Origin: Thermoguttaceae bacterium
GTDB taxonomy: Bacteria > Planctomycetota > Planctomycetia > Pirellulales > Thermoguttaceae
Assembly: GCA_017557195.1 (NCBI GenBank)
Contig: JAFZAL010000163.1
Location: 1-53,218 of the forward strand
Direction of reading: 5' to 3'
DNA: 53,218 bases
Both the position numbers and the translations under genes were made by a program. Shown here piece after piece: positions 1 through 53,218 of the stretch (its first letter is position 1; every line of letters starts with the position of its first letter). The notes beneath the pieces were generated by a model. The model did no database searches and was not told the DNA's origin. It saw only the letters and a list, made by a program, of their open reading frames with translations.

Positions 1-1341
1 GACGGCGCGATGGTAGCTGTGTTCCGGATTGAGTCGGCGGGTGAGGTCTTCCCGCTGCGTGGCGATTCCCCAGTTGCACTTGCCAGTATAGCAGTTTCGG
101 CACATGTGACAACCCAGAGAGATCAGCGCGGCGGAAGCGATGTAAACCGCGTCGGCGCCCAGCGCAATCGCCTTGACGACGTCGGTGGAGCAACGAATCG
201 ACCCGGTCGCGATAAGGGAAACCTGCTGTCGAATCCCCTCGTCGCGCAGCCGCTGGTCGATAACCGCCAGAGCCAGTTCGACTGGGATGCCGACGTTGTC
301 ACGAACGCGAGTCGGGGCGGCGCCGGTGCCTCCGCGAAAGCCGTCGATAACAATCGCGTCCGCGCCTGCGCGCGCCGTTCCAGACGCAATCGCCGCCGCA
401 TTGTGAACCGCCGCAATCTTGACGAAAACCGGCTTCGTGTAGTTGGTCGCCTCTTTAATCGCGTAAATCAACTGGCGCAGGTCTTCAATCGAGTAAATAT
501 CGTGATGGGGCGCGGGCGAAATCGAGTCCGTTCCCTGCGGAATTCGGCGCGTGCGGCTGACTTCCTCGTTGACCTTCTCGCCCGGCAGATGCCCGCCGAT
601 TCCTGGCTTGGCGCCCTGACCGATTTTGATTTCCACCGCGGCGCAGTTCATCAAATAATCTTTGTAGACGCCGAATCGTCCGGACGCGACCTGAACGACG
701 CAGTTTTTCGCGTACGGCAGCAAGTCGTGATGAAGACCGCCTTCGCCGCAGTTGAACGCCGTGCCCAGCTCCTGCGCCGCCATCGCCAGCGACTTCTGAG
801 CGTTGAGGCTGATCGACCCAAACGACATTGCGGAGAACATAATCGGCGTTTTCAGTTCCAGCTGCGGAGGCATAACGGTCGGCGCTTTGACGTCCGGACT
901 GAAGCGTTCCGGCTTGCGCCCCAAAAAAGTGCGCGTTTCCATCGGCTCGCGCAGCGGGTCAATGGACGGGTTGGTAACCTGTGACGCGTTGAGCAGCATC
1001 TTATCCCAGTAGACCGGGTACGGCTGCGGCGTTCCCATTCCGGAAAGCAGAACCGCGCCGGTGTCCGCCTGCTTGAAAATCTCTTTAATCAACTGCGGCT
1101 GCCAGTTGGCGCTTTCCCTCATCTGATTAGGGTGCTTGCGAATCGACAGCGCATGCGTCGGACAGAGCGTTACACAACGCTGGCAGTTGACGCACTTGCG
1201 TTCGTCTACAATCATCTTTTTCGGATCATTAGGCGCGAAGGCGTGAACCTCGTTCGCGCACTGACGAACGCAGACCCCGCATTGAATACACCGATTCAAG
1301 TCGCGGTCAACTAAAAATTCAGGTAAAGTATAGTCTATCAT
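1..1341 (-). CDS. gltB: Glutamate synthase, ferredoxin plus FMN-binding (archaeal-type GltB) subunit, partial
   Basis: The gene reads from ATG at 1341 down through the window edge (447 codons seen, C-terminus missing). The N-terminus has two CxxCxxCxxxC clusters (CIQCGVCVRQC and CVNCQRCVTLCP within the first ~65 residues), so a 2x[4Fe-4S] ferredoxin domain precedes the glutamate synthase FMN/2-oxoglutarate-binding barrel. The following text (QPYPVYWDKMLL, NPSIDPLREPMETRTF) is typical of that barrel. The enzyme would combine ammonia released by the amidotransferase subunit with 2-oxoglutarate to make glutamate. The amidotransferase is the separate gene immediately upstream, so this is the split archaeal-like layout; a third GXGXG-type subunit would be expected beyond the window. 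The intergenic gap holds a heptamer inverted array. The ribosome-binding site is weak. Confidence 0.88.
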   Translation of the reverse strand, partial: MIDYTLPEFLVDRDLNRCIQCGVCVRQCANEVHAFAPNDPKKMIVDERKCVNCQRCVTLCPTHALSIRKHPNQMRESANWQPQLIKEIFKQADTGAVLLSGMGTPQPYPVYWDKMLLNASQVTNPSIDPLREPMETRTFLGRKPERFSPDVKAPTVMPPQLELKTPIMFSAMSFGSISLNAQKSLAMAAQELGTAFNCGEGGLHHDLLPYAKNCVVQVASGRFGVYKDYLMNCAAVEIKIGQGAKPGIGGHLPGEKVNEEVSRTRRIPQGTDSISPAPHHDIYSIEDLRQLIYAIKEATNYTKPVFVKIAAVHNAAAIASGTARAGADAIVIDGFRGGTGAAPTRVRDNVGIPVELALAVIDQRLRDEGIRQQVSLIATGSIRCSTDVVKAIALGADAVYIASAALISLGCHMCRNCYTGKCNWGIATQREDLTRRLNPEHSYHRAV

Positions 1342-1374
1342 GATATGGTGATGTGTTTTGTGTGTTGTGGGGGG

Positions 1375-1450
1375 AGTGCCTAGTGCCTAGTGCTTAGTGC
1401 CTAGGAGCGTCTCTCTTACTAAGCACTATGCACTAAGCACTAGGCACTAA
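1375..1450. repeat. Heptamer repeat array, inverted pair (unit TAGTGCC)
   Basis: Four 7-bp units of the TAGTGCC/TAGTGCT type run 5' to 3', then after a short spacer the reverse complement (GCACTAA/GCACTAG units) follows. Transcribed, it would form a long imperfect hairpin between the two glutamate synthase genes. It belongs to the window-wide family of period-7 arrays. Confidence 0.85.
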
Positions 1451-1451
1451 T

Positions 1452-2567
1452 CTACTCCTCGTGATGCGCTTTCTCCAAATCCGCGTAAACAATAACCGGC
1501 TGTCCTCCTTCGCACGCCCAAACCTTGTCCGGCTGGGGGCAGAGTTTGCGGATCGCGCATTCTTCCGACGCGACGTAGACCCGGTCGCCCGCCTCGGCAG
1601 CGATGAGCGCTCGGAGTTTGAGTCGGTCGTTGAGAGCAACCATCCCGCCGTTGAACCCGAGAATAATCGAGAACGGCCCGGTAATCAGCGCGCCGGAATA
1701 GATCTGACGCAGAGTCCGAATCCGATCCGCCTGCTGCGCCGGCATTCTGTCGACGTCTTCCCAATGCGGAGCGGTGAGAATCTGAGCGGCGGTTTCCAGG
1801 TCAAGACCGTGACGACGGTTGAGCAGGTCAAACAGATACGTGATAACCTCGGTGTCTGTCTGGAGCTTGCAGGCGTATCCGTACATCTCGACGTAACGGC
1901 GGTTGGCGTCGTAAGAGGAAATCTCGCCGTTGTGAACGATGGTTCTGTCCAGCAGCGCAAACGGATGCGCTCCGCCCCACCATCCCGGCGTGTTGGTTGG
2001 GAACCGGCCGTGCGCCGTCCACAAGTACGCCTTGTATTCTTCCAGACGATAAAAGCGCCCGATGTCTTCCGGATAGCCGACGCCCTTGAAAACGCCCATG
2101 TTCTTCCCGCAGGAGAAAATATACGCGCCGTCGAAGCAGCTGTTGACCTTGAAAACGCATTGAGCAACGTACTCCTCCCCGGTCAGTTCCGATTCCTGGA
2201 GCTTGTACCGGTTCGGCTTGACGAAATACCTCCAGATTTTCGGCTGCTGACGAATCGACGGCGTCTTTTCCGTTGGGATTCGTCCGCTGGTTTCAATATA
2301 AAAATGATCGTTTAAGAACGATTCCGCCGTTCTTTTGGACTCGTTGGAATCGTAAAACACGTGCAGGGCGTAGAAATCCTTGTACTCCGGATAGATGCCG
2401 TACGCCGCGAATCCGCCGCCCAGCCCGTTCGACCGATCGCGCATAACCGCAATTGACTCGATTATGTCAGCCCCGTTGAACCGGCGCCCCGTTCGGTCGA
2501 TTATCCCGCAAATGGCGCACCCGGACGGAATCCGAACAGCGCCTTCTTTGAGCGATTCTTTAATCAT
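1452..2567 (-). CDS. Glutamate synthase glutamine amidotransferase subunit (class II GATase)
   Basis: This 371-residue protein is a class II (Ntn-type) glutamine amidotransferase, which hydrolyses glutamine to deliver ammonia to the FMN subunit encoded next. The CGI signature of the nucleophile is at Cys20-Gly21-Ile22, after a short N-terminal extension rather than directly at Met1. Other GATase landmarks are AHGRFPTN, HPF..LDRTIVHNGEIS (oxyanion/substrate residues) and the TDTE motif. The length fits the stand-alone archaeal-like GltS amidotransferase rather than the ~1500-residue bacterial GltB fusion. It is the first gene of the operon and has a 170-nt leader containing a terminator hairpin shared with glnA. 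The 19-residue N-terminal extension may be processed off to free Cys20, as in other class II enzymes. Confidence 0.88.
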   Translation of the reverse strand: MIKESLKEGAVRIPSGCAICGIIDRTGRRFNGADIIESIAVMRDRSNGLGGGFAAYGIYPEYKDFYALHVFYDSNESKRTAESFLNDHFYIETSGRIPTEKTPSIRQQPKIWRYFVKPNRYKLQESELTGEEYVAQCVFKVNSCFDGAYIFSCGKNMGVFKGVGYPEDIGRFYRLEEYKAYLWTAHGRFPTNTPGWWGGAHPFALLDRTIVHNGEISSYDANRRYVEMYGYACKLQTDTEVITYLFDLLNRRHGLDLETAAQILTAPHWEDVDRMPAQQADRIRTLRQIYSGALITGPFSIILGFNGGMVALNDRLKLRALIAAEAGDRVYVASEECAIRKLCPQPDKVWACEGGQPVIVYADLEKAHHEE

Positions 2568-2655
2568 GGTTTTGTTGTGTTGTAACTGCGACTATTTAAT
2601 AATGACATGACGTTGTTGTGCGAAAGCTACTGGCTGTTAGCTTCTGTCAGTATAT

Positions 2656-2735
2656 AAAAAAACGCTCCCGGGGCGCGACGGTCGTCACGTTCTATAACCG
2701 TCGAACTCCGAAAGCGCCGTTGCTTTCACATAACG
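2656..2735 (-). promoter_or_regulatory. gltB-operon leader: ANTAR-type hairpin overlapping an intrinsic terminator
   Basis: Read on the minus strand, the leader begins about 8 nt before a 6-bp hairpin GAAAGC-AACGGC-GCTTTC (2727-2710). Its hexaloop has A at position 1 and G at position 4. The 3' arm of this hairpin is also the 5' arm of a 9-bp terminator stem: CGCTTTCGG (2716-2708) with CCGGGAGCG (2671-2663), followed by seven U (2662-2656). The two structures exclude each other. Between them a 7-bp stem CGACGGT/ACCGTCG forms. The same layout is found in front of glnA with compensating base changes. Known ANTAR targets have this hexaloop and overlap logic; only one such hairpin is visible here, whereas characterised targets have two. 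Confidence 0.8.
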
Positions 2736-2741
2736 ACGTCA

Positions 2742-2769
2742 AGTATACAGCAAGGAGAAAAGGCGTCAA
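2742..2769 (-). promoter_or_regulatory. Sigma70-type promoter of the gltB operon
   Basis: On the minus strand TTGACG (2769-2764) is followed by a 16-nt spacer and TATACT (2747-2742). The predicted start near 2735 lies just ahead of the regulatory hairpin. The glnA promoter has the same boxes and the same 16-nt spacer. Confidence 0.7.
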
Positions 2770-2999
2770 GAGAAAAGCCCCCTTTGAGCCGATTTTTCAA
2801 ACGATTTTATCCGGCGATTTTGCCGGAATGGAAAGAATTCGCTCTTTTTTTATCGACTTTCAAAAACCGCGTTTCATCCGCGAAATATAATGATAACTCG
2901 TAAAGATCAAAATTTATTGATTTGCGATCGCCGGCTCGACGTTCCGGCAAAAATGCCGATGAAAATCGGTCGAAATAACCCCGATTTTGGACTTTTGAC

Positions 3000-3027
3000 T
3001 TGACAGCTTTTTGACGGCGGGTATACT
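3000..3027 (+). promoter_or_regulatory. Sigma70-type promoter of glnA
   Basis: TTGACA (3000-3005), a 16-nt spacer and TATACT (3022-3027) give a near-consensus promoter with a predicted start near 3034. It sits 16 nt ahead of the conserved leader hairpin, nearly the same geometry as on the gltB side. Confidence 0.72.
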
Positions 3028-3033
3028 AACGGT

Positions 3034-3103
3034 AAAGTTTGAGAAGCAACGGCGCTTCCGGAGAAACAGATGTTACATTCCGTTTTCCCGGAGGCGTTTT
3101 TTT
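3034..3103 (+). promoter_or_regulatory. glnA leader: ANTAR-type hairpin overlapping an intrinsic terminator
   Basis: The hairpin GAAGC-AACGGC-GCTTC (3044-3059) has the same hexaloop as the gltB leader. Its 3' side is shared with a terminator stem CGCTTCCGG (3053-3061) and CCGGAGGCG (3088-3096), followed by seven T (3097-3103). The core AGCAACGGCGCTT agrees at 12 of 13 positions with AGCAANGRRGCUY, which I recall as the sequence conserved in ethanolamine-operon ANTAR targets. An antiterminator protein that stabilises the first hairpin would block the terminator. An ANTAR protein is encoded downstream of glnA. About 70 nt separate the T-tract from the glnA start. Confidence 0.82.
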
Positions 3104-3173
3104 ATGTCCGCATCGAATTGAAAACCTGGTTTGCAAGTCTTTAGTTCGACGCCTAACCTGAGAGAAAGGTATC

Positions 3174-4505
3174 ATGAGTAAACTCACCAAGGAACAGATT
3201 CTGGAAATGGCGCGTGAAAACGACGTCCGTTTTATTCGTCTTCAATTCACTGACCTCTACGGCGCTCTGAAGAATGTCGCCATTACCGCCCGCCAGCTGG
3301 AAAAAGCCCTCAACAACCAGTGCATGTTCGACGGCTCTTCAATCGAAGGGTTCGTCCGAATCGAAGAATCCGACATGTATCTTCGCCCGGACTACGATTC
3401 GTTCGTTATCTTCCCGTGGCGTCCGCAGCAAAACAAAGTCGCCCGACTCATCTGCGACGTCTACCGTCCTGACCAGACCCCGTTTGAAGGCGACCCGCGA
3501 TACATCCTCAAAAAGGTTCTCCAGGAAGCCAAGGACATGGGATTCGGATTCAACGTCGGCCCGGAATGCGAGTTCTTCCTCCTTCAGCCCGACGCCAACG
3601 GCGTTCCCACCGTTCAGACGACCGACAAAGGCGGGTACTTCGACCTCGGCACAAACGACATGGGCGAAAACGTTCGACGCGACATCTGCCTGACCCTGGA
3701 AGACATGGGCTTTGAAATCGAAGCCTCGCACCACGAAGTCGCCTACGGTCAGCACGAAATCGACTTCAAGTACGACGAAGCCCTCCGCACCGCCGACAAC
3801 ATCGAAACGTTCAAGCTGGTCGTCAAGACGATTGCGAAATGTCACGGATTGCACGCCACGTTCATGCCCAAGCCGATTTTCGGCATCAACGGCAGCGGCA
3901 TGCACGTCAATATGAGCCTTTCCAAAGACGGGAAGAACGCGTTCTGCGATCCTGCCGACCCGGAAGGACTGTCACAGACGGCGTACCAGTTCATGGCTGG
4001 CGTTCTGGCGCACATCCGCGGAATCGTCGCCATTACCAACCCGCTGGTCAATTCGTACAAGCGACTCGTTCCCGGCTACGAAGCCCCGGTTTACATCGCC
4101 TGGTCGGCGAAAAACCGCAGCCCGCTCATTCGCATCCCCGGCGCCCGCGGAAACGGCACGAGAATCGAACTGCGCTGCCCCGACCCGTCCTGCAACCCGT
4201 ACCTCGCCTTGGCGGTTATTCTCCGCGCCGGTCTGGACGGCATTAAGAAGCAGCTCACTCCGCCCGCCCCGGTTAATACGAACATCTTCAAGATGACGGA
4301 CGAGGAACGCAAGGCAGCCGGAATCGAGTCCCTCCCCGGCGGTCTGAAGCGCGCTATCGAAGCCATGCAGGCAGACGGCCTGGTTCGCGAAACCCTCGGC
4401 GAACACATTTATAACAAGTACGTCGAAGCCAAGAACCTCGAATGGGATTCCTACCGCGTCCAGGTTCATCAATGGGAACTGGATCGGTATCTGGCGCGAT
4501 ACTAG
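3174..4505 (+). CDS. glnA: Glutamine synthetase type I
   Basis: This 443-residue enzyme makes glutamine from glutamate, ammonia and ATP. Recognisable segments are [17 protein letters not shown] in the N-terminal domain, the metal/ATP segment [22 protein letters not shown], and [13 protein letters not shown]. The length and the C-terminal end ([12 protein letters not shown]) fit the shorter Bacillus-like GSI-alpha class, which lacks the adenylylation tyrosine of the ~470-residue enterobacterial class. Control is therefore expected to be by feedback and by expression. A clear ribosome-binding site (gagagaaagg) lies 4 nt before the ATG, and the upstream leader has a terminator/antiterminator arrangement. 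With the divergent glutamate synthase genes it completes the GS-GOGAT cycle. Confidence 0.97.
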
Positions 4506-4727
4506 GCAGTAGGCAAGAGGCAGTAGGCAGTAGATTAGGCAGTAGGCAAGAGGCAGTAGGCAGTAGTAAGAGGGTTCGAACTATTGCCTGTTGCCCCAAA
4601 GTCCTCCTGAACTAACCATTGCCTATTGCCTATGAAATAACAAGAACTAATAAAGCAGTAAGGCAAGAGGTATTAGGCATTAGTAAAGTGGTTCAAACTA
4701 TTGCCTACTGCCTACTGCCTACTGCCT
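4506..4727. repeat. Heptamer repeat arrays between glnA and the ANTAR gene
   Basis: Two blocks of 7-bp units (AGGCAGT/AGGCAAG on this strand, answered by ACTGCCT/ATTGCCT) lie at about 4505-4595 and 4655-4727. Each block has the two orientations facing each other, so each can fold. They fill the entire 230-bp gap and explain the open reading frame upstream of the ANTAR start, which is repeat-derived and not part of the gene. Confidence 0.85.
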
Positions 4728-4735
4728 CCCCAACC

Positions 4736-5290
4736 ATGTCCACCATATTCATAGCGTCACAAAACGTTCAGCTGACCGACCGACTGACCGCCCTGCTTTT
4801 GGAAGCGGAGCACGAGGTTTTGGGCGTCAGCGCAAGCGGGAATGAAACGATCCGTCGATGCCGACAGCTCGTTCCAGACTTGGTTGTATTGTCTCAGCGT
4901 CTGCAGGACATGTCCGGGCTGGCGACGGCGGAAATACTTCAGGACGTTTCGCAATGTATCGTTCTGCTCGACCGCGCCGGCATGGAAAGCGCTCCCAAAT
5001 CTACAGGCAGCGTCTATTTGGAGATGCCGATTTCGCCTGAACTGCTGCTGCACACGATTACGGTGCTGTCGCAGGTTCAGACGAAGGTGCATCGTCTTTC
5101 TAATCGAATATTGTCTTTGGAAAGCATGTTGAAGGAATCGAAAACAATCCTTCGGGCAAAAGAAAAACTCATGGCTATGTACCAGACGGACGAGAACGAG
5201 GCGCACGCATTCTTGAGAAAAGTCGCCATGAACAACCACGTCAAACTGGCAGAAGCTGCGCAAATCGTGCTTGATCAACTGCAAGAATAA
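4736..5290 (+). CDS. ANTAR-domain transcription antiterminator with degenerate receiver domain
   Basis: Taken from ATG 4736 the protein has 184 residues. Residues 1-115 look like a response-regulator receiver (PDLVVLSQRLQDMSG) but lack its chemistry: the acidic pocket after the first strand is absent (IFIASQN), the phospho-acceptor position is Ser53 and the conserved lysine is Met97. A helix around 115-140 leads to an ANTAR RNA-binding domain at about 125-180 (AKEKLMAMYQTDENEAHAFL, LAEAAQIVLDQ). ANTAR proteins such as AmiR, NasR and EutV bind hexaloop hairpins and prevent terminator formation. The missing phosphorylation site resembles AmiR, which is controlled by a partner protein. The position downstream of glnA, and the hairpin-terminator leaders of glnA and gltB, make these its likely targets. 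No clear Shine-Dalgarno; the longer frame upstream is repeat sequence. Confidence 0.9.
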   Translation: MSTIFIASQNVQLTDRLTALLLEAEHEVLGVSASGNETIRRCRQLVPDLVVLSQRLQDMSGLATAEILQDVSQCIVLLDRAGMESAPKSTGSVYLEMPISPELLLHTITVLSQVQTKVHRLSNRILSLESMLKESKTILRAKEKLMAMYQTDENEAHAFLRKVAMNNHVKLAEAAQIVLDQLQE

Positions 5291-5821
5291 AGCGTACCCG
5301 GATCGCGGCAGTCTCAGCCGCCGAATAAAATCCTCACGCGGAGCCGCGGAGTTGCGGAGAAAGCCTCACGCAAAGTCCGCGAAAAATGAAAGGCGGTAAC
5401 GAAGTGAGCGAAGCGAACGTAGTTACGCTTTGTTCGAATCGTGCAAGCCAAACCGACGCAGCCGAAAATGCTTCCGGGTCGCGGACGACGTCCGCCGAAG
5501 AATTTAAGCCGCAAAGAACGCAAAGAACGCAAAAATGAAAGGCGGTAACGAAGTGAGCGAAGCGAACGTAGTTACGCTTTGTTCGAATCGTGCATACTCA
5601 ACCGACGCAGCAGAAAACGCTTCCGGGTCGCGGACGAAGTCCGCCGAAGATAATCCTCACGCAAAGTCCGCGAAGTTCGCGAAGTAATGAAAGGCGGTAA
5701 TGGAGCGAACGTAGTGAGCGGAATTACGCATTGAATCGCGCAGCGGTTCAACCTTTTCCCGCGATAGCGCTTGGTTGAGCCCGGTTCGCGGGCGTCTCGC
5801 CCGCAACGATCTAAATAACGC
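5291..5821. repeat. Intergenic repeat mosaic (530 bp, no gene)
   Basis: Three copies of an element starting GGCGGTAA and running to a GTTACGC or ATTACGCA end occur at about 5392-5435, 5536-5590 and 5691-5735. They alternate with blocks of 9-bp spaced units (cgcaaagaa/cgcgaagtt) and a repeated GCTTCCGGGTCGCGGACGA segment (about 5470 and 5619). No coding potential is evident; the short open frames are repeat-derived. Confidence 0.75.
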
Positions 5822-6478
5822 TTATCGCAAGCTCTTTATATGATTGTCCAGCTTGAGCGACAGGGTTTCTCGTAAACGTTCGTATTCGGCAGAATTGGGG
5901 TTGTACTGACGATACGTAAACGCTCTTTCCTCGCTGCTCGAGAGTTCAACGTCTGTTAAAAAACAAACTGCGCCTAAAACGTCAAGCTGATTTCCAAAAG
6001 ATAAAAGGTCAAACACGTCTTCCGAAAACAAACTCTTTATCTTTTCTGCCGCTTGCTTATTTTCTTTTGCATAACGGGATACCTGAAAAATCGCTTCAGA
6101 CTTTAACGCGTCATAGCAGTAGTCATTATCCTGACTATCGATTATTTCCAACAGGAACGAATACATCGGTTCATACATTTTCATTCTGCCGAGAGTATGA
6201 ATCGCTTGACATACAATATTGGCTCTGCCGCAGTTTAACAGAGGAAAAATGTATTTCTCATCTCCGCTTTGAGATACATAGTAAAAATCAAACAGCGTCT
6301 CAGAAACCTTTTCGTCAGAATAACGATCAAGATGTGTGATTATTTCCAAACTCTCTTCACGAATAGCGCTGGAATTCTCGTACCACTGTTTTGAATACTT
6401 TTCAACTTTGGGAACGGCGCCGGTTTGCGACTTCTTTTTCGTAGACTTCTGGTTATTGTTCGGCATTTTTCGTTTCAT
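5822..6478 (-). CDS. Hypothetical protein, possibly HEAT-like helical
   Basis: The frame encodes 218 residues with a lysine-rich start (KSTKKKSQTG) followed by a mostly helical, acidic body. Pairs of helices such as IVCQAIHTLGRMKMYEPM and DALKSEAIFQVSRYAKENK resemble degenerate HEAT-type repeats, which are usually protein-binding scaffolds. There is no signal peptide or membrane segment. An alternative start five codons in (MPNNNQ) is possible; neither start has a good ribosome-binding site. Composition is more AT-rich than the core genes. I do not recognise the family. Confidence 0.65.
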   Translation of the reverse strand: MKRKMPNNNQKSTKKKSQTGAVPKVEKYSKQWYENSSAIREESLEIITHLDRYSDEKVSETLFDFYYVSQSGDEKYIFPLLNCGRANIVCQAIHTLGRMKMYEPMYSFLLEIIDSQDNDYCYDALKSEAIFQVSRYAKENKQAAEKIKSLFSEDVFDLLSFGNQLDVLGAVCFLTDVELSSSEERAFTYRQYNPNSAEYERLRETLSLKLDNHIKSLR

Positions 6479-6590
6479 GAATTATACTCTACCCAAATAT
6501 TCCTAATCGGTCAAACGCTAGAGGACGGTAGACAGAAGAAAACAGAAGTTTTGTCAATTTAAAGACGTCAACGGGCTGTCCGACGGCGTA

Positions 6591-6624
6591 TTTTGACTGC
6601 GAAGGGGGAATTTCGCAGTCAAAA
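6591..6624 (-). terminator. Intrinsic terminator after the DhaL-like gene
   Basis: A perfect 13-bp stem, TTTTGACTGCGAA (6591-6603) and TTCGCAGTCAAAA (6612-6624), can act in both directions. It lies about 20 bp past the stop of the minus-strand DhaL gene. Confidence 0.75.
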
Positions 6625-6644
6625 CACTTTATTTCTCGCCACTC

Positions 6645-7277
6645 TTAGATATTTTCCGCGAAGGCTTTGAAGATCAGAGCCATGGACCGGCTGCCGGGGT
6701 CAATGGATCCGATGGACTTTTCGCCCAGGTTTTTAGCGCGTCCGAACTTGGCTTGCATGGTCGCGGTGTTTTCCGAGCCAGCCCAGGCAGCGTCTGCCGC
6801 CTTTTTGACGACGACGTCGAGGTCGTCGCCCGATTCCGCCGCCGCGGTCGCCGCTTCAATCGCCGGGACGAGCGTGTCAATGAGCGTCTTGTCGCCCGGC
6901 TGCGCCTGAGTCCGTTTCTGAACTTTCTTCAGACCGGCGGCGAACATTGCCGCCATCGCCGCGCCGTTAATAACGTTGTCAGCCGGCGCGCCGTCTTTCA
7001 TGCCCATAAAAAACGAGCCGAACAGAGGGCCGGTCGATCCGCCGTCAATGCTCATGACGCCCCAGCCGGCGGCTTTGACGAAGTCCGCGATGTTCTCGCC
7101 CTGGTAGTCGTGAATCGCCGCTTCGATCGCTTCCATGGCGCGTGTAACGGCAACCCCGTGATCGCCGTCGCCGCAGACGCCGTCCAGCTTGCACAGTTCG
7201 TCTTTGTTGGCGCGAATTATTTCGACCGCCGCCAGCAACATCTTTTTCAATTCCGTAAATCCGATTGTCTGAGTCAT
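6645..7277 (-). CDS. dhaL: Dihydroxyacetone kinase ADP-binding subunit DhaL-like
   Basis: This 210-residue all-helical protein has the DhaL nucleotide and metal motifs: GDGDHG (Asp37, Asp39, His40), GGSTGPLFG, GDKTLIDTL, and the C-terminal KFGRAKNLGEKSIGSIDPG. DhaL carries the ADP that accepts phosphate (from DhaM) or acts as an ATP site and passes it to dihydroxyacetone bound on DhaK. No dhaK or dhaM is next to it in this window, so the partner must be elsewhere or the substrate differs. Start supported by AAGGAG 6 nt upstream; a perfect-stem terminator follows. Confidence 0.92.
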   Translation of the reverse strand: MTQTIGFTELKKMLLAAVEIIRANKDELCKLDGVCGDGDHGVAVTRAMEAIEAAIHDYQGENIADFVKAAGWGVMSIDGGSTGPLFGSFFMGMKDGAPADNVINGAAMAAMFAAGLKKVQKRTQAQPGDKTLIDTLVPAIEAATAAAESGDDLDVVVKKAADAAWAGSENTATMQAKFGRAKNLGEKSIGSIDPGSRSMALIFKAFAENI

Positions 7278-7415
7278 GAATTCTCCTTATGGATAGTGAT
7301 TGGACAATAATTGATTTCAATCTGTTGAGCAATCTGACTTTTATTTTAAATTGCCAACGTTCCGAACGTCTGCCGTCTATTGTACCCCAAAATTAAAATC
7401 AAGGAATAGGGGGGC

Positions 7416-7443
7416 TTGACAATTCTTGCAATACGGTTATATT
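7416..7443 (+). promoter_or_regulatory. Promoter of tRNA-Glu
   Basis: TTGACA (7416-7421), a 16-nt spacer and TATATT (7438-7443), about 57 bp upstream of the tRNA. Confidence 0.65.
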
Positions 7444-7500
7444 TATGGCATAAAATATGTTCTGGGCGCGATATACCCAAAGACGCTCAACTTTCCATGC

Positions 7501-7573
7501 GCCCCCATCGTCTAGTGGCCCAGGACACAGGATTCTCAGTCCTGTTACAGGGGTTCGAATCCCCTTGGGGGTA
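7501..7573 (+). tRNA. tRNA-Glu (anticodon CUC)
   Basis: A full cloverleaf is visible: acceptor GCCCCCA/TGGGGGT with a G-U at the first pair, anticodon stem CAGGA/TCCTG with loop TTCTCAG (anticodon CTC), and T arm AGGGG-TTCGAAT-CCCCT. The discriminator is A; CCA is not encoded. It is a single-tRNA transcription unit with its own promoter and terminator. Confidence 0.95.
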
Positions 7574-7580
7574 CTGTGAC

Positions 7581-7626
7581 AAATCCGTAAGGTCTTGTAA
7601 AACAAGGTCTTACGGATTTTTGTTTT
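7581..7626 (+). terminator. Intrinsic terminator of tRNA-Glu
   Basis: AAATCCGTAAG (7581-7591) pairs with CTTACGGATTT (7609-7619), followed by a T-rich tract. Confidence 0.85.
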
Positions 7627-7843
7627 AATGGTAGAGCGCATTATTGAGCACCATTTTTCTGTTGCGGACTTACGTCCGCGATCCAGAAAGGGTTTTCGGC
7701 TACGTCTTAGGTTGTCGGCAGGACAGAGAGGCTTTGGCGGACAGAATGTCCGCGAACCAGCAGGTCGGAGGGGCTTTCCATGTTCTCGAGATTTTTGGAG
7801 GCTTCCGCCGCAAGCGAGAGGCGGAAGCGGGGTCTGGCACGCG
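7627..7843. repeat. Intergenic repeat fragments
   Basis: No convincing gene. The segment ggacttacgtccgcgatcca and the following ~25 bp (about 7665-7710) recur at 20602-20645; a gccggaggcttccgcc-like palindrome lies at 7797-7832. These are decayed dispersed repeats. Confidence 0.55.
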
Positions 7844-8092
7844 CTATTTCGGCTGATCTTCGCCTTTATCCTGAGCGAATATGGATGGGCTAAGGCGGAC
7901 GTCTTCAAGCTCTATCAGGTCGTCGTTATCGTCAAAGACGACGTCAACTTCCAGCGGAACGGGTTTGCAGGGCTTTCGGTCAACATCGCCGAGGAATGGG
8001 AACTCCCAGCGGGAATCGCCGTACTCAAAACAAATCATCGGATCGCTGTCAGGCGTACATTCCAATGTCGCATCTAAAGTTAACTTTTTCAT
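7844..8092 (-). CDS. Small acidic hypothetical protein
   Basis: This 82-residue protein, taken from ATG 8092 (the frame continues four codons to a TTG), has no signal peptide or membrane segment. It is rich in Asp/Glu and contains a run FDDNDDLIELEDVRLSPS, suggesting a small alpha/beta domain. I do not recognise the family. It sits upstream of two other small acidic proteins on the same strand. Confidence 0.55.
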   Translation of the reverse strand: MKKLTLDATLECTPDSDPMICFEYGDSRWEFPFLGDVDRKPCKPVPLEVDVVFDDNDDLIELEDVRLSPSIFAQDKGEDQPK

Positions 8093-8295
8093 TTTTTGTC
8101 TCAATCTTTGGGTTGAAGGTTTAAAATTTCATACAGGAACAATGCCGGCGTTGTTACAATGAACAAGCCGCTGAATTCTTCGTTGTTGTTATTCCCATTG
8201 TCTTAAGCGGGGGAAAGAACGACAGAATCCCGCCGCGTTCGCAGGCGCGGCGAGGATGAACGAAATTCTGTCACGTAACGATTTAACAAAAGACG

Positions 8296-8685
8296 TTACT
8301 CGATAAATTCGGGACACGCAGGAACGCTCAAAGCGACCTCGTTTCTCAAAAAGTTCGCCGCTTTAATGGCGTGAACATTGCCTTTGGGATCGGTCATGAC
8401 AAAGACGTCCGATTCCCGAATGTAAATAAGATGTCTGCAAAGGCAGGCTGTGCGATCCCACTGTTTGCCTTCGGTTTCAGCTTTCTTTTTGTCGGCTCTC
8501 CATTCCTGTTTAATTCGATACAGGGCGTCTTCCCAGAAGTCGTACCCGCCGATCATTCCTACAAGACTGCCGTATTCCGTACAGCCAACGAAACGAAAGA
8601 CGTAAAGCGGCGCGTCTTCTGCCAGAAGAATCTCTTGAGAGAAATCGTCCATTATATAGGGAAAGTCGTCGTTAATAAAATCCAT
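8296..8685 (-). CDS. Hypothetical cytosolic protein
   Basis: The frame encodes 129 residues starting behind an excellent ribosome-binding site (GGAGGTAAATC-ATG). Its N-terminal half is acidic (MDFINDDFPYIMDDF) and the middle contains a Gly-rich strand pair (GSLVGMIGGYDFWEDAL). There is no export signal. The family is not recognised. Together with the neighbours at 7844 and 8737 it forms a set of small, acidic minus-strand proteins, each with its own spacing, in a repeat-rich area. Confidence 0.7.
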   Translation of the reverse strand: MDFINDDFPYIMDDFSQEILLAEDAPLYVFRFVGCTEYGSLVGMIGGYDFWEDALYRIKQEWRADKKKAETEGKQWDRTACLCRHLIYIRESDVFVMTDPKGNVHAIKAANFLRNEVALSVPACPEFIE

Positions 8686-8736
8686 GATTTACCTCCATGC
8701 AATCTGTTTAAGATGTAACAATGTACAAAAGACCGA

Positions 8737-9288
8737 TTATTTGTCTCCGTTTCCTTTACCGTCCTCGTCTCCTTTACCGCCTCTTCTACTATAATATTCT
8801 TTAAGGAAACGTAAAAAAGCCTTGCGACGGTCTCTTTCCAGGTATCGAATCATGCCGTTCATGCCCATTCGGTTGGCAGTGTCGACGTCAATATTGTCGC
8901 TATAGTACCAGTCCGGCAGAACTTTATAGCCGCTGCTGCGGGCGTAACCCTGAACCAATTCCCGGAGTGGAAATTCAGAACAGCTGCAAACGCGAATGAC
9001 GTGTTCTGCGTCCCTGTAAATAACAAAAGGAAAGCCGATCTCTCTAATCCCCTTCGTTAAAGCGCAAATCGGTTCCGCATAATCTTCGTCATTGTGCGAT
9101 TCAATGTATTCGTCCGCAGACCGATACCCAAACACGTCGTTCTCTTTGACGATATCAACGGGATATTCAATCCCAATGCCCTTTGTAATAAGCAAAAGCC
9201 GATTTTCCATGTCCTCAAACAGTCTTTTGTCCGGGACTTCAAAGCAATGCTCGATGCCGTCCCTGTCTCGGTCGTAATAGTAAAACAT
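8737..9288 (-). CDS. Hypothetical protein
   Basis: From ATG 9288, chosen because AAGGAGG lies 8 nt upstream, the protein has 183 residues; the longer upstream frame lacks such a site. It starts MFYYYDRDRDGIEH, is moderately acidic in its middle (SADEYIESHNDEDYAEP) and ends in a basic, Gly-rich tail (RRGGKGDEDGKGNGDK). No transmembrane segment or known motif is seen. Function unknown. Confidence 0.7.
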   Translation of the reverse strand: MFYYYDRDRDGIEHCFEVPDKRLFEDMENRLLLITKGIGIEYPVDIVKENDVFGYRSADEYIESHNDEDYAEPICALTKGIREIGFPFVIYRDAEHVIRVCSCSEFPLRELVQGYARSSGYKVLPDWYYSDNIDVDTANRMGMNGMIRYLERDRRKAFLRFLKEYYSRRGGKGDEDGKGNGDK

Positions 9289-9882
9289 AGTTTTGTTCCT
9301 CCTTGGGTTGTCAACTATAAAACAAATCTTCCTTAGGACAACCACTATACCACAAACGAAAACGAAATGAAACACCCTGACGCGAAAAATCCCGAACGTA
9401 ACTGTCACAATTGCAATATGTTAAAAGTATTAGTTATAATTGAATTAGATGATAAATCCAACGACGAACAAAAGCGAGATACGCGTTAAACTTTGCGGTT
9501 TAAGAAGATGAGGGAAAACTGTCTGCTCCCCTTGTTTTTATGAATCGCCTTGTGTATTTTCTCAAGACTTCTCGTCTCTTGCTCATACTGTCTATTTTAA
9601 AACTCGAAAAAATTTTTTCAGATTTTTCGTTTTTTCTGGATGGTCTGGTGATTTCGTTCAAAAACGGGGACGTTTTCGTCGTTTTTTGGGATTGATTTCG
9701 GGGGAGAATTGTCTTGATTCCAGACGGGGAACGGGAGCGATATCGGCTTCTGGGTGTGCGCCTTCGCACCGCGGCAGCGCGGATTGGGAGCGGCGCCACG
9801 CCGCCCCCCCTTGTTAATGAAGAAAGCTCTGATTATAATAAATTCAATTAGTTATATATTATTAATCGATTTGAGGCGTATT
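9289..9882. other. Intergenic region with inverted GC-rich repeat copy
   Basis: No gene supported. The stretch 9768-9808 (cagcgcggattgggagcggc core) is the inverse of 13862-13902, so it is a dispersed repeat. The AT-rich part 9820-9882 is the likely promoter region of the transporter. Confidence 0.55.
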
Positions 9883-11307
9883 ATGCGTTGGCTTTATCTG
9901 TTTTATATTGTAATTGCGTCCGCGCTGGGCGGGCTGATTTTCGGGTTCGACTCCGGCGTTATTTCCGGCTGTGAAAAGGTCATCCAGGATCAGTATCAAC
10001 TCACGCCGTTTAACCACGGGTTAACGGTGTCGATTGCTTTAATCGGTACGGTAATCGGCGCGTTTGGAATCGGGCGTCCGTGCGACCTGCTCGGCAGACG
10101 CCGTTCTCTGTTTTTGATGGCGCTGTTGTTCTTTATTTCGGCGGCAGGCTGCGCGTTCGCCCCGAACTGGCTGACGCTTGTCATCATGAGATTTATCGGC
10201 GGGCTGGCGATTGGCGGCGTTTCGGTCGTCGTGCCGCTGTACATTGTAGAAATCGCGCCAGGACATTTGCGAGGCCGTCTGGTTGCGATAAACCAGCTCA
10301 ATATCGTCTGCGGTATTTTGGCGTCGTACGTTTCCAACTATCTGGTTGCCAGGGCGATTGACAATCAGTCGGTTGTTTGGGACTGGTGCACAAAGCTGGC
10401 GAACTTCTTTGTTACAACGCCTATGGGCGCGGACGAAATCAAATGGAGGCTCATGCTCGGGGCGGAATGTCTGCCGATTATTCTATTCTGGGCGCTGCTG
10501 TTTACTATTCCGGAAAGCCCGCGATGGCTGGTGAGAAAGAATCGCAAAGAGGAAGCGAAGAAGGTTCTGGAAAAGATCGGAGACGAGAACTGCGACAAGA
10601 CGCTCGACGAGATTTCCAATTCTCTGGCGATGATTCAACGTCAGGGACAGGACAACGTCCGACTCTTCCAGAAGAAGTACCTGTGGGTTATTTTCCTTGC
10701 CTGGGCGGTGGCGATGTTCAATCAGTTGTCGGGCATCAATGCGATCATTTACTACGCGCCCAGAGTATTTGAAATGTGCAATCTGGGAACGAATTCCGCC
10801 TTGCTTGCCAGCGTTGGACTTGGAACCGTCAACCTGATATTTACGGTTTTGGCGCTGTTCTTTATCGACTGGTTTGGACGCCGCGCTCTTTTGATATTTG
10901 GCGCGCTGGGCACGACCGCCATGCACGTTCTGATTGCATGGCAGCTGTACCTCCCAAAAGAGCAGATCAATTCGACAGTGTGCGTTATTGGATTATTCGG
11001 ATTTCTCGCCTTCTTTGCGATTTCGCAGGGCGCGGTAATCTGGGTGTTCATTTCGGAAATCTTCCCCAACGCGGTTCGAGCCAAAGGTCAGGCGCTGGGA
11101 TCGTTTACGCACTGGTTTATGGCTGCGGTCGTATCGTGGGCGTTCCCGATTGTTGTTAATTACGCGGTCTGGCCGGCGTTTGCGTTCTTCGCCTGTATGA
11201 CGGCGCTGCAGTTCTTCTTCGCCGCGTTCCTCATGCCGGAAACCAAAGGCGGAACAATCGAACAGATGGAAAAAGAACTTGTTACATCATCGGAGGGGAC
11301 GAAGTAA
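9883..11307 (+). CDS. MFS sugar transporter (sugar porter family)
   Basis: From ATG 9883 the protein has 474 residues and about 12 membrane helices. Sugar-porter signatures are present: GFDSGVISG in helix 1, the loop 2-3 motif DLLGRRRSL, PESPRWL before the central loop, GRR after helix 8 and PETKGG at the C-terminus. Members import hexoses or pentoses with protons in the inner membrane. The track-length frame begins further upstream, but its first 43 codons run through a GC-rich repeat, so the MRWLYLFYIV start after TTGAGG is preferred. Nearby secreted glycan-degrading enzymes suggest it takes up their products. Confidence 0.93.
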   Translation: MRWLYLFYIVIASALGGLIFGFDSGVISGCEKVIQDQYQLTPFNHGLTVSIALIGTVIGAFGIGRPCDLLGRRRSLFLMALLFFISAAGCAFAPNWLTLVIMRFIGGLAIGGVSVVVPLYIVEIAPGHLRGRLVAINQLNIVCGILASYVSNYLVARAIDNQSVVWDWCTKLANFFVTTPMGADEIKWRLMLGAECLPIILFWALLFTIPESPRWLVRKNRKEEAKKVLEKIGDENCDKTLDEISNSLAMIQRQGQDNVRLFQKKYLWVIFLAWAVAMFNQLSGINAIIYYAPRVFEMCNLGTNSALLASVGLGTVNLIFTVLALFFIDWFGRRALLIFGALGTTAMHVLIAWQLYLPKEQINSTVCVIGLFGFLAFFAISQGAVIWVFISEIFPNAVRAKGQALGSFTHWFMAAVVSWAFPIVVNYAVWPAFAFFACMTALQFFFAAFLMPETKGGTIEQMEKELVTSSEGTK

Positions 11308-11602
11308 AACGAAGTGAGCGAAGCGAACGTAGTTACGCTTTGTTCGAAGTGTGAAATGCAGTATTGCGTAAGCCGGACAAGCGCTCGGATGGCGCCCGTC
11401 CCTGGGCGCCTACTTGACGGCTATGCCGTCAAGATTTTTTTCTTATGCGGCTGAGACAGCCGCGATCCAGCAGGTCGGAGCGGTTGTTCTGCGAAAGAGT
11501 ATTTTCTAGTACCAGCAAGGCGCCCAGGGACGGGCGCCATCCGGGGAAGGGTTTTGGCTTCGTCGTTTTGGTATGCACGATTCTCGCCGTTTTCCGAAAA
11601 AA
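11308..11602. repeat. Intergenic region with a perfect 25-bp inverted repeat
   Basis: It starts with a GAAGTGAGCGAAGCGAACGT repeat copy. A perfect 25-bp inverted repeat (11387-11411 and 11518-11542; arms begin GGATGGCGCCCGTCCCTGGG) flanks about 106 bp that include a TTGACGGC-GCCGTCAA palindrome. It lies between the convergent transporter and hydrolase genes. Confidence 0.8.
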
Positions 11603-13771
11603 CTACTTCCCGCTGCGGATTTTGTACATGTCTCTGCCGACGGATCGGACGGCTTGGATGAGTTCTTTATACGGCGTGTCGACAAGGTCGACCAGGCCGA
11701 TCTGGTAGTTCTCGCCGTCGCCGCGGCCGGTGGTCGCCTGAGAGCCGTACTGGAACCAGTGCGTTCCGACCCAGTAGGGGTTCTCCAGCGCGCCGCGGAC
11801 GTAGTTCTCGTAATGCTGCGCCCGGTCGGCTTGCGATTTGCAGGGAACCAGTCCCGTATGGAACATGCCGCGATCCAGCGCGCCAAAATGGAATTCCCCG
11901 ATAATACACGGTTTGTCGACGCCTTCCGGCAATGTGAAGTTGGCGATGGAGCGGTTATAGCGGTTAAAGCTGACGACGTCACAGTACTTCGCGCTGGCGC
12001 GAATCGCCAGGTCGTTGCCCCACGCGAACCGGCAGCCCAAGTCCAGCTTATTGGGGGCGAGTTCCTGAATGATCTCGTGAATGGTCTGGAAGTACTTCTC
12101 GCTGATAACCGTATAGAACGCCCGAAGGTCGTCGCCCGCCAAGTTTTTATCCGGGACGGTTTGCGATTCCAGCAGCGCGTCCCAGCTTTCGTAGGATGTC
12201 TTCCAGACGCTGTTGAGGGCGTCGACGGTTTTGTACTTGTCGCGAAGCCATGTAACAAAGGCGATCTTTGCCGGCTGGTCGGCGGGAGACGCCAACGCGC
12301 CCAGCGACAGCGATGTATCGTCACCCCAGGACATCTCGTTGTTGACGAAGTACCCGATGCAGTACGGGTCGTCGATCGTCTCTTTCATGCTGGTTAAAGA
12401 ACGGCGGAACGAGTCGGCGAATTTGGGGTCGAACGGGTCGGTGAACTTGCCCCAGTACCCGGCGGAACCCTCGATTTGTCTTGCGCCGGCGTGAAGCGTG
12501 GCGACGTACGGCGTCTTGCGTGACGAGTACAGATAGATGTTTTTGTCAGACCAGTTGGCTATCGTGTTCATCGCCCAGGATTCCAGACGCGCGTGGGCTT
12601 CCTCGCCTGCCTGTTTGTACCAGCCGTCGCCGAATTTTCGGTACAGGTTGGCGGCGGTGAAGTTGTACGTCTTGAACGGGCAGTGGGTTGAATAGTAGTT
12701 GTGCGGCGCCCAGCCGGCGGTCGAATAGAACTGCTTGAAGTTCGGGTCGTCCTGTGCGGGCAACCCTTCAAAATAGAACTCGCGGTCTGTTACAGGCGTC
12801 GTCGCGTTGCCTGTCCCGACGCAGTCAACGCCGTGAGACCAGAACAGATTCCCGTCCGGGTCGACAAGCCACCATTTCCCGTCCAGCTTGACGGTGTAGA
12901 AATGTCCGCGGGCTTCTTGTTTCGGGCCGTCCGCCCAGCCGCCGTATTTATCCCAGCAGGCAGGGCGCGGGTTGGCTTTCCAGTCCGCCTGTTCCTGAGC
13001 GACGCGCCCTTTGAGTTCCTCGTCAGAATGCGTTTTGCCGGGCCAGTCCTCGTGCTTGAACTGCCCGTAGACGTCAATCATCGGGAAGAATTCGTCGACC
13101 GTCATGCTTCGCCACGATTTGCCGGACGCGGACTCGTTGACCTCGGACTGATTTATTGCATCGGTAGACGGGGCGACTTCAATCTTAAAGACGGCAAAGC
13201 GAACCGGCTGTGCTGGCTGCGTTACGAACAGCCAGACGGACTCCATTTTCGTGAAGTCAATCGACTTGGACGCAGCGCGATCTCCGGAATCGTAGTTGAT
13301 ACGCACGCCGCCGGGTCCGCCGCGCATGGCAAAGAGCTTGTCCATAATCTCCGGGGCAAGACTCTGATTTGGCAGCGGGATTTCCCAAACGATCTTGTCT
13401 TTCGCCTTGATCTGTTTGGAAACGGAATGCCAACGCTGGGTTTTGGTTGAGTTGACGTCGTCGACGCGGCAGCAGACGGTTAAGGGAGCGTCTTCCATGT
13501 TTTTGATTGTTACATAAACAGACGTCTGCGGGCGGGACGCATCCCAGTTCCCGTGAATTGTAACGCCGGGCCAGTTGTAATTCTTGCCCAAGGCGGTAAC
13601 GACGGTTCTGTCCGGCAGGGATTCGACTTCCGAGTCCTTTATATCGAGCTTGTCAGCCTGCGACGGCTCGTAGACGCTAAACGCGCCCGGCGCCGCGTCC
13701 GCTCTTGACGCCAACGCCAGCGCCGCGCTCAAAACGAACGCCGTCAGAGCAATAATTCTATTGGATTTCAT
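11603..13771 (-). CDS. Secreted GH-A clan glycoside hydrolase, beta-agarase/GH50-like
   Basis: This 722-residue protein begins with a signal peptide (IIALTAFVLSAALALASRADA). Residues ~25-210 look like a beta-sandwich carbohydrate-binding region, followed by a TIM-barrel beginning GKWWLVDPDGNLFWSHGVD, which is characteristic of agarase-like enzymes. Two clan-A catalytic glutamates are plausible: the acid/base in YFVNNEMSW and the nucleophile in CIIGEFHFG. Such enzymes cleave beta-galactosidic bonds in polysaccharides; whether the substrate is agar-like or another galactan cannot be told. Good ribosome-binding site (AAAAGGAGTTTTATC). Convergent with the sugar transporter, which may import its products. 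Confidence 0.75.
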   Translation of the reverse strand: MKSNRIIALTAFVLSAALALASRADAAPGAFSVYEPSQADKLDIKDSEVESLPDRTVVTALGKNYNWPGVTIHGNWDASRPQTSVYVTIKNMEDAPLTVCCRVDDVNSTKTQRWHSVSKQIKAKDKIVWEIPLPNQSLAPEIMDKLFAMRGGPGGVRINYDSGDRAASKSIDFTKMESVWLFVTQPAQPVRFAVFKIEVAPSTDAINQSEVNESASGKSWRSMTVDEFFPMIDVYGQFKHEDWPGKTHSDEELKGRVAQEQADWKANPRPACWDKYGGWADGPKQEARGHFYTVKLDGKWWLVDPDGNLFWSHGVDCVGTGNATTPVTDREFYFEGLPAQDDPNFKQFYSTAGWAPHNYYSTHCPFKTYNFTAANLYRKFGDGWYKQAGEEAHARLESWAMNTIANWSDKNIYLYSSRKTPYVATLHAGARQIEGSAGYWGKFTDPFDPKFADSFRRSLTSMKETIDDPYCIGYFVNNEMSWGDDTSLSLGALASPADQPAKIAFVTWLRDKYKTVDALNSVWKTSYESWDALLESQTVPDKNLAGDDLRAFYTVISEKYFQTIHEIIQELAPNKLDLGCRFAWGNDLAIRASAKYCDVVSFNRYNRSIANFTLPEGVDKPCIIGEFHFGALDRGMFHTGLVPCKSQADRAQHYENYVRGALENPYWVGTHWFQYGSQATTGRGDGENYQIGLVDLVDTPYKELIQAVRSVGRDMYKIRSGK

Positions 13772-14490
13772 GATAAAACTCCTTTTGAGGAAAATGGGTG
13801 GGAACGATTTCTTTCTTGATAAATAGAATTATAGCAGAAGTTGAACGCGGTTGGAATAGCCCCCGGCGGCGAGGCGCCGCTCCCAGTCCGCGCTGCCGCG
13901 CGTTTGCCAACAATCGCTCCCGTTGGTCGCTTATATTTTCCTTACTAAAGTTTTTTGGAAAGGGGAGTATGAGGGGAAGAACCTTTTTTTCAAAAAAGGT
14001 TTTCCCCTCTTAATTAACTTGAAAAAACTTCCCTAAAAGGGAGCCAGCTTGCTGGCGACCGAAAGTTTTTTCAAGCGAGCGAAGCTCGCCGAAGAAATTT
14101 TAAGCCGCAAAGATCGCAAAGGACGCAAAGAAATAGAGGGCGGGAACGGAACGACAGTTAAAATCTCACGTAAAGTTCGCGAAGTTCGTAAAGTTTTAAA
14201 GATTTTTTGGCGAAAAAAGCGTAACTATGCTCCCGCCTTCCATTTATATATAAATAGTTAACATTTATAAGTCCAACGTTTTCTTACTCTTAGGAAAAAT
14301 ATTTAGAAAGTTTAATAATTATCGAAAAATAATTGTTAATCTTTGCGAACTATTTTTCAAACTGTGCGTACTGATACTAGAACGAGCGATCGGACAGTTG
14401 ATTCCGAGAGTTCATTCGAGAATCAAGGTTGTGTTTTTTTAAGTTAGTTGTTTGGTTTTACGGACCCTACCAATACAGGAGACAGACATC
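13772..14490. repeat. Intergenic region (~720 bp): palindrome, repeats and a conserved leader
   Basis: 13862-13902 is the inverted partner of 9768-9808. 13971-14009 is a near-perfect hairpin (GAGGGGAA..AACCTTTTTT facing AAAAAAGGTTTTCCCCTC). 14100-14200 carries cgcaaagat/cgcgaagtt 9-mer blocks. From about 14305 an AT-rich leader starts that is repeated before the gene at 15185. No coding sequence is supported. Confidence 0.7.
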
Positions 14491-14919
14491 ATGAAAAAGT
14501 TTTTTGCAGCAATCGTTATGGTTTGCCTGATCGGCGCTTTTAGCAATCAGGCAATGGCGCAAGGTCCTCGCGACAACGGCCGTCCCGGACAGAAACCCGC
14601 TGCCGTGAATCATCAGCCCGCTCCGGGTAATCACGTTGGCGCCGTCCAGGCTCCTCGTCCCGCCGCTCAACCGGCTCCTTCCCAAGCTCCGCGACACGCC
14701 CAACCGGCTCCGCCCCAACCCCCGCGACACGCCCAACCGGCTCCGCCGCCCCCAGCTCCGCGACATGCCAAGCCGCTTCCGCCGCCCCCTGCTCCGCATC
14801 ACGCCCGACCGCTTCCTCCCCCGGAACCAGCGCCAGCCCCGAGACCGATCATCGACTATCAACCAGGAGTTGGACTTTACATCGGCGGCGAACATTTCGG
14901 ATTTACCATTTCCCTGTAA
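14491..14919 (+). CDS. Small exported proline/alanine-rich protein, paralog 1
   Basis: This 142-residue protein has a clear signal peptide (MKKFFAAIVMVCLIGAF..AMA) and then a Pro/Ala/His-rich body built from repeats like APRHAQPAPP. It ends in a short conserved block, GVGLYIGGEHFGFTISL. AGGAGACAG lies ahead of the start. The paralog at 15185 shares the leader, ribosome-binding site and terminator, showing a tandem duplication; a third paralog is at 28474. The composition suggests an extended, wall- or envelope-associated linker protein, but the function is unknown. Confidence 0.85.
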   Translation: MKKFFAAIVMVCLIGAFSNQAMAQGPRDNGRPGQKPAAVNHQPAPGNHVGAVQAPRPAAQPAPSQAPRHAQPAPPQPPRHAQPAPPPPAPRHAKPLPPPPAPHHARPLPPPEPAPAPRPIIDYQPGVGLYIGGEHFGFTISL

Positions 14920-14948
14920 ACTGACCTGACCGGTAGTCTGATGAAAAC

Positions 14949-14984
14949 GCGGCGACGCAATAAAATGCGCCGCCGTTGTTTTTG
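14949..14984 (+). terminator. Terminator of paralog 1
   Basis: GCGGCGACGCA / TGCGCCGCCGT stem with one A-C mismatch and an ATAAAA loop, followed by a T-rich tract. The same sequence recurs after paralog 2. Confidence 0.7.
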
Positions 14985-15184
14985 GGTTAATATTTCTGCT
15001 TTTAGCAGAAAGATTTTGAATTCTAATAATTATCGAAAAATAATTGTTAATCTCTCGAACCTGTTTTTAATCTGTGCGTAATAGTAATAAAATGAGCGAT
15101 CATTCAAGGAAAAACGTTAAGTTTGATTTTTGTTTAACTTAATCGTTTGGTTACCCAGCCCAACCAATACAGGAGACAGACTTT

Positions 15185-15577
15185 ATGAAGAAGTTTATTG
15201 TAGCAATGATTATTGTTTGCCTGAGCGCTTCTTTTTGCAGCTCGGCAATGGCGAGAGGTCGTTATCGCAGCAACGGTCGTTTTAGACCGACGCCGACGCC
15301 AGCCGCTCAACCCGCTCCCGCTCCGGATAAACAAGTTACCCCAGTTCCGGAACCTGCCCCAGCCGCTCAGCCCGCTCCCGCTGCGGATAATCAAGTTACC
15401 CCGGCTCCGGAACCTCGCCCTGCCGCTCAACCCGCTCCGCAACGCACTCAACGCGCTCCACAGCCAGCCCCGCGCCGCGGACGCCGGATTCGACCATCTG
15501 TAGGCATAGGCATTGGTCCTCGAGGCGTTGGTATTGGCATTGGCATCGGCCCCGTTGGGATTGGCATCCCCCTGTAA
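15185..15577 (+). CDS. Small exported proline/alanine-rich protein, paralog 2
   Basis: The 130-residue product repeats the plan of its neighbour: signal peptide (MKKFIVAMIIVCLSASFCSSAMA), a Pro/Ala/Gln-rich body with two near-identical AAQPAPA-D-QVTP segments, an arginine-rich patch (RTQRAPQPAPRRGRRIRP), and a C-terminal Gly/Ile-rich strand-forming end (GVGIGIGIGPVGIGIPL). Leader and terminator are copies of those of paralog 1. Regulation is therefore probably shared. The strand-like C-terminus may mediate assembly or anchoring; this is inference. Confidence 0.85.
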   Translation: MKKFIVAMIIVCLSASFCSSAMARGRYRSNGRFRPTPTPAAQPAPAPDKQVTPVPEPAPAAQPAPAADNQVTPAPEPRPAAQPAPQRTQRAPQPAPRRGRRIRPSVGIGIGPRGVGIGIGIGPVGIGIPL

Positions 15578-15634
15578 AATGAACTGACGATAGTATCTGT
15601 ACTGAAATACACAGGCAATAGTACGGATGAAAAC

Positions 15635-15670
15635 GCGGCGACGCAATAAAATGCGCCGCCGTTGTTGTTT
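15635..15670 (+). terminator. Terminator of paralog 2
   Basis: Same stem-loop as at 14949-14984, from the duplication. Confidence 0.7.
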
Positions 15671-15902
15671 TGTGGAAGTATCTCATTTTTCCGTTCCTGG
15701 CTCATCAATCGCTTTGCGAATAATTGCTAATTGCTCATTGATAATTGTTAATTATCTCTCCCCCCTATTCCAATCTTTTAACGAAAGCGCTAAGATAGAG
15801 GTTAAAGACGGAATGTTACGAGTTAAGGACGCCATGCGTTCCTTGAGCTATTTTTTAACCGAGTTTTCAATAATCGAATTACGTTCAGATTAGGGCGCTA
15901 AA

Positions 15903-16289
15903 ATGGTAATTGAAAGACGAGAAATTTTAGAAGAAATAATGCGCATTAGAAAGCGTTATTGTAAAATTGTCAGTTTTTTTCATGATGGAAGAATGAAAAA
16001 AAGGTTTTCATTCGATCCAGCTACGCCTAAAAAGGACGTCTTGTTTTGTTTTAGGAGACTGTTTTATATTGATAGCAATGTTTATAAAGAGTTTGAAGAC
16101 TTCGATTGGAGGTTAAAAAAACAATTTGAACAACTCTGTCGTGAATTAGACGTTTATGTAGAGCGTGAAGAAGAGTTTGACGTTTTACCGGTCGAAGCTC
16201 CAGATGAAATTATTCAAATGGCAAAAGTATTAGACGAACAGTTTATGGCGGCAGGTTTTGGACATTGGTTTAAAAATTTCAATGAGTAA
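15903..16289 (+). CDS. Hypothetical charged protein
   Basis: This 128-residue, AT-rich gene encodes a highly charged helical protein (MVIERREILEEIMRIRKRYC..., VYVEREEEFDVLPVEAPDE) without export signal. No known motif is recognised. It lies 35 bp upstream of a second AT-rich hypothetical gene and may share its transcript. The lower GC than neighbouring genes hints at recent acquisition. Confidence 0.65.
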   Translation: MVIERREILEEIMRIRKRYCKIVSFFHDGRMKKRFSFDPATPKKDVLFCFRRLFYIDSNVYKEFEDFDWRLKKQFEQLCRELDVYVEREEEFDVLPVEAPDEIIQMAKVLDEQFMAAGFGHWFKNFNE

Positions 16290-16324
16290 TAAAGCGATTT
16301 GTAACAATAAGGAGTATGTTTAGA

Positions 16325-17014
16325 ATGGCTAAGCTTTTATATCCGCGTTGTCCTTTTAGTCATCAGGAAATTGATGAAATCTTTAAGAAACTACAAGTTT
16401 TTCAAGAAGAATTATTAAAATCCAAAAAATGGAACTTTGAATCTGATGACGATCGAACCTTGTTTTTCAAAGATACTATGGATGGCAATCCTGAATATAA
16501 GATTTATCGACTTTGGAAATCTGTCACAGAATCAATAATGATGTTAGCAGATGGCGACGCTGTTGAAAGCGAGTATCTTGAAAACTCAACGGAGTGGGAA
16601 GAATATTCAGAGTTGGAAACTCAAATGATTTATGAACAAAAACTTCCATACGATTCCCCTGAATGGCAAGCTGTAATTGAAAAATATCGCCGTAAAGACG
16701 AAAAAACAGAATGTGAAACAAATACTGATGCTGGTAAGATTGAAAGCGAAGCTATCAGTGAATTGTCTGAGGAAAAATCGGAGGATGAAAATCCGAATGA
16801 TTCTCCACCAACGCATGGAATAACCAAACAGGAAGTTCAAGAAGCCTTAGATGAATTCCATCGCCATACTATTGTTAACCCGAATAAAACGCTTTTTCTT
16901 TCCCATCTGTCAGACGGCAGTTTGGAAGTCAAAGATGGCGATAAGGTTGTTGCCAGGGTTGAACGAATTGAATCAGGTGAATTCAGTGTTGAATATTTTG
17001 AATCGGAAGAATAA
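16325..17014 (+). CDS. Hypothetical acidic protein
   Basis: From ATG 16325 the product has 229 residues. That start is chosen because AAGGAG is correctly spaced from it but too close to the ATG nine bases earlier. The protein is cytosolic, Glu/Asp-rich and contains a low-complexity acidic middle (ESEAISELSEEKSEDENP) followed by a small C-terminal domain (SDGSLEVKDGDKVVARVERI). Pairs with the gene at 15903 in an AT-rich segment. Function not recognised. Confidence 0.7.
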   Translation: MAKLLYPRCPFSHQEIDEIFKKLQVFQEELLKSKKWNFESDDDRTLFFKDTMDGNPEYKIYRLWKSVTESIMMLADGDAVESEYLENSTEWEEYSELETQMIYEQKLPYDSPEWQAVIEKYRRKDEKTECETNTDAGKIESEAISELSEEKSEDENPNDSPPTHGITKQEVQEALDEFHRHTIVNPNKTLFLSHLSDGSLEVKDGDKVVARVERIESGEFSVEYFESEE

Positions 17015-17069
17015 ATCGTCTTTAAACAAAATTTATCGTTAAAACAATTTTCCCTTATACCCAAACAAA

Positions 17070-20000
17070 ATGAAACGAACATTATTCTGGATTCTGTTAT
17101 TTGCTGTCTGTTGTAACGCGGCGGTCGCGTTGGCGCAGACGAAACGCGAGCGGCTGGAAGGGCTGGTCTACGAAGTTGAGGACTGGTCGGAGCCGAAAGA
17201 CGTCATGCGGCTTAATCAGCCGGGCGCGTCCAACTGGCAGATTTGGACGAAGGAAGACGACGTGATTCATAAACGTTCCAACGGCGCGTCTGTTACAACG
17301 CCTGTCTTGCCAACGGACGCTGACCGGGAAAAGCCGGAAGACGGCGCGCCGGTTCTCCATACGAAAATTACCGGCATTCCCGCGGGACGGTATCGGGTTT
17401 TCCTAAACGGGACGAATCGCCCGCTGGCGCTGTCGTTTGACGGCGGGAAAACGTGGACGAAATCCAACATCCACGGCGAGAACGATTTCGGAATCTACGA
17501 CATCTCCGACGGCGTTTTTGAACTCTGGGTGGACGACCGGTACGCGTCCGAAAACAAAGGCTGGGCGTATTACGACTACATCCGCTTTGTCCCGACAACA
17601 GAAGAAGTAACAATCGACAACCTGCAGAGCTATTACATCGCCAGCGATTCTCCGTTTAATCCGGATTTCGGGAAAGCGCTGCCCGACGATTACACTCAGA
17701 TTTCCTGGACGACCAACGTCCCGACGCCTCCAGCTGAAGTTACGTTTATTCCATGGGAATGGAAAAAAACAAAGCCAAAAACGATTGTAGAATCGGATTC
17801 CGGACTGCGAAATCACGCGGTCGTCTGTCCGTGGGGCTATTACGAAAAAGCAATTGTAACGCTGCCGATAAACCGTTCCGGGAAGGCGATTTCAAAGACT
17901 GTCTCGTTGTGGGAGCAGGGAGTTTCAGAAGAGCAGAAAACGGTCAAAACGTCTATTGATCTGTACGTTTCCGAGCCGACTGGATTCGCCCGTCAAAATT
18001 GGCCTGTTACGTCCGGCGTTCCGCTGGCGAAAGGCGTATGTTATGTCGATCAAACGTTTCGTCTAAAAAACGCGGATGGCAAAAAAATCAGAGCGCAGTT
18101 TACTCCTGTTGCGTATTGGCAGGACGATTCTGTTCAGTGGCTTGTCGTCGATTTTCGAGCGGATACGGACGCTCAAAAGCCAACGAAATACACGCTGGAA
18201 ATTTTTGAGGAGGATGAGGTCGAAGACTATGTTCCCCCCATGGACGACAGCGACTGCGGAGAGTTTTATAGCCCGTATGAATCGGAAATTGTTCTAGCTG
18301 ACGGTCGAAAACTGTATGCGCCTCAAAAAGGATTTAGTCAGGTTACAAGCAGCAAAGACGTTCTCGTTACAACCCGCCTTGAAGGCAGCTATATCGAAGC
18401 GGAGAACATGGAACAGGCGGAAGATAAAGCCCGGGAATCAGCAAGAAACGAGGTCAAGCCGGGATTTGTCTGGCGCATGGAAATGACCGACTATTTCGAT
18501 GAGGATCAGGACGTTGATTTGAGGAGAACTCGCTGGACAATCGGGAACAATCAGCTGGATAAACCGTTTACGCTGATTCGTTCCGCGTCCGTTTTCGATA
18601 CGTCCGTTTTCTGCGGCGGCGAATACTCGTGTCAGATTCTACAGGACGAACTCAACCATGCCTCGGTCGAAATCAACGGCAAAAAGCAGGAGACGGATCG
18701 GTTTGACGGTTATCTTGAACTGTCCGACGGCGCGGTTCTGTTTAGAAATTTCTGGCAAACATGGCCAAAAGGTCTTTCTGTCAGAAAGACGCCAGTACAG
18801 CAGCCTGGGGTAGACGGCGGATTCTTTAATATTACAGACGATCTGTCACAGGCTCCGGAATCGCATAATGGCGCTTCGCAAGACAGTCGTTTTAAATTGG
18901 ATCTGGTTTATGAGATTTTGCCGCCGCTGCCGGACGGTTACAGCGACGATCCGAAGAAAAACGAGCGTGACAATCTGATTCAAAATTACTTTTGGCTCAA
19001 AGACAACTGCTATCAGTTCAAGCGCGGAATGGAAGTTACCGTTGAATTCTGGCAGGCGTCGAAAGAGCGGATGGAAAACGACAAACATCTCCGGGAGCAT
19101 CTTCAAAACCCGATTTTTGCCGCGTGTTCGCCGGAATACTACTGTTCCGTGGGCGTTTTCCCGCCGGTCAGCCCGGCTGTCAAAGGCGAGTTCGACAGCT
19201 ACGAACAGGCGTTTCGGACGTCGTTTGCGAATCTCGAAAAGGGGCGTCGGGAACGCGGCGAGTACGGCTGGATGAGCTTTGGGGACTGGTTTGGCGAACG
19301 GGTCAATAACTGGGGCAACAACGAGTACGATCTGTCGTATACGTGCGCCATGCACTTCGCTCGAACCGGCGATGTAACAATTCTCCAGCGCGGAATTGAA
19401 ATGGCTCAGCATTACATGACGGTCGATTTCCAGAAGTACCCGGTCAATCCCAACGCCAAAGAACGCATGTATCTGCATGCCTTTGGGCACGTCAACGGTT
19501 TTTTCGAGCCGACCGACCCGCGCCTGAAAGGCTTGACGGGGCAGGCGAGTCAATTGCAGAGCTGGTTTAGAGCGGAAACCGACAACGGCGGCGGGCACGA
19601 TTTTCAGCCGGGCAATTTCTATATCGGAGCTCTGACGGGCGACGCAGAGCTGCTTTCCAAGGCGAATACCGCCTGTTTCGCTCAGGCGAAATGGTACACG
19701 CCGAAGTTCAGTTTCGGCATAGAGCGCGGGGCGGGCTGGCCGCTGACCAACGCCGTCTATGCGTATCGGTTTACCAACAATCCGTATTATCTCAACGCTG
19801 CGCGAATCTATTTCGAGACGATTCAAAGCAAGCAGAACCCGGAAACCGGCTGTTTCGACCTGGCGCAGGATCAGACGGAATGCGACTGCCCGGACAAGAA
19901 GGAACATCGCGGCGGGAAAGCGTTTGCCGTCGGAGTTCTGCTGCACGGCTTGGCGCGGTATTACGAAACGGAACCTGATCCGGAGCGCAAAGAGCAGATT

Positions 20001-20324
20001 AAGACCGTTTTGGTTCGCTGCGCCGACTGGCTGCTGGACTATTCCTGGAACGAGGAGAAACAGGGATTCCGTTACAAGACCGGGTGTCCGAAATACGCGG
20101 ATTCCGGCTGGTACTCGATTCTCGTCGCGGAAGGACTGGCGTACGCATCGGAAATCAGCGGCAATCCTCGCTACCGGGAGTTCCTGGTCAGAACGTTAGG
20201 GGAACCGATTAAAGCCGTCTCCGGAACCGGGAAAGCGTCCGGAAAAGATTTTACCCAAAAGCATCGCCAGACGCCGCATGCTCTGTACTGGTTGAAGAAA
20301 CATGGGGTAACGGAGCTGAAGTGA
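17070..20324 (+). CDS. Secreted PcRGLX/YetA-like protein, probable exo-rhamnogalacturonan lyase (PL26-like)
   Basis: The 1084-residue protein begins with a signal peptide (LFWILLFAVCCNAAVALAQ). Residues ~25-290 are beta-rich carbohydrate-binding-type domains (GRYRVFLNG, GVFELWVDDRYAS), ~295-620 resemble the RIFT-barrel/beta-sandwich part of the PcRGLX/YetA family, and ~650-1060 are an alpha/alpha toroid (YGWMSFGDWFGERVNNWGNN; HAFGHVNGFFEP; ADNGGGHDFQPGNF-type text). PL26 enzymes remove unsaturated disaccharides from rhamnogalacturonan I. The family call rests on overall pattern; catalytic residues were not mapped. With the GH-A hydrolase and the sugar porter it suggests polysaccharide use. 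Confidence 0.6.
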   Translation: MKRTLFWILLFAVCCNAAVALAQTKRERLEGLVYEVEDWSEPKDVMRLNQPGASNWQIWTKEDDVIHKRSNGASVTTPVLPTDADREKPEDGAPVLHTKITGIPAGRYRVFLNGTNRPLALSFDGGKTWTKSNIHGENDFGIYDISDGVFELWVDDRYASENKGWAYYDYIRFVPTTEEVTIDNLQSYYIASDSPFNPDFGKALPDDYTQISWTTNVPTPPAEVTFIPWEWKKTKPKTIVESDSGLRNHAVVCPWGYYEKAIVTLPINRSGKAISKTVSLWEQGVSEEQKTVKTSIDLYVSEPTGFARQNWPVTSGVPLAKGVCYVDQTFRLKNADGKKIRAQFTPVAYWQDDSVQWLVVDFRADTDAQKPTKYTLEIFEEDEVEDYVPPMDDSDCGEFYSPYESEIVLADGRKLYAPQKGFSQVTSSKDVLVTTRLEGSYIEAENMEQAEDKARESARNEVKPGFVWRMEMTDYFDEDQDVDLRRTRWTIGNNQLDKPFTLIRSASVFDTSVFCGGEYSCQILQDELNHASVEINGKKQETDRFDGYLELSDGAVLFRNFWQTWPKGLSVRKTPVQQPGVDGGFFNITDDLSQAPESHNGASQDSRFKLDLVYEILPPLPDGYSDDPKKNERDNLIQNYFWLKDNCYQFKRGMEVTVEFWQASKERMENDKHLREHLQNPIFAACSPEYYCSVGVFPPVSPAVKGEFDSYEQAFRTSFANLEKGRRERGEYGWMSFGDWFGERVNNWGNNEYDLSYTCAMHFARTGDVTILQRGIEMAQHYMTVDFQKYPVNPNAKERMYLHAFGHVNGFFEPTDPRLKGLTGQASQLQSWFRAETDNGGGHDFQPGNFYIGALTGDAELLSKANTACFAQAKWYTPKFSFGIERGAGWPLTNAVYAYRFTNNPYYLNAARIYFETIQSKQNPETGCFDLAQDQTECDCPDKKEHRGGKAFAVGVLLHGLARYYETEPDPERKEQIKTVLVRCADWLLDYSWNEEKQGFRYKTGCPKYADSGWYSILVAEGLAYASEISGNPRYREFLVRTLGEPIKAVSGTGKASGKDFTQKHRQTPHALYWLKKHGVTELK

Positions 20325-20881
20325 GGCGAATTAGCAATTAGCAATGAGCAATTAGCAATTTCGCTTCGCGTTCCTCGTAGGTTTTGCGTGGGTCAACTCG
20401 CACACGGATTTGACGGGTTAGACGGATTTTCGCCGATTGGGTATTGGTAGTATTTTGTTTTAAACACGAAAAACACGAAATAAGCGAAATTTACGAAAAT
20501 TTTTTTTAGAATATAAAATTATTCTTTCGTCTTTTTAGTTCTTTTCGTGTATTTCGTGTATTTCGTGTTAAAAATTTCTTCGGAGATATAGACAGGCTTC
20601 GGCGGACTTACGTCCGCGATCCAGAAAGGTTTTCGGCTGCGGCACAGGTAGTCAGCGAGTCATTGGACAAGGCGGCGTCAAGCCGCCGCATTCCCCGCCG
20701 CAAAGCGACGTCTTGCGGTTGCGGTTTGCGTAAATTATCCATTTTAGCATCTTTCCCATTCTTTTTTCAAGAATTTTTTCCTTTAGCGCCGTCAGATTGA
20801 AAAATCTCGTGTATAATATATATTAATATAAAAACGTTTACAAACCCAGTTTCCTGATTTTTCCTTTTTGGAGAAAACGAA
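20325..20881. repeat. Intergenic region (~555 bp): heptamer, 9-mer and dispersed repeats
   Basis: 20329-20360 has ATTAGCA heptamers. 20461-20575 is an inverted pair of cacgaaata/cgtgtattt 9-mer blocks. 20602-20645 copies the element at 7665-7710. An AT-rich stretch with TATAATATATATTAATAT near 20813-20832 is the probable promoter of the PEP-CTERM gene. No gene is supported. Confidence 0.65.
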
Positions 20882-23800
20882 ATGACCAAAGCTCAAAAGC
20901 TGAATACAATTTCCTCGACTCGCGTTTTCCTACGCGGATGCATCATTGCTCTTTTTGTCGCAGCGCTTCTGACTGCTCTGCCCTGCCCCGTCCAAGCGGA
21001 TATGCTTCTGTTCTGGAATTTTGACGAGTACACAACCGAAGGCGGCGTTAACTACGTTACGGACTCCGTTCATTCAGAGCGGCTCAAGCTGGTAAACTCG
21101 TCTATTGTAGACGGTCAACTGACTTCCTCCGGCGGCTACGCTCAGGGTACGGGAACAAACAACGGTACGAGCGTAACGCTTCCAACCAAGACAGACAGTT
21201 ATACGCTCTCGGCGTTTCTGACAACTACCAGAAACGGCTCGGTTGGCATTATGTCGTGGGGCGTCCGCGGTCAAACCCGTCAAACGAACTCGTTCCGTAC
21301 AGATGGGGCTGGGCTAAAAAATTATTGGTGGGGTGATGATCTCGCTATAGGAGGTTATCCAGAGGTGTATTCTGGATCTGAAAATTACGTCGTTGCAACG
21401 GGATCTGGCAGGACGCAAACCCTTTACCTCAATGGACAACGAATTGGCACAAGGGATGCGGGTGGCGATAGAAACGAACAGAATCGCGATTTTTTTGTTG
21501 GAAATACTATTAATAACAACTCGGAAACGCTTTACGGTACGATCGACAACGCATCCATTTATAACGACGTGATGGAGCATACAGATATTGTCAACATTGC
21601 GGCGCATACCTATAACGGCTTGACCAATTGGTGGAAAGCCGGAGAAACGATCGACCGGGTCGGCGGGGTTGTCAAACCGGAGACGGTTACCGGAACAACG
21701 GTTATTACCGGAACCAGCGGTCAGACCATGGTTTTCAATCGAACTCTGACCGAGGGCGAACAAGCCTATTATCAAGGTCAGCTGGCTGCGGAACACGATT
21801 ACGTTATCGACAACATGGCGGGCAGCGCTTCCACAAAAACGATGTGGCTTCGCGAGTCTTCTGCTAATCTCAACGACGCTCCTGAAACTCCGTTGGGAAT
21901 CTACGTTGGCGGTACGACGACGGCGTCGACGCTGACGGCAACGCTGGATCAAATCAATGCGGTCAATCGGACGCTGGTTATGGGCGGCGGAACGCTGGCT
22001 CTTAACCTTCCTGGTGACGCCACAATTGATTTAAACCGCATCAACTTTAACAGAGGCAGCCTTTCTCTTTCCGGTACCGGCAAGATGACGATCGAACCGA
22101 AACAACGGCTTCCGTTAAGCAATTTAGCGATTCCCGCGGACAACTCGGTAGTGTTCAATACAAATGAGGAGGTCGATATTTATGGCGTTCTTTCCGGCGC
22201 GGGCAATTTGACTAAAAACGGTTCCGGTGATTTGTTATTCACTTCAAAGAGCCAAAGTTATTCGGGCGTTATTACTCTCAATGGAGGTTCATTAACGTTT
22301 GGTCTCCAGGACGCTTTTGGTTGGGCGGACAGAGCGCCGTACTGTTCTATAGTTGCTGACAACGCAACGATTACAAACAATGCGGCAGTATTCAACGCTC
22401 TGAACAATACAACATTTAAAAACGGCGCAAAGCTGATTGCTGCAGACGGTCAGGGAACTTGGAAAGCGTTCATGCTTTTCGGGACAACCAAGGTTGCTTT
22501 CTCCGGCGACGGTTCCACCGCTGAAAATCCGGTAGTCTTTGAAGTTGCCAGTACTGCAACAGGAAACGCCAGAACCAACGCGACCATCTGCCCTTACGGT
22601 ACAACGTTTGACGTTGCGGATATTACCAAGTCCGATGCTGCTGACCTTATCGTTTCCGCGGTTTTGGCTAATACAAACGGGGGAGGAAAGGTTGGTTCGT
22701 TTACCAAGACCGGCGCTGGTACAATGGAGCTTTCCGGCGCTAACACGTATACGGGAACAACCACCGTTTCCGGCGGAAAACTCAATATTACGGGTTCTGC
22801 ATTTGCTTCTAGGCTTATCATCAACAACGGCGCCTCGGCAACAATTGACGCGGGAGAAACGGGCGTTGTCAATATGGATGCCGACGGATACAACAATTCT
22901 GTAATGATTGGGAACGGTTCCAGCGGAAGTCTCACTCTGGAATCCGGAAACGTAACAATTCACAATTCCGGCAGCGGCACACTGGGCAGCATTCAGCTGG
23001 GAACCAACTCCGACACGACGGTCGGCACGCTTACCATCAACGGCGGATCAATGCAGGTCGACGGTCGAATTCTCATTGCCGCCAATAAAACCGGCGCACA
23101 AGCTACGCTCACGATGAACGGCGGGAAGCTTTCGCTTGGCGTTCCTGAAGCGTATACAACCAGCGGCGACCCCGCTTGCGGCGTTTTGTGGTTTGGCGCT
23201 GGAACGTCTACCGTCAACCTCAACGGCGGAACGGTTTCCATGTTTGGTATGAACAATAACGGTCCTAAAGCCGGCAGTACATTTAATTTCAACGGCGGAA
23301 CCCTTCAGGCGGTTGGAGATACAACCAGTTTTCTGACTGCGGCTGGATCTATGCAATTCTACGTCAAACAGGGCGGCGCTATAATTGATACGCAAAGTTA
23401 TAATGTTACCATTTCTGCCGCGTTACTGCAAGGACCGGAAGCGGGCGACGCTGCAGGCGGACTGACCAAGAATGGCTCTGGAACGCTGACACTTGCCGCC
23501 GCCAATACGTTTAGCGGCGATATGACTATCAATGCTGGTACTGTTGTAATGGCATACAACGCCAATACTACAAGTACAACAGCAACTCCATTGGGAAACC
23601 CATCCATTGAAGGACGTAAAATTACCGTTAAATCCGGAGCGACCCTTGAAACGGGGGGAACTGACGTCTTTGGCGGCGCTACAGCTCATCCTCTGTTTAC
23701 GTTAGTTGCTGACGGAGGTACGATTGCAACACGAAGTGGTTATCTGACGTCATACGGCGACATCGAACTGAAAAACAACGCCGTCTTTGATGAACGAGGC

Positions 23801-25357
23801 GGACATAGCACCTGGTATACAATTTTCAATGGCGATATTTCCGTTACCAGCGGTAACGCCACAATTAAGTCCACTAATGGAAAAGGCATTTCATTACGTG
23901 GATATCGTAATGGAACCAATGCTGGCGTTACGTTTGACGTTGCCAAGAATTCAACCTTGACGGTGTCTGCCCTTTTGAGAAACAGTCCCAACAGCGGTAC
24001 GGTCGGCTCGTTTACCAAAAAAGGCGAAGGCACGATGATTTTGTCAAACCGAAGCAACGATTTCACTGGCAATATCGTAGTTGACGAAGGTATTCTTAAA
24101 GCCCAGGGAGGCTGGGCGGGCGGAACCTCTGGCACGACGGTTTTAGGAAAGAACCAAGCTAGAACCATTACCATTAATAAAGACGGAACATTGAATTTTA
24201 CCGCTCAGGATGTTGTTACCAATGCCGACAACACAACCTCGATCAAGTTTGTAGTCAACGGCGGCACAATTACCAATGAAGGCGCGGTTTTCAACAATCT
24301 TACCAATACGGAATTTTACAACGGCGCGAAGATTGTCGCGGCAAACGGACATGGAACCTGGAAAGCGTTTATGCTTACCGGAACCAACAAGGTCGCCTTC
24401 GCCGGTGACGGTTCTAAGGCTGAAAGTCCGGTCGTGTTTGAAGTTGCCAGTACGGCATCTGGAGCCGCGCTGACAAATGCGACGATTTGCCCGTATGGCG
24501 CTACGTTTGAAGTGGCGGATATTACCAAATCTGACGCTTCGGACCTCGTGATCAGCGCGGTCCTGGCCAACACAAACGGAACAGGAAAGATTGGCTCGTT
24601 TACGAAAACCGGGGCGGGAACGATGGAACTGTCTGCCGCTAATACGTATGATGGAACGACGACAATTAATGCTGGTACTTTGAAATTGACCGGCGACGGT
24701 TCTACTGGAACAGGAGCCGTTACAATCGGAGAGAGCGGTACGCTGGAATTTGCTGTTGAAAACGAAAAATGGTATACCAGCAACGCTGTTTCCGGGACTG
24801 GAACGATTCGCAAGACGGGAGGAGGCGTTTTGTATCTCAACGGAACGTCAGAGAAGCCGATTGCATCCAAATCGCTTTTGGTTGAAGAAGGCTCGCTGAT
24901 GTTCAAAGGAAACTATTCTGGAGATCTGTTCGTAAACGAGGGAACCCTGCTTTCGCCCGGCAACTCGGTTGGCGATTTGATTGTTGAGGGCGCGGTTACT
25001 ATTAACGGCGGCGCGACATTGCTTTTGGAACAGGACGCGTCCGGCATAGATACCCTTACGGCAACCAAGTTTTACATTTCCCCCGACGCCATAATTGATC
25101 TGGCGCCCTCAGCGCTTCAGCCTGGCGCTACGTATACGCTTTTAACTCAGACGGCTAACGAGTTAACAGACGATTACACTCTTGAGTTCTTGACGTCGCT
25201 AATGTCAGAGGAAGACAAATATTACTGGAATCTCTCGATAGTCGACCATAGGCTCATGGCAACCGTAGACTCTAACGCCGTTCCGGAACCGTCAACTTGG
25301 GCGCTGCTGATTCTTGGTGTTGGCGCGTTGATGTACTGGCGTAAACGCAATTCGTAA
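20882..25357 (+). CDS. Giant PEP-CTERM protein with LamG-like domain and autotransporter-type beta-strand repeats
   Basis: The 1491-residue exported protein has a long signal peptide (to about residue 40, ..LPCPVQA) and a LamG/concanavalin-like N-terminal domain (DMLLFWNFDE..., ~40-240). More than 1100 residues of Gly/Thr/Asn-rich beta-helix follow, with autotransporter-associated strand repeats such as GSFTKTGAGTMELSGANTYT. A module of about 110 residues occurs twice almost unchanged (DNA 22428-22760 and 24324-24650). The C-terminus is a PEP-CTERM tag: VPEPSTWALLILGVG, a hydrophobic helix and WRKRNS. Such proteins are recognised and cut by an exosortase and attached to the envelope or exported. 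No exosortase is in the window. Confidence 0.9.
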   Translation: MTKAQKLNTISSTRVFLRGCIIALFVAALLTALPCPVQADMLLFWNFDEYTTEGGVNYVTDSVHSERLKLVNSSIVDGQLTSSGGYAQGTGTNNGTSVTLPTKTDSYTLSAFLTTTRNGSVGIMSWGVRGQTRQTNSFRTDGAGLKNYWWGDDLAIGGYPEVYSGSENYVVATGSGRTQTLYLNGQRIGTRDAGGDRNEQNRDFFVGNTINNNSETLYGTIDNASIYNDVMEHTDIVNIAAHTYNGLTNWWKAGETIDRVGGVVKPETVTGTTVITGTSGQTMVFNRTLTEGEQAYYQGQLAAEHDYVIDNMAGSASTKTMWLRESSANLNDAPETPLGIYVGGTTTASTLTATLDQINAVNRTLVMGGGTLALNLPGDATIDLNRINFNRGSLSLSGTGKMTIEPKQRLPLSNLAIPADNSVVFNTNEEVDIYGVLSGAGNLTKNGSGDLLFTSKSQSYSGVITLNGGSLTFGLQDAFGWADRAPYCSIVADNATITNNAAVFNALNNTTFKNGAKLIAADGQGTWKAFMLFGTTKVAFSGDGSTAENPVVFEVASTATGNARTNATICPYGTTFDVADITKSDAADLIVSAVLANTNGGGKVGSFTKTGAGTMELSGANTYTGTTTVSGGKLNITGSAFASRLIINNGASATIDAGETGVVNMDADGYNNSVMIGNGSSGSLTLESGNVTIHNSGSGTLGSIQLGTNSDTTVGTLTINGGSMQVDGRILIAANKTGAQATLTMNGGKLSLGVPEAYTTSGDPACGVLWFGAGTSTVNLNGGTVSMFGMNNNGPKAGSTFNFNGGTLQAVGDTTSFLTAAGSMQFYVKQGGAIIDTQSYNVTISAALLQGPEAGDAAGGLTKNGSGTLTLAAANTFSGDMTINAGTVVMAYNANTTSTTATPLGNPSIEGRKITVKSGATLETGGTDVFGGATAHPLFTLVADGGTIATRSGYLTSYGDIELKNNAVFDERGGHSTWYTIFNGDISVTSGNATIKSTNGKGISLRGYRNGTNAGVTFDVAKNSTLTVSALLRNSPNSGTVGSFTKKGEGTMILSNRSNDFTGNIVVDEGILKAQGGWAGGTSGTTVLGKNQARTITINKDGTLNFTAQDVVTNADNTTSIKFVVNGGTITNEGAVFNNLTNTEFYNGAKIVAANGHGTWKAFMLTGTNKVAFAGDGSKAESPVVFEVASTASGAALTNATICPYGATFEVADITKSDASDLVISAVLANTNGTGKIGSFTKTGAGTMELSAANTYDGTTTINAGTLKLTGDGSTGTGAVTIGESGTLEFAVENEKWYTSNAVSGTGTIRKTGGGVLYLNGTSEKPIASKSLLVEEGSLMFKGNYSGDLFVNEGTLLSPGNSVGDLIVEGAVTINGGATLLLEQDASGIDTLTATKFYISPDAIIDLAPSALQPGATYTLLTQTANELTDDYTLEFLTSLMSEEDKYYWNLSIVDHRLMATVDSNAVPEPSTWALLILGVGALMYWRKRNS

Positions 25358-25389
25358 TTCGTAATTACGCAAGCGTAACGATTTTAGAA

Positions 25390-25416
25390 TGCGGGAGGAA
25401 ACTCCCGCTTTTTTAT
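25390..25416 (+). terminator. Terminator of the PEP-CTERM gene
   Basis: GCGGGAG-GAAA-CTCCCGC followed by TTTTTTA. Confidence 0.9.
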
Positions 25417-25432
25417 AGACTCATTTCTCATA

Positions 25433-26221
25433 ATGGAGCTGACGTTTACGATAATTCTGCTGGGGTCAATCGCCGCGATGCTGCTGGGAATCGCCAAAAC
25501 AGGCGTTCCCGGGCTGGGCATGTTCGGGTCGCTGTTGATGATTTCAACCTTTGCCGGACATGAGATGTTCGCGTCCGGGGCGGTTGTGCCGCTGCTGATA
25601 ATCGGCGACCTGGCGGCTTGCTGGTATTACGGTCGAAATCGTCAGCGGGGGATCCTTCACAAAATCTTCCCGCCGCTGGGCGTTGGGCTGGTCTTGGGAA
25701 TGGGCGTGTTGTGCGTCATGGAGAACTCGCAGTTCAAGCTGACTGTCGGCATTTTGGCGGTGAGCATTTTACTGTTTGAATTCGCCCGAAAGCGGTTCGG
25801 CTGGACGGCGATTTCCAAGACGCGGCTTTTCGGCTGGTTCTGCGGAATCATGGCTGGTCTGACGACCATGCTGGGCAACGCGGCAGGTCCGGTCGTCTCC
25901 GCGTTCTTTGCTTCTCAAGATTTGGATAAACAGAAGTTCATGGGGACGTCGTCCGTTTTTACGCTGTGCATGAACGCGACGAAAATTCCGCTGCTCATTG
26001 CCGCCACAGCGATTAAGACTCACATGGGATTCGACGCGGTTCAGGCGCAGATTATCACCCCGACAACGTTCTGGCTGACGCTGATTTTCCTGCCGGGCTT
26101 GGCGCTGGGCGCGATCATCGGGCGTCGGCTGTTCCTGCTCATTCCGGAAAAAGTCTTTATCCCGCTGATTCTAACGCTCAACTTTATTACGGCGGTTCAT
26201 ATTCTTGTAACAGCGTTATAG
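25433..26221 (+). CDS. TSUP-family (TauE/SafE) membrane permease
   Basis: The 262-residue protein has about eight membrane helices and the family's Gly-rich first and fifth segments (GIAKTGVPGLGMFG and GIMAGLTTMLGNAAGP). The halves are related to each other, as is usual for TSUP. Members export sulfite, sulfonates or related organic anions through the inner membrane; the substrate is not evident here. It starts 17 bp after the preceding terminator and ends 8 bp from the stop of the convergent phosphatase gene. Confidence 0.9.
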   Translation: MELTFTIILLGSIAAMLLGIAKTGVPGLGMFGSLLMISTFAGHEMFASGAVVPLLIIGDLAACWYYGRNRQRGILHKIFPPLGVGLVLGMGVLCVMENSQFKLTVGILAVSILLFEFARKRFGWTAISKTRLFGWFCGIMAGLTTMLGNAAGPVVSAFFASQDLDKQKFMGTSSVFTLCMNATKIPLLIAATAIKTHMGFDAVQAQIITPTTFWLTLIFLPGLALGAIIGRRLFLLIPEKVFIPLILTLNFITAVHILVTAL

Positions 26222-26228
26222 ATGTTTG

Positions 26229-26753
26229 CTATTCGTTTTTGCCGTCCAGGTATTGACGCAGGAAGTCAACTTGAGTTTCGTTCATTAACTGCGGCGTCCT
26301 TTGGGATTTGGGATTCGTTCTCCAGAGGTTTAGCTGATATTTGCGGGTTTGGGCAAAGCCCCAGTTGTTCGTTTTGCCCAGCCAGCAGGTAATAACCGAA
26401 CCGGTTCGTCCCATTCCGCCCCAGCAGTGGACGCAAACGACGCGCCCTTCTGCTATCAGTTCGTTAATCTTGGCGAGAATCTTGTCCATGTATTCAGAAC
26501 TCGGCGGCGGATTTAGGTCGGGAATAGGGAACGACCAGCGACGAACGCTTTCCGGCAGAAACTGCTCGTATGGATGCAGTTCGCCCGGCTCTGTCAGGTC
26601 GATGAAGTCGGTAATCCCGAACTCGATCATCGCCGACAGCTTTTCGCTGGAATCGACGTCGTAAACCATAATCGGGTACTCAGACGCGTACAGCTGGTCG
26701 GTAACTTTATAGGAAAACTTTGTCGGAACGGGGGAATTGAGTTGAGCATCCAT
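26229..26753 (-). CDS. Dual-specificity/tyrosine-type protein phosphatase
   Basis: The 174-residue cytosolic protein carries the CX5R loop HCWGGMGRTG at 109-118, with nucleophile Cys110 and phosphate-binding Arg116. The general acid is probably Asp79 in FPIPDLNPP. It therefore hydrolyses phosphoesters, most likely on Tyr/Ser/Thr of proteins or a small phosphorylated molecule; the compact size fits atypical dual-specificity enzymes. It is transcribed divergently from lspA with its own promoter. Confidence 0.9.
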   Translation of the reverse strand: MDAQLNSPVPTKFSYKVTDQLYASEYPIMVYDVDSSEKLSAMIEFGITDFIDLTEPGELHPYEQFLPESVRRWSFPIPDLNPPPSSEYMDKILAKINELIAEGRVVCVHCWGGMGRTGSVITCWLGKTNNWGFAQTRKYQLNLWRTNPKSQRTPQLMNETQVDFLRQYLDGKNE

Positions 26754-26806
26754 GATAACCTCGATTCTTTTAACAGAATAATATTTTATCTTATTTCGTC
26801 TATTGC

Positions 26807-26834
26807 ATTATACAAAGACATCGAAAAGAATCAA
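26807..26834 (-). promoter_or_regulatory. Promoter of the phosphatase gene
   Basis: Minus strand TTGATT (26834-26829), a 16-nt spacer and TATAAT (26812-26807). Confidence 0.65.
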
Positions 26835-26866
26835 TAGGATTATGACGGTATTTCTTCAAAACGCTA

Positions 26867-26895
26867 TTGCATAATACTCTAATATAGTGTATAGT
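26867..26895 (+). promoter_or_regulatory. Promoter of lspA
   Basis: TTGCAT (26867-26872), a 17-nt spacer and TATAGT (26890-26895). It gives a short leader to the ATG at 26943, which has no clear ribosome-binding site. Confidence 0.6.
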
Positions 26896-26942
26896 ACAGA
26901 AAGTTGAATTAAACAAACCGAGTAATATTAGTATCGCTTTAT

Positions 26943-27620
26943 ATGAGTTCCGAAAAACAAGTCCTGGCGTCCTCGCCGATTCCGCTGTCGAGATACGCGC
27001 TTTTTGCCGCTGTTGCGGCAGGCGGGGTGGCGGCGGATTTGTATTCCAAATGGCTGGTTTTCGCCAGGCTGGGAATGCCGGGAGAATACGTTCCGACTGC
27101 GCCGACGGCGTCCAAAATGACGTCCGTCTGGTGGCTGTGGGACAACGTAGTCGGATTTCAAACCAGCCTCAACGAGGGCGCGCTGTTCGGCATGGGACAG
27201 GGAATGATTCCTCTGTTTACCATTATGTCGTTTTTGGCAATCGCGTTCCTGATTGCGTGGCTGACGTGGTTTCGCGGCGCCCAATCCCGATTTATAACGA
27301 TTATTGCCGGCATGATGACGGCGGGAATCCTGGGCAACCTGTACGACCGAATAGGGCTTCATCACCTGATTTGGAACTATCGCGGCGAACTGCACGAAGT
27401 CGGTCAGCCGGTTTACGCCGTTCGAGACTGGATTCTGGTCATGATCGGCGACTGGCCCTGGCCCAACTTCAACATTGCGGATTCCTTGCTGGTCGTTAGC
27501 GTTTCGCTGTTGTTTATTGCAACAATTTTTTGTCCAAAATGGATTGACGTCAATAAATCCAGTCAGAATGCCGTCGAGAACGACGCTCAAAAAGCAGCCA
27601 ATCCCGAAAAACAAGTTTGA
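26943..27620 (+). CDS. lspA: Lipoprotein signal peptidase (signal peptidase II)
   Basis: The 225-residue inner-membrane aspartyl protease removes signal peptides from lipidated prolipoproteins. The conserved LspA blocks are in order: DLYSKW, TSLNEGALFGM, GNLYDR with catalytic Asp135, and FNIADS with catalytic Asp180. Four membrane helices are visible. It is longer than the usual 160-170 residues because of an insertion between helices 1 and 2, a loop at 140-172 (ELHEVGQPVYAVRDW) and a polar C-terminal tail. RNase PH follows 55 bp later on the same strand. Confidence 0.93.
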   Translation: MSSEKQVLASSPIPLSRYALFAAVAAGGVAADLYSKWLVFARLGMPGEYVPTAPTASKMTSVWWLWDNVVGFQTSLNEGALFGMGQGMIPLFTIMSFLAIAFLIAWLTWFRGAQSRFITIIAGMMTAGILGNLYDRIGLHHLIWNYRGELHEVGQPVYAVRDWILVMIGDWPWPNFNIADSLLVVSVSLLFIATIFCPKWIDVNKSSQNAVENDAQKAANPEKQV

Positions 27621-27675
27621 AAATTTAATAATTTTAGATAAATAATAGTTTATTTTTTGAACAAATTTGCGATCC

Positions 27676-28395
27676 ATGCGTATAGATAACAGAAAGGTTG
27701 ACGAGCTTCGGTCGGTGAAGGTAGTTCGTCGGTTTACGAAGACGTCAGCCGGCAGCGTTTTGATTAGCGCGGGGGACACGGTGGTCCTGTGTACAGCCAG
27801 TATAGCAACGGAGTTGCCGGGCTGGATTAAGCCAGAGGAAGGCAAGGGCTGGATTACAGCCGAGTACAATATGCTTCCCGGCAGTACTCCAACCCGGAAA
27901 AAGCGCGATCGCGACGGTCATTTAGACGGTCGCAGCGCCGAAATTCAGCGTCTTATCGGTCGTTCGCTCCGCGCAACGCTTGACCGGGTCGCTTTGGGCC
28001 CTCGGCTGATAACGCTGGATTGCGACGTCCTTCAGGCGGACGGCGGAACCAGAACTCTTTCCATAACCGGGGCGATGATTGCTCTGATTGACGCCTTGGC
28101 TACAATTCCAGACTTGGCGTCTTTTCCTCTGACTGATTCTGTTTCTGCGGTCAGCGTTGGTCTGATTGATTCTGCGCCGATGTTGGACTTGTGCTATCAG
28201 GAAGACGTTCGGGCGGAAGTTGACATGAACGTCGCCATGACGGGTTCCGGCAAGTTCATCGAGGTTCAGGGGACGGGCGAACACGCTCTGTTCGACAGAA
28301 GCCAGCTCAACGAACTGCTCAACCTGGCGGAAAAGGGATGTCGGGAACTGACCCAAATTCAGAAAGACGCCCTTGGCGCGGACTGGCCGTTTTAA
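27676..28395 (+). CDS. rph: Ribonuclease PH
   Basis: The 239-residue phosphorolytic exoribonuclease trims tRNA 3' ends. It matches family length and signatures: MRIDNRKVDELR, GWITAEYNMLPGSTPTR, GRSAEIQRLIGRSLRA, DCDVLQADGGTRTLSITGA and GTGEHALFDR. The ATG at 27676 is preferred over an upstream TTG. No downstream rdgB is attached; instead a small exported-protein gene follows after 78 bp. Confidence 0.97.
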   Translation: MRIDNRKVDELRSVKVVRRFTKTSAGSVLISAGDTVVLCTASIATELPGWIKPEEGKGWITAEYNMLPGSTPTRKKRDRDGHLDGRSAEIQRLIGRSLRATLDRVALGPRLITLDCDVLQADGGTRTLSITGAMIALIDALATIPDLASFPLTDSVSAVSVGLIDSAPMLDLCYQEDVRAEVDMNVAMTGSGKFIEVQGTGEHALFDRSQLNELLNLAEKGCRELTQIQKDALGADWPF

Positions 28396-28473
28396 CCTGT
28401 TTTGAAATCATTGAAAAATTAAACTTCGGTTTACAAATAATTATTCCTACTATCGATACAAGGAGATCAAACC

Positions 28474-28818
28474 ATGAAAAAGATTCTTGCAGCAATGATT
28501 GCCGTCATGCTCTGCGCGGCTCTGTGCAGCTCTGCGATGGCACAGGGACCTCATCGCGGACCTGGTCCGGGCTACCGTCCGGGACCTGCGCCCCATCCCG
28601 CTCCCGCTCCGGGTTACCGTCCGGGACCCGCGCCTTATCGCCCCGTTCCGCCGCCGCCCGCTCCGCGCTATTATCGTCCGCTGCCGCCGCCTCCGGCACC
28701 CGCTCCGGTTGTCGTTCCGCTGCCCGCGCCTGCGCCGCTGTACACGCCTGGGTATTATTATCCTCGATCCGGCATTTATCTCAACACGCCCAACGTTGGA
28801 ATTTCCATTGGACTGTAA
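28474..28818 (+). CDS. Small exported proline/glycine-rich protein, paralog 3
   Basis: The 114-residue protein has the same signal peptide type as the genes at 14491 and 15185 (MKKILAAMIAVMLCAALCSSAMA). A Pro/Gly/Arg-rich body follows (GPGYRPGPAP and similar), with a Tyr/Pro stretch, and the family's strand-like end GIYLNTPNVGISIGL. AAGGAG is well placed. The promoter and leader differ from the other two copies, so it is probably expressed independently. Function unknown. Confidence 0.83.
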   Translation: MKKILAAMIAVMLCAALCSSAMAQGPHRGPGPGYRPGPAPHPAPAPGYRPGPAPYRPVPPPPAPRYYRPLPPPPAPAPVVVPLPAPAPLYTPGYYYPRSGIYLNTPNVGISIGL

Positions 28819-28867
28819 AGCGCTTGCAAGACAGACTGACTGAAACGCATCTACCCTGATGTAATGA

Positions 28868-28905
28868 AAACAGGCGAATCGTTTTTTGCGGTTCGCCTGT
28901 TATGT
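28868..28905. terminator. Terminator between paralog 3 and the ESCRT-like cluster
   Basis: AACAGGCGAA and TTCGCCTGTT form a 10-bp stem around a T-rich loop. It lies between convergent genes and can serve both. Confidence 0.75.
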
Positions 28906-28920
28906 TTATAGAGACCGGGG

Positions 28921-30354
28921 TTATCTAATCACCTCAAATTCCAGACATCCCGCTCCCCACGATTGCGGGTCCATATCTTTGAGCTTGTTGATCGTCTCCT
29001 GGACTTTGTCATAGGAGAGACAGGGTAAAGCTGTCAAGTCGCCGGTTTCTTCTATATTGAACAAAGGCTCTTGTGTAACGATAACGTAAACGCCCTCTAA
29101 ACCGGAAGTTGAATTCTCTACAAAAGAACCAGCGTCGAGATCCGGCATGAAGGATTCAGGGAATCTGTATTGAACGCCCTGCTCTGCTGAAACAAAAATC
29201 GTATCAGACCCGGTTAAAGAATTGGGAACTAAAATCGTCATTTTTCCGCTGGTTCCCAAATTGAGAATTGTAACATATCCGGATTTTGAACAGACCAGCG
29301 AAAAATCTAACGACTCTCCCTGACGAAGCGTATTCCATTCTCCGAGAACGCCCTGATAGAAAAGCGAACTGGCAGAAATGGCTGTGTTTTTCATTTCGAC
29401 GCCGCAAATTTCCGCCTGATTTTTCATCAGAATGCTGAAGTCAACTGCAATGTTTTTTTCCTTGACAGAAAGCGTCGGCCATTTATTTGAATGCGCCATT
29501 GCAATGCGTTCTTCGTCCAGCTTTCTCTGATGTTCCAGCCTGGCTTTTCGTTCTTCTTCCTCAATACGTCTTTGATAAGCAGCCTCTTGATTGAGACGTT
29601 CCTGTTCTTTATTTTTGATTTCCAGCTCTGTGAGACGAACCTGCTCGCGCATGGTTTCCATTTTCGCTTCGTGTTCCGCTTTATTTTGGGCGGTGATCCT
29701 TCTGTGTTTCTCTTCCTCAAGCTCTTTTTGCCGTTTTGCGAGTTCTTCCTGAAGACGCTTTTCTTCCGAGGGCGAGTTCCCTTCGACTGATTCGACAAAT
29801 TCCAGACTTGTCCCCTCGACATATTTCGCTGCCATTGGAGCAAAATAATATCGATGCAGAGCCGCTGCAATTGTCGCTCCCGTCAGACCCGTTTTCCAGT
29901 TGTCGAGATTGAGTTTGTGCGCTTCCACCTGCAAAACGTTATAGAACGGCGCTTCCCAAAGGTCGCACAGACTGTCTTCCGTCAATTCTGTATTTTCAGA
30001 GATGCGTTTGGCGTGACGTCTGAAAAAACATTCCGGATTCGTAATCTTGACAGCGGCTTTGGCGTTGACGGTAAGCGTATTGCCGTCGGCAAGCGTTAAT
30101 TCTTCAAAATGAAGATTAACGTAAAAAAGCGACTGCGTGATTTTATAGACGGTGTCGCCGGCTTTGAGCGCGCTTCTCGCCTCCTCCTTTGACAAAAGCC
30201 ACAGCTTGCTTTGCTTGTCCGGGATTTCTTCTTCCAGAATAAACCAGTTGTTTTCGGAATCGGAAAGGTAGTCGGACAGTATTTTAGGTCGTTTAAAAAA
30301 CAGACCAAACAACCCCAGGTTTGGCAGCGTCAGTTTTTTTGAAATGGAAGCCAT
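28921..30354 (-). CDS. Band-7/SPFH-like coiled-coil protein with DUF4384-like C-terminus
   Basis: The 477-residue protein has three parts. Residues ~1-180 resemble a Band-7/SPFH-like beta-rich domain (GDTVYKITQSLFYVNLHFEEL; NAKAAVKITNPECFF; FYNVLQVEAHKLNLDNW). Residues ~195-285 form a long charged coiled coil (EEKRLQEELAKRQKELEEEK). The C-terminus (~295-465) looks like a DUF4384-type domain (GYVTILNLGTSGKMTILVPN; GVYVIVTQEPLFNIEE). No membrane helix is present. SPFH proteins form oligomeric scaffolds on membranes and partner PspA-type ESCRT-III proteins in other bacteria. It is the last gene of the cluster. Domain calls are by eye. Confidence 0.7.
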   Translation of the reverse strand: MASISKKLTLPNLGLFGLFFKRPKILSDYLSDSENNWFILEEEIPDKQSKLWLLSKEEARSALKAGDTVYKITQSLFYVNLHFEELTLADGNTLTVNAKAAVKITNPECFFRRHAKRISENTELTEDSLCDLWEAPFYNVLQVEAHKLNLDNWKTGLTGATIAAALHRYYFAPMAAKYVEGTSLEFVESVEGNSPSEEKRLQEELAKRQKELEEEKHRRITAQNKAEHEAKMETMREQVRLTELEIKNKEQERLNQEAAYQRRIEEEERKARLEHQRKLDEERIAMAHSNKWPTLSVKEKNIAVDFSILMKNQAEICGVEMKNTAISASSLFYQGVLGEWNTLRQGESLDFSLVCSKSGYVTILNLGTSGKMTILVPNSLTGSDTIFVSAEQGVQYRFPESFMPDLDAGSFVENSTSGLEGVYVIVTQEPLFNIEETGDLTALPCLSYDKVQETINKLKDMDPQSWGAGCLEFEVIR

Positions 30355-30414
30355 GACTGCAAAAGGTTAAGGTACAGACCGCATCCGGTCTGAGAACGTA
30401 CTGAACGAATGAGT

Positions 30415-31311
30415 TTATTCTTCTTCGAGTTTTCGGGCGAAGTCCAAAATCAGAAGATTATAGATGCCGTCAGCGACAATCAAGCCAATGAAAACCAGCG
30501 TTGAGATTGTATTAGCGAAGTTCGGCGGCATGATAAAATACAATGCAATCGCGCCAATAACTGTATACAGAACGAGCGTAAATGCGTTGGTTCTGTTGGA
30601 ACGTTTGGCGGCAGCCGACTTGAGGAAACCGATTGTAACAATCGGGAAGATCAAAACAGCCAGAACCCAGATCAGCAGTCTGTGCGGCCAGTTGAGATTT
30701 CGGAACCTGTCCAGAGACGATTCTGTTACTTCTGCGACGTTTTTCTTTTTCAGCGAAGCGTTATTGCAGACGTTTTCATAGATGATTGATCCGTCCTGAC
30801 CGATGAGATAATATTTAATCTCGCCGCTGACAATGCCGGCTGCTTTTTCGATATTGGCAACGCCCCAAATAGCCGCATCCGCGCCTCGGGCTTTGGCGTA
30901 CTTGCCCAGCTTGACGGCTTTGTCTGCGTTGAGATCTTCCGCTTTTGAACTGAGCGGCAAATTGAGCGCGTCGCTGACTTTTTCCAGCGCGCTTTTATCC
31001 ATAACGTAGACGCCGTCGTTCGCCTGTTTTCGAATCGCTTCTGAAATGTATCCAGACGGGTCGGCGCTGAATCGGGCGATTGCAACGGATGTAACGTCGC
31101 CTTTGTGATCGTAAATATCAGAAACAATTGGTTCGGCGGCGGCGTCTACCCAGCGGGCGAAAGTAACATCCAATGTCGGGCGGGCGGGTCCGTATTTCGT
31201 CCAGCCTAACGCCGCCAGATATCCGACGGCAACAAGACCTAAAACGGTAAAGAACAAAGAACGACGCTGTCCGAAACCGTTAACATTGACTGTAACAGGA
31301 TTGTCTGCCAT
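30415..31311 (-). CDS. Membrane protein with CsgG/LpoB-like soluble domain
   Basis: The 298-residue protein has one membrane helix near the N-terminus (FFTVLGLVAVGYLAALGW). A soluble domain of about 160 residues resembles the CsgG/LpoB-type fold (VAIARFSADPSGYISEAI; VYVMDKSALEKVSDAL; ARGADAAIWGVANIE). Three C-terminal helices start about residue 205 (LLIWVLAVLIFPIVTIGF and two more). The soluble part is predicted periplasmic. It lies 67 nt after the winged-helix gene and 60 nt before the Band-7-like gene. A likely role is the membrane anchor or sensor of the ESCRT-like machine; this is inference. Confidence 0.7.
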   Translation of the reverse strand: MADNPVTVNVNGFGQRRSLFFTVLGLVAVGYLAALGWTKYGPARPTLDVTFARWVDAAAEPIVSDIYDHKGDVTSVAIARFSADPSGYISEAIRKQANDGVYVMDKSALEKVSDALNLPLSSKAEDLNADKAVKLGKYAKARGADAAIWGVANIEKAAGIVSGEIKYYLIGQDGSIIYENVCNNASLKKKNVAEVTESSLDRFRNLNWPHRLLIWVLAVLIFPIVTIGFLKSAAAKRSNRTNAFTLVLYTVIGAIALYFIMPPNFANTISTLVFIGLIVADGIYNLLILDFARKLEEE

Positions 31312-31378
31312 GATTCTGTTTCCTCAATAAAGCGTGTAACGAAATAAACCGTATAACAAATCGTTGATTAAATTGACT

Positions 31379-31801
31379 CTACTTGCGTTTGACAATTGTC
31401 AGACATTCTTTTCCGGTAGAGTCGACGGCTGCATCTTCAAAATAATAGTCCGACGTCTGAACCAGAATCTGGAAAACGTCTTCCACCTGAGAAACGCTCA
31501 TTTTTAACTCGTTGGCGACGTCGACAGAACGGATGTTGCCAAAACCGCTGTGCTTTGAGCGCTTGTCAACCTCCGCTTTGACGCGGCGAATTCTGGTTGG
31601 CTTGTCCCAGACGTATCCCGATTCGGCAAACAGACGCCGATGGTCAGGCGTATCGGCGGAAACCAGCGATTCATTGAATGGAGAGCGGATAACGACTTGT
31701 CCGGGAAAAAGAATTTTGCCGTTGCAGGCGTCAACCGCTTCCGTTTGCAATTCAATCAAATAATCGTCAAAGTGAGAATCTGATAATGCGGAATTACTCA
31801 T
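31379..31801 (-). CDS. Small winged-helix-like protein of the ESCRT-like cluster
   Basis: The 140-residue protein has a C-terminal helix-turn-helix-like stretch (IRSVDVANELKMSVSQVEDV) followed by a possible wing (DYYFEDAAVDSTGKECLTIV). Its start overlaps the 3' end of the Vps4-like gene by 8 nt and has a good ribosome-binding site (AAGGAAACAA), indicating translational coupling. ESCRT-II subunits are winged-helix proteins that recruit ESCRT-III, so a similar adaptor role is possible, but a DNA-binding regulator of the operon is equally possible. Confidence 0.7.
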   Translation of the reverse strand: MSNSALSDSHFDDYLIELQTEAVDACNGKILFPGQVVIRSPFNESLVSADTPDHRRLFAESGYVWDKPTRIRRVKAEVDKRSKHSGFGNIRSVDVANELKMSVSQVEDVFQILVQTSDYYFEDAAVDSTGKECLTIVKRK

Positions 31802-32903
31802 TTGTTTCCTTTTGCCAATCGAGGTATTTCTGAACCTGAGCCTTTGTAACGCTTGGCGGCGTGGACTTGAACGAGTCGTTCAGGTCGCTGAACAGCAGCG
31901 TCTGCGTCTGTTGGGGGTCGTCAATAAGACGGCTGATGGCTTTCTTTTTGGCGCGTTCGCAGATGCCTTTGATGTCGGCGCCGGAATAGCCCTCAGACTG
32001 TCGGGCGAAATCGTCCAGCTTGATATACGGATCCAACGGAACTCCCTTGAGGTTGAGTTTGAAAATCGCCAGTCGGGCGCCTTCGTCCGGAAGCCCAACG
32101 TAAATGCGTTTGCCAAATCGCCCAGGACGCAAAACTGCCGGGTCAATGTCCCAAGGGTTGTTAGTTCCACCCAAAAGCAGAAGCGTGTTTTTGCGTTCCT
32201 TCAAGCCGTCGGCAAGAATGAGAAAGTCTGTAACAGGACTGACTCTGTCTTCTGCCGAACGCTTTTTCAAAATCGATTCCGCTTCGTCGATGAAAATGAC
32301 AGAGCATTTGTGCTCGTCCGCCGCTTCAAACAGACGCCGCATGTTCTTTTCGGTTTCGCCGACGTATTTGTCTTTGATTTGCGACCCGCTGACGGAAAAG
32401 AACGCCGCGTCCAGTTCTCCGGCAACCGCTTTGGCGATAAACGTTTTTCCTGTGCCCGGAGGGCCGAAAAGCAGAATCCCGCCGCCGGCGGCAATTCCAA
32501 ACGTTTTGTACAGTTCCGGATGCTTGATCGCGTTGCCGATATCCTCTCGCAAAGCCTGTTTGACATCTTCCAACCCAGCGACGTCGTCCAGCTTGACGTT
32601 TGGTTTGTCGCGAACAAGCCATTCTTCGCCCAGACTGGAGCTGTTTTCTGAATCGGATTTCCCGTCCGCTGTAATTGTCGCGGTTTTGCCGATCTGCTTT
32701 TTGATGCTTTTAGCCGTGTCGAGCAAACTGTTGGCGTCTTCGACGTAGGCGTCTGAAACCTCGCCGTCCGTTTGACGCGCCAGCTGAAGACCGTATTCCG
32801 CCGCCTTGACGGTATGAGCAAACGCCAAGGCAAAGTCACGCTTGTCCAGCGCAGCGACAGCGGCGTCTTCATGCTCTTTCTTTTTGTCTGACAGGAAACT
32901 CAT
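31794..32903 (-). CDS. Vps4-like AAA+ ATPase with MIT-like N-terminal domain
   Basis: The 369-residue protein starts with three predicted helices (~5-72; ALDKRDFALAFAHTVKAAEY) that look like a MIT domain, joined by a linker to one classic AAA module. The motifs are Walker A GPPGTGKT (147-154), aromatic pore loop KYVGETEK (179-186), Walker B IFIDE (203-207), sensor-1 Asn at 248-249, arginine fingers in LRPGRFGKRIYVGLPDEGAR and YSGADI. The end FKSTPPSVTKAQVQKYLDW matches the C-terminal helix typical of Vps4/CdvC. The RPGRF form is closer to Cdc48/FtsH than to the RRRF of eukaryotic Vps4. Vps4 disassembles ESCRT-III polymers. Start abuts the stop of the ESCRT-III-like gene. Confidence 0.85.
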   Translation of the reverse strand: MSFLSDKKKEHEDAAVAALDKRDFALAFAHTVKAAEYGLQLARQTDGEVSDAYVEDANSLLDTAKSIKKQIGKTATITADGKSDSENSSSLGEEWLVRDKPNVKLDDVAGLEDVKQALREDIGNAIKHPELYKTFGIAAGGGILLFGPPGTGKTFIAKAVAGELDAAFFSVSGSQIKDKYVGETEKNMRRLFEAADEHKCSVIFIDEAESILKKRSAEDRVSPVTDFLILADGLKERKNTLLLLGGTNNPWDIDPAVLRPGRFGKRIYVGLPDEGARLAIFKLNLKGVPLDPYIKLDDFARQSEGYSGADIKGICERAKKKAISRLIDDPQQTQTLLFSDLNDSFKSTPPSVTKAQVQKYLDWQKETNE

Positions 32904-33554
32904 TTACTTCTCCGAGGATTCGTTAAGAATGGCGTCCATTTTTGCCTGCACGTCGTTGATTGAGGCTTTGGTTTTGGTTGTAACGTCTTTAGCTCCGCCG
33001 ATATCCAGCGCGACTTCTCCCTGAAGGGAATTGAACAGCGAGTCAACGTCTGGAATGATGTCGGTTTCTTTGACGGACATGCCGTTAATATTCTTTTCAA
33101 AGTTCTTTTCCCACATCCGATCCAGCTCAGCGCCGTCGAGGAGTTTTTCGTCGATGTTGTCCATGGCGTCGGCAATGGCGTCAACGTCGACTGTTACAAC
33201 CTGGTTAATCGCTTCCATGGCTTCAGCAAAAACGTTATTGACGTCAAGCATTTTCAGACGGGTGAGGTAATTCTGGAACACCCATTTCCGCTTTTCGAGC
33301 TGGTAAATCTGGACTTCAATGGCGCGAAACTTTTGCAGGGAGAGCATAGCCGCCGCCTTCTGACCGATTGAAGCCGCTTTTTTGGCGTCGTCCCAAGACT
33401 TGAGTTTGTCTTTCGTCAGTTCATTGATTGCCGAATTGACCGTGTCGACAGCGTCTTCCGCTTTGGTAAAGGCGCGGCGCTGACGGCGTCGGAGTTCTTT
33501 ATCGCGTTCCTGTTTGGTTTTGAACAGATTGCTGAATGATTCACTTATTCCCAT
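32904..33554 (-). CDS. ESCRT-III (Snf7/CHMP)-like coiled-coil protein with C-terminal MIM1-like motif
   Basis: The 216-residue protein has a basic N-terminal half (residues 12-33, KTKQERDKELRRRQRRAF) and a helical hairpin containing KKAASIGQKAAAMLSLQKFR and EVQIYQLEKRK (58-90), the pattern of ESCRT-III core helices. An acidic C-terminal half (DVDAIADAMDNIDEKLLDGA, 123-142) matches the region before alpha5 in CHMP proteins. The extreme C-terminus DVQAKMDAIL (201-210) resembles a MIM1, the helix bound by the MIT domain of Vps4. It does not resemble PspA at its N-terminus. Stop codon abuts the ATPase start; AAGGAG precedes its own start. Confidence 0.8.
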   Translation of the reverse strand: MGISESFSNLFKTKQERDKELRRRQRRAFTKAEDAVDTVNSAINELTKDKLKSWDDAKKAASIGQKAAAMLSLQKFRAIEVQIYQLEKRKWVFQNYLTRLKMLDVNNVFAEAMEAINQVVTVDVDAIADAMDNIDEKLLDGAELDRMWEKNFEKNINGMSVKETDIIPDVDSLFNSLQGEVALDIGGAKDVTTKTKASINDVQAKMDAILNESSEK

Positions 33555-33618
33555 TGTGGAATTCTCCTTGAATGTGAGGGGGACATGTAAAGTGTGCGAG
33601 TGGAACAGGTTGCCTGAA

Positions 33619-34353
33619 CTATTCTTCCAACTGCTCCGGCTTGGATTCGAGCGGTTTTTCCGTTGTTGTTACCGGGTCGATTTCTTTATGAAGCGCTTTG
33701 AGCTGTGCTTCCAGGGCGCTGACTTCTTCGTTTGTGGGCGCTTCGATTTTTTTCGGCGCCTCTGTATGCGGCAGAACCGGTTCCGGCGTCTTTTCAGGCG
33801 TAACAGGAGCGGTTTCGCCGTGAAGTTGAGCCAGCTTGGCGTTTAAATCGACAGCTTGTTCTTTTTCTGCTGCTGAATACCCAACTTTTTCCAAACGATT
33901 CAGCTCGCGGTCTTGAAGTTGAAGTTCCTTGACGTTGTCTAATAAATCCATTGTCAAAGTTTCCAATTGCTCAGAATCCAGGTCCGATTCAAGAGCTGTT
34001 CGATATTCTTTGTATTTGCTGATAACAGTTTGGAGAGAACTGATATTTCTGAAAATCAAATCGCGCATTCCGGACGTTGATTCAAACGTCTTGAAGAGCG
34101 AAAGAATCTCCATTTCTGTAATTTCACGAATCTTCCCGGTTTGGGAATCGCGTTCCATTTCTTTGCAGAGAATCTCTTCCTGTGTATCCTCAATAGTTCG
34201 TTTGAGGTCTTTGAGTTTGTCTTGTTGGGACTTGAGCTTGTCTTCACACTTTTTGATGTTGGCAGTAATCTCCTGAATCTTTTGGTCGGTTGGATTTTTC
34301 CACAGACCCAGCCATTCCATCAGGCGCCGAAAACCTAAAAAAATCGACAACAT
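33619..34353 (-). CDS. Second ESCRT-III-like coiled-coil protein with two MIM1-like motifs
   Basis: The 244-residue protein begins with an amphipathic, membrane-seeking helix (MLSIFLGFRRLMEWLGLW). Long coiled-coil helices follow at ~22-160 (KKCEDKLKSQQDKLKDLKRT; YKEYRTALESDLDSEQLETL). A Pro/Thr/Glu-rich tail (~180-244) is flanked by two near-identical short helices, LNAKLAQLH (170-178) and LEAQLKALH (214-222), which resemble MIM1 (LxxRLxxL). It is the first gene of the cluster, 64 nt before the Snf7-like gene. An amphipathic N-terminal helix is how Snf7 proteins attach to membranes. Homology to ESCRT-III is inferred from layout and is weaker than for its neighbour. Confidence 0.7.
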   Translation of the reverse strand: MLSIFLGFRRLMEWLGLWKNPTDQKIQEITANIKKCEDKLKSQQDKLKDLKRTIEDTQEEILCKEMERDSQTGKIREITEMEILSLFKTFESTSGMRDLIFRNISSLQTVISKYKEYRTALESDLDSEQLETLTMDLLDNVKELQLQDRELNRLEKVGYSAAEKEQAVDLNAKLAQLHGETAPVTPEKTPEPVLPHTEAPKKIEAPTNEEVSALEAQLKALHKEIDPVTTTEKPLESKPEQLEE

Positions 34354-34411
34354 AACTTCACTTCTCTTTCTTTTGTTGATTTGTTGACGAAAAAAACTCT
34401 TTGTTATTAAT

Positions 34412-34439
34412 ATTTTACAGCCTGTTTTTAGTTTTTCAA
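34412..34439 (-). promoter_or_regulatory. Candidate promoter of the ESCRT-like cluster
   Basis: Minus strand TTGAAA (34439-34434), 16-nt spacer and TAAAAT (34417-34412), about 60 nt before the first gene. Confidence 0.5.
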
Positions 34440-34547
34440 TAGGTTTAAACGAATTTCCAGAAAGATTGTAACCAAAAAAACGAAAAATTTTTCAAGAATT
34501 ACGCAGATAATTCGAGCGCTGTGAAACAATTTATTGTTTACGCAGTC

Positions 34548-34576
34548 TTGCAATTACTCGATGTTTTCTGTATAAT
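34548..34576 (+). promoter_or_regulatory. Promoter of the [FeFe] hydrogenase gene
   Basis: TTGCAA (34548-34553), 17-nt spacer and a perfect TATAAT (34571-34576), diverging from the ESCRT-like cluster. The leader is about 90 nt. Confidence 0.65.
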
Positions 34577-34673
34577 ACGGATAATAACTGAATAGAAACG
34601 ACTGCAGAAACCGCCGATTTTGGCGCGCCCCGTTTCAAATTGCTATTGAATTCAAATTGAAAACGTAACTCCT

Positions 34674-36155
34674 ATGAATAGAAGAACTGCTTTACAACTT
34701 GGCGCAATGGTTCCGCTGGCTGTTTTGAACCTGTCCCAGACGTCTGACGCCCAGGGTTGGGGTCAGGTGGGAAAACCTGTGGCGACCGAAGGCTTCGGGA
34801 CGCCGACGCCTGTTGCGATTGACAACCCGTCTATCGTCTGGCGCGAGGCGAAATGCCAGATGTGCGACCATTGCCAGAAGTCGTGCGGCTCATTGCAGTC
34901 GGTTCGCGGCTTTTACGATATCAAAGTTACAAAAAAGCCGATTTGCATTCATTGTGGGCAGTGTACGAATCTGTGCAAGTCCGGCGCCATGACGGAACGG
35001 TACGTCTACCCCGGGTTGGGTCGAGCGATCAAGGCGGCGGGGGTAACGTCGGCAATTTCCGTCGCCCCGGCGGTGCGGGTTTCGTTGGGAGAACTTTTTG
35101 GCTTCCCGCCTGGAACAAACGTCGAGGGGAAAACGGTTGCTGCGTTGAAAGAGTTGGGGTTCGATTACGTCTTCGATACGACTTTCGGCGCGGATCTGAC
35201 GGTAGTCGAGGAGGCGAAAGAGTTTATCAAGCGGCTGGAATCGAAAGAGCCGCGGCGGTTCCCGATGTTTACGTCTTGCTGTCCGGGCTGGGTGTCGTTT
35301 GCGGAATACTGGTTCCCGGAGTTTCTTCCGTATCTTTCGACGTCGAAAAGCCCGATGCTCATGCAGGGCGCGTTGATTAAGTCCATGTTCGCCAAAGAGA
35401 TGAAGCTGGAACCGTCTAAAATCGTCTCGGCTCTGGTAGCTCCCTGTACGGCGAAGAAGTACGAAATTACTCGTTCGGAAATGAACGCGGCTGGCAAGCT
35501 GGCGGGCAGCGATTCCGTCCGCGACATGGATTGGGCGATTACCGTTCGGGAGCTGGGGCGCTGGATTGACGAGTCGGGGATTGACTTTGAGGACCTGGAA
35601 CCGGTTCCGTTTGATTCCGTAATGAGCCACGAGACAGACGCCGGTCTGATTTTTGGCGCGACCGGCGGCGTCATGGAGGCGACTCTGCGGACGGCGTACT
35701 GGTACATCAACGACAAGCCCGCCCCGCCCCAGCTTCAGGAATTTACCGCCATTCGCGGCATGGACGGCGTCAAGGAAGCGGAAGTTGACCTCGGCAAAGC
35801 CGGGAAAATCAAAGTCGCCGCCGTCCATGGCGGGGCGAACGCCCGGGCGCTGCTGACGAAGATTCGCGATGGGGAAGTCAAGTACGATTTCGTCGAAGTC
35901 ATGATTTGTCCCGGCGGGTGCATTGGCGGCGGCGGTCAACCAATCGTCAAGGGGCGGGAGGCGTTTCAAGCCGTCCGACAAGCCAGAATCAAGGGCCTAT
36001 ACGGCATGATTCGCGGCGACAAACCCCGGCTGGCGCACGAAAACCCGGACGTTCAGCGCGCCTATTCCGAGTTCCTGTCCAAAGACGGCTCTGACCTTAG
36101 CGAAAAACTGCTTCATACGAGCGCGTACGTTGACCGATCCGGCGAGCTAGGTTGA
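34674..36155 (+). CDS. Tat-exported [FeFe] hydrogenase, single chain
   Basis: The 493-residue enzyme interconverts protons and H2. A twin-arginine signal (NRRTALQLG, hydrophobic stretch to ~20) predicts export. Two [4Fe-4S] clusters follow: Cys61/64/67/71 and Cys91/94/97/101. The H-cluster motifs are complete: TSCCPGW (200-206), PCTAKKYE (257-264) and ICPGGCIGGGGQP (412-424). The C-terminus (FQAVRQARIKGLYGMI..LLHTSAY) is the small-subunit domain, which in Desulfovibrio HydAB is a separate chain carrying the Tat signal. Here both are fused and the signal is at the N-terminus. Maturases HydEFG are not in the window. It suggests anaerobic metabolism. Confidence 0.93.
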   Translation: MNRRTALQLGAMVPLAVLNLSQTSDAQGWGQVGKPVATEGFGTPTPVAIDNPSIVWREAKCQMCDHCQKSCGSLQSVRGFYDIKVTKKPICIHCGQCTNLCKSGAMTERYVYPGLGRAIKAAGVTSAISVAPAVRVSLGELFGFPPGTNVEGKTVAALKELGFDYVFDTTFGADLTVVEEAKEFIKRLESKEPRRFPMFTSCCPGWVSFAEYWFPEFLPYLSTSKSPMLMQGALIKSMFAKEMKLEPSKIVSALVAPCTAKKYEITRSEMNAAGKLAGSDSVRDMDWAITVRELGRWIDESGIDFEDLEPVPFDSVMSHETDAGLIFGATGGVMEATLRTAYWYINDKPAPPQLQEFTAIRGMDGVKEAEVDLGKAGKIKVAAVHGGANARALLTKIRDGEVKYDFVEVMICPGGCIGGGGQPIVKGREAFQAVRQARIKGLYGMIRGDKPRLAHENPDVQRAYSEFLSKDGSDLSEKLLHTSAYVDRSGELG

Positions 36156-36300
36156 GTTGCGAGTTGCGAGTTGCGAGTGCGAGACGGCGCTTGCATCAAC
36201 TACTGCCTACTGCCTATTGCCTACTGCCTATTGCCTAAGTTCGCCTAACGGCGAATGCGTAATTTCGCTCCCGTTGGTCGCTCCATTACCGCCTTCCATT
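36154..36300. repeat. Heptamer arrays and a GGCGGTAA-type element after the hydrogenase gene
   Basis: 36154-36183 has GTTGCGA units and 36198-36239 ACTGCCT/ATTGCCT units, directly followed (36240-36300) by the inverse of the GGCGGTAATGGAGCGACC-type element. The hydrogenase stop codon is at the array's edge. Confidence 0.8.
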
Positions 36301-36388
36301 CATTCCTAACCCCCAGGCTAACATTTATTCACTTCATCCGTAATAACCTATAGAACAACTTGAAATCCAATTGTTTCAGTAAATAATA

Positions 36389-36901
36389 ATGACGCAATTT
36401 CCCAGCGATTTACTTCCTTTTTACGATCAGATATATCGATACGCGCTTCGCGTAACGGGGTCTCGCAATGAGGCGGACGACGTAACGCAGGAAGTCTTTT
36501 TACGGTATCTCGGTTCAGGGAAATCGTATCAGGGCGACCAGCTTCGCAACTATCTGTATCGAACAGCGAGGAACTACATGATAGATCAGCATAGACGCAG
36601 GACGATTCAGGCGAAACTCACGTCCGATGAGAACAGTGAGTCGTCGTTGGCGTACCGAAGTCTGTTTACCCCGCCGGCGTCTCCAGATCAAAGCGTCCAG
36701 ACGTCTGAACTGCAGGCGATAGTCCGTCGGGAAGTCAATCGGCTTTCGCCCCAAAAACAGGAAATTCTCCATCTGCGGTACGACGAGCAGATGAAGGCGA
36801 AAGACATAGCGGAGGTCGTTGGTCTGTCGTACGGAAACGTTCGACGAATACTGTCAGAAACAATCGCTTTCCTTTCAAAGGAATTGGAGGCTTATAAATA
36901 A
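36389..36901 (+). CDS. ECF-type sigma factor
   Basis: The 170-residue protein has sigma region 2 (YDQIYRYALRVTGSRNEADDVTQEVFLRYL, with the DDVTQEVF core) and region 4 (LSPQKQEILHLRYDEQMKAKDIAEVVGLSYGNVRRIL-type helix-turn-helix), separated by a short linker. It directs RNA polymerase to a dedicated promoter set. The next gene starts 16 bp later and has the layout of a membrane anti-sigma factor. Confidence 0.93.
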   Translation: MTQFPSDLLPFYDQIYRYALRVTGSRNEADDVTQEVFLRYLGSGKSYQGDQLRNYLYRTARNYMIDQHRRRTIQAKLTSDENSESSLAYRSLFTPPASPDQSVQTSELQAIVRREVNRLSPQKQEILHLRYDEQMKAKDIAEVVGLSYGNVRRILSETIAFLSKELEAYK

Positions 36902-36917
36902 TTGAGATAATCCTGCC

Positions 36918-38261
36918 ATGGAAAACAATAATTTAGAAGAACTGCTGGTTTTGTACGCTCTGGGAGAGTTGGAGCCGGATGAGGCGTTGGCTGTCGAGGA
37001 GGAACTGCAAAAGCGTCCGGAGTTGGCGGCTGAGGTGGAAAAGGTTCGCCGCGCGGACGGGCTGCTGTCAGACGTCTTTGCTCAGTCGGACAAAGCCGCT
37101 CAACAGGAGCTTGCAAAGGAATCCAACAAACCGAAGCTTGCTGATAAGTCGGAAACGTCACACCGTCTGGCGCGTCGATTTGCGTTTACCGCTGCGGCGC
37201 TGTCGCTGTTTTTTGTGCTTGGCGCCCTGCTCTACCCGCAATTTGTCAGCAATGACGTACAGGTTGCTATGACGACTCAAGAGACAACAGAGAACAAATC
37301 CGTTTCGCTGGATACTGTTACAGAAGGCGTTAAGATGGAAGAACCCGCGCCAGAGGCTGAGGAAATTCCAGTTCTGGAAGAAGCTCAGGAAGGACCGCTG
37401 AAATTCGCCTTAAATGCGATGAATGACGCTGACGTTGCGGCAGAAGACGTTGCTGAAGAAGCCGACGAAGCGATTCCTCCGGCTGCTGCCGCTTTCGACG
37501 CGGATATGGCAGAAGACGATATGGAAATTCTTCCTGCCGCCCCAGCCTACGCGCCCTTGAATGCGGCTGCGCCTGCGCCGGCGGCTGTCCCGGTTTTAGG
37601 AGACGCCAATATTCCAGAAAGCAAAGTTTTTGGAAATGCGGCGGATTTGCCGGAACCGGAGGAAGCTCATGCACAGTATTTTATGAGAAACGCTCTGTAT
37701 GACATTCCCAGTCAGAAAACCGCCGACGGCATGGCTCCGATTAAAGGAGAGATTCCTCCGATGAAGCAGGAACTTCTTCCAGAGGAATCTTTAGGCGAGA
37801 TGGCGGTTGATCAAATGAACAAACGGCTAGAAACTCAGCGCGGTGCGAATGCGAGGAAAAAGGCTGCTTTTAAACTGAACCGACAAGACGCTGCCGCTGA
37901 CGTCGCACCTGCTCTGGATTCTTACGCAATGCTCCGGAAAAGCGTGATGGAAGAGAGCAAACTCCCCAATCCGGAAAGCGTCAATGTTGAACAGTGGCTC
38001 AAGTATTTTGGCGTTGCTGAACCTGTAAAAGCGAAAGAACAAGAACGCCAAAACGAAGAAATTGCGAACAAAGACGCTCAATTCATCAAAGCGGTGAATC
38101 AATTTGCCGCGGCGCTTTCCAGCCCTGAACCTGTCGACGTCAAGGCGTTTGAGGAGGTTCTGGACTTGCTCAAAGATTCCGTCGGCGACGACCTGAAACG
38201 TCAGGAATTCAAGGCTATCGTCGAAAAGACGATTGAGATTAAAAAGAAGATTTCAGAATAA
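36918..38261 (+). CDS. Membrane anti-sigma-like protein with Ala/Pro/Glu-rich exported region
   Basis: The 447-residue protein starts with a short cytosolic anti-sigma-like domain (NNLEELLVLYALGELEPDEALAVEEEL), which lacks the zinc-binding Cys/His of ZAS domains. One membrane helix follows at ~92-110 (FAFTAAALSLFFVLGALLY). The long outer part is rich in Ala, Pro and Glu and contains the repeated type MNDADVAAEDVAEEADEAIPP, then a helical C-terminal region. Co-transcribed with the sigma factor, it probably restrains it until an envelope signal arrives. It overlaps ogt tail-to-tail by 9 bp. Confidence 0.8.
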   Translation: MENNNLEELLVLYALGELEPDEALAVEEELQKRPELAAEVEKVRRADGLLSDVFAQSDKAAQQELAKESNKPKLADKSETSHRLARRFAFTAAALSLFFVLGALLYPQFVSNDVQVAMTTQETTENKSVSLDTVTEGVKMEEPAPEAEEIPVLEEAQEGPLKFALNAMNDADVAAEDVAEEADEAIPPAAAAFDADMAEDDMEILPAAPAYAPLNAAAPAPAAVPVLGDANIPESKVFGNAADLPEPEEAHAQYFMRNALYDIPSQKTADGMAPIKGEIPPMKQELLPEESLGEMAVDQMNKRLETQRGANARKKAAFKLNRQDAAADVAPALDSYAMLRKSVMEESKLPNPESVNVEQWLKYFGVAEPVKAKEQERQNEEIANKDAQFIKAVNQFAAALSSPEPVDVKAFEEVLDLLKDSVGDDLKRQEFKAIVEKTIEIKKKISE

Positions 38262-38723
38262 CGTCTCTCGTTCCAGTTCCAGCAGAGCCGTTTTGACGTC
38301 CAGCCCGAGTGCGAATCCGGTCAGGCGGCTGTTGGAACCGACAACCCGATGACAGGGAATAAAAATCGGGATCGGGTTGGCGTTGCAGGCTTGTCCGACG
38401 GCGCGCGCCGCGTTCGGGTTCCCGATTCTTTTTGCGATTTCTCCGTAAGTCGCCGTCTGACCGTAGGGAATCTGTAGCAATTCTTCCCAGACGCGCCGCT
38501 GAAATGCCGTCCCTTGCGGACGCAGCGGCAAATCAAACGTCTTTCTTCGCCCGGCAAAATATTCTTCCAACTGCCGCCGCGTTTCTCGTTCCAAAGCGTT
38601 TGAAGATGTAACGCCTGATTCAGAAACAACGACGCAGTCGTTAGCTGAGTAGTTCAGTTCAACGACTGCGTTGTCTTTAATAACGATATGCCAGTTTTGC
38701 GAGTTCAGGCAACTATCGATCAT
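38253..38723 (-). CDS. ogt: Methylated-DNA-protein-cysteine methyltransferase
   Basis: The 156-residue protein repairs O6-alkylguanine by taking the alkyl group onto its own cysteine. The active-site motif PCHRV is at 123-127 (Cys124), preceded by the DNA-binding helix-turn-helix (ATYGEIAKRIGNPNAARAVG) and the GTAFQRRVWEEL segment. The start codon overlaps the stop of pepF (ATGA, 38720-38723), so the two are translationally coupled. Confidence 0.95.
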   Translation of the reverse strand: MIDSCLNSQNWHIVIKDNAVVELNYSANDCVVVSESGVTSSNALERETRRQLEEYFAGRRKTFDLPLRPQGTAFQRRVWEELLQIPYGQTATYGEIAKRIGNPNAARAVGQACNANPIPIFIPCHRVVGSNSRLTGFALGLDVKTALLELERETLF

Positions 38724-40525
38724 TTCGTCAGTTCGTCCAGTTCGTCAACCAGGGTGGCGAAGTATTCCATGGCGGAATCGACCGGGGCGGGCGTGGACAT
38801 GTCAACTCCGGCGCCTTTGAGCAGTTCCAGCGGTTCTTTGCTGCAGCCGCCCTTGAGGAACCCGAGGTAATCGTTGCGTTCCTTAATGCCGCCGTTGAGA
38901 ACGCGGTTGGAAAGCGCAATCGCCGCCGACATGCCTGTCGCGTACTTGTAGACGTAAAACGCGCGGTAAAAATGCGGGATTCGCAGACATTCCAATTCCA
39001 GCAAGTCGTCAACGACGAAGTCCGGACCGAAGTATTTGTCCAGCAAGACGCGGTAGATTTTTCGGAACAGGTCCAGCGTCAGCGATTGCCCTGCTTCGGC
39101 GGCGGCGTGAGCGTCGCGTTCAAATTCGGCAAACATGGTTTGACGGAAAATCGTCGCTTTCATGGCGTCAATCTGACGGTTGATCAAGTACGCCTTGAGC
39201 TTTTTGTCGTTCCCCGCCTGCGAGAAGAGCAGATGGTGCAAAAGCTGTTCGTTAAACGTGCTGGCGACTTCCGCGACAAAGAGCTCGTAATCGTGATAGG
39301 TAAACGGCTGAGTGTGACAGGAATAGTACGAGTGCATGGAGTGTCCGCCCTCGTGAGCAAGCGTAAAAACGTGGTCGAGCACGGATTCCTGATAGTTCAT
39401 CAAGATGTACGGGAAACCGTCAAACGCGCCGCAGGAGAACGCGCCGGAACTCTTGCCGCGGTTTTCGTACTTGTCGCACCAGCGTTCCGTCGTCAAGCCG
39501 CGGGTGATAATCGAAACGTACTCGTCGCCCAGCGGCGCAACCGCCTGAGAAACCAGGTCAACCGCCTGTTCCCACGTGCGGTGAACGTCCAAACCCTGAA
39601 CGATTGGCACGTACGTGTCGTACATGTGCAAGTCCGGCAATTTCATCGCCCGCTGACGGATAGCGTAGTATTTGTACAGCGTCGGCAGATGTCGGTTGAT
39701 GGACTCGACCAGAGAGTCAAAAACGGAGACGGGAATGAACTCGTCAAACAGAGCCATCTCTCTGGCGGACGGGAATTTCCGAACCTGAGCGTAGTAGACG
39801 TCTTTTTGGATCGACGCTTCCAGCGTCGCGGCAACCGTATGAGCGTGATCTTCAAAGGTCTTGTAGTACTGCTCAAACGCCTGCTTTCTGACGGCTCGCT
39901 TGGGTCCGTGTAACAGCGCGCTGAACGTGGCGTGAGACAGCTCAATCTTTTGCCCCTGATGATCTTTAATAACGCCGAAACGCATGTCGACGTCGGTCAG
40001 CTGGTCGAAGATTTTACTGGCGCTGCCCGCCATTTCGCCCTGCATTGCAAGAAGCTTTTCTTCTGACTGGGAAAGCGTATGGGGCTTGTATCGCCAAATG
40101 CGGTTGAGAGCCAAGGCGTACTTTTTGAGTTTGGGATCAGCGACAATCGCCTTGAACTTTGCCGCGGAGAGCGACAGAATTTCCGGCTCGATAAAGCTGG
40201 TCGTAGCGCTTGCCTTGACTGCTGCGGAAATGAACCGTCCCTGACGATCCATCGCAGCGCCGTCGCCGGCGTCCTGAGCCGTTTTTAAGAACGCGTAGTT
40301 TCCCAACCGTTCACCCATGCGATTGATCTTGTCCAGGAACTTGTACAAGTCCAAAATCGCGTCGACTGTGGAAAGCGTTCCCTTGAACGATTCGACCTTT
40401 GAAATCTGTTTTTGATACTTTTTGAACTCCTGTTCCCAGGCGTCGTCTGACGCGAACAGAGAAGTCAAATCCCATGTATCTTCCGGTTTAACGTCTTTGC
40501 GTTCCGGCAACTGTTTTACGTCCAT
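38720..40525 (-). CDS. pepF: Oligoendopeptidase F (M3 family metallopeptidase)
   Basis: The 601-residue cytosolic zinc peptidase cleaves oligopeptides. The zinc site HEGGH is at 391-395 and the family context GAFDGFPYILMNYQES..VFTLAHEGGHSMHSYYS is intact. Length is that of PepF. AAAGGACACA precedes the ATG. It forms an operon with ogt downstream, and a 53-residue ORF lies 22 bp upstream. Confidence 0.96.
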   Translation of the reverse strand: MDVKQLPERKDVKPEDTWDLTSLFASDDAWEQEFKKYQKQISKVESFKGTLSTVDAILDLYKFLDKINRMGERLGNYAFLKTAQDAGDGAAMDRQGRFISAAVKASATTSFIEPEILSLSAAKFKAIVADPKLKKYALALNRIWRYKPHTLSQSEEKLLAMQGEMAGSASKIFDQLTDVDMRFGVIKDHQGQKIELSHATFSALLHGPKRAVRKQAFEQYYKTFEDHAHTVAATLEASIQKDVYYAQVRKFPSAREMALFDEFIPVSVFDSLVESINRHLPTLYKYYAIRQRAMKLPDLHMYDTYVPIVQGLDVHRTWEQAVDLVSQAVAPLGDEYVSIITRGLTTERWCDKYENRGKSSGAFSCGAFDGFPYILMNYQESVLDHVFTLAHEGGHSMHSYYSCHTQPFTYHDYELFVAEVASTFNEQLLHHLLFSQAGNDKKLKAYLINRQIDAMKATIFRQTMFAEFERDAHAAAEAGQSLTLDLFRKIYRVLLDKYFGPDFVVDDLLELECLRIPHFYRAFYVYKYATGMSAAIALSNRVLNGGIKERNDYLGFLKGGCSKEPLELLKGAGVDMSTPAPVDSAMEYFATLVDELDELTK

Positions 40526-40547
40526 TGTGTCCTTTCTTTTGCCTAAA

Positions 40548-40709
40548 TTATTTCTCTGGTAAAATATCTAACTCTTTGGGAATTGGATTGTTTTTACATC
40601 TATCGAGAATTTTCTGATGACAAACTTCAACGGGTTCGTCAGTAGAATGTTCTTGTTTCCACTGCGTATAATCGAACGGTTCCGTTTGAATTGCTTCTGT
40701 TTCAACCAT
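40548..40709 (-). CDS. Small hypothetical protein (53 aa)
   Basis: A short open frame from ATG 40709 encodes an acidic, mostly polar 53-residue protein (MVETEAIQTEPFDYTQWKQE at the start, ..NPIPKELDILPEK at the end). It occupies the gap between rnr and pepF, immediately after a heptamer array that lies just upstream of its start, and ends 22 bp before pepF. No known domain. Without homologs the call remains tentative. Confidence 0.5.
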   Translation of the reverse strand: MVETEAIQTEPFDYTQWKQEHSTDEPVEVCHQKILDRCKNNPIPKELDILPEK

Positions 40710-40710
40710 T

Positions 40711-43056
<2,346 letters not shown>

Positions 43057-43255
43057 GATTTTGGGAGTTTGTAAATATCGATGTTTTGAAATCAAAAAAA
43101 TTATATGTTTCATATATACAGATTTTACACGATTCATCAAACAAATACAATAGCGAATTTCAGATATTTTACTGGAAAGAGAATATTTCGTTCAAATTTT
43201 CAGAAGTGTCGTTCCTGGCGAGCGGGGACGCTGAATCTCGACTGGGTATAAAAAC
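43057..43255. other. AT-rich upstream region of rnr
   Basis: No gene is supported. The rnr promoter is expected here on the minus strand, but no near-consensus boxes stand out. Confidence 0.4.
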
Positions 43256-43294
43256 AACGTCAGCGCAGACAATAACGTCTACGCTGGCGTTTTT
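43256..43294 (-). terminator. Terminator of the HTH membrane protein gene
   Basis: A 15-bp stem (43256-43270 with 43277-43291, two G-U type differences), closed by AATAAC; T-runs on either side make it usable in both directions. Confidence 0.8.
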
Positions 43295-43327
43295 CAAAAA
43301 AGGAGTTTTGGAATGAAAAAATGGATT

Positions 43328-44362
43328 TTAGTTGAAGTAGCTCAACAGCCAGTCCATCAGATTGCTGTTAATCTGATACGTTCCCTGCCAGCTCCACATG
43401 TTGCGAATCAGGTCGACAGACATGATAAGCGTCATGGTCAGCATGACAACGCAAAGGAACAGACCAATAACGTTGAGAATCGTGTACGGTTTGTCTTTCT
43501 TTCCGACTTCTCGGGCGACTTCGATAAGCTCCGGAGTTACGTCTGGCGGAAGAACGCCGCCGTACAAGCCAGGTTCGCCAGCCGGAACGGAAGAGTCAAT
43601 GCCCATGTCGACGCCGTCAGCCGCGCCTTCAATCGCGCCGGGACCAACGCCCATAAGCGGGTCGCTGAAGTCGCTGCTGTTTTCTGACAGGGCGATAACC
43701 TGAGAACCCGTTTCGGATTCGTCTTCGACGTCGTCCGGCGTGGTGGTCAGCGTGAATTCGTTGCCTTCCTCCGGGAGAGACGCGCTGGACGCGCCTTCGA
43801 TAATGGAAAGACTGTCGTCGTCCAGAACGAGGTCGTCCAAATTGACGTTGAGCGAATCGGAATTCATGGCAACGCTGCCGGCGTCGAGCGCGCCGCTGAG
43901 TTCGTTGTCGTCAAGAGAGATGCCGCTGTCGCCTTCCGGTTTGTAGAGGTTGATGCCGCTGCTTTCCCCGTTGAGCGTAACGTCGCTCATAACGTCGGAT
44001 TCTCCCAAAACGAGGTCGTCTTCGCCGATGTCCAAAACGTTTCCCGCATCCTGAGAAATGCCGGAAGACGAGTCCGAATCGAGCGTGGAGTTGATGTCCA
44101 GCGCAGAGGCGTTCATGACGTCTGAGGCTTCCGAAGCGGAGTCTAAAGACAGCCCGCTGTCGCCAGCCAGAGCGTAGTCTTCATCGTAGGCCTGTTCCTG
44201 AACCGGGTGAAGAAGCTTTTCGACGTCCGGTCCTTTGAATTTCCATGAATTACCGTCTCGCATGCCGTAGATTTTGCCCTGCATGCGCATATCGTTGATT
44301 TCTGCCGGCGTTTTGCCCATCAGCTGAGCGACTTCGTCAATCGTATATAACCTGTTTTCCAT
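43328..44362 (-). CDS. Helix-turn-helix membrane protein with acidic linker
   Basis: The 344-residue protein opens with a MerR/excisionase-type DNA-binding domain (YTIDEVAQLMGKTPAEINDMRMQGKI..DGNSWKFKGPDVEKLL). A Ser/Asp-rich acidic linker of more than 200 residues contains repeats of the type DLVLDDDSLSI and SDVMNASALDIN. It ends with a membrane helix (TILNVIGLFLCVVMLTMTLIM) and a short tail. Such a topology puts a DNA- or protein-binding head on a long tether in the cytoplasm. Function unknown. Confidence 0.8.
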   Translation of the reverse strand: MENRLYTIDEVAQLMGKTPAEINDMRMQGKIYGMRDGNSWKFKGPDVEKLLHPVQEQAYDEDYALAGDSGLSLDSASEASDVMNASALDINSTLDSDSSSGISQDAGNVLDIGEDDLVLGESDVMSDVTLNGESSGINLYKPEGDSGISLDDNELSGALDAGSVAMNSDSLNVNLDDLVLDDDSLSIIEGASSASLPEEGNEFTLTTTPDDVEDESETGSQVIALSENSSDFSDPLMGVGPGAIEGAADGVDMGIDSSVPAGEPGLYGGVLPPDVTPELIEVAREVGKKDKPYTILNVIGLFLCVVMLTMTLIMSVDLIRNMWSWQGTYQINSNLMDWLLSYFN

Positions 44363-44410
44363 AACTGAACCTTAAATTGAGTTGAGCTATAAATTTTGCC
44401 TTCGAGAATG

Positions 44411-44752
44411 TCATTGGGATTCCAGCAACTGGCGAATCTCGCGAGGCAACGGTTTTTGCGTATTTAAATTCTCTATTTGCATGTCGTAGGTCAGTTTGCG
44501 AACGGCGCACACTTTAATTGCCCCGCTGGCAAGATCGACCTGATAAACAGCCATTACTTTTTTTGTGGAATCGATTACGGTAATTTGCTGATATTTGTTC
44601 TCGACGGTTTCGGAAAAGCCGAACCATTCGCCTGCCGTGGTTACGATTCCGGAACTGGATATATTTTCCGCCGCATTGTTGTTCTGAAAGCAAAACAACG
44701 CTGCGATTATCAAAGCCACCGGCAGAAGCCACAGCAGATTTTTACTATACAT
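44411..44752 (-). CDS. Small membrane-anchored hypothetical protein
   Basis: The 113-residue protein has an N-terminal membrane anchor or signal (NLLWLLPVALIIAALFCF) and a small exported domain with beta-strand character (QQITVIDSTKKVMAVYQVDL). It is upstream of, and on the same strand as, the HTH membrane protein, with a 48-bp gap. The family is not recognised, although VIDSTKKVMAVYxVD-type text occurs in short planctomycete envelope proteins by my recollection. Confidence 0.65.
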   Translation of the reverse strand: MYSKNLLWLLPVALIIAALFCFQNNNAAENISSSGIVTTAGEWFGFSETVENKYQQITVIDSTKKVMAVYQVDLASGAIKVCAVRKLTYDMQIENLNTQKPLPREIRQLLESQ

Positions 44753-45148
44753 ATTAAAAAATAAATAAAAGGAATTAACAAATTCTGCTTTTGCTTATAT
44801 ACATTCCTTTTATTATTTTAAACACTTTTTCGAAAAAAATCAAGATTTTTATTTCGAAATCTCTGGATTTTTTTGAAAAAAGTTGGTTGTCGGCGGTAAA
44901 GACGACTTGAGGCGTTTTCGTCCTTACCGCTTTGAGTTTAAAACTTACCGCTATTATTTATAACTCATACATTGAAATTGTGAATTAAAAAATAGGAAAA
45001 TTTTGAAGATTTTCTTTTAAATCAACTTTTTCAGACGTGAAAACCCGCATTTTGCTATTTACTAAACATCTAAAATCGGTTAAAGTGTTGTGAAAAATCG
45101 CTATATATGACAAAGTCGTTAAATCCGTTATAAGCGGGCAAGTCAATT
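44753..45148. other. AT-rich intergenic region between divergent genes
   Basis: Nearly 400 bp of AT-rich sequence separates the divergent genes at 44752 and 45149. It must contain both promoters; no strong consensus pair or repeat stands out. Confidence 0.4.
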
Positions 45149-45568
45149 ATGTACGAGGTTTCCAGAGAATTTGAGTTTAGTTATACGCATCGGCTTTGGC
45201 GTTACGACGGCAAGTGCGGCAACCTGCATGGGCACAACGGCGTCGTTCGCGTTACGCTGGCGCAGGAGTCGCTCGACGAGTCCGGCTTGAGCGTCGATTT
45301 CCATCAGATGAAGCATACCATCGAAAGCTGGGTCGAGGAGAATTGGGATCACAAAACGATTCTCAACAGCGCAGACCCCCTGCTGCCGATTCTGGTCAAG
45401 GCTGGCGTGGACTGCGTGAGCGTCGATTCCAATCCGACGTCCGAGCGCTTCGCCACGCTGATTTATAATCAGGCTCAGAAGATGGGCTTGCCCGTCAAGA
45501 GCGTTGACTTTTGGGAGACGTCCAAGTGCATGGCGCGGTACTGTCCAAATAAAAAAAGAAGCCGCTAG
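45149..45568 (+). CDS. queD: 6-carboxytetrahydropterin synthase (QueD/PTPS family)
   Basis: The 139-residue protein has the family's zinc histidines His14 (SYTHRL) and His27/His29 (CGNLHGH), catalytic Cys23, VDFHQMK, DHKTIL, NPTSE and a C-terminal WETSKCMARY. QueD converts dihydroneopterin triphosphate to carboxytetrahydropterin on the way to queuosine. No other que gene is adjacent, so a related pterin role cannot be excluded. Confidence 0.88.
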   Translation: MYEVSREFEFSYTHRLWRYDGKCGNLHGHNGVVRVTLAQESLDESGLSVDFHQMKHTIESWVEENWDHKTILNSADPLLPILVKAGVDCVSVDSNPTSERFATLIYNQAQKMGLPVKSVDFWETSKCMARYCPNKKRSR

Positions 45569-45906
45569 CTGTTAGCCGCTAGTTATTAGCTTGTGCGTTT
45601 GTGGTTCTCATTTTTTAACGGTTAACGTTAGAAATGGGATAAATAAGCTAGAAACTAGGGGCTAGAAGCTAGTAGCTAATAGTAAAAAAGCGCAGTCCGA
45701 TGAGAACTGCTTATCGGACTGCTTCCCCCCCGGGAACGAGGCTTTATTTTGAATGAGGGGATTGGGTATCTCCCTGAAAAAGTTTTATTAGATTTAAATC
45801 GACTTTAAATTTAATTGACTTTTGTCCGTTCCCGGGTTTTTATTGAATTTTTTTGACTGAATTGCGTTTTAATCGTAAAGTTTAACGGTTAGAAGGAATA
45901 ATCCAA
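45569..45906. repeat. Heptamer array and two-hairpin leader before the MotA/TolQ-like gene
   Basis: 45567-45685 holds degenerate GCTAGNA/TTAGCT-type heptamers. GCAGTCCGAT (45692-45701) and ATCGGACTGC (45713-45722) form a perfect stem. CCCGGGAACG (about 45728-45737) and CGTTCCCGGG (about 45829-45838) form a second, long-range stem followed by T-rich sequence. The gene starts about 70 bp later. Confidence 0.6.
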
Positions 45907-47223
45907 ATGGCATTGATAAAGTTTTTCGCCTCCGTGATGAAATCGCCTCTGCTGTGGGGGTGTACAACCTGTGCAATTTTTTATACGCTGCTTCATAAAG
46001 GCGTGATAAACAACGACTTGATAGTTCGCTATTTCGCCGGGCACCCGGTTGAGTACTTTGAGGCGATTCTGTTTTTCGTGGGACTGTCCGCGTTGATAAT
46101 CAAGGGCTTTGACGTCATGCGTCAGCGCGGATTCACGTCGAAAGGGCTTTTTGGCGCGGTCAGCAAACCGGTTCCGCCCCTGGCGGCAACGCCGATGCTC
46201 AATCAGCTTGACACCCTGTCCTCGTCCAAGCAGAATTCGTACCTGATTGGTCGGTTCCGCTCTGCGTTAAGCTACGTCAGCCGCAACGGCTCTGCCGAGG
46301 GTTTGGAAGACGAACTGAAATACCTGTCGGACATGGACTCTGCCGCAATGCATCAGAGTTACGCGCTGTCCCGAATTATCGTTTGGGCGATTCCAATTTT
46401 GGGATTCCTCGGCACCGTTATCGGGATTACCGTCGCGATGGGCGAGTTGGGCGTGAGCGTTGACGGCGGCGATTCGCTGAAGAAAATGCTTGCCGGGTTG
46501 AGCGTCGCGTTCGATACGACCGCGCTGGCGTTGGCGCTGTCGATGGTTTTGATGTTTACTCAGTATATTATCGAGAGACGGGAGAACGACTTGATTTCCA
46601 CCGTTGATAAAATCGCCAGCCGCGAGTTGGCGGGTCGCTTCGAGGTCATTCCCAACACGCCGGACGGCGAACTGACGTCGCTGCGCCGCATGTTGGAAAA
46701 CATGGTTGAGTCTGTAAAAGAGATGATAGCTCATCAGTCGGCGATTTGGCAGGAGGCGTTCAGCGTCGCGGACTCTCAATGGCAAAACCGGCTCGAACAA
46801 ACCGGCGACGCCCTTCGGAGAAATCTGGCGGCGGCTCTCAACGACGTCCTTGCCGACTCCATCTCTCGCTCTATGGATCAGACGATGTCCCAGCAAAATC
46901 AGGCGTTCCTGTCCGGTTTGGCGCAGATTCAGGATCAGACGGTGGACAAGATGAAACAGTCTGCTGAAGGGTTTACCGATTCCGTTTCCGCTCTGGCGTC
47001 CGCGCAAAAAGAGATCGCTCTCCAGACGGCGCAGCTGTCTCAAATGAACGCTGTTACAGAAAATGTTACAGAACTCCAAAAGACGATGAGCCAGAATTTG
47101 AACGTCCTGGCGGGCGCGCGCAGCTTTGAAAACGCCGCCGTCAACTTGGCAGCCGCTGTAGAAATGTTGGCGTCCAGAATGAACCCGTCGTCAGAAACCG
47201 TTCGAATCAAAGACGCCGCGTAA
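45907..47223 (+). CDS. MotA/TolQ/ExbB-family proton-channel protein with long coiled-coil tail
   Basis: The 438-residue protein has two N-terminal membrane helices (~10-35, ~50-66), a cytosolic loop, and the two conserved channel helices (IVWAIPILGFLGTVIGITVAM and GLSVAFDTTALALALSMVLMF, ~155-222). About 210 residues of coiled coil follow, far more than in TolQ or ExbB. Family members pair with a TolR/ExbD/MotB subunit to convert proton flow into mechanical work. The two downstream genes encode proteins with single N-terminal helices that fit that partner role. A good ribosome-binding site (AGAAGGAATAATCC) precedes the ATG. Confidence 0.88.
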   Translation: MALIKFFASVMKSPLLWGCTTCAIFYTLLHKGVINNDLIVRYFAGHPVEYFEAILFFVGLSALIIKGFDVMRQRGFTSKGLFGAVSKPVPPLAATPMLNQLDTLSSSKQNSYLIGRFRSALSYVSRNGSAEGLEDELKYLSDMDSAAMHQSYALSRIIVWAIPILGFLGTVIGITVAMGELGVSVDGGDSLKKMLAGLSVAFDTTALALALSMVLMFTQYIIERRENDLISTVDKIASRELAGRFEVIPNTPDGELTSLRRMLENMVESVKEMIAHQSAIWQEAFSVADSQWQNRLEQTGDALRRNLAAALNDVLADSISRSMDQTMSQQNQAFLSGLAQIQDQTVDKMKQSAEGFTDSVSALASAQKEIALQTAQLSQMNAVTENVTELQKTMSQNLNVLAGARSFENAAVNLAAAVEMLASRMNPSSETVRIKDAA

Positions 47224-47227
47224 AATA

Positions 47228-47308
47228 GTGGTAAGTATTAAGTGGTAAGTGGTAAGGACGCAAGCGTTATACTAACTTACCACTTACCACTAACCACTTA
47301 CCACTTAT
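47228..47308. repeat. Heptamer inverted array (TAAGTGG / CCACTTA)
   Basis: Units of TAAGTGG on the left face CCACTTA units on the right around a short spacer, between two genes that are otherwise co-directional. Confidence 0.85.
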
Positions 47309-47330
47309 TCCCTATCCCCTGCCCTCCCAG

Positions 47331-49628
47331 ATGTCCTTCACTTCCTCCCGCCGAAACTCGTCAGCCAAAGGAAATCCGGTATCGCTGTTTCCTTTTTTGG
47401 CGGTCTTGCTGTGTACGATGGGATCGCTGTTGGGCGTTTTGCTTATCATGGCGGACTTGGCAAAGCATGAACGTCAGGAGGCGTTAAACGAACAGCAGGA
47501 ACTCGCCCAAAAGGAAGAGGAAACCGCTGTTACAGAGGACGAAGAAAAGCCGGACTACGAGCAGCTTCTGGCTCAAATCGAGGAAAAGAAAAAGCGGATT
47601 CGGGATATTCAGGAACAGCTCAATTCCCGGCTGACGGCGTCGCGTTTGGCGTTGAGCGGGATCGAAACCGAGCTGGGCGATTTGCGAACGCAGGTCGAAC
47701 TGCTCCGCAACGACGCTCTAAAGCTCGGCGGTCAGCTGGAAGCTCTCGATACGGAATTCCTCAAAGAACAGCTTGCTGCAATGGAATCGGATCTCGCCGA
47801 CAAGAAGAAGGAACTGGAAGGGCTTCGAGAGAAAAACCGTGACACTAAGCCCGGTCTGGCGGTCATTCCGCATAAAGGTCAGTACAATACAAACCGATAC
47901 CCGATTTACGTCGTCTGCACGTCGCACGGCGTTCTTCTTCAGCCGGAGGGAATCTATCTCACCGCCAGCGACTTCGCCTGTAATTTGTCGCTGGGATCTC
48001 CGCTGGAAGCCGCCATGCGCGCCAAGCGGGAATATCTGCTCAAGCAAAACGCCTTTGACCCGGTTCAGGACGGGGAGCCGTACCCGCTGATTCTGGTTCG
48101 TCCGGACGGGATTGAATACTACTACGCAGCTCGAATGGCGATTTCCGCTTTCGGCGACGATTTCGGATACAAGCTCATCGGCGAAAAACAGGCGGACGAA
48201 CTGGTCTATCCGCCGGAAGATTCCGAGATGACAGCCGCCATTCAGGAAGCGGTCGACAGAGCGCGAATCAACATGCGGGAAATGGCGAAGATGGCGCCCG
48301 CGATGGAAGGATCCGCCAACGGTCCGGTCGCGTACCGTGTCAACGGCGCCGGCGCGCGAGAAGCCGTCAGTCTGGACGGTTCCAGCCGCGTGGCGGAAGT
48401 GTTGCGTAACAGCCGATCCAGCGGAAATCCTGGCGTCGGCTCTGGCGGCGTCCCCGACGGAGCGCCCGGCGCAGCGTCCGCCGTCAATTCCGGACCCTAC
48501 GGAACCGGATACAATTATTCTGGAAACGGTACGCCCGGCAACCCCGGCAGTCCTTCAATTGTCATGGGAACGCCTGACGTTGGCGGAAATGGCATGGGCG
48601 GAAATGGCATTGGCGGCGGAAATGGATTAAACTCGCAACTCGCAACAGGTGGCGGCGCTCCCGGTTCTCCCGGATTCGTTTCCTCCGGTCAGCAGGACGC
48701 AGAGGGCTTTTCTTCTGCTGGCTTGGGAGGACTGGGCGCCGGACAGTATAATCCAAACGCGGCTGGACGTCCAGGAACCGGCTCGAACGGCGTGTATCTG
48801 CCGCTGGAAACCGCGCAGAACGAGACGGCAAAATCCGTGTCGAACAGCGTCTTTGGCGGTCTGACGGAAGCGGAAAATATCGACCCGTCCAGCAACGCCT
48901 TGGGATCGAACCCGCTCCTGACAGGAACCGGCAGGAACTCTTCCGACCCCGTTGCCGTGAAAAGCGTAACAGCCCGGGCGGCGGGATCCGGTCAGAAAGT
49001 CGGTCAAAACGGTCAGGCGGGTCAGCAGTCGGATATAAAATACAATCCGCTGATGGAACCGCCGCCGGAAGTTCCCCCAATCCCGGGACAGCAAGATTCT
49101 CGCAACTCGCAGCTTGCAACTCGCAACTCTGCCAGCCCTGTTACAGGGCAGATGGGAATGGCGTATACGGACAGTTCCGGAAAGCCGCAGGTTGCGGCGA
49201 AAGTCAACGTTGACCCGGCGGAATTTGTGAAGAAGGACAACGAACACGACAAACATCAGCGCAGTTTGGCGCAGCGGTTAGGTCCCAACTGGGCGGTTCC
49301 GGAAATCAAAGCCAAGGCTCTTTCCATTTCCCGCGCCGTTCGCGTGGACGTCGAGCCGGACTGCTTTGTCGTCTATCCCGCCATGACGTCGGAAAAACCG
49401 ATTCGGCTGCCGATTTACGGCGAGGTTTCAGACGCAGTTGTCGAAGGACTGATCCGAACCGTTCGCGGTCAGACGTCGGCGTGGGGCGACCCCGGCACGA
49501 ATTCCTACTGGAAACCGTATTTGAAACTGTCCACAAAACCCGGCGCCGAACCCCGCGTTAAAGAACTCCGTTCCGCTCTGACAGACAGCGGAATTGAGAT
49601 TGAAGAGGCAACAAATGGAAGGCGGTAA
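47331..49628 (+). CDS. Membrane-anchored coiled-coil and Gly-rich partner of the proton channel
   Basis: The 765-residue protein has one N-terminal membrane helix (FPFLAVLLCTMGSLLGVLLIM, ~20-43) and a coiled coil (~50-165, EEKKKRIRDIQEQLNSR). A globular domain follows (~175-290, KGQYNTNRYPIYVVCTSHGV), then a long Gly/Ser/Asn/Pro-rich low-complexity region (~330-610), and a C-terminal domain (~635-765, FVVYPAMTSEKPIRLPIYGE). The single helix after a short cytosolic stretch fits a TolR/MotB-like subunit. Heptamer DNA repeats are translated within the low-complexity part near residues 434-440 and 589-602 (NSQLAT, DSRNSQLATRNS). No ribosome-binding site is evident. Confidence 0.75.
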   Translation: MSFTSSRRNSSAKGNPVSLFPFLAVLLCTMGSLLGVLLIMADLAKHERQEALNEQQELAQKEEETAVTEDEEKPDYEQLLAQIEEKKKRIRDIQEQLNSRLTASRLALSGIETELGDLRTQVELLRNDALKLGGQLEALDTEFLKEQLAAMESDLADKKKELEGLREKNRDTKPGLAVIPHKGQYNTNRYPIYVVCTSHGVLLQPEGIYLTASDFACNLSLGSPLEAAMRAKREYLLKQNAFDPVQDGEPYPLILVRPDGIEYYYAARMAISAFGDDFGYKLIGEKQADELVYPPEDSEMTAAIQEAVDRARINMREMAKMAPAMEGSANGPVAYRVNGAGAREAVSLDGSSRVAEVLRNSRSSGNPGVGSGGVPDGAPGAASAVNSGPYGTGYNYSGNGTPGNPGSPSIVMGTPDVGGNGMGGNGIGGGNGLNSQLATGGGAPGSPGFVSSGQQDAEGFSSAGLGGLGAGQYNPNAAGRPGTGSNGVYLPLETAQNETAKSVSNSVFGGLTEAENIDPSSNALGSNPLLTGTGRNSSDPVAVKSVTARAAGSGQKVGQNGQAGQQSDIKYNPLMEPPPEVPPIPGQQDSRNSQLATRNSASPVTGQMGMAYTDSSGKPQVAAKVNVDPAEFVKKDNEHDKHQRSLAQRLGPNWAVPEIKAKALSISRAVRVDVEPDCFVVYPAMTSEKPIRLPIYGEVSDAVVEGLIRTVRGQTSAWGDPGTNSYWKPYLKLSTKPGAEPRVKELRSALTDSGIEIEEATNGRR

Positions 49629-49780
49629 TGGAGCGACCAACGGGAGCGGAATTACGCATTCGCCGTCAGGCGAACCTAATGCAAGGCAATAGACGTTAAT
49701 GGAGCGCCCGTAAAGCCTCACGCGAAGTTCGCAAAGTTCGCAAAGTTTTAAAAAAGATTACTTAGCGTACTTGGCGTGAT
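49617..49780. repeat. GGCGGTAA-type element and 9-mer block
   Basis: 49617-49675 is one copy of the GGCGGTAATGGAGCGACC-type element ending in an inverted TTCGCC/GGCGAA pair. 49718-49780 has CACGCGAAGTTCGCAAAGTT-type 9-mers. The element begins inside the last codons of the preceding gene. Confidence 0.75.
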
Positions 49781-49809
49781 GTCATTAAAAACTCCTAACT
49801 TACAGATAT

Positions 49810-50856
49810 ATGTACAGAAATAAACCTAATAACGAAGACGAATCACTCGGCGCAGGGCAGGACTCCTTCCTTGACGTCGTGGCGAATATTGTCGGTATTT
49901 TGATTATTCTCACCGCGGTGGTTGGCGCTCGAGTTCAGCATGTAATCGCTCATCCGGTTACTGTCGAGGAACAGAGCGTTACAGAAGACAAGTCGGCAGA
50001 GGTCGACTCGCAACTCGCAACTCGCAACTCGCAACTCGAAAAGCAGGTGGAACAGTCGGCGTCGGAAGCGGCGTCGATGGAAGCTCACGCGTTGGAAACG
50101 CAAAAGACGATTGCTCTGGTTGAAGCGCAGGCGCAGGCGTTGAATCAGACTCGGGCGGAAATCGCTCAGGCGACCGAGGAGGCGAAAAAGGAAATCGAAT
50201 CCAAACGCGAAAAGCTCTCGGAGGCGGAAAAGGAGAAGTTCGATTTACAGCAGAAAATAGCGCAAAAGTCGACTGAGGTTCAGGAACTGGAAAAGAGCAT
50301 CGGGTACGAGATGTCGCAGAAAAAGCCGGACGTGAAAAAGCTCGAATGTTACCCGACCGCCATCAGCAAACAGGTGGATAAAAGCGAGGTCTGGATTCAG
50401 GTCAAAAAAGGGCGCGTTGCCTGTATCCCGTCGGAAAAGCTGATAGAATCGTTCAAACAGGTTGTCATGTCGCCGGGCAATACCAAGACGATGTGGGACG
50501 GGGGAAAAGTAACCGCGACCGTCGGCCCGTTCGACGGCTTTTTCCTGGAGGGCGCTGCGTGGAAGGAGAATACCAACGCGTCTGTCGACGTCCGGTTTAT
50601 TCCGGTTTCTGAAGAAGTGGGCGAGACGGTCGACGAGGCGATGGAAAGCATGGAATCTTCGTTCCAGAAACTGCTTCGGAAGAACAATCCCGCCACGACG
50701 GTTATAACCGTCTGGGTTTACGAAGACAGCTTCGTCCAGTTCCAGGAGATTGAGAAATATCTGTACGATTCCGGATACCGCGTCGCCGCCCGACCGTTAC
50801 CCAACGGCGTTCCGATCGGCGCCGGCCCCAACGGCTCGCGTTCCGCGGCGCAATAG
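49810..50856 (+). CDS. ExbD/TolR-like membrane protein with coiled coil
   Basis: The 348-residue protein has an ExbD-like N-terminal helix (QDSFLDVVANIVGILIILTA, ~17-38; the Asp in FLDVVAN is at the position of the proton-carrying residue), a coiled coil (~65-180) and a C-terminal globular region (~190-335). The frame contains SQLATRNSQL at 67-76, encoded by a CGCAACT heptamer array. It completes a three-gene channel cassette with the MotA/TolQ-like protein. No clear ribosome-binding site. Confidence 0.8.
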   Translation: MYRNKPNNEDESLGAGQDSFLDVVANIVGILIILTAVVGARVQHVIAHPVTVEEQSVTEDKSAEVDSQLATRNSQLEKQVEQSASEAASMEAHALETQKTIALVEAQAQALNQTRAEIAQATEEAKKEIESKREKLSEAEKEKFDLQQKIAQKSTEVQELEKSIGYEMSQKKPDVKKLECYPTAISKQVDKSEVWIQVKKGRVACIPSEKLIESFKQVVMSPGNTKTMWDGGKVTATVGPFDGFFLEGAAWKENTNASVDVRFIPVSEEVGETVDEAMESMESSFQKLLRKNNPATTVITVWVYEDSFVQFQEIEKYLYDSGYRVAARPLPNGVPIGAGPNGSRSAAQ

Positions 50857-50867
50857 GCGTCACGCTA

Positions 50868-50932
50868 AATGGAAGGCGGTAATGAAGCGAGTGAAACGAG
50901 CGGAATTACGCAGTTCGCCGAAGGCGAACCAA
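50868..50932. repeat. GGCGGTAA-type element copy
   Basis: GGCGGTAATGAAGCGAGTGA... to ATTACGCA, ending in the TTCGCC..GGCGAA mini-hairpin; one of seven recognised copies in the window. Confidence 0.75.
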
Positions 50933-50972
50933 TCTATATTATCGCAGATTATGCTTGCCTAACAGTGAATAA

Positions 50973-51245
50973 CCTCACGCAAAGTACGCAAAGGACGCGA
51001 AGTGATCTTTTTTAAAATACTTTGCGAACTTCGCGAACTTGGCGTGAGCCTTTAACAAAGGAAAATAACCTCACGCAAAGTACGCAAAGGACGCGAAGTG
51101 ATCTTTTTTTAAAACTTTGCGAACTTCGCGAACTTGGCGTGAGCCTTTAACAAAGGAAAATAACCACACGCAAAGTGCGCAAAGGACGCGAAGTGATCTT
51201 TTTTAAAACTTTGCGAACTTCGCGAACTTGGCGTGAGCCTTTAAC
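50973..51245. repeat. Three tandem ~94-bp hairpin repeats
   Basis: Copies start at 50973, 51069 and 51163 and differ at only a few positions. Each begins CTCACGCAAAGTACGCAAAG and ends GCGTGAGCCTTTAAC, so CTCACGC and GCGTGAG can pair, enclosing complementary 9-mer blocks around a central T/A run. No coding potential. Confidence 0.9.
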
Positions 51246-51382
51246 GGGCGATTCATAACCGCCGTTCTTTGCGTGTACTCTTTAGCGCCCTATTGTACCG
51301 AACCGGGATTGGCGCTATAATTCAAGAAAACAAGATAAGAGATCTTCGTTTGTTCTCACGTATCCGCGCAAAAGGAGATGTT

Positions 51383-52078
51383 ATGCAAAAGACAAATATT
51401 GTAAAATACGTTTTTATCGCATTAACCGTAATCGTCGTTTGCTTTTTAACATTGACGCTAATCGTTCGATTTTATAAAACTCCTCTAGGCGATACTCTCT
51501 TGGATTATGCTATTTATAATGACTCTTTAATACAGGTTAAATGTCTGGTTGCCTTGGGCGCGGACGTCAAAGCAAAAAACAAAGACGGATATAACGCCTT
51601 GCATTATGCCGCTATAAATAGAAACAGTTCTTTAGAAATAGTTCAATGGCTGTCTGAATATGGATTGGACGTCCATGAAAGAGTCTACGATGGAGGAACA
51701 ACCTTGCATTTAGCCGTTGCCAGCTATAATCTGGCGCTTGCTGAATGGCTGGTTAAACAGGGATTGGACGTCAACGCAAAAAATGACAAAGGCGTAACCG
51801 TTTTGCATACTGCCGTCCATGGCGGCGATTTGAAGGTTGTTCAATGGCTTGTTGAACAGGGAGCGGATATCAACGCAAAAGACATGTGGGGAAGAACTGT
51901 TTTACATTTGGCTGCCTTTAGCGATTCTGTCGAGGTTATTAAATGGCTTGTTGAACAGGGGTTGGACGTCAATGCAAAAGACAACGATGGAAAGACGCCT
52001 TTGGATATGGTTTGTCGACGCAATAATGCTGTAATTCAATGGCTCCGAGAGCATGGCGCGAAAGAGTCGGAAGAGTAG
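51383..52078 (+). CDS. Membrane-anchored ankyrin-repeat protein
   Basis: From ATG 51383 (AAGGAGATGTT precedes it) the product has 231 residues. One membrane helix (YVFIALTVIVVCFLTLTLIV) is followed by about six ankyrin repeats with the usual pattern, for example DGYNALHYAAINRN, GTTLHLAVASYNLALAEWL and GKTPLDMVCRRNNAVIQWL. Successive repeats at the DNA level are near-identical, suggesting recent internal duplication. Ankyrin repeats bind proteins; the partner is unknown. Confidence 0.88.
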   Translation: MQKTNIVKYVFIALTVIVVCFLTLTLIVRFYKTPLGDTLLDYAIYNDSLIQVKCLVALGADVKAKNKDGYNALHYAAINRNSSLEIVQWLSEYGLDVHERVYDGGTTLHLAVASYNLALAEWLVKQGLDVNAKNDKGVTVLHTAVHGGDLKVVQWLVEQGADINAKDMWGRTVLHLAAFSDSVEVIKWLVEQGLDVNAKDNDGKTPLDMVCRRNNAVIQWLREHGAKESEE

Positions 52079-52119
52079 TCCAAAGAGGCTGCTAAAAACC
52101 GCTTCCGTTGGACTCTGCA

Positions 52120-52345
52120 AATAACCCCGAAGGGGTTGCATTTCTATAACCGGCGGTTTTCAACCACCGGGGAAAGAAAACTCAATAAAACAAAAAATCG
52201 ACAAATACCCTTTTTCTTCCCCCCCGCGCCAACGGCGCGGGGGGGAAGAAAAAGAGACTGACTCGATTAGGAGGGAGCGTAGAGGGCTGCGCCGCCCGTA
52301 GACTAAAGTCGACGGTTATAGAAATGGCGTCCCCTCCGGGACGCG
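52120..52345. mobile_element. MITE/REP-like element with perfect central hairpin
   Basis: CATTTCTATAACCG (52139-52153) on one side and its inverse CGGTTATAGAAATG (52311-52327) on the other flank a perfect 21-bp hairpin (arms 52210-52230 and 52234-52254, loop AAC). No ORF lies inside. The layout suggests a non-autonomous mobile or REP-type element; the transposase is not in the window. Confidence 0.55.
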
Positions 52346-52468
52346 ACTCTGGTTCTCATCTTGTCTGTTTTACATGAATATTTTCGCGCGCCCAAAATTC
52401 GAAAAAAAACTTGCCCGTCCCCTTGTACAAAATCTCATTTGGGGGTATAATTATATTAATTATATAGT

Positions 52469-52550
52469 TACGAGTAGCGAGTTGCGAGTTGCGAGAAAGC
52501 AACGAGCAACATAATCAACTCCTCACTCCTCCCTCCTAACTCCTAACTAA
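52469..52550. repeat. Heptamer arrays before the last gene
   Basis: GTTGCGA units (about 52475-52496) and CTCCTAA/CTCCTCA units (52518-52550) directly precede the start at 52572. Confidence 0.8.
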
Positions 52551-52571
52551 ATTAACCTCGGATTTACACAA

Positions 52572-53218
52572 ATGAAACGACTACTATATACTACTATCGC
52601 GTTGGCGCTGTTGGTTTGGCTTGGTTCCACAGGCTTGGCTCAGGAAGCGGAGCAGAAACCGGATCAGGCGGCGGAAACGGCTCAGCCGGCTCAGCCGACT
52701 CAACCGAAGGCTTCGGAAGATCCGTCGCTGGAAGAGAAACAGCGCATCGTTCACGACCAGTGGAAGCGGCTGGAAGAGATTCTCCTTCGCATGTCGGAAA
52801 CGACGGCTTTGACCGACCCCGACAGAGCGGAGTTGATTAAAAAGGTCATCGCTCAGGGCAAGCAGAAGATGATCGACCCGCAGTTCCAGACGCTGACCGA
52901 TCTGCTCAAAGACGGCGAAATCAGCCGCGCTCTGGACAACCAAAAGGATCTCCGCGCCGACCTCAACGACCTGCTCAAGGTTCTGGAAACGGAAAACCGC
53001 ATGCGCCGCGTCAAGTCGGAAAAAGAGCGCATCAAGGGGTACATCAAGGATCTGGAAAAGCTCATTGCCGGTCAGAGGAACTTGCAGAATCAAACCATGA
53101 ACTCGGACGACGTCCAAAAGTTATCCGGTCAGCAAACCAAACTGTCCGAGATGGCGGAATCCCTCAAACAGAAAATGGACGCCGACGAAAAAGCCGGTCA
53201 GCCGCAAGACTCCCAGAA
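52572..53218 (+). CDS. Exported coiled-coil protein, partial
   Basis: The gene opens at ATG 52572 and continues past the window (215 codons seen). It starts with a signal peptide (MKRLLYTTIALALLVWLGST..AQ), then a Gln/Pro/Ala-rich linker, then long charged helices (EEKQRIVHDQWKRLEEIL; GYIKDLEKLIAGQRNLQNQ). It has the look of the exported long-coiled-coil proteins common in planctomycetes; the remaining domain structure cannot be judged. The strong minus-strand frame across the same bases is a shadow. Confidence 0.8.
   Translation, partial: MKRLLYTTIALALLVWLGSTGLAQEAEQKPDQAAETAQPAQPTQPKASEDPSLEEKQRIVHDQWKRLEEILLRMSETTALTDPDRAELIKKVIAQGKQKMIDPQFQTLTDLLKDGEISRALDNQKDLRADLNDLLKVLETENRMRRVKSEKERIKGYIKDLEKLIAGQRNLQNQTMNSDDVQKLSGQQTKLSEMAESLKQKMDADEKAGQPQDSQ

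Follow-up and report, generated by a model that had tools for sequence, protein, structure and literature searches.

Does a bacterium encode an ESCRT-III polymer together with an ATPase of the Vps4 type? Planctomycetes are known for unusual inner-membrane shapes and for division without FtsZ, and the question is raised by an operon in one of them, carried on a stretch of 53,218 nucleotides that was analysed as a whole (the window). In the passages drawn on here, a review describes a clear Vps4 homologue as missing from bacteria (PMC7615534), and one 2024 survey, in the part consulted, places systems of vps4 with ESCRT-III in archaea and eukaryotes only. If the answer is yes, archaea and eukaryotes do not have ESCRT-III disassembly of the Vps4 type to themselves, and the origin of this step can be tested with an abutting bacterial gene pair that has relatives in several lineages.

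The operon comprises six minus-strand ORFs, A to F, spanning 28921-34353 (ORF coordinates). A and B are separated by 64 nt, the ATG of C follows the TAA of B directly (0 nt), C and D overlap by 8 nt, and the D-E and E-F gaps are 67 and 60 nt. An earlier, sequence-only reading had proposed a dedicated ESCRT module here, and recomputing the ORFs and gaps returned its genes, coordinates and spacing. Its assignments of B to ESCRT-III (here Snf7), of C to the MIT-AAA ATPases and of F to DUF4384 were also supported, whereas A as an ESCRT-III protein, D as a winged helix and F as a Band-7 protein were not confirmed and the LpoB/CsgG likeness of E proved weak. The promoter-like and terminator-like sites flanking the operon (Table 1) belong to classes that are frequent by chance (8 promoter-like sites against 5.1 expected; 17 terminator-like against 10.4).

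Table 1. Positions of the operon's genes, protein regions and flanking signals in the window
Feature	Position	Strand	Basis or detail
Promoter-like site TTGAAA-16-TAAAAT, ~60 nt upstream of A	34412..34439	-	Consensus match only
Gene A, coiled-coil protein, 244 aa, hydrophobic N-terminal stretch, acidic second half	33619-34353	-	ORF
Gene B, Snf7-type ESCRT-III protein, 216 aa	32904-33554	-	Pfam, predicted fold
B residues 14-127, predicted helix 1 / helix 2-3 hairpin	33174..33515	-	Helices 14-62, 66-127; block pLDDT up to 93, <50 past residue 118
C-terminal helix of B (residues 199-212), candidate tail for MIT binding	32919..32960	-	Low-pLDDT helix
Gene C, 369 aa, Vps4-type AAA+ ATPase with predicted MIT bundle	31794-32903	-	AAA 128.5 bits, AAA_lid_3 40.8 bits
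C residues 1-76, predicted MIT-like three-helix bundle	32676..32903	-	Structure model, Foldseek
C residues 143-271, AAA core with GPPGTGKT, IFIDE, KYVGE, RPGRF	32091..32477	-	Pfam, motifs
C residues 335-366, Vps4_C-like C-terminal stretch	31806..31901	-	PF09336 18.5 bits, below cut-off 21.3
Gene D, 140 aa, suspected winged helix	31379-31801	-	ORF
Gene E, membrane protein, 298 aa, 1 + 3 hydrophobic segments, soluble part between	30415-31311	-	Segments 18-36, 212-230, 243-261, 265-283
Gene F, 477 aa, putative SPFH-like N-terminal region, coiled coil, C-terminal DUF4384	28921-30354	-	Pfam, hhalign
DUF4384 domain, F residues 343-430	29065..29328	-	38.5 bits, cut-off 27
14-pair inverted repeat (hairpin) beyond F, between convergent genes	28869..28901	.	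Terminator-like on + strand only

The products of genes B and C

B matched the Snf7 model PF03357 at 28.8 bits, passing its cut-off of 27.3. The structure model of B (mean pLDDT 62, with a low C-terminal half) predicts an ESCRT-III helix layout, with helices at residues 3-8, 14-62, 66-127, 141-158, 168-184 and 199-212. Foldseek searches with this model returned ESCRT-III superfamily chains at all of ranks 1-37, the first eight with probability 1.00, and the model superposed on Snf7 cores at 1.1-1.5 Å across 101 residues, a figure to be read knowing that helical-hairpin matches come cheap. A net charge of +9 in residues 1-110 and -14 thereafter gives B a basic N-terminal core and an acidic C-terminal part. 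Searches of PDB sequences with B and with the window's B profile listed no ESCRT-III protein; with a related profile, all five matches were CHMP3 or CHMP2A. Of the window's genes, B is the only one that can be called ESCRT-III with certainty. The description of the module as more eukaryote- or archaea-like fits B, on the Snf7 model and the PDB matches of the related profile. Among 117 B-type relatives, the C-terminal tail is more conserved than the linker preceding it (0.77 versus 0.52), and its consensus contains RLxxL, a candidate MIT-interacting motif; the tail of the window's B does not follow it literally (INDVQAKMDAIL).

C has a single AAA+ cassette with its catalytic motifs present. Residues 1-80 are confidently predicted as a three-helix bundle, and Foldseek ranks 1-8 for this bundle were MIT domains, all except one from Vps4-type ATPases. 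This supports the suggestion that the N-terminus is an MIT domain, by predicted fold and not by sequence, as Pfam MIT did not match it. A profile of the region searched against PDB sequences found no MIT domain, only designed proteins and a SEL-1 repeat protein. As for the Vps4-type C-terminal helix that had been proposed, PF09336 falls short of its cut-off in C and is a precomputed domain in part of its relatives. The CdvC model NF041006, which has a cut-off of 650, aligned to residues 4-365 and scored 215.6 bits. A tree of 44 rows joined the C-type ATPases in one clade (100/100) and set them, together with the AAA2 ATPases, apart from Cdc48 (95/93); the archaeal rows of this tree are four Thorarchaeota Cdc48 fragments only, and the tree program warned that the long branches of AAA1 and Cdc48 meet. 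C and AAA2 aligned by hhalign over 366 columns, including the N-terminus. A search of plasmids for C gave nothing at 1e-60.

Genes A, D, E and F

No Pfam family matched A above cut-off. Its charge is 0 in residues 1-110 and -14 after, and it recurs in two other genomes of the genus (G001 and G003) and in the related genome G460, which has a second, weakly similar copy. A had been read as a second ESCRT-III-style protein; this assignment was not supported, as hhalign against every ESCRT-III set tried stayed below 5% and A grouped with none of them. D matched nothing in Pfam or NCBIfam, and none of 14 members of the D and c1 families matched a winged-helix family. D was also considered as the wing of c1, without support: its weak hhalign match to family c1b reached 24.4% (E 8.1e-4 over 50 columns) with one D set and 1.0% with a wider one.

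E is homologous to c29b, the membrane protein family of a larger related operon (hhalign 99.2%, E 2.5e-19), and its family has invariant R, W, P and two N residues. Its membrane segments are predicted (Table 1), and LpoB and CsgG were each a weak match in one of 11 family members. The DUF4384 domain of F, which is above its cut-off, occurs likewise in loci L032, L033 and L140. The N-terminal region of F aligned with the c11 family (hhalign 31.9%, E 4.9e-4). F, which had been read as Band-7-like, did not itself match a Band 7 profile; Band_7 appeared in three of 13 F and c11 members (best 1.8e-5), two of them the c11 proteins of L073 and L112, both under the cut-off.

Linkage and distribution of related genes

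Genes A-F are in the same order in two of three other genomes of the genus (G001 and G003), and the third is without B. In comparisons with these two genomes, dN/dS was 0.05-0.26 across A-F, so each of the six is under purifying selection; for A, the G001 copy was measured over the window's length rather than from a start codon, and several G003 comparisons are near synonymous saturation. The G460 locus comprises A and a gene weakly resembling it, two genes like B, C, a gene with weak likeness to D, and E and F. B and C also pair outside the family: among the matches listed, 29 of 118 C relatives agreed with a B relative in exact contig size, compared with a mean of 0.68 and a maximum of 3 in a shifted control. 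The linkage that had been proposed for checking is conserved in the genus and to some extent in the family; that of B and C extends further.

A larger related operon is present in Planctomycetota and Clostridia. In six-frame ORFs, used because a codon-usage gene caller splits or misses genes, 59 of the 80 loci found by the Snf7-a profile also had an ATPase of the C, AAA1 or AAA2 profiles within the available DNA, and 31 of 72 non-clostridial loci had a membrane protein rather than an effector; these counts are interdependent because the broad Snf7, Snf7-b, c1 and c29 profiles were built from the same loci, and the ATPase profiles came from separately gathered loci, some on the same contigs as those counted. 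By hhalign, Snf7-b (c2 and c13) showed no tie to Snf7-a, so it is termed ESCRT-III-like from its position, size and charge. The distribution is patchy: B occurs in seven of 119 family genomes, and 57 of the 382 genomes of the phylum carry genes of ESCRT-III type. A repeat phylum search gave one hit in 246, again the G150 locus described below. One apparently proteobacterial locus (L079) was discarded, since it shares contig number and coordinates with G215 and so belongs to the window's phylum; this locus is no evidence for Proteobacteria.

Proposed role, alternatives and known systems

The Snf7 match of B, the AAA+ core of C and the linkage and conservation of the genes, taken with the predicted ESCRT-III layout of B and the predicted MIT bundle of C, support a dedicated ESCRT-III and MIT/Vps4-type module in a bacterium. 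We propose, with a probability of about 0.7, that the operon's products are a bacterial machine of the ESCRT-III/Vps4 type for remodelling or repairing the cytoplasmic membrane. On the inner membrane face, B would form filaments. C would grip B via its predicted MIT bundle, which may bind the C-terminal helix of B, and pull subunits out, possibly as a ring threading B with pore loop KYVGE. E, with its 1 + 3 membrane segments, and F, with its SPFH-like region and DUF4384, could form a membrane platform that positions B, while A may be a co-polymer or regulator and D an adaptor. The patchiness of the genes, which extends into the family itself, leads us to prefer damage repair or stress-driven remodelling over housekeeping. 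More broadly, we lean towards the view that bacteria have complete Vps4-driven ESCRT-III machines, consisting of a Snf7-type polymer, an MIT-AAA ATPase and membrane-platform partners, and that this module has diversified and is patchily spread over Planctomycetota, Clostridia and other phyla. B and C offer a minimal pair for reconstitution.

Alternatively, B and C could lie at the heart of a system for defence or damage response, sensing or handling membrane injury and coupled to exchangeable effectors (caspase-like peptidases, TIR proteins), the window's version keeping E and F with DUF4384. The neighbours of relatives are consistent with this: in G150 a Snf7 gene and C are followed by a caspase-domain protein (PF00656, 57.1 bits), in G450 the protein after C has an FGE-sulfatase domain as well as a caspase match in PADLOC, and the clostridial locus L127 has a TIR-domain protein between Snf7 and ATPase (the L126 neighbour is alike in size alone). 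In L131 the gene after the ATPase encodes a protein of BrxL type, and the patchy distribution points the same way. However, none of the operon's products in the window was recognised as an effector, 31 of the 72 non-clostridial loci carry the membrane protein instead, and no PADLOC model matched the window genes specifically (B, D, E and F had no match, A two of <14 bits, and C matched IetA/TRIP13 as an AAA protein). C is also far under the cut-off of 510 for NF042959, the model of the IetAS/IteA anti-phage ATPase, at 114.1 bits. We regard this alternative as unlikely.

Two further explanations appear very improbable to us. That C is an AAA+ unfoldase with a TPR- or MIT-like helical adaptor, acting on a coiled-coil substrate and not on a membrane polymer, so that the ESCRT likeness is shallow, would suit the weak TPR scores at related N-termini, the Cdc48-type proteins that are its best AAA matches and the ease with which helical hairpins match. 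It fits poorly with a Snf7 score above cut-off, the ESCRT-III and MIT Foldseek rankings and the adjacency of B and C genes in several lineages. A division or vesiculation machine replacing FtsZ, as Cdv does in Sulfolobales, has a precedent in Sulfolobus, which divides by ESCRT-III and Vps4 homologues according to the portion of the source used (PMC7613921). The window's own genome (91% complete) gave no match to the FtsZ/tubulin family, whereas 13 of 14 control genomes were positive. To our knowledge, FtsZ is missing from many planctomycetes without this operon, which counts against replacement, and we discarded cell division as the principal role because the genes are too patchy for an essential one.

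The proposed membrane-remodelling machine differs from known relatives. The parts of the archaeal account consulted (PMC10936438; Cdv, 'Meth_adaptin' and others) describe genes for ESCRT-III and a Vps4-type ATPase lying close together, some loci that also carry winged-helix and SPFH genes, and kinase and zinc-ribbon parts; here the host is bacterial, the ATPase is far below the CdvC cut-off, and DUF4384, the 1 + 3-segment E and coiled-coil A are not among the parts described there. Eukaryotic ESCRT-III/Vps4 shares the Snf7 core and MIT folds by prediction, but no ESCRT-0/I/II part was identified at the window and Pfam MIT is unmatched. Like bacterial PspA/Vipp1, B has the superfamily fold, yet PF04012 was unlisted for B at E<=1 and was not found in the 91%-complete genome, in keeping with the suggested separation from PspA. 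A literature search of titles and abstracts, with preprints and supplements outside its scope, yielded no description of a bacterial Snf7 plus MIT-Vps4 operon. Nearest was Ravi et al. 2024 (PMC11237479), whose sections seen here briefly note bacterial Snf7/AAA associations and Vps4-like ATPases in bacteria, with Snf7- or PspA-type proteins beside AAA+ ATPases in operons. In those sections, the Vps4-like cases had a TPR/6TM protein displacing snf7, and the Snf7 cases combined a membrane segment with genes of ABC-transporter and OmpA/PBPB type, whereas in the window the Snf7 and MIT-AAA genes abut and are joined by E/F-type partners.

The operon and its Snf7-type protein

The six genes of the operon, A to F, are separated in order by 64, 0, -8, 67 and 60 nt. 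By consensus match only, a promoter-like site lies upstream of A and a 14-pair inverted repeat past F is terminator-like as listed for the plus strand. The source assembly is incomplete (4.18 Mb, 239 contigs, 91% complete). Of the two genes flanking the operon, the RNase PH-like one was also present in two genomes of the same genus, G001 and G003 (cluster c21).

Gene B encodes an ESCRT-III protein of the Snf7 type. Pfam Snf7 matched residues 34-166 with 28.8 bits (cut-off 27.3), and PspA_IM30 was absent from the Pfam matches of B. An AlphaFold model built from 22 sequences had a mean pLDDT of 62, with blocks of residues 21-100 reaching 78-93. When this model was searched with Foldseek, ranks 1-37 were all chains of the ESCRT-III superfamily (Asgard ESCRT-IIIB, CHMP1B, Loki CHMP4-7, CdvB, PspA, Vipp1, Snf7 and CHMP2A/3). 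No row reached E 0.001 (best 1.3e-3), so the weight of this evidence lies in the uniform ranking. VIA-align superposed B on Snf7 cores at 1.1-1.5 A over 101 residues, a comparison that did not tell other helical chains apart from Snf7 cores. A PDB search with a profile of window-type B did not find ESCRT-III. The same search with the profile of a related planctomycete family, Snf7-a, returned five sequences within E<=1 (9.8e-5 to 6.7e-3), each of them a CHMP3 or a CHMP2A, and hhalign linked the window-type B family to Snf7-a at 94.1% (E 1.2e-7).

Across 117 B-type relatives, consensus conservation of the C-terminal tail (0.77) was higher than that of the preceding linker (0.52) and below that of the core (0.80-0.95). 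The consensus tail resembles an MIT-interacting motif. The tail of the window's own B lacks the RLxxL of its relatives.

The ATPase, the other partners and their conservation

In a 44-row ATPase tree, the C-type sequences formed one clade (100/100) and, together with AAA2, an ATPase family of a larger sister operon, were placed apart from the Cdc48 rows (95/93). AAA1, also from the larger operon, was separate on a long branch. The alignment of C with AAA2 extended over 366 columns and covered the N-terminus.

Protein E has hydrophobic segments at residues 18-36, 212-230, 243-261 and 265-283, and is homologous to c29, the membrane protein of the larger operon (hhalign 99.2%), with invariant residues. 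The CsgG/LpoB likeness proposed in the sequence-only reading was seen in 1/11 family members for LpoB and 1/11 for CsgG, each at E about 0.03. DUF4384 exceeded its cut-off in F, as it did in G001, G003 and a genome of the same family, G460. The N-terminal part of F showed a likeness to the c11 family of the larger operon (31.9%, E 4.9e-4). In a scan of 13 F and c11 proteins, Band_7 matched three (best 1.8e-5), of which the two identified were below cut-off, and did not match F itself. For A and D, usable relatives beyond their own kind were not found.

Counting the source genome, three of the four genomes in the genus have B; it was not found in G002 (86% complete). G001 and G003 carry all six genes in unchanged order, with a second Snf7 gene in G003. 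Within the family, 7/119 genomes matched B, own included, one of them weakly. In G460, A is followed by a gene weakly resembling it, then by two genes similar to B, then by C, a gene weakly resembling D, and finally E and F. Where close relatives of B and C carried a taxon name, it was 'Thermoguttaceae bacterium' (a family in Pirellulales, Planctomycetia). Values of dN/dS were 0.05-0.26 across all six genes, indicating purifying selection.

Related operons and the B-C dyad

The planctomycete Snf7-a profile found 85 relatives in genome_contigs. Among the 80 examined, 66 were planctomycete-titled, 6 were titled otherwise or had no name, and 8 were Clostridia or Eubacteriales. One locus, L079 (JAFMMO010000127.1), titled 'Proteobacteria bacterium', equals G215 by contig number and coordinates and belongs to the window's phylum; the title is seemingly wrong. 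The typical order of this sister operon is c1, the coiled coil c3/c26, Snf7-b (c2/c13), AAA1, Snf7-a, AAA2, c11 and c29, to which L052 adds a kinase-like protein (by eye). In six-frame ORFs, an ATPase scoring >180 bits with the C, AAA1 or AAA2 profiles was present at 59/80 loci (52/72 non-clostridial, 7/8 clostridial), Snf7-b at 74, c1 at 63, a c11- or SPFH-type gene at 49 and the membrane protein at 31; in these counts the labels are our own, many loci are cut by contig ends, and several profiles were built from the same loci. The first gene product of the clostridial locus L127 combines Band_7_1 with zinc ribbons, scoring above cut-off. A profile including window-type rows matched 57/382 planctomycete genomes, own included, and 28/297 genomes of one clostridial order. 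Pfam Snf7 alone matched 27/392 planctomycete genomes, 5 above its cut-off, and a Pfam-based survey would therefore overlook many.

For the B-C dyad beyond the family, 7996 scored candidates yielded 4291 relatives of C, and 1033 candidates yielded 362 relatives of B with the G150 sequence as query. Among the matches listed, 29 of 118 C rows lay on a contig identical in size to that of one of 118 B rows; shifting contig sizes by 1-50 bases gave a mean of 0.68 and a maximum of 3. Taxa named on the common contig sizes include Hydrogenedentes, Thermodesulfobacteriota and Sedimentisphaerales. The dyad is rare in Planctomycetota, where the B-type profile matched the source genome, G150 and one weakly (n=294 genomes). 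The Snf7 gene of G150 is followed by C and then by a caspase-domain protein, with an FGE-sulfatase-like C-terminus seemingly upstream of Snf7 (by eye).

Features of the operon, its flanks and related loci
Feature	Sequence	Position	Strand	Size (aa)	Observation
Operon A-F	window	34353-28921	minus		six genes
Gene A	window		minus	244	
Gene B	window		minus	216	Snf7 type
Gene C	window		minus	369	ATPase
Gene D	window		minus	140	
Gene E	window		minus	298	membrane protein
Gene F	window		minus	477	DUF4384
Flanking gene	window	34674-36155			[FeFe]-hydrogenase-like, divergent from operon (by eye)
Flanking gene	window	27667-28395			RNase PH-like, at operon's other side (by eye)
Two large proteins	L127, clostridial	8782-12297			separate Snf7 gene from ATPase gene; first has TIR domain and TPRs, over cut-off; similar sizes in L126
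BrxL-type protein	L131, clostridial	12041-13480			immediately after ATPase gene; PADLOC 681 bits
Convergent genes	L039	8546-10552			MurD-like and PEGA-like, adjoining operon; similar loci in one planctomycete family (by eye)
Region with caspase-domain protein	L157 (G150)	1996-4823			after dyad ATPase; PF00656 57 bits, GYF_2
Region with protein after ATPase	L141 (G450)	1007-4404			PADLOC caspase match, FGE-sulfatase domain
ORF	L139	2-1723		574	weak D-like match within; first part papain-type cysteine peptidase-like (by eye)

Known systems and a proposed mechanism

Excerpts of Makarova et al. 2024 (PMC10936438) confine systems of vps4 with ESCRT-III to archaea and eukaryotes and include winged-helix and SPFH genes in the archaeal loci, and an excerpt of a 2023 review (PMC7615534) describes a clear Vps4 as missing from bacteria. 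Passages of Ravi et al. 2024 (PMC11237479) note bacterial cases of Snf7 together with AAA+ ATPases, as well as Vps4-like ATPases without Snf7. 'Snf7 family protein' is NCBI's existing label on relatives. The kind is therefore already known. The literature searched, which had preprints outside its scope, yielded no description of a bacterial system in which Snf7 and MIT-AAA genes abut and have E/F partners.

We consider it probable (roughly 0.7) that the parts of the operon make up an ESCRT-III/Vps4-type membrane machine; beyond the identities of B and C we infer this, and the structures are predicted. Two observations slightly lowered our confidence in this machine and slightly raised two rival readings: the tail of the window's B does not keep RLxxL, and the dyad is rare in Planctomycetota. 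In the likeliest machine, B would form a Snf7-type polymer on the cytoplasmic membrane. The MIT bundle of C may grip this polymer, and the AAA ring would take B apart. E and F could provide a membrane platform, with A as a putative regulator and D as a putative adaptor.
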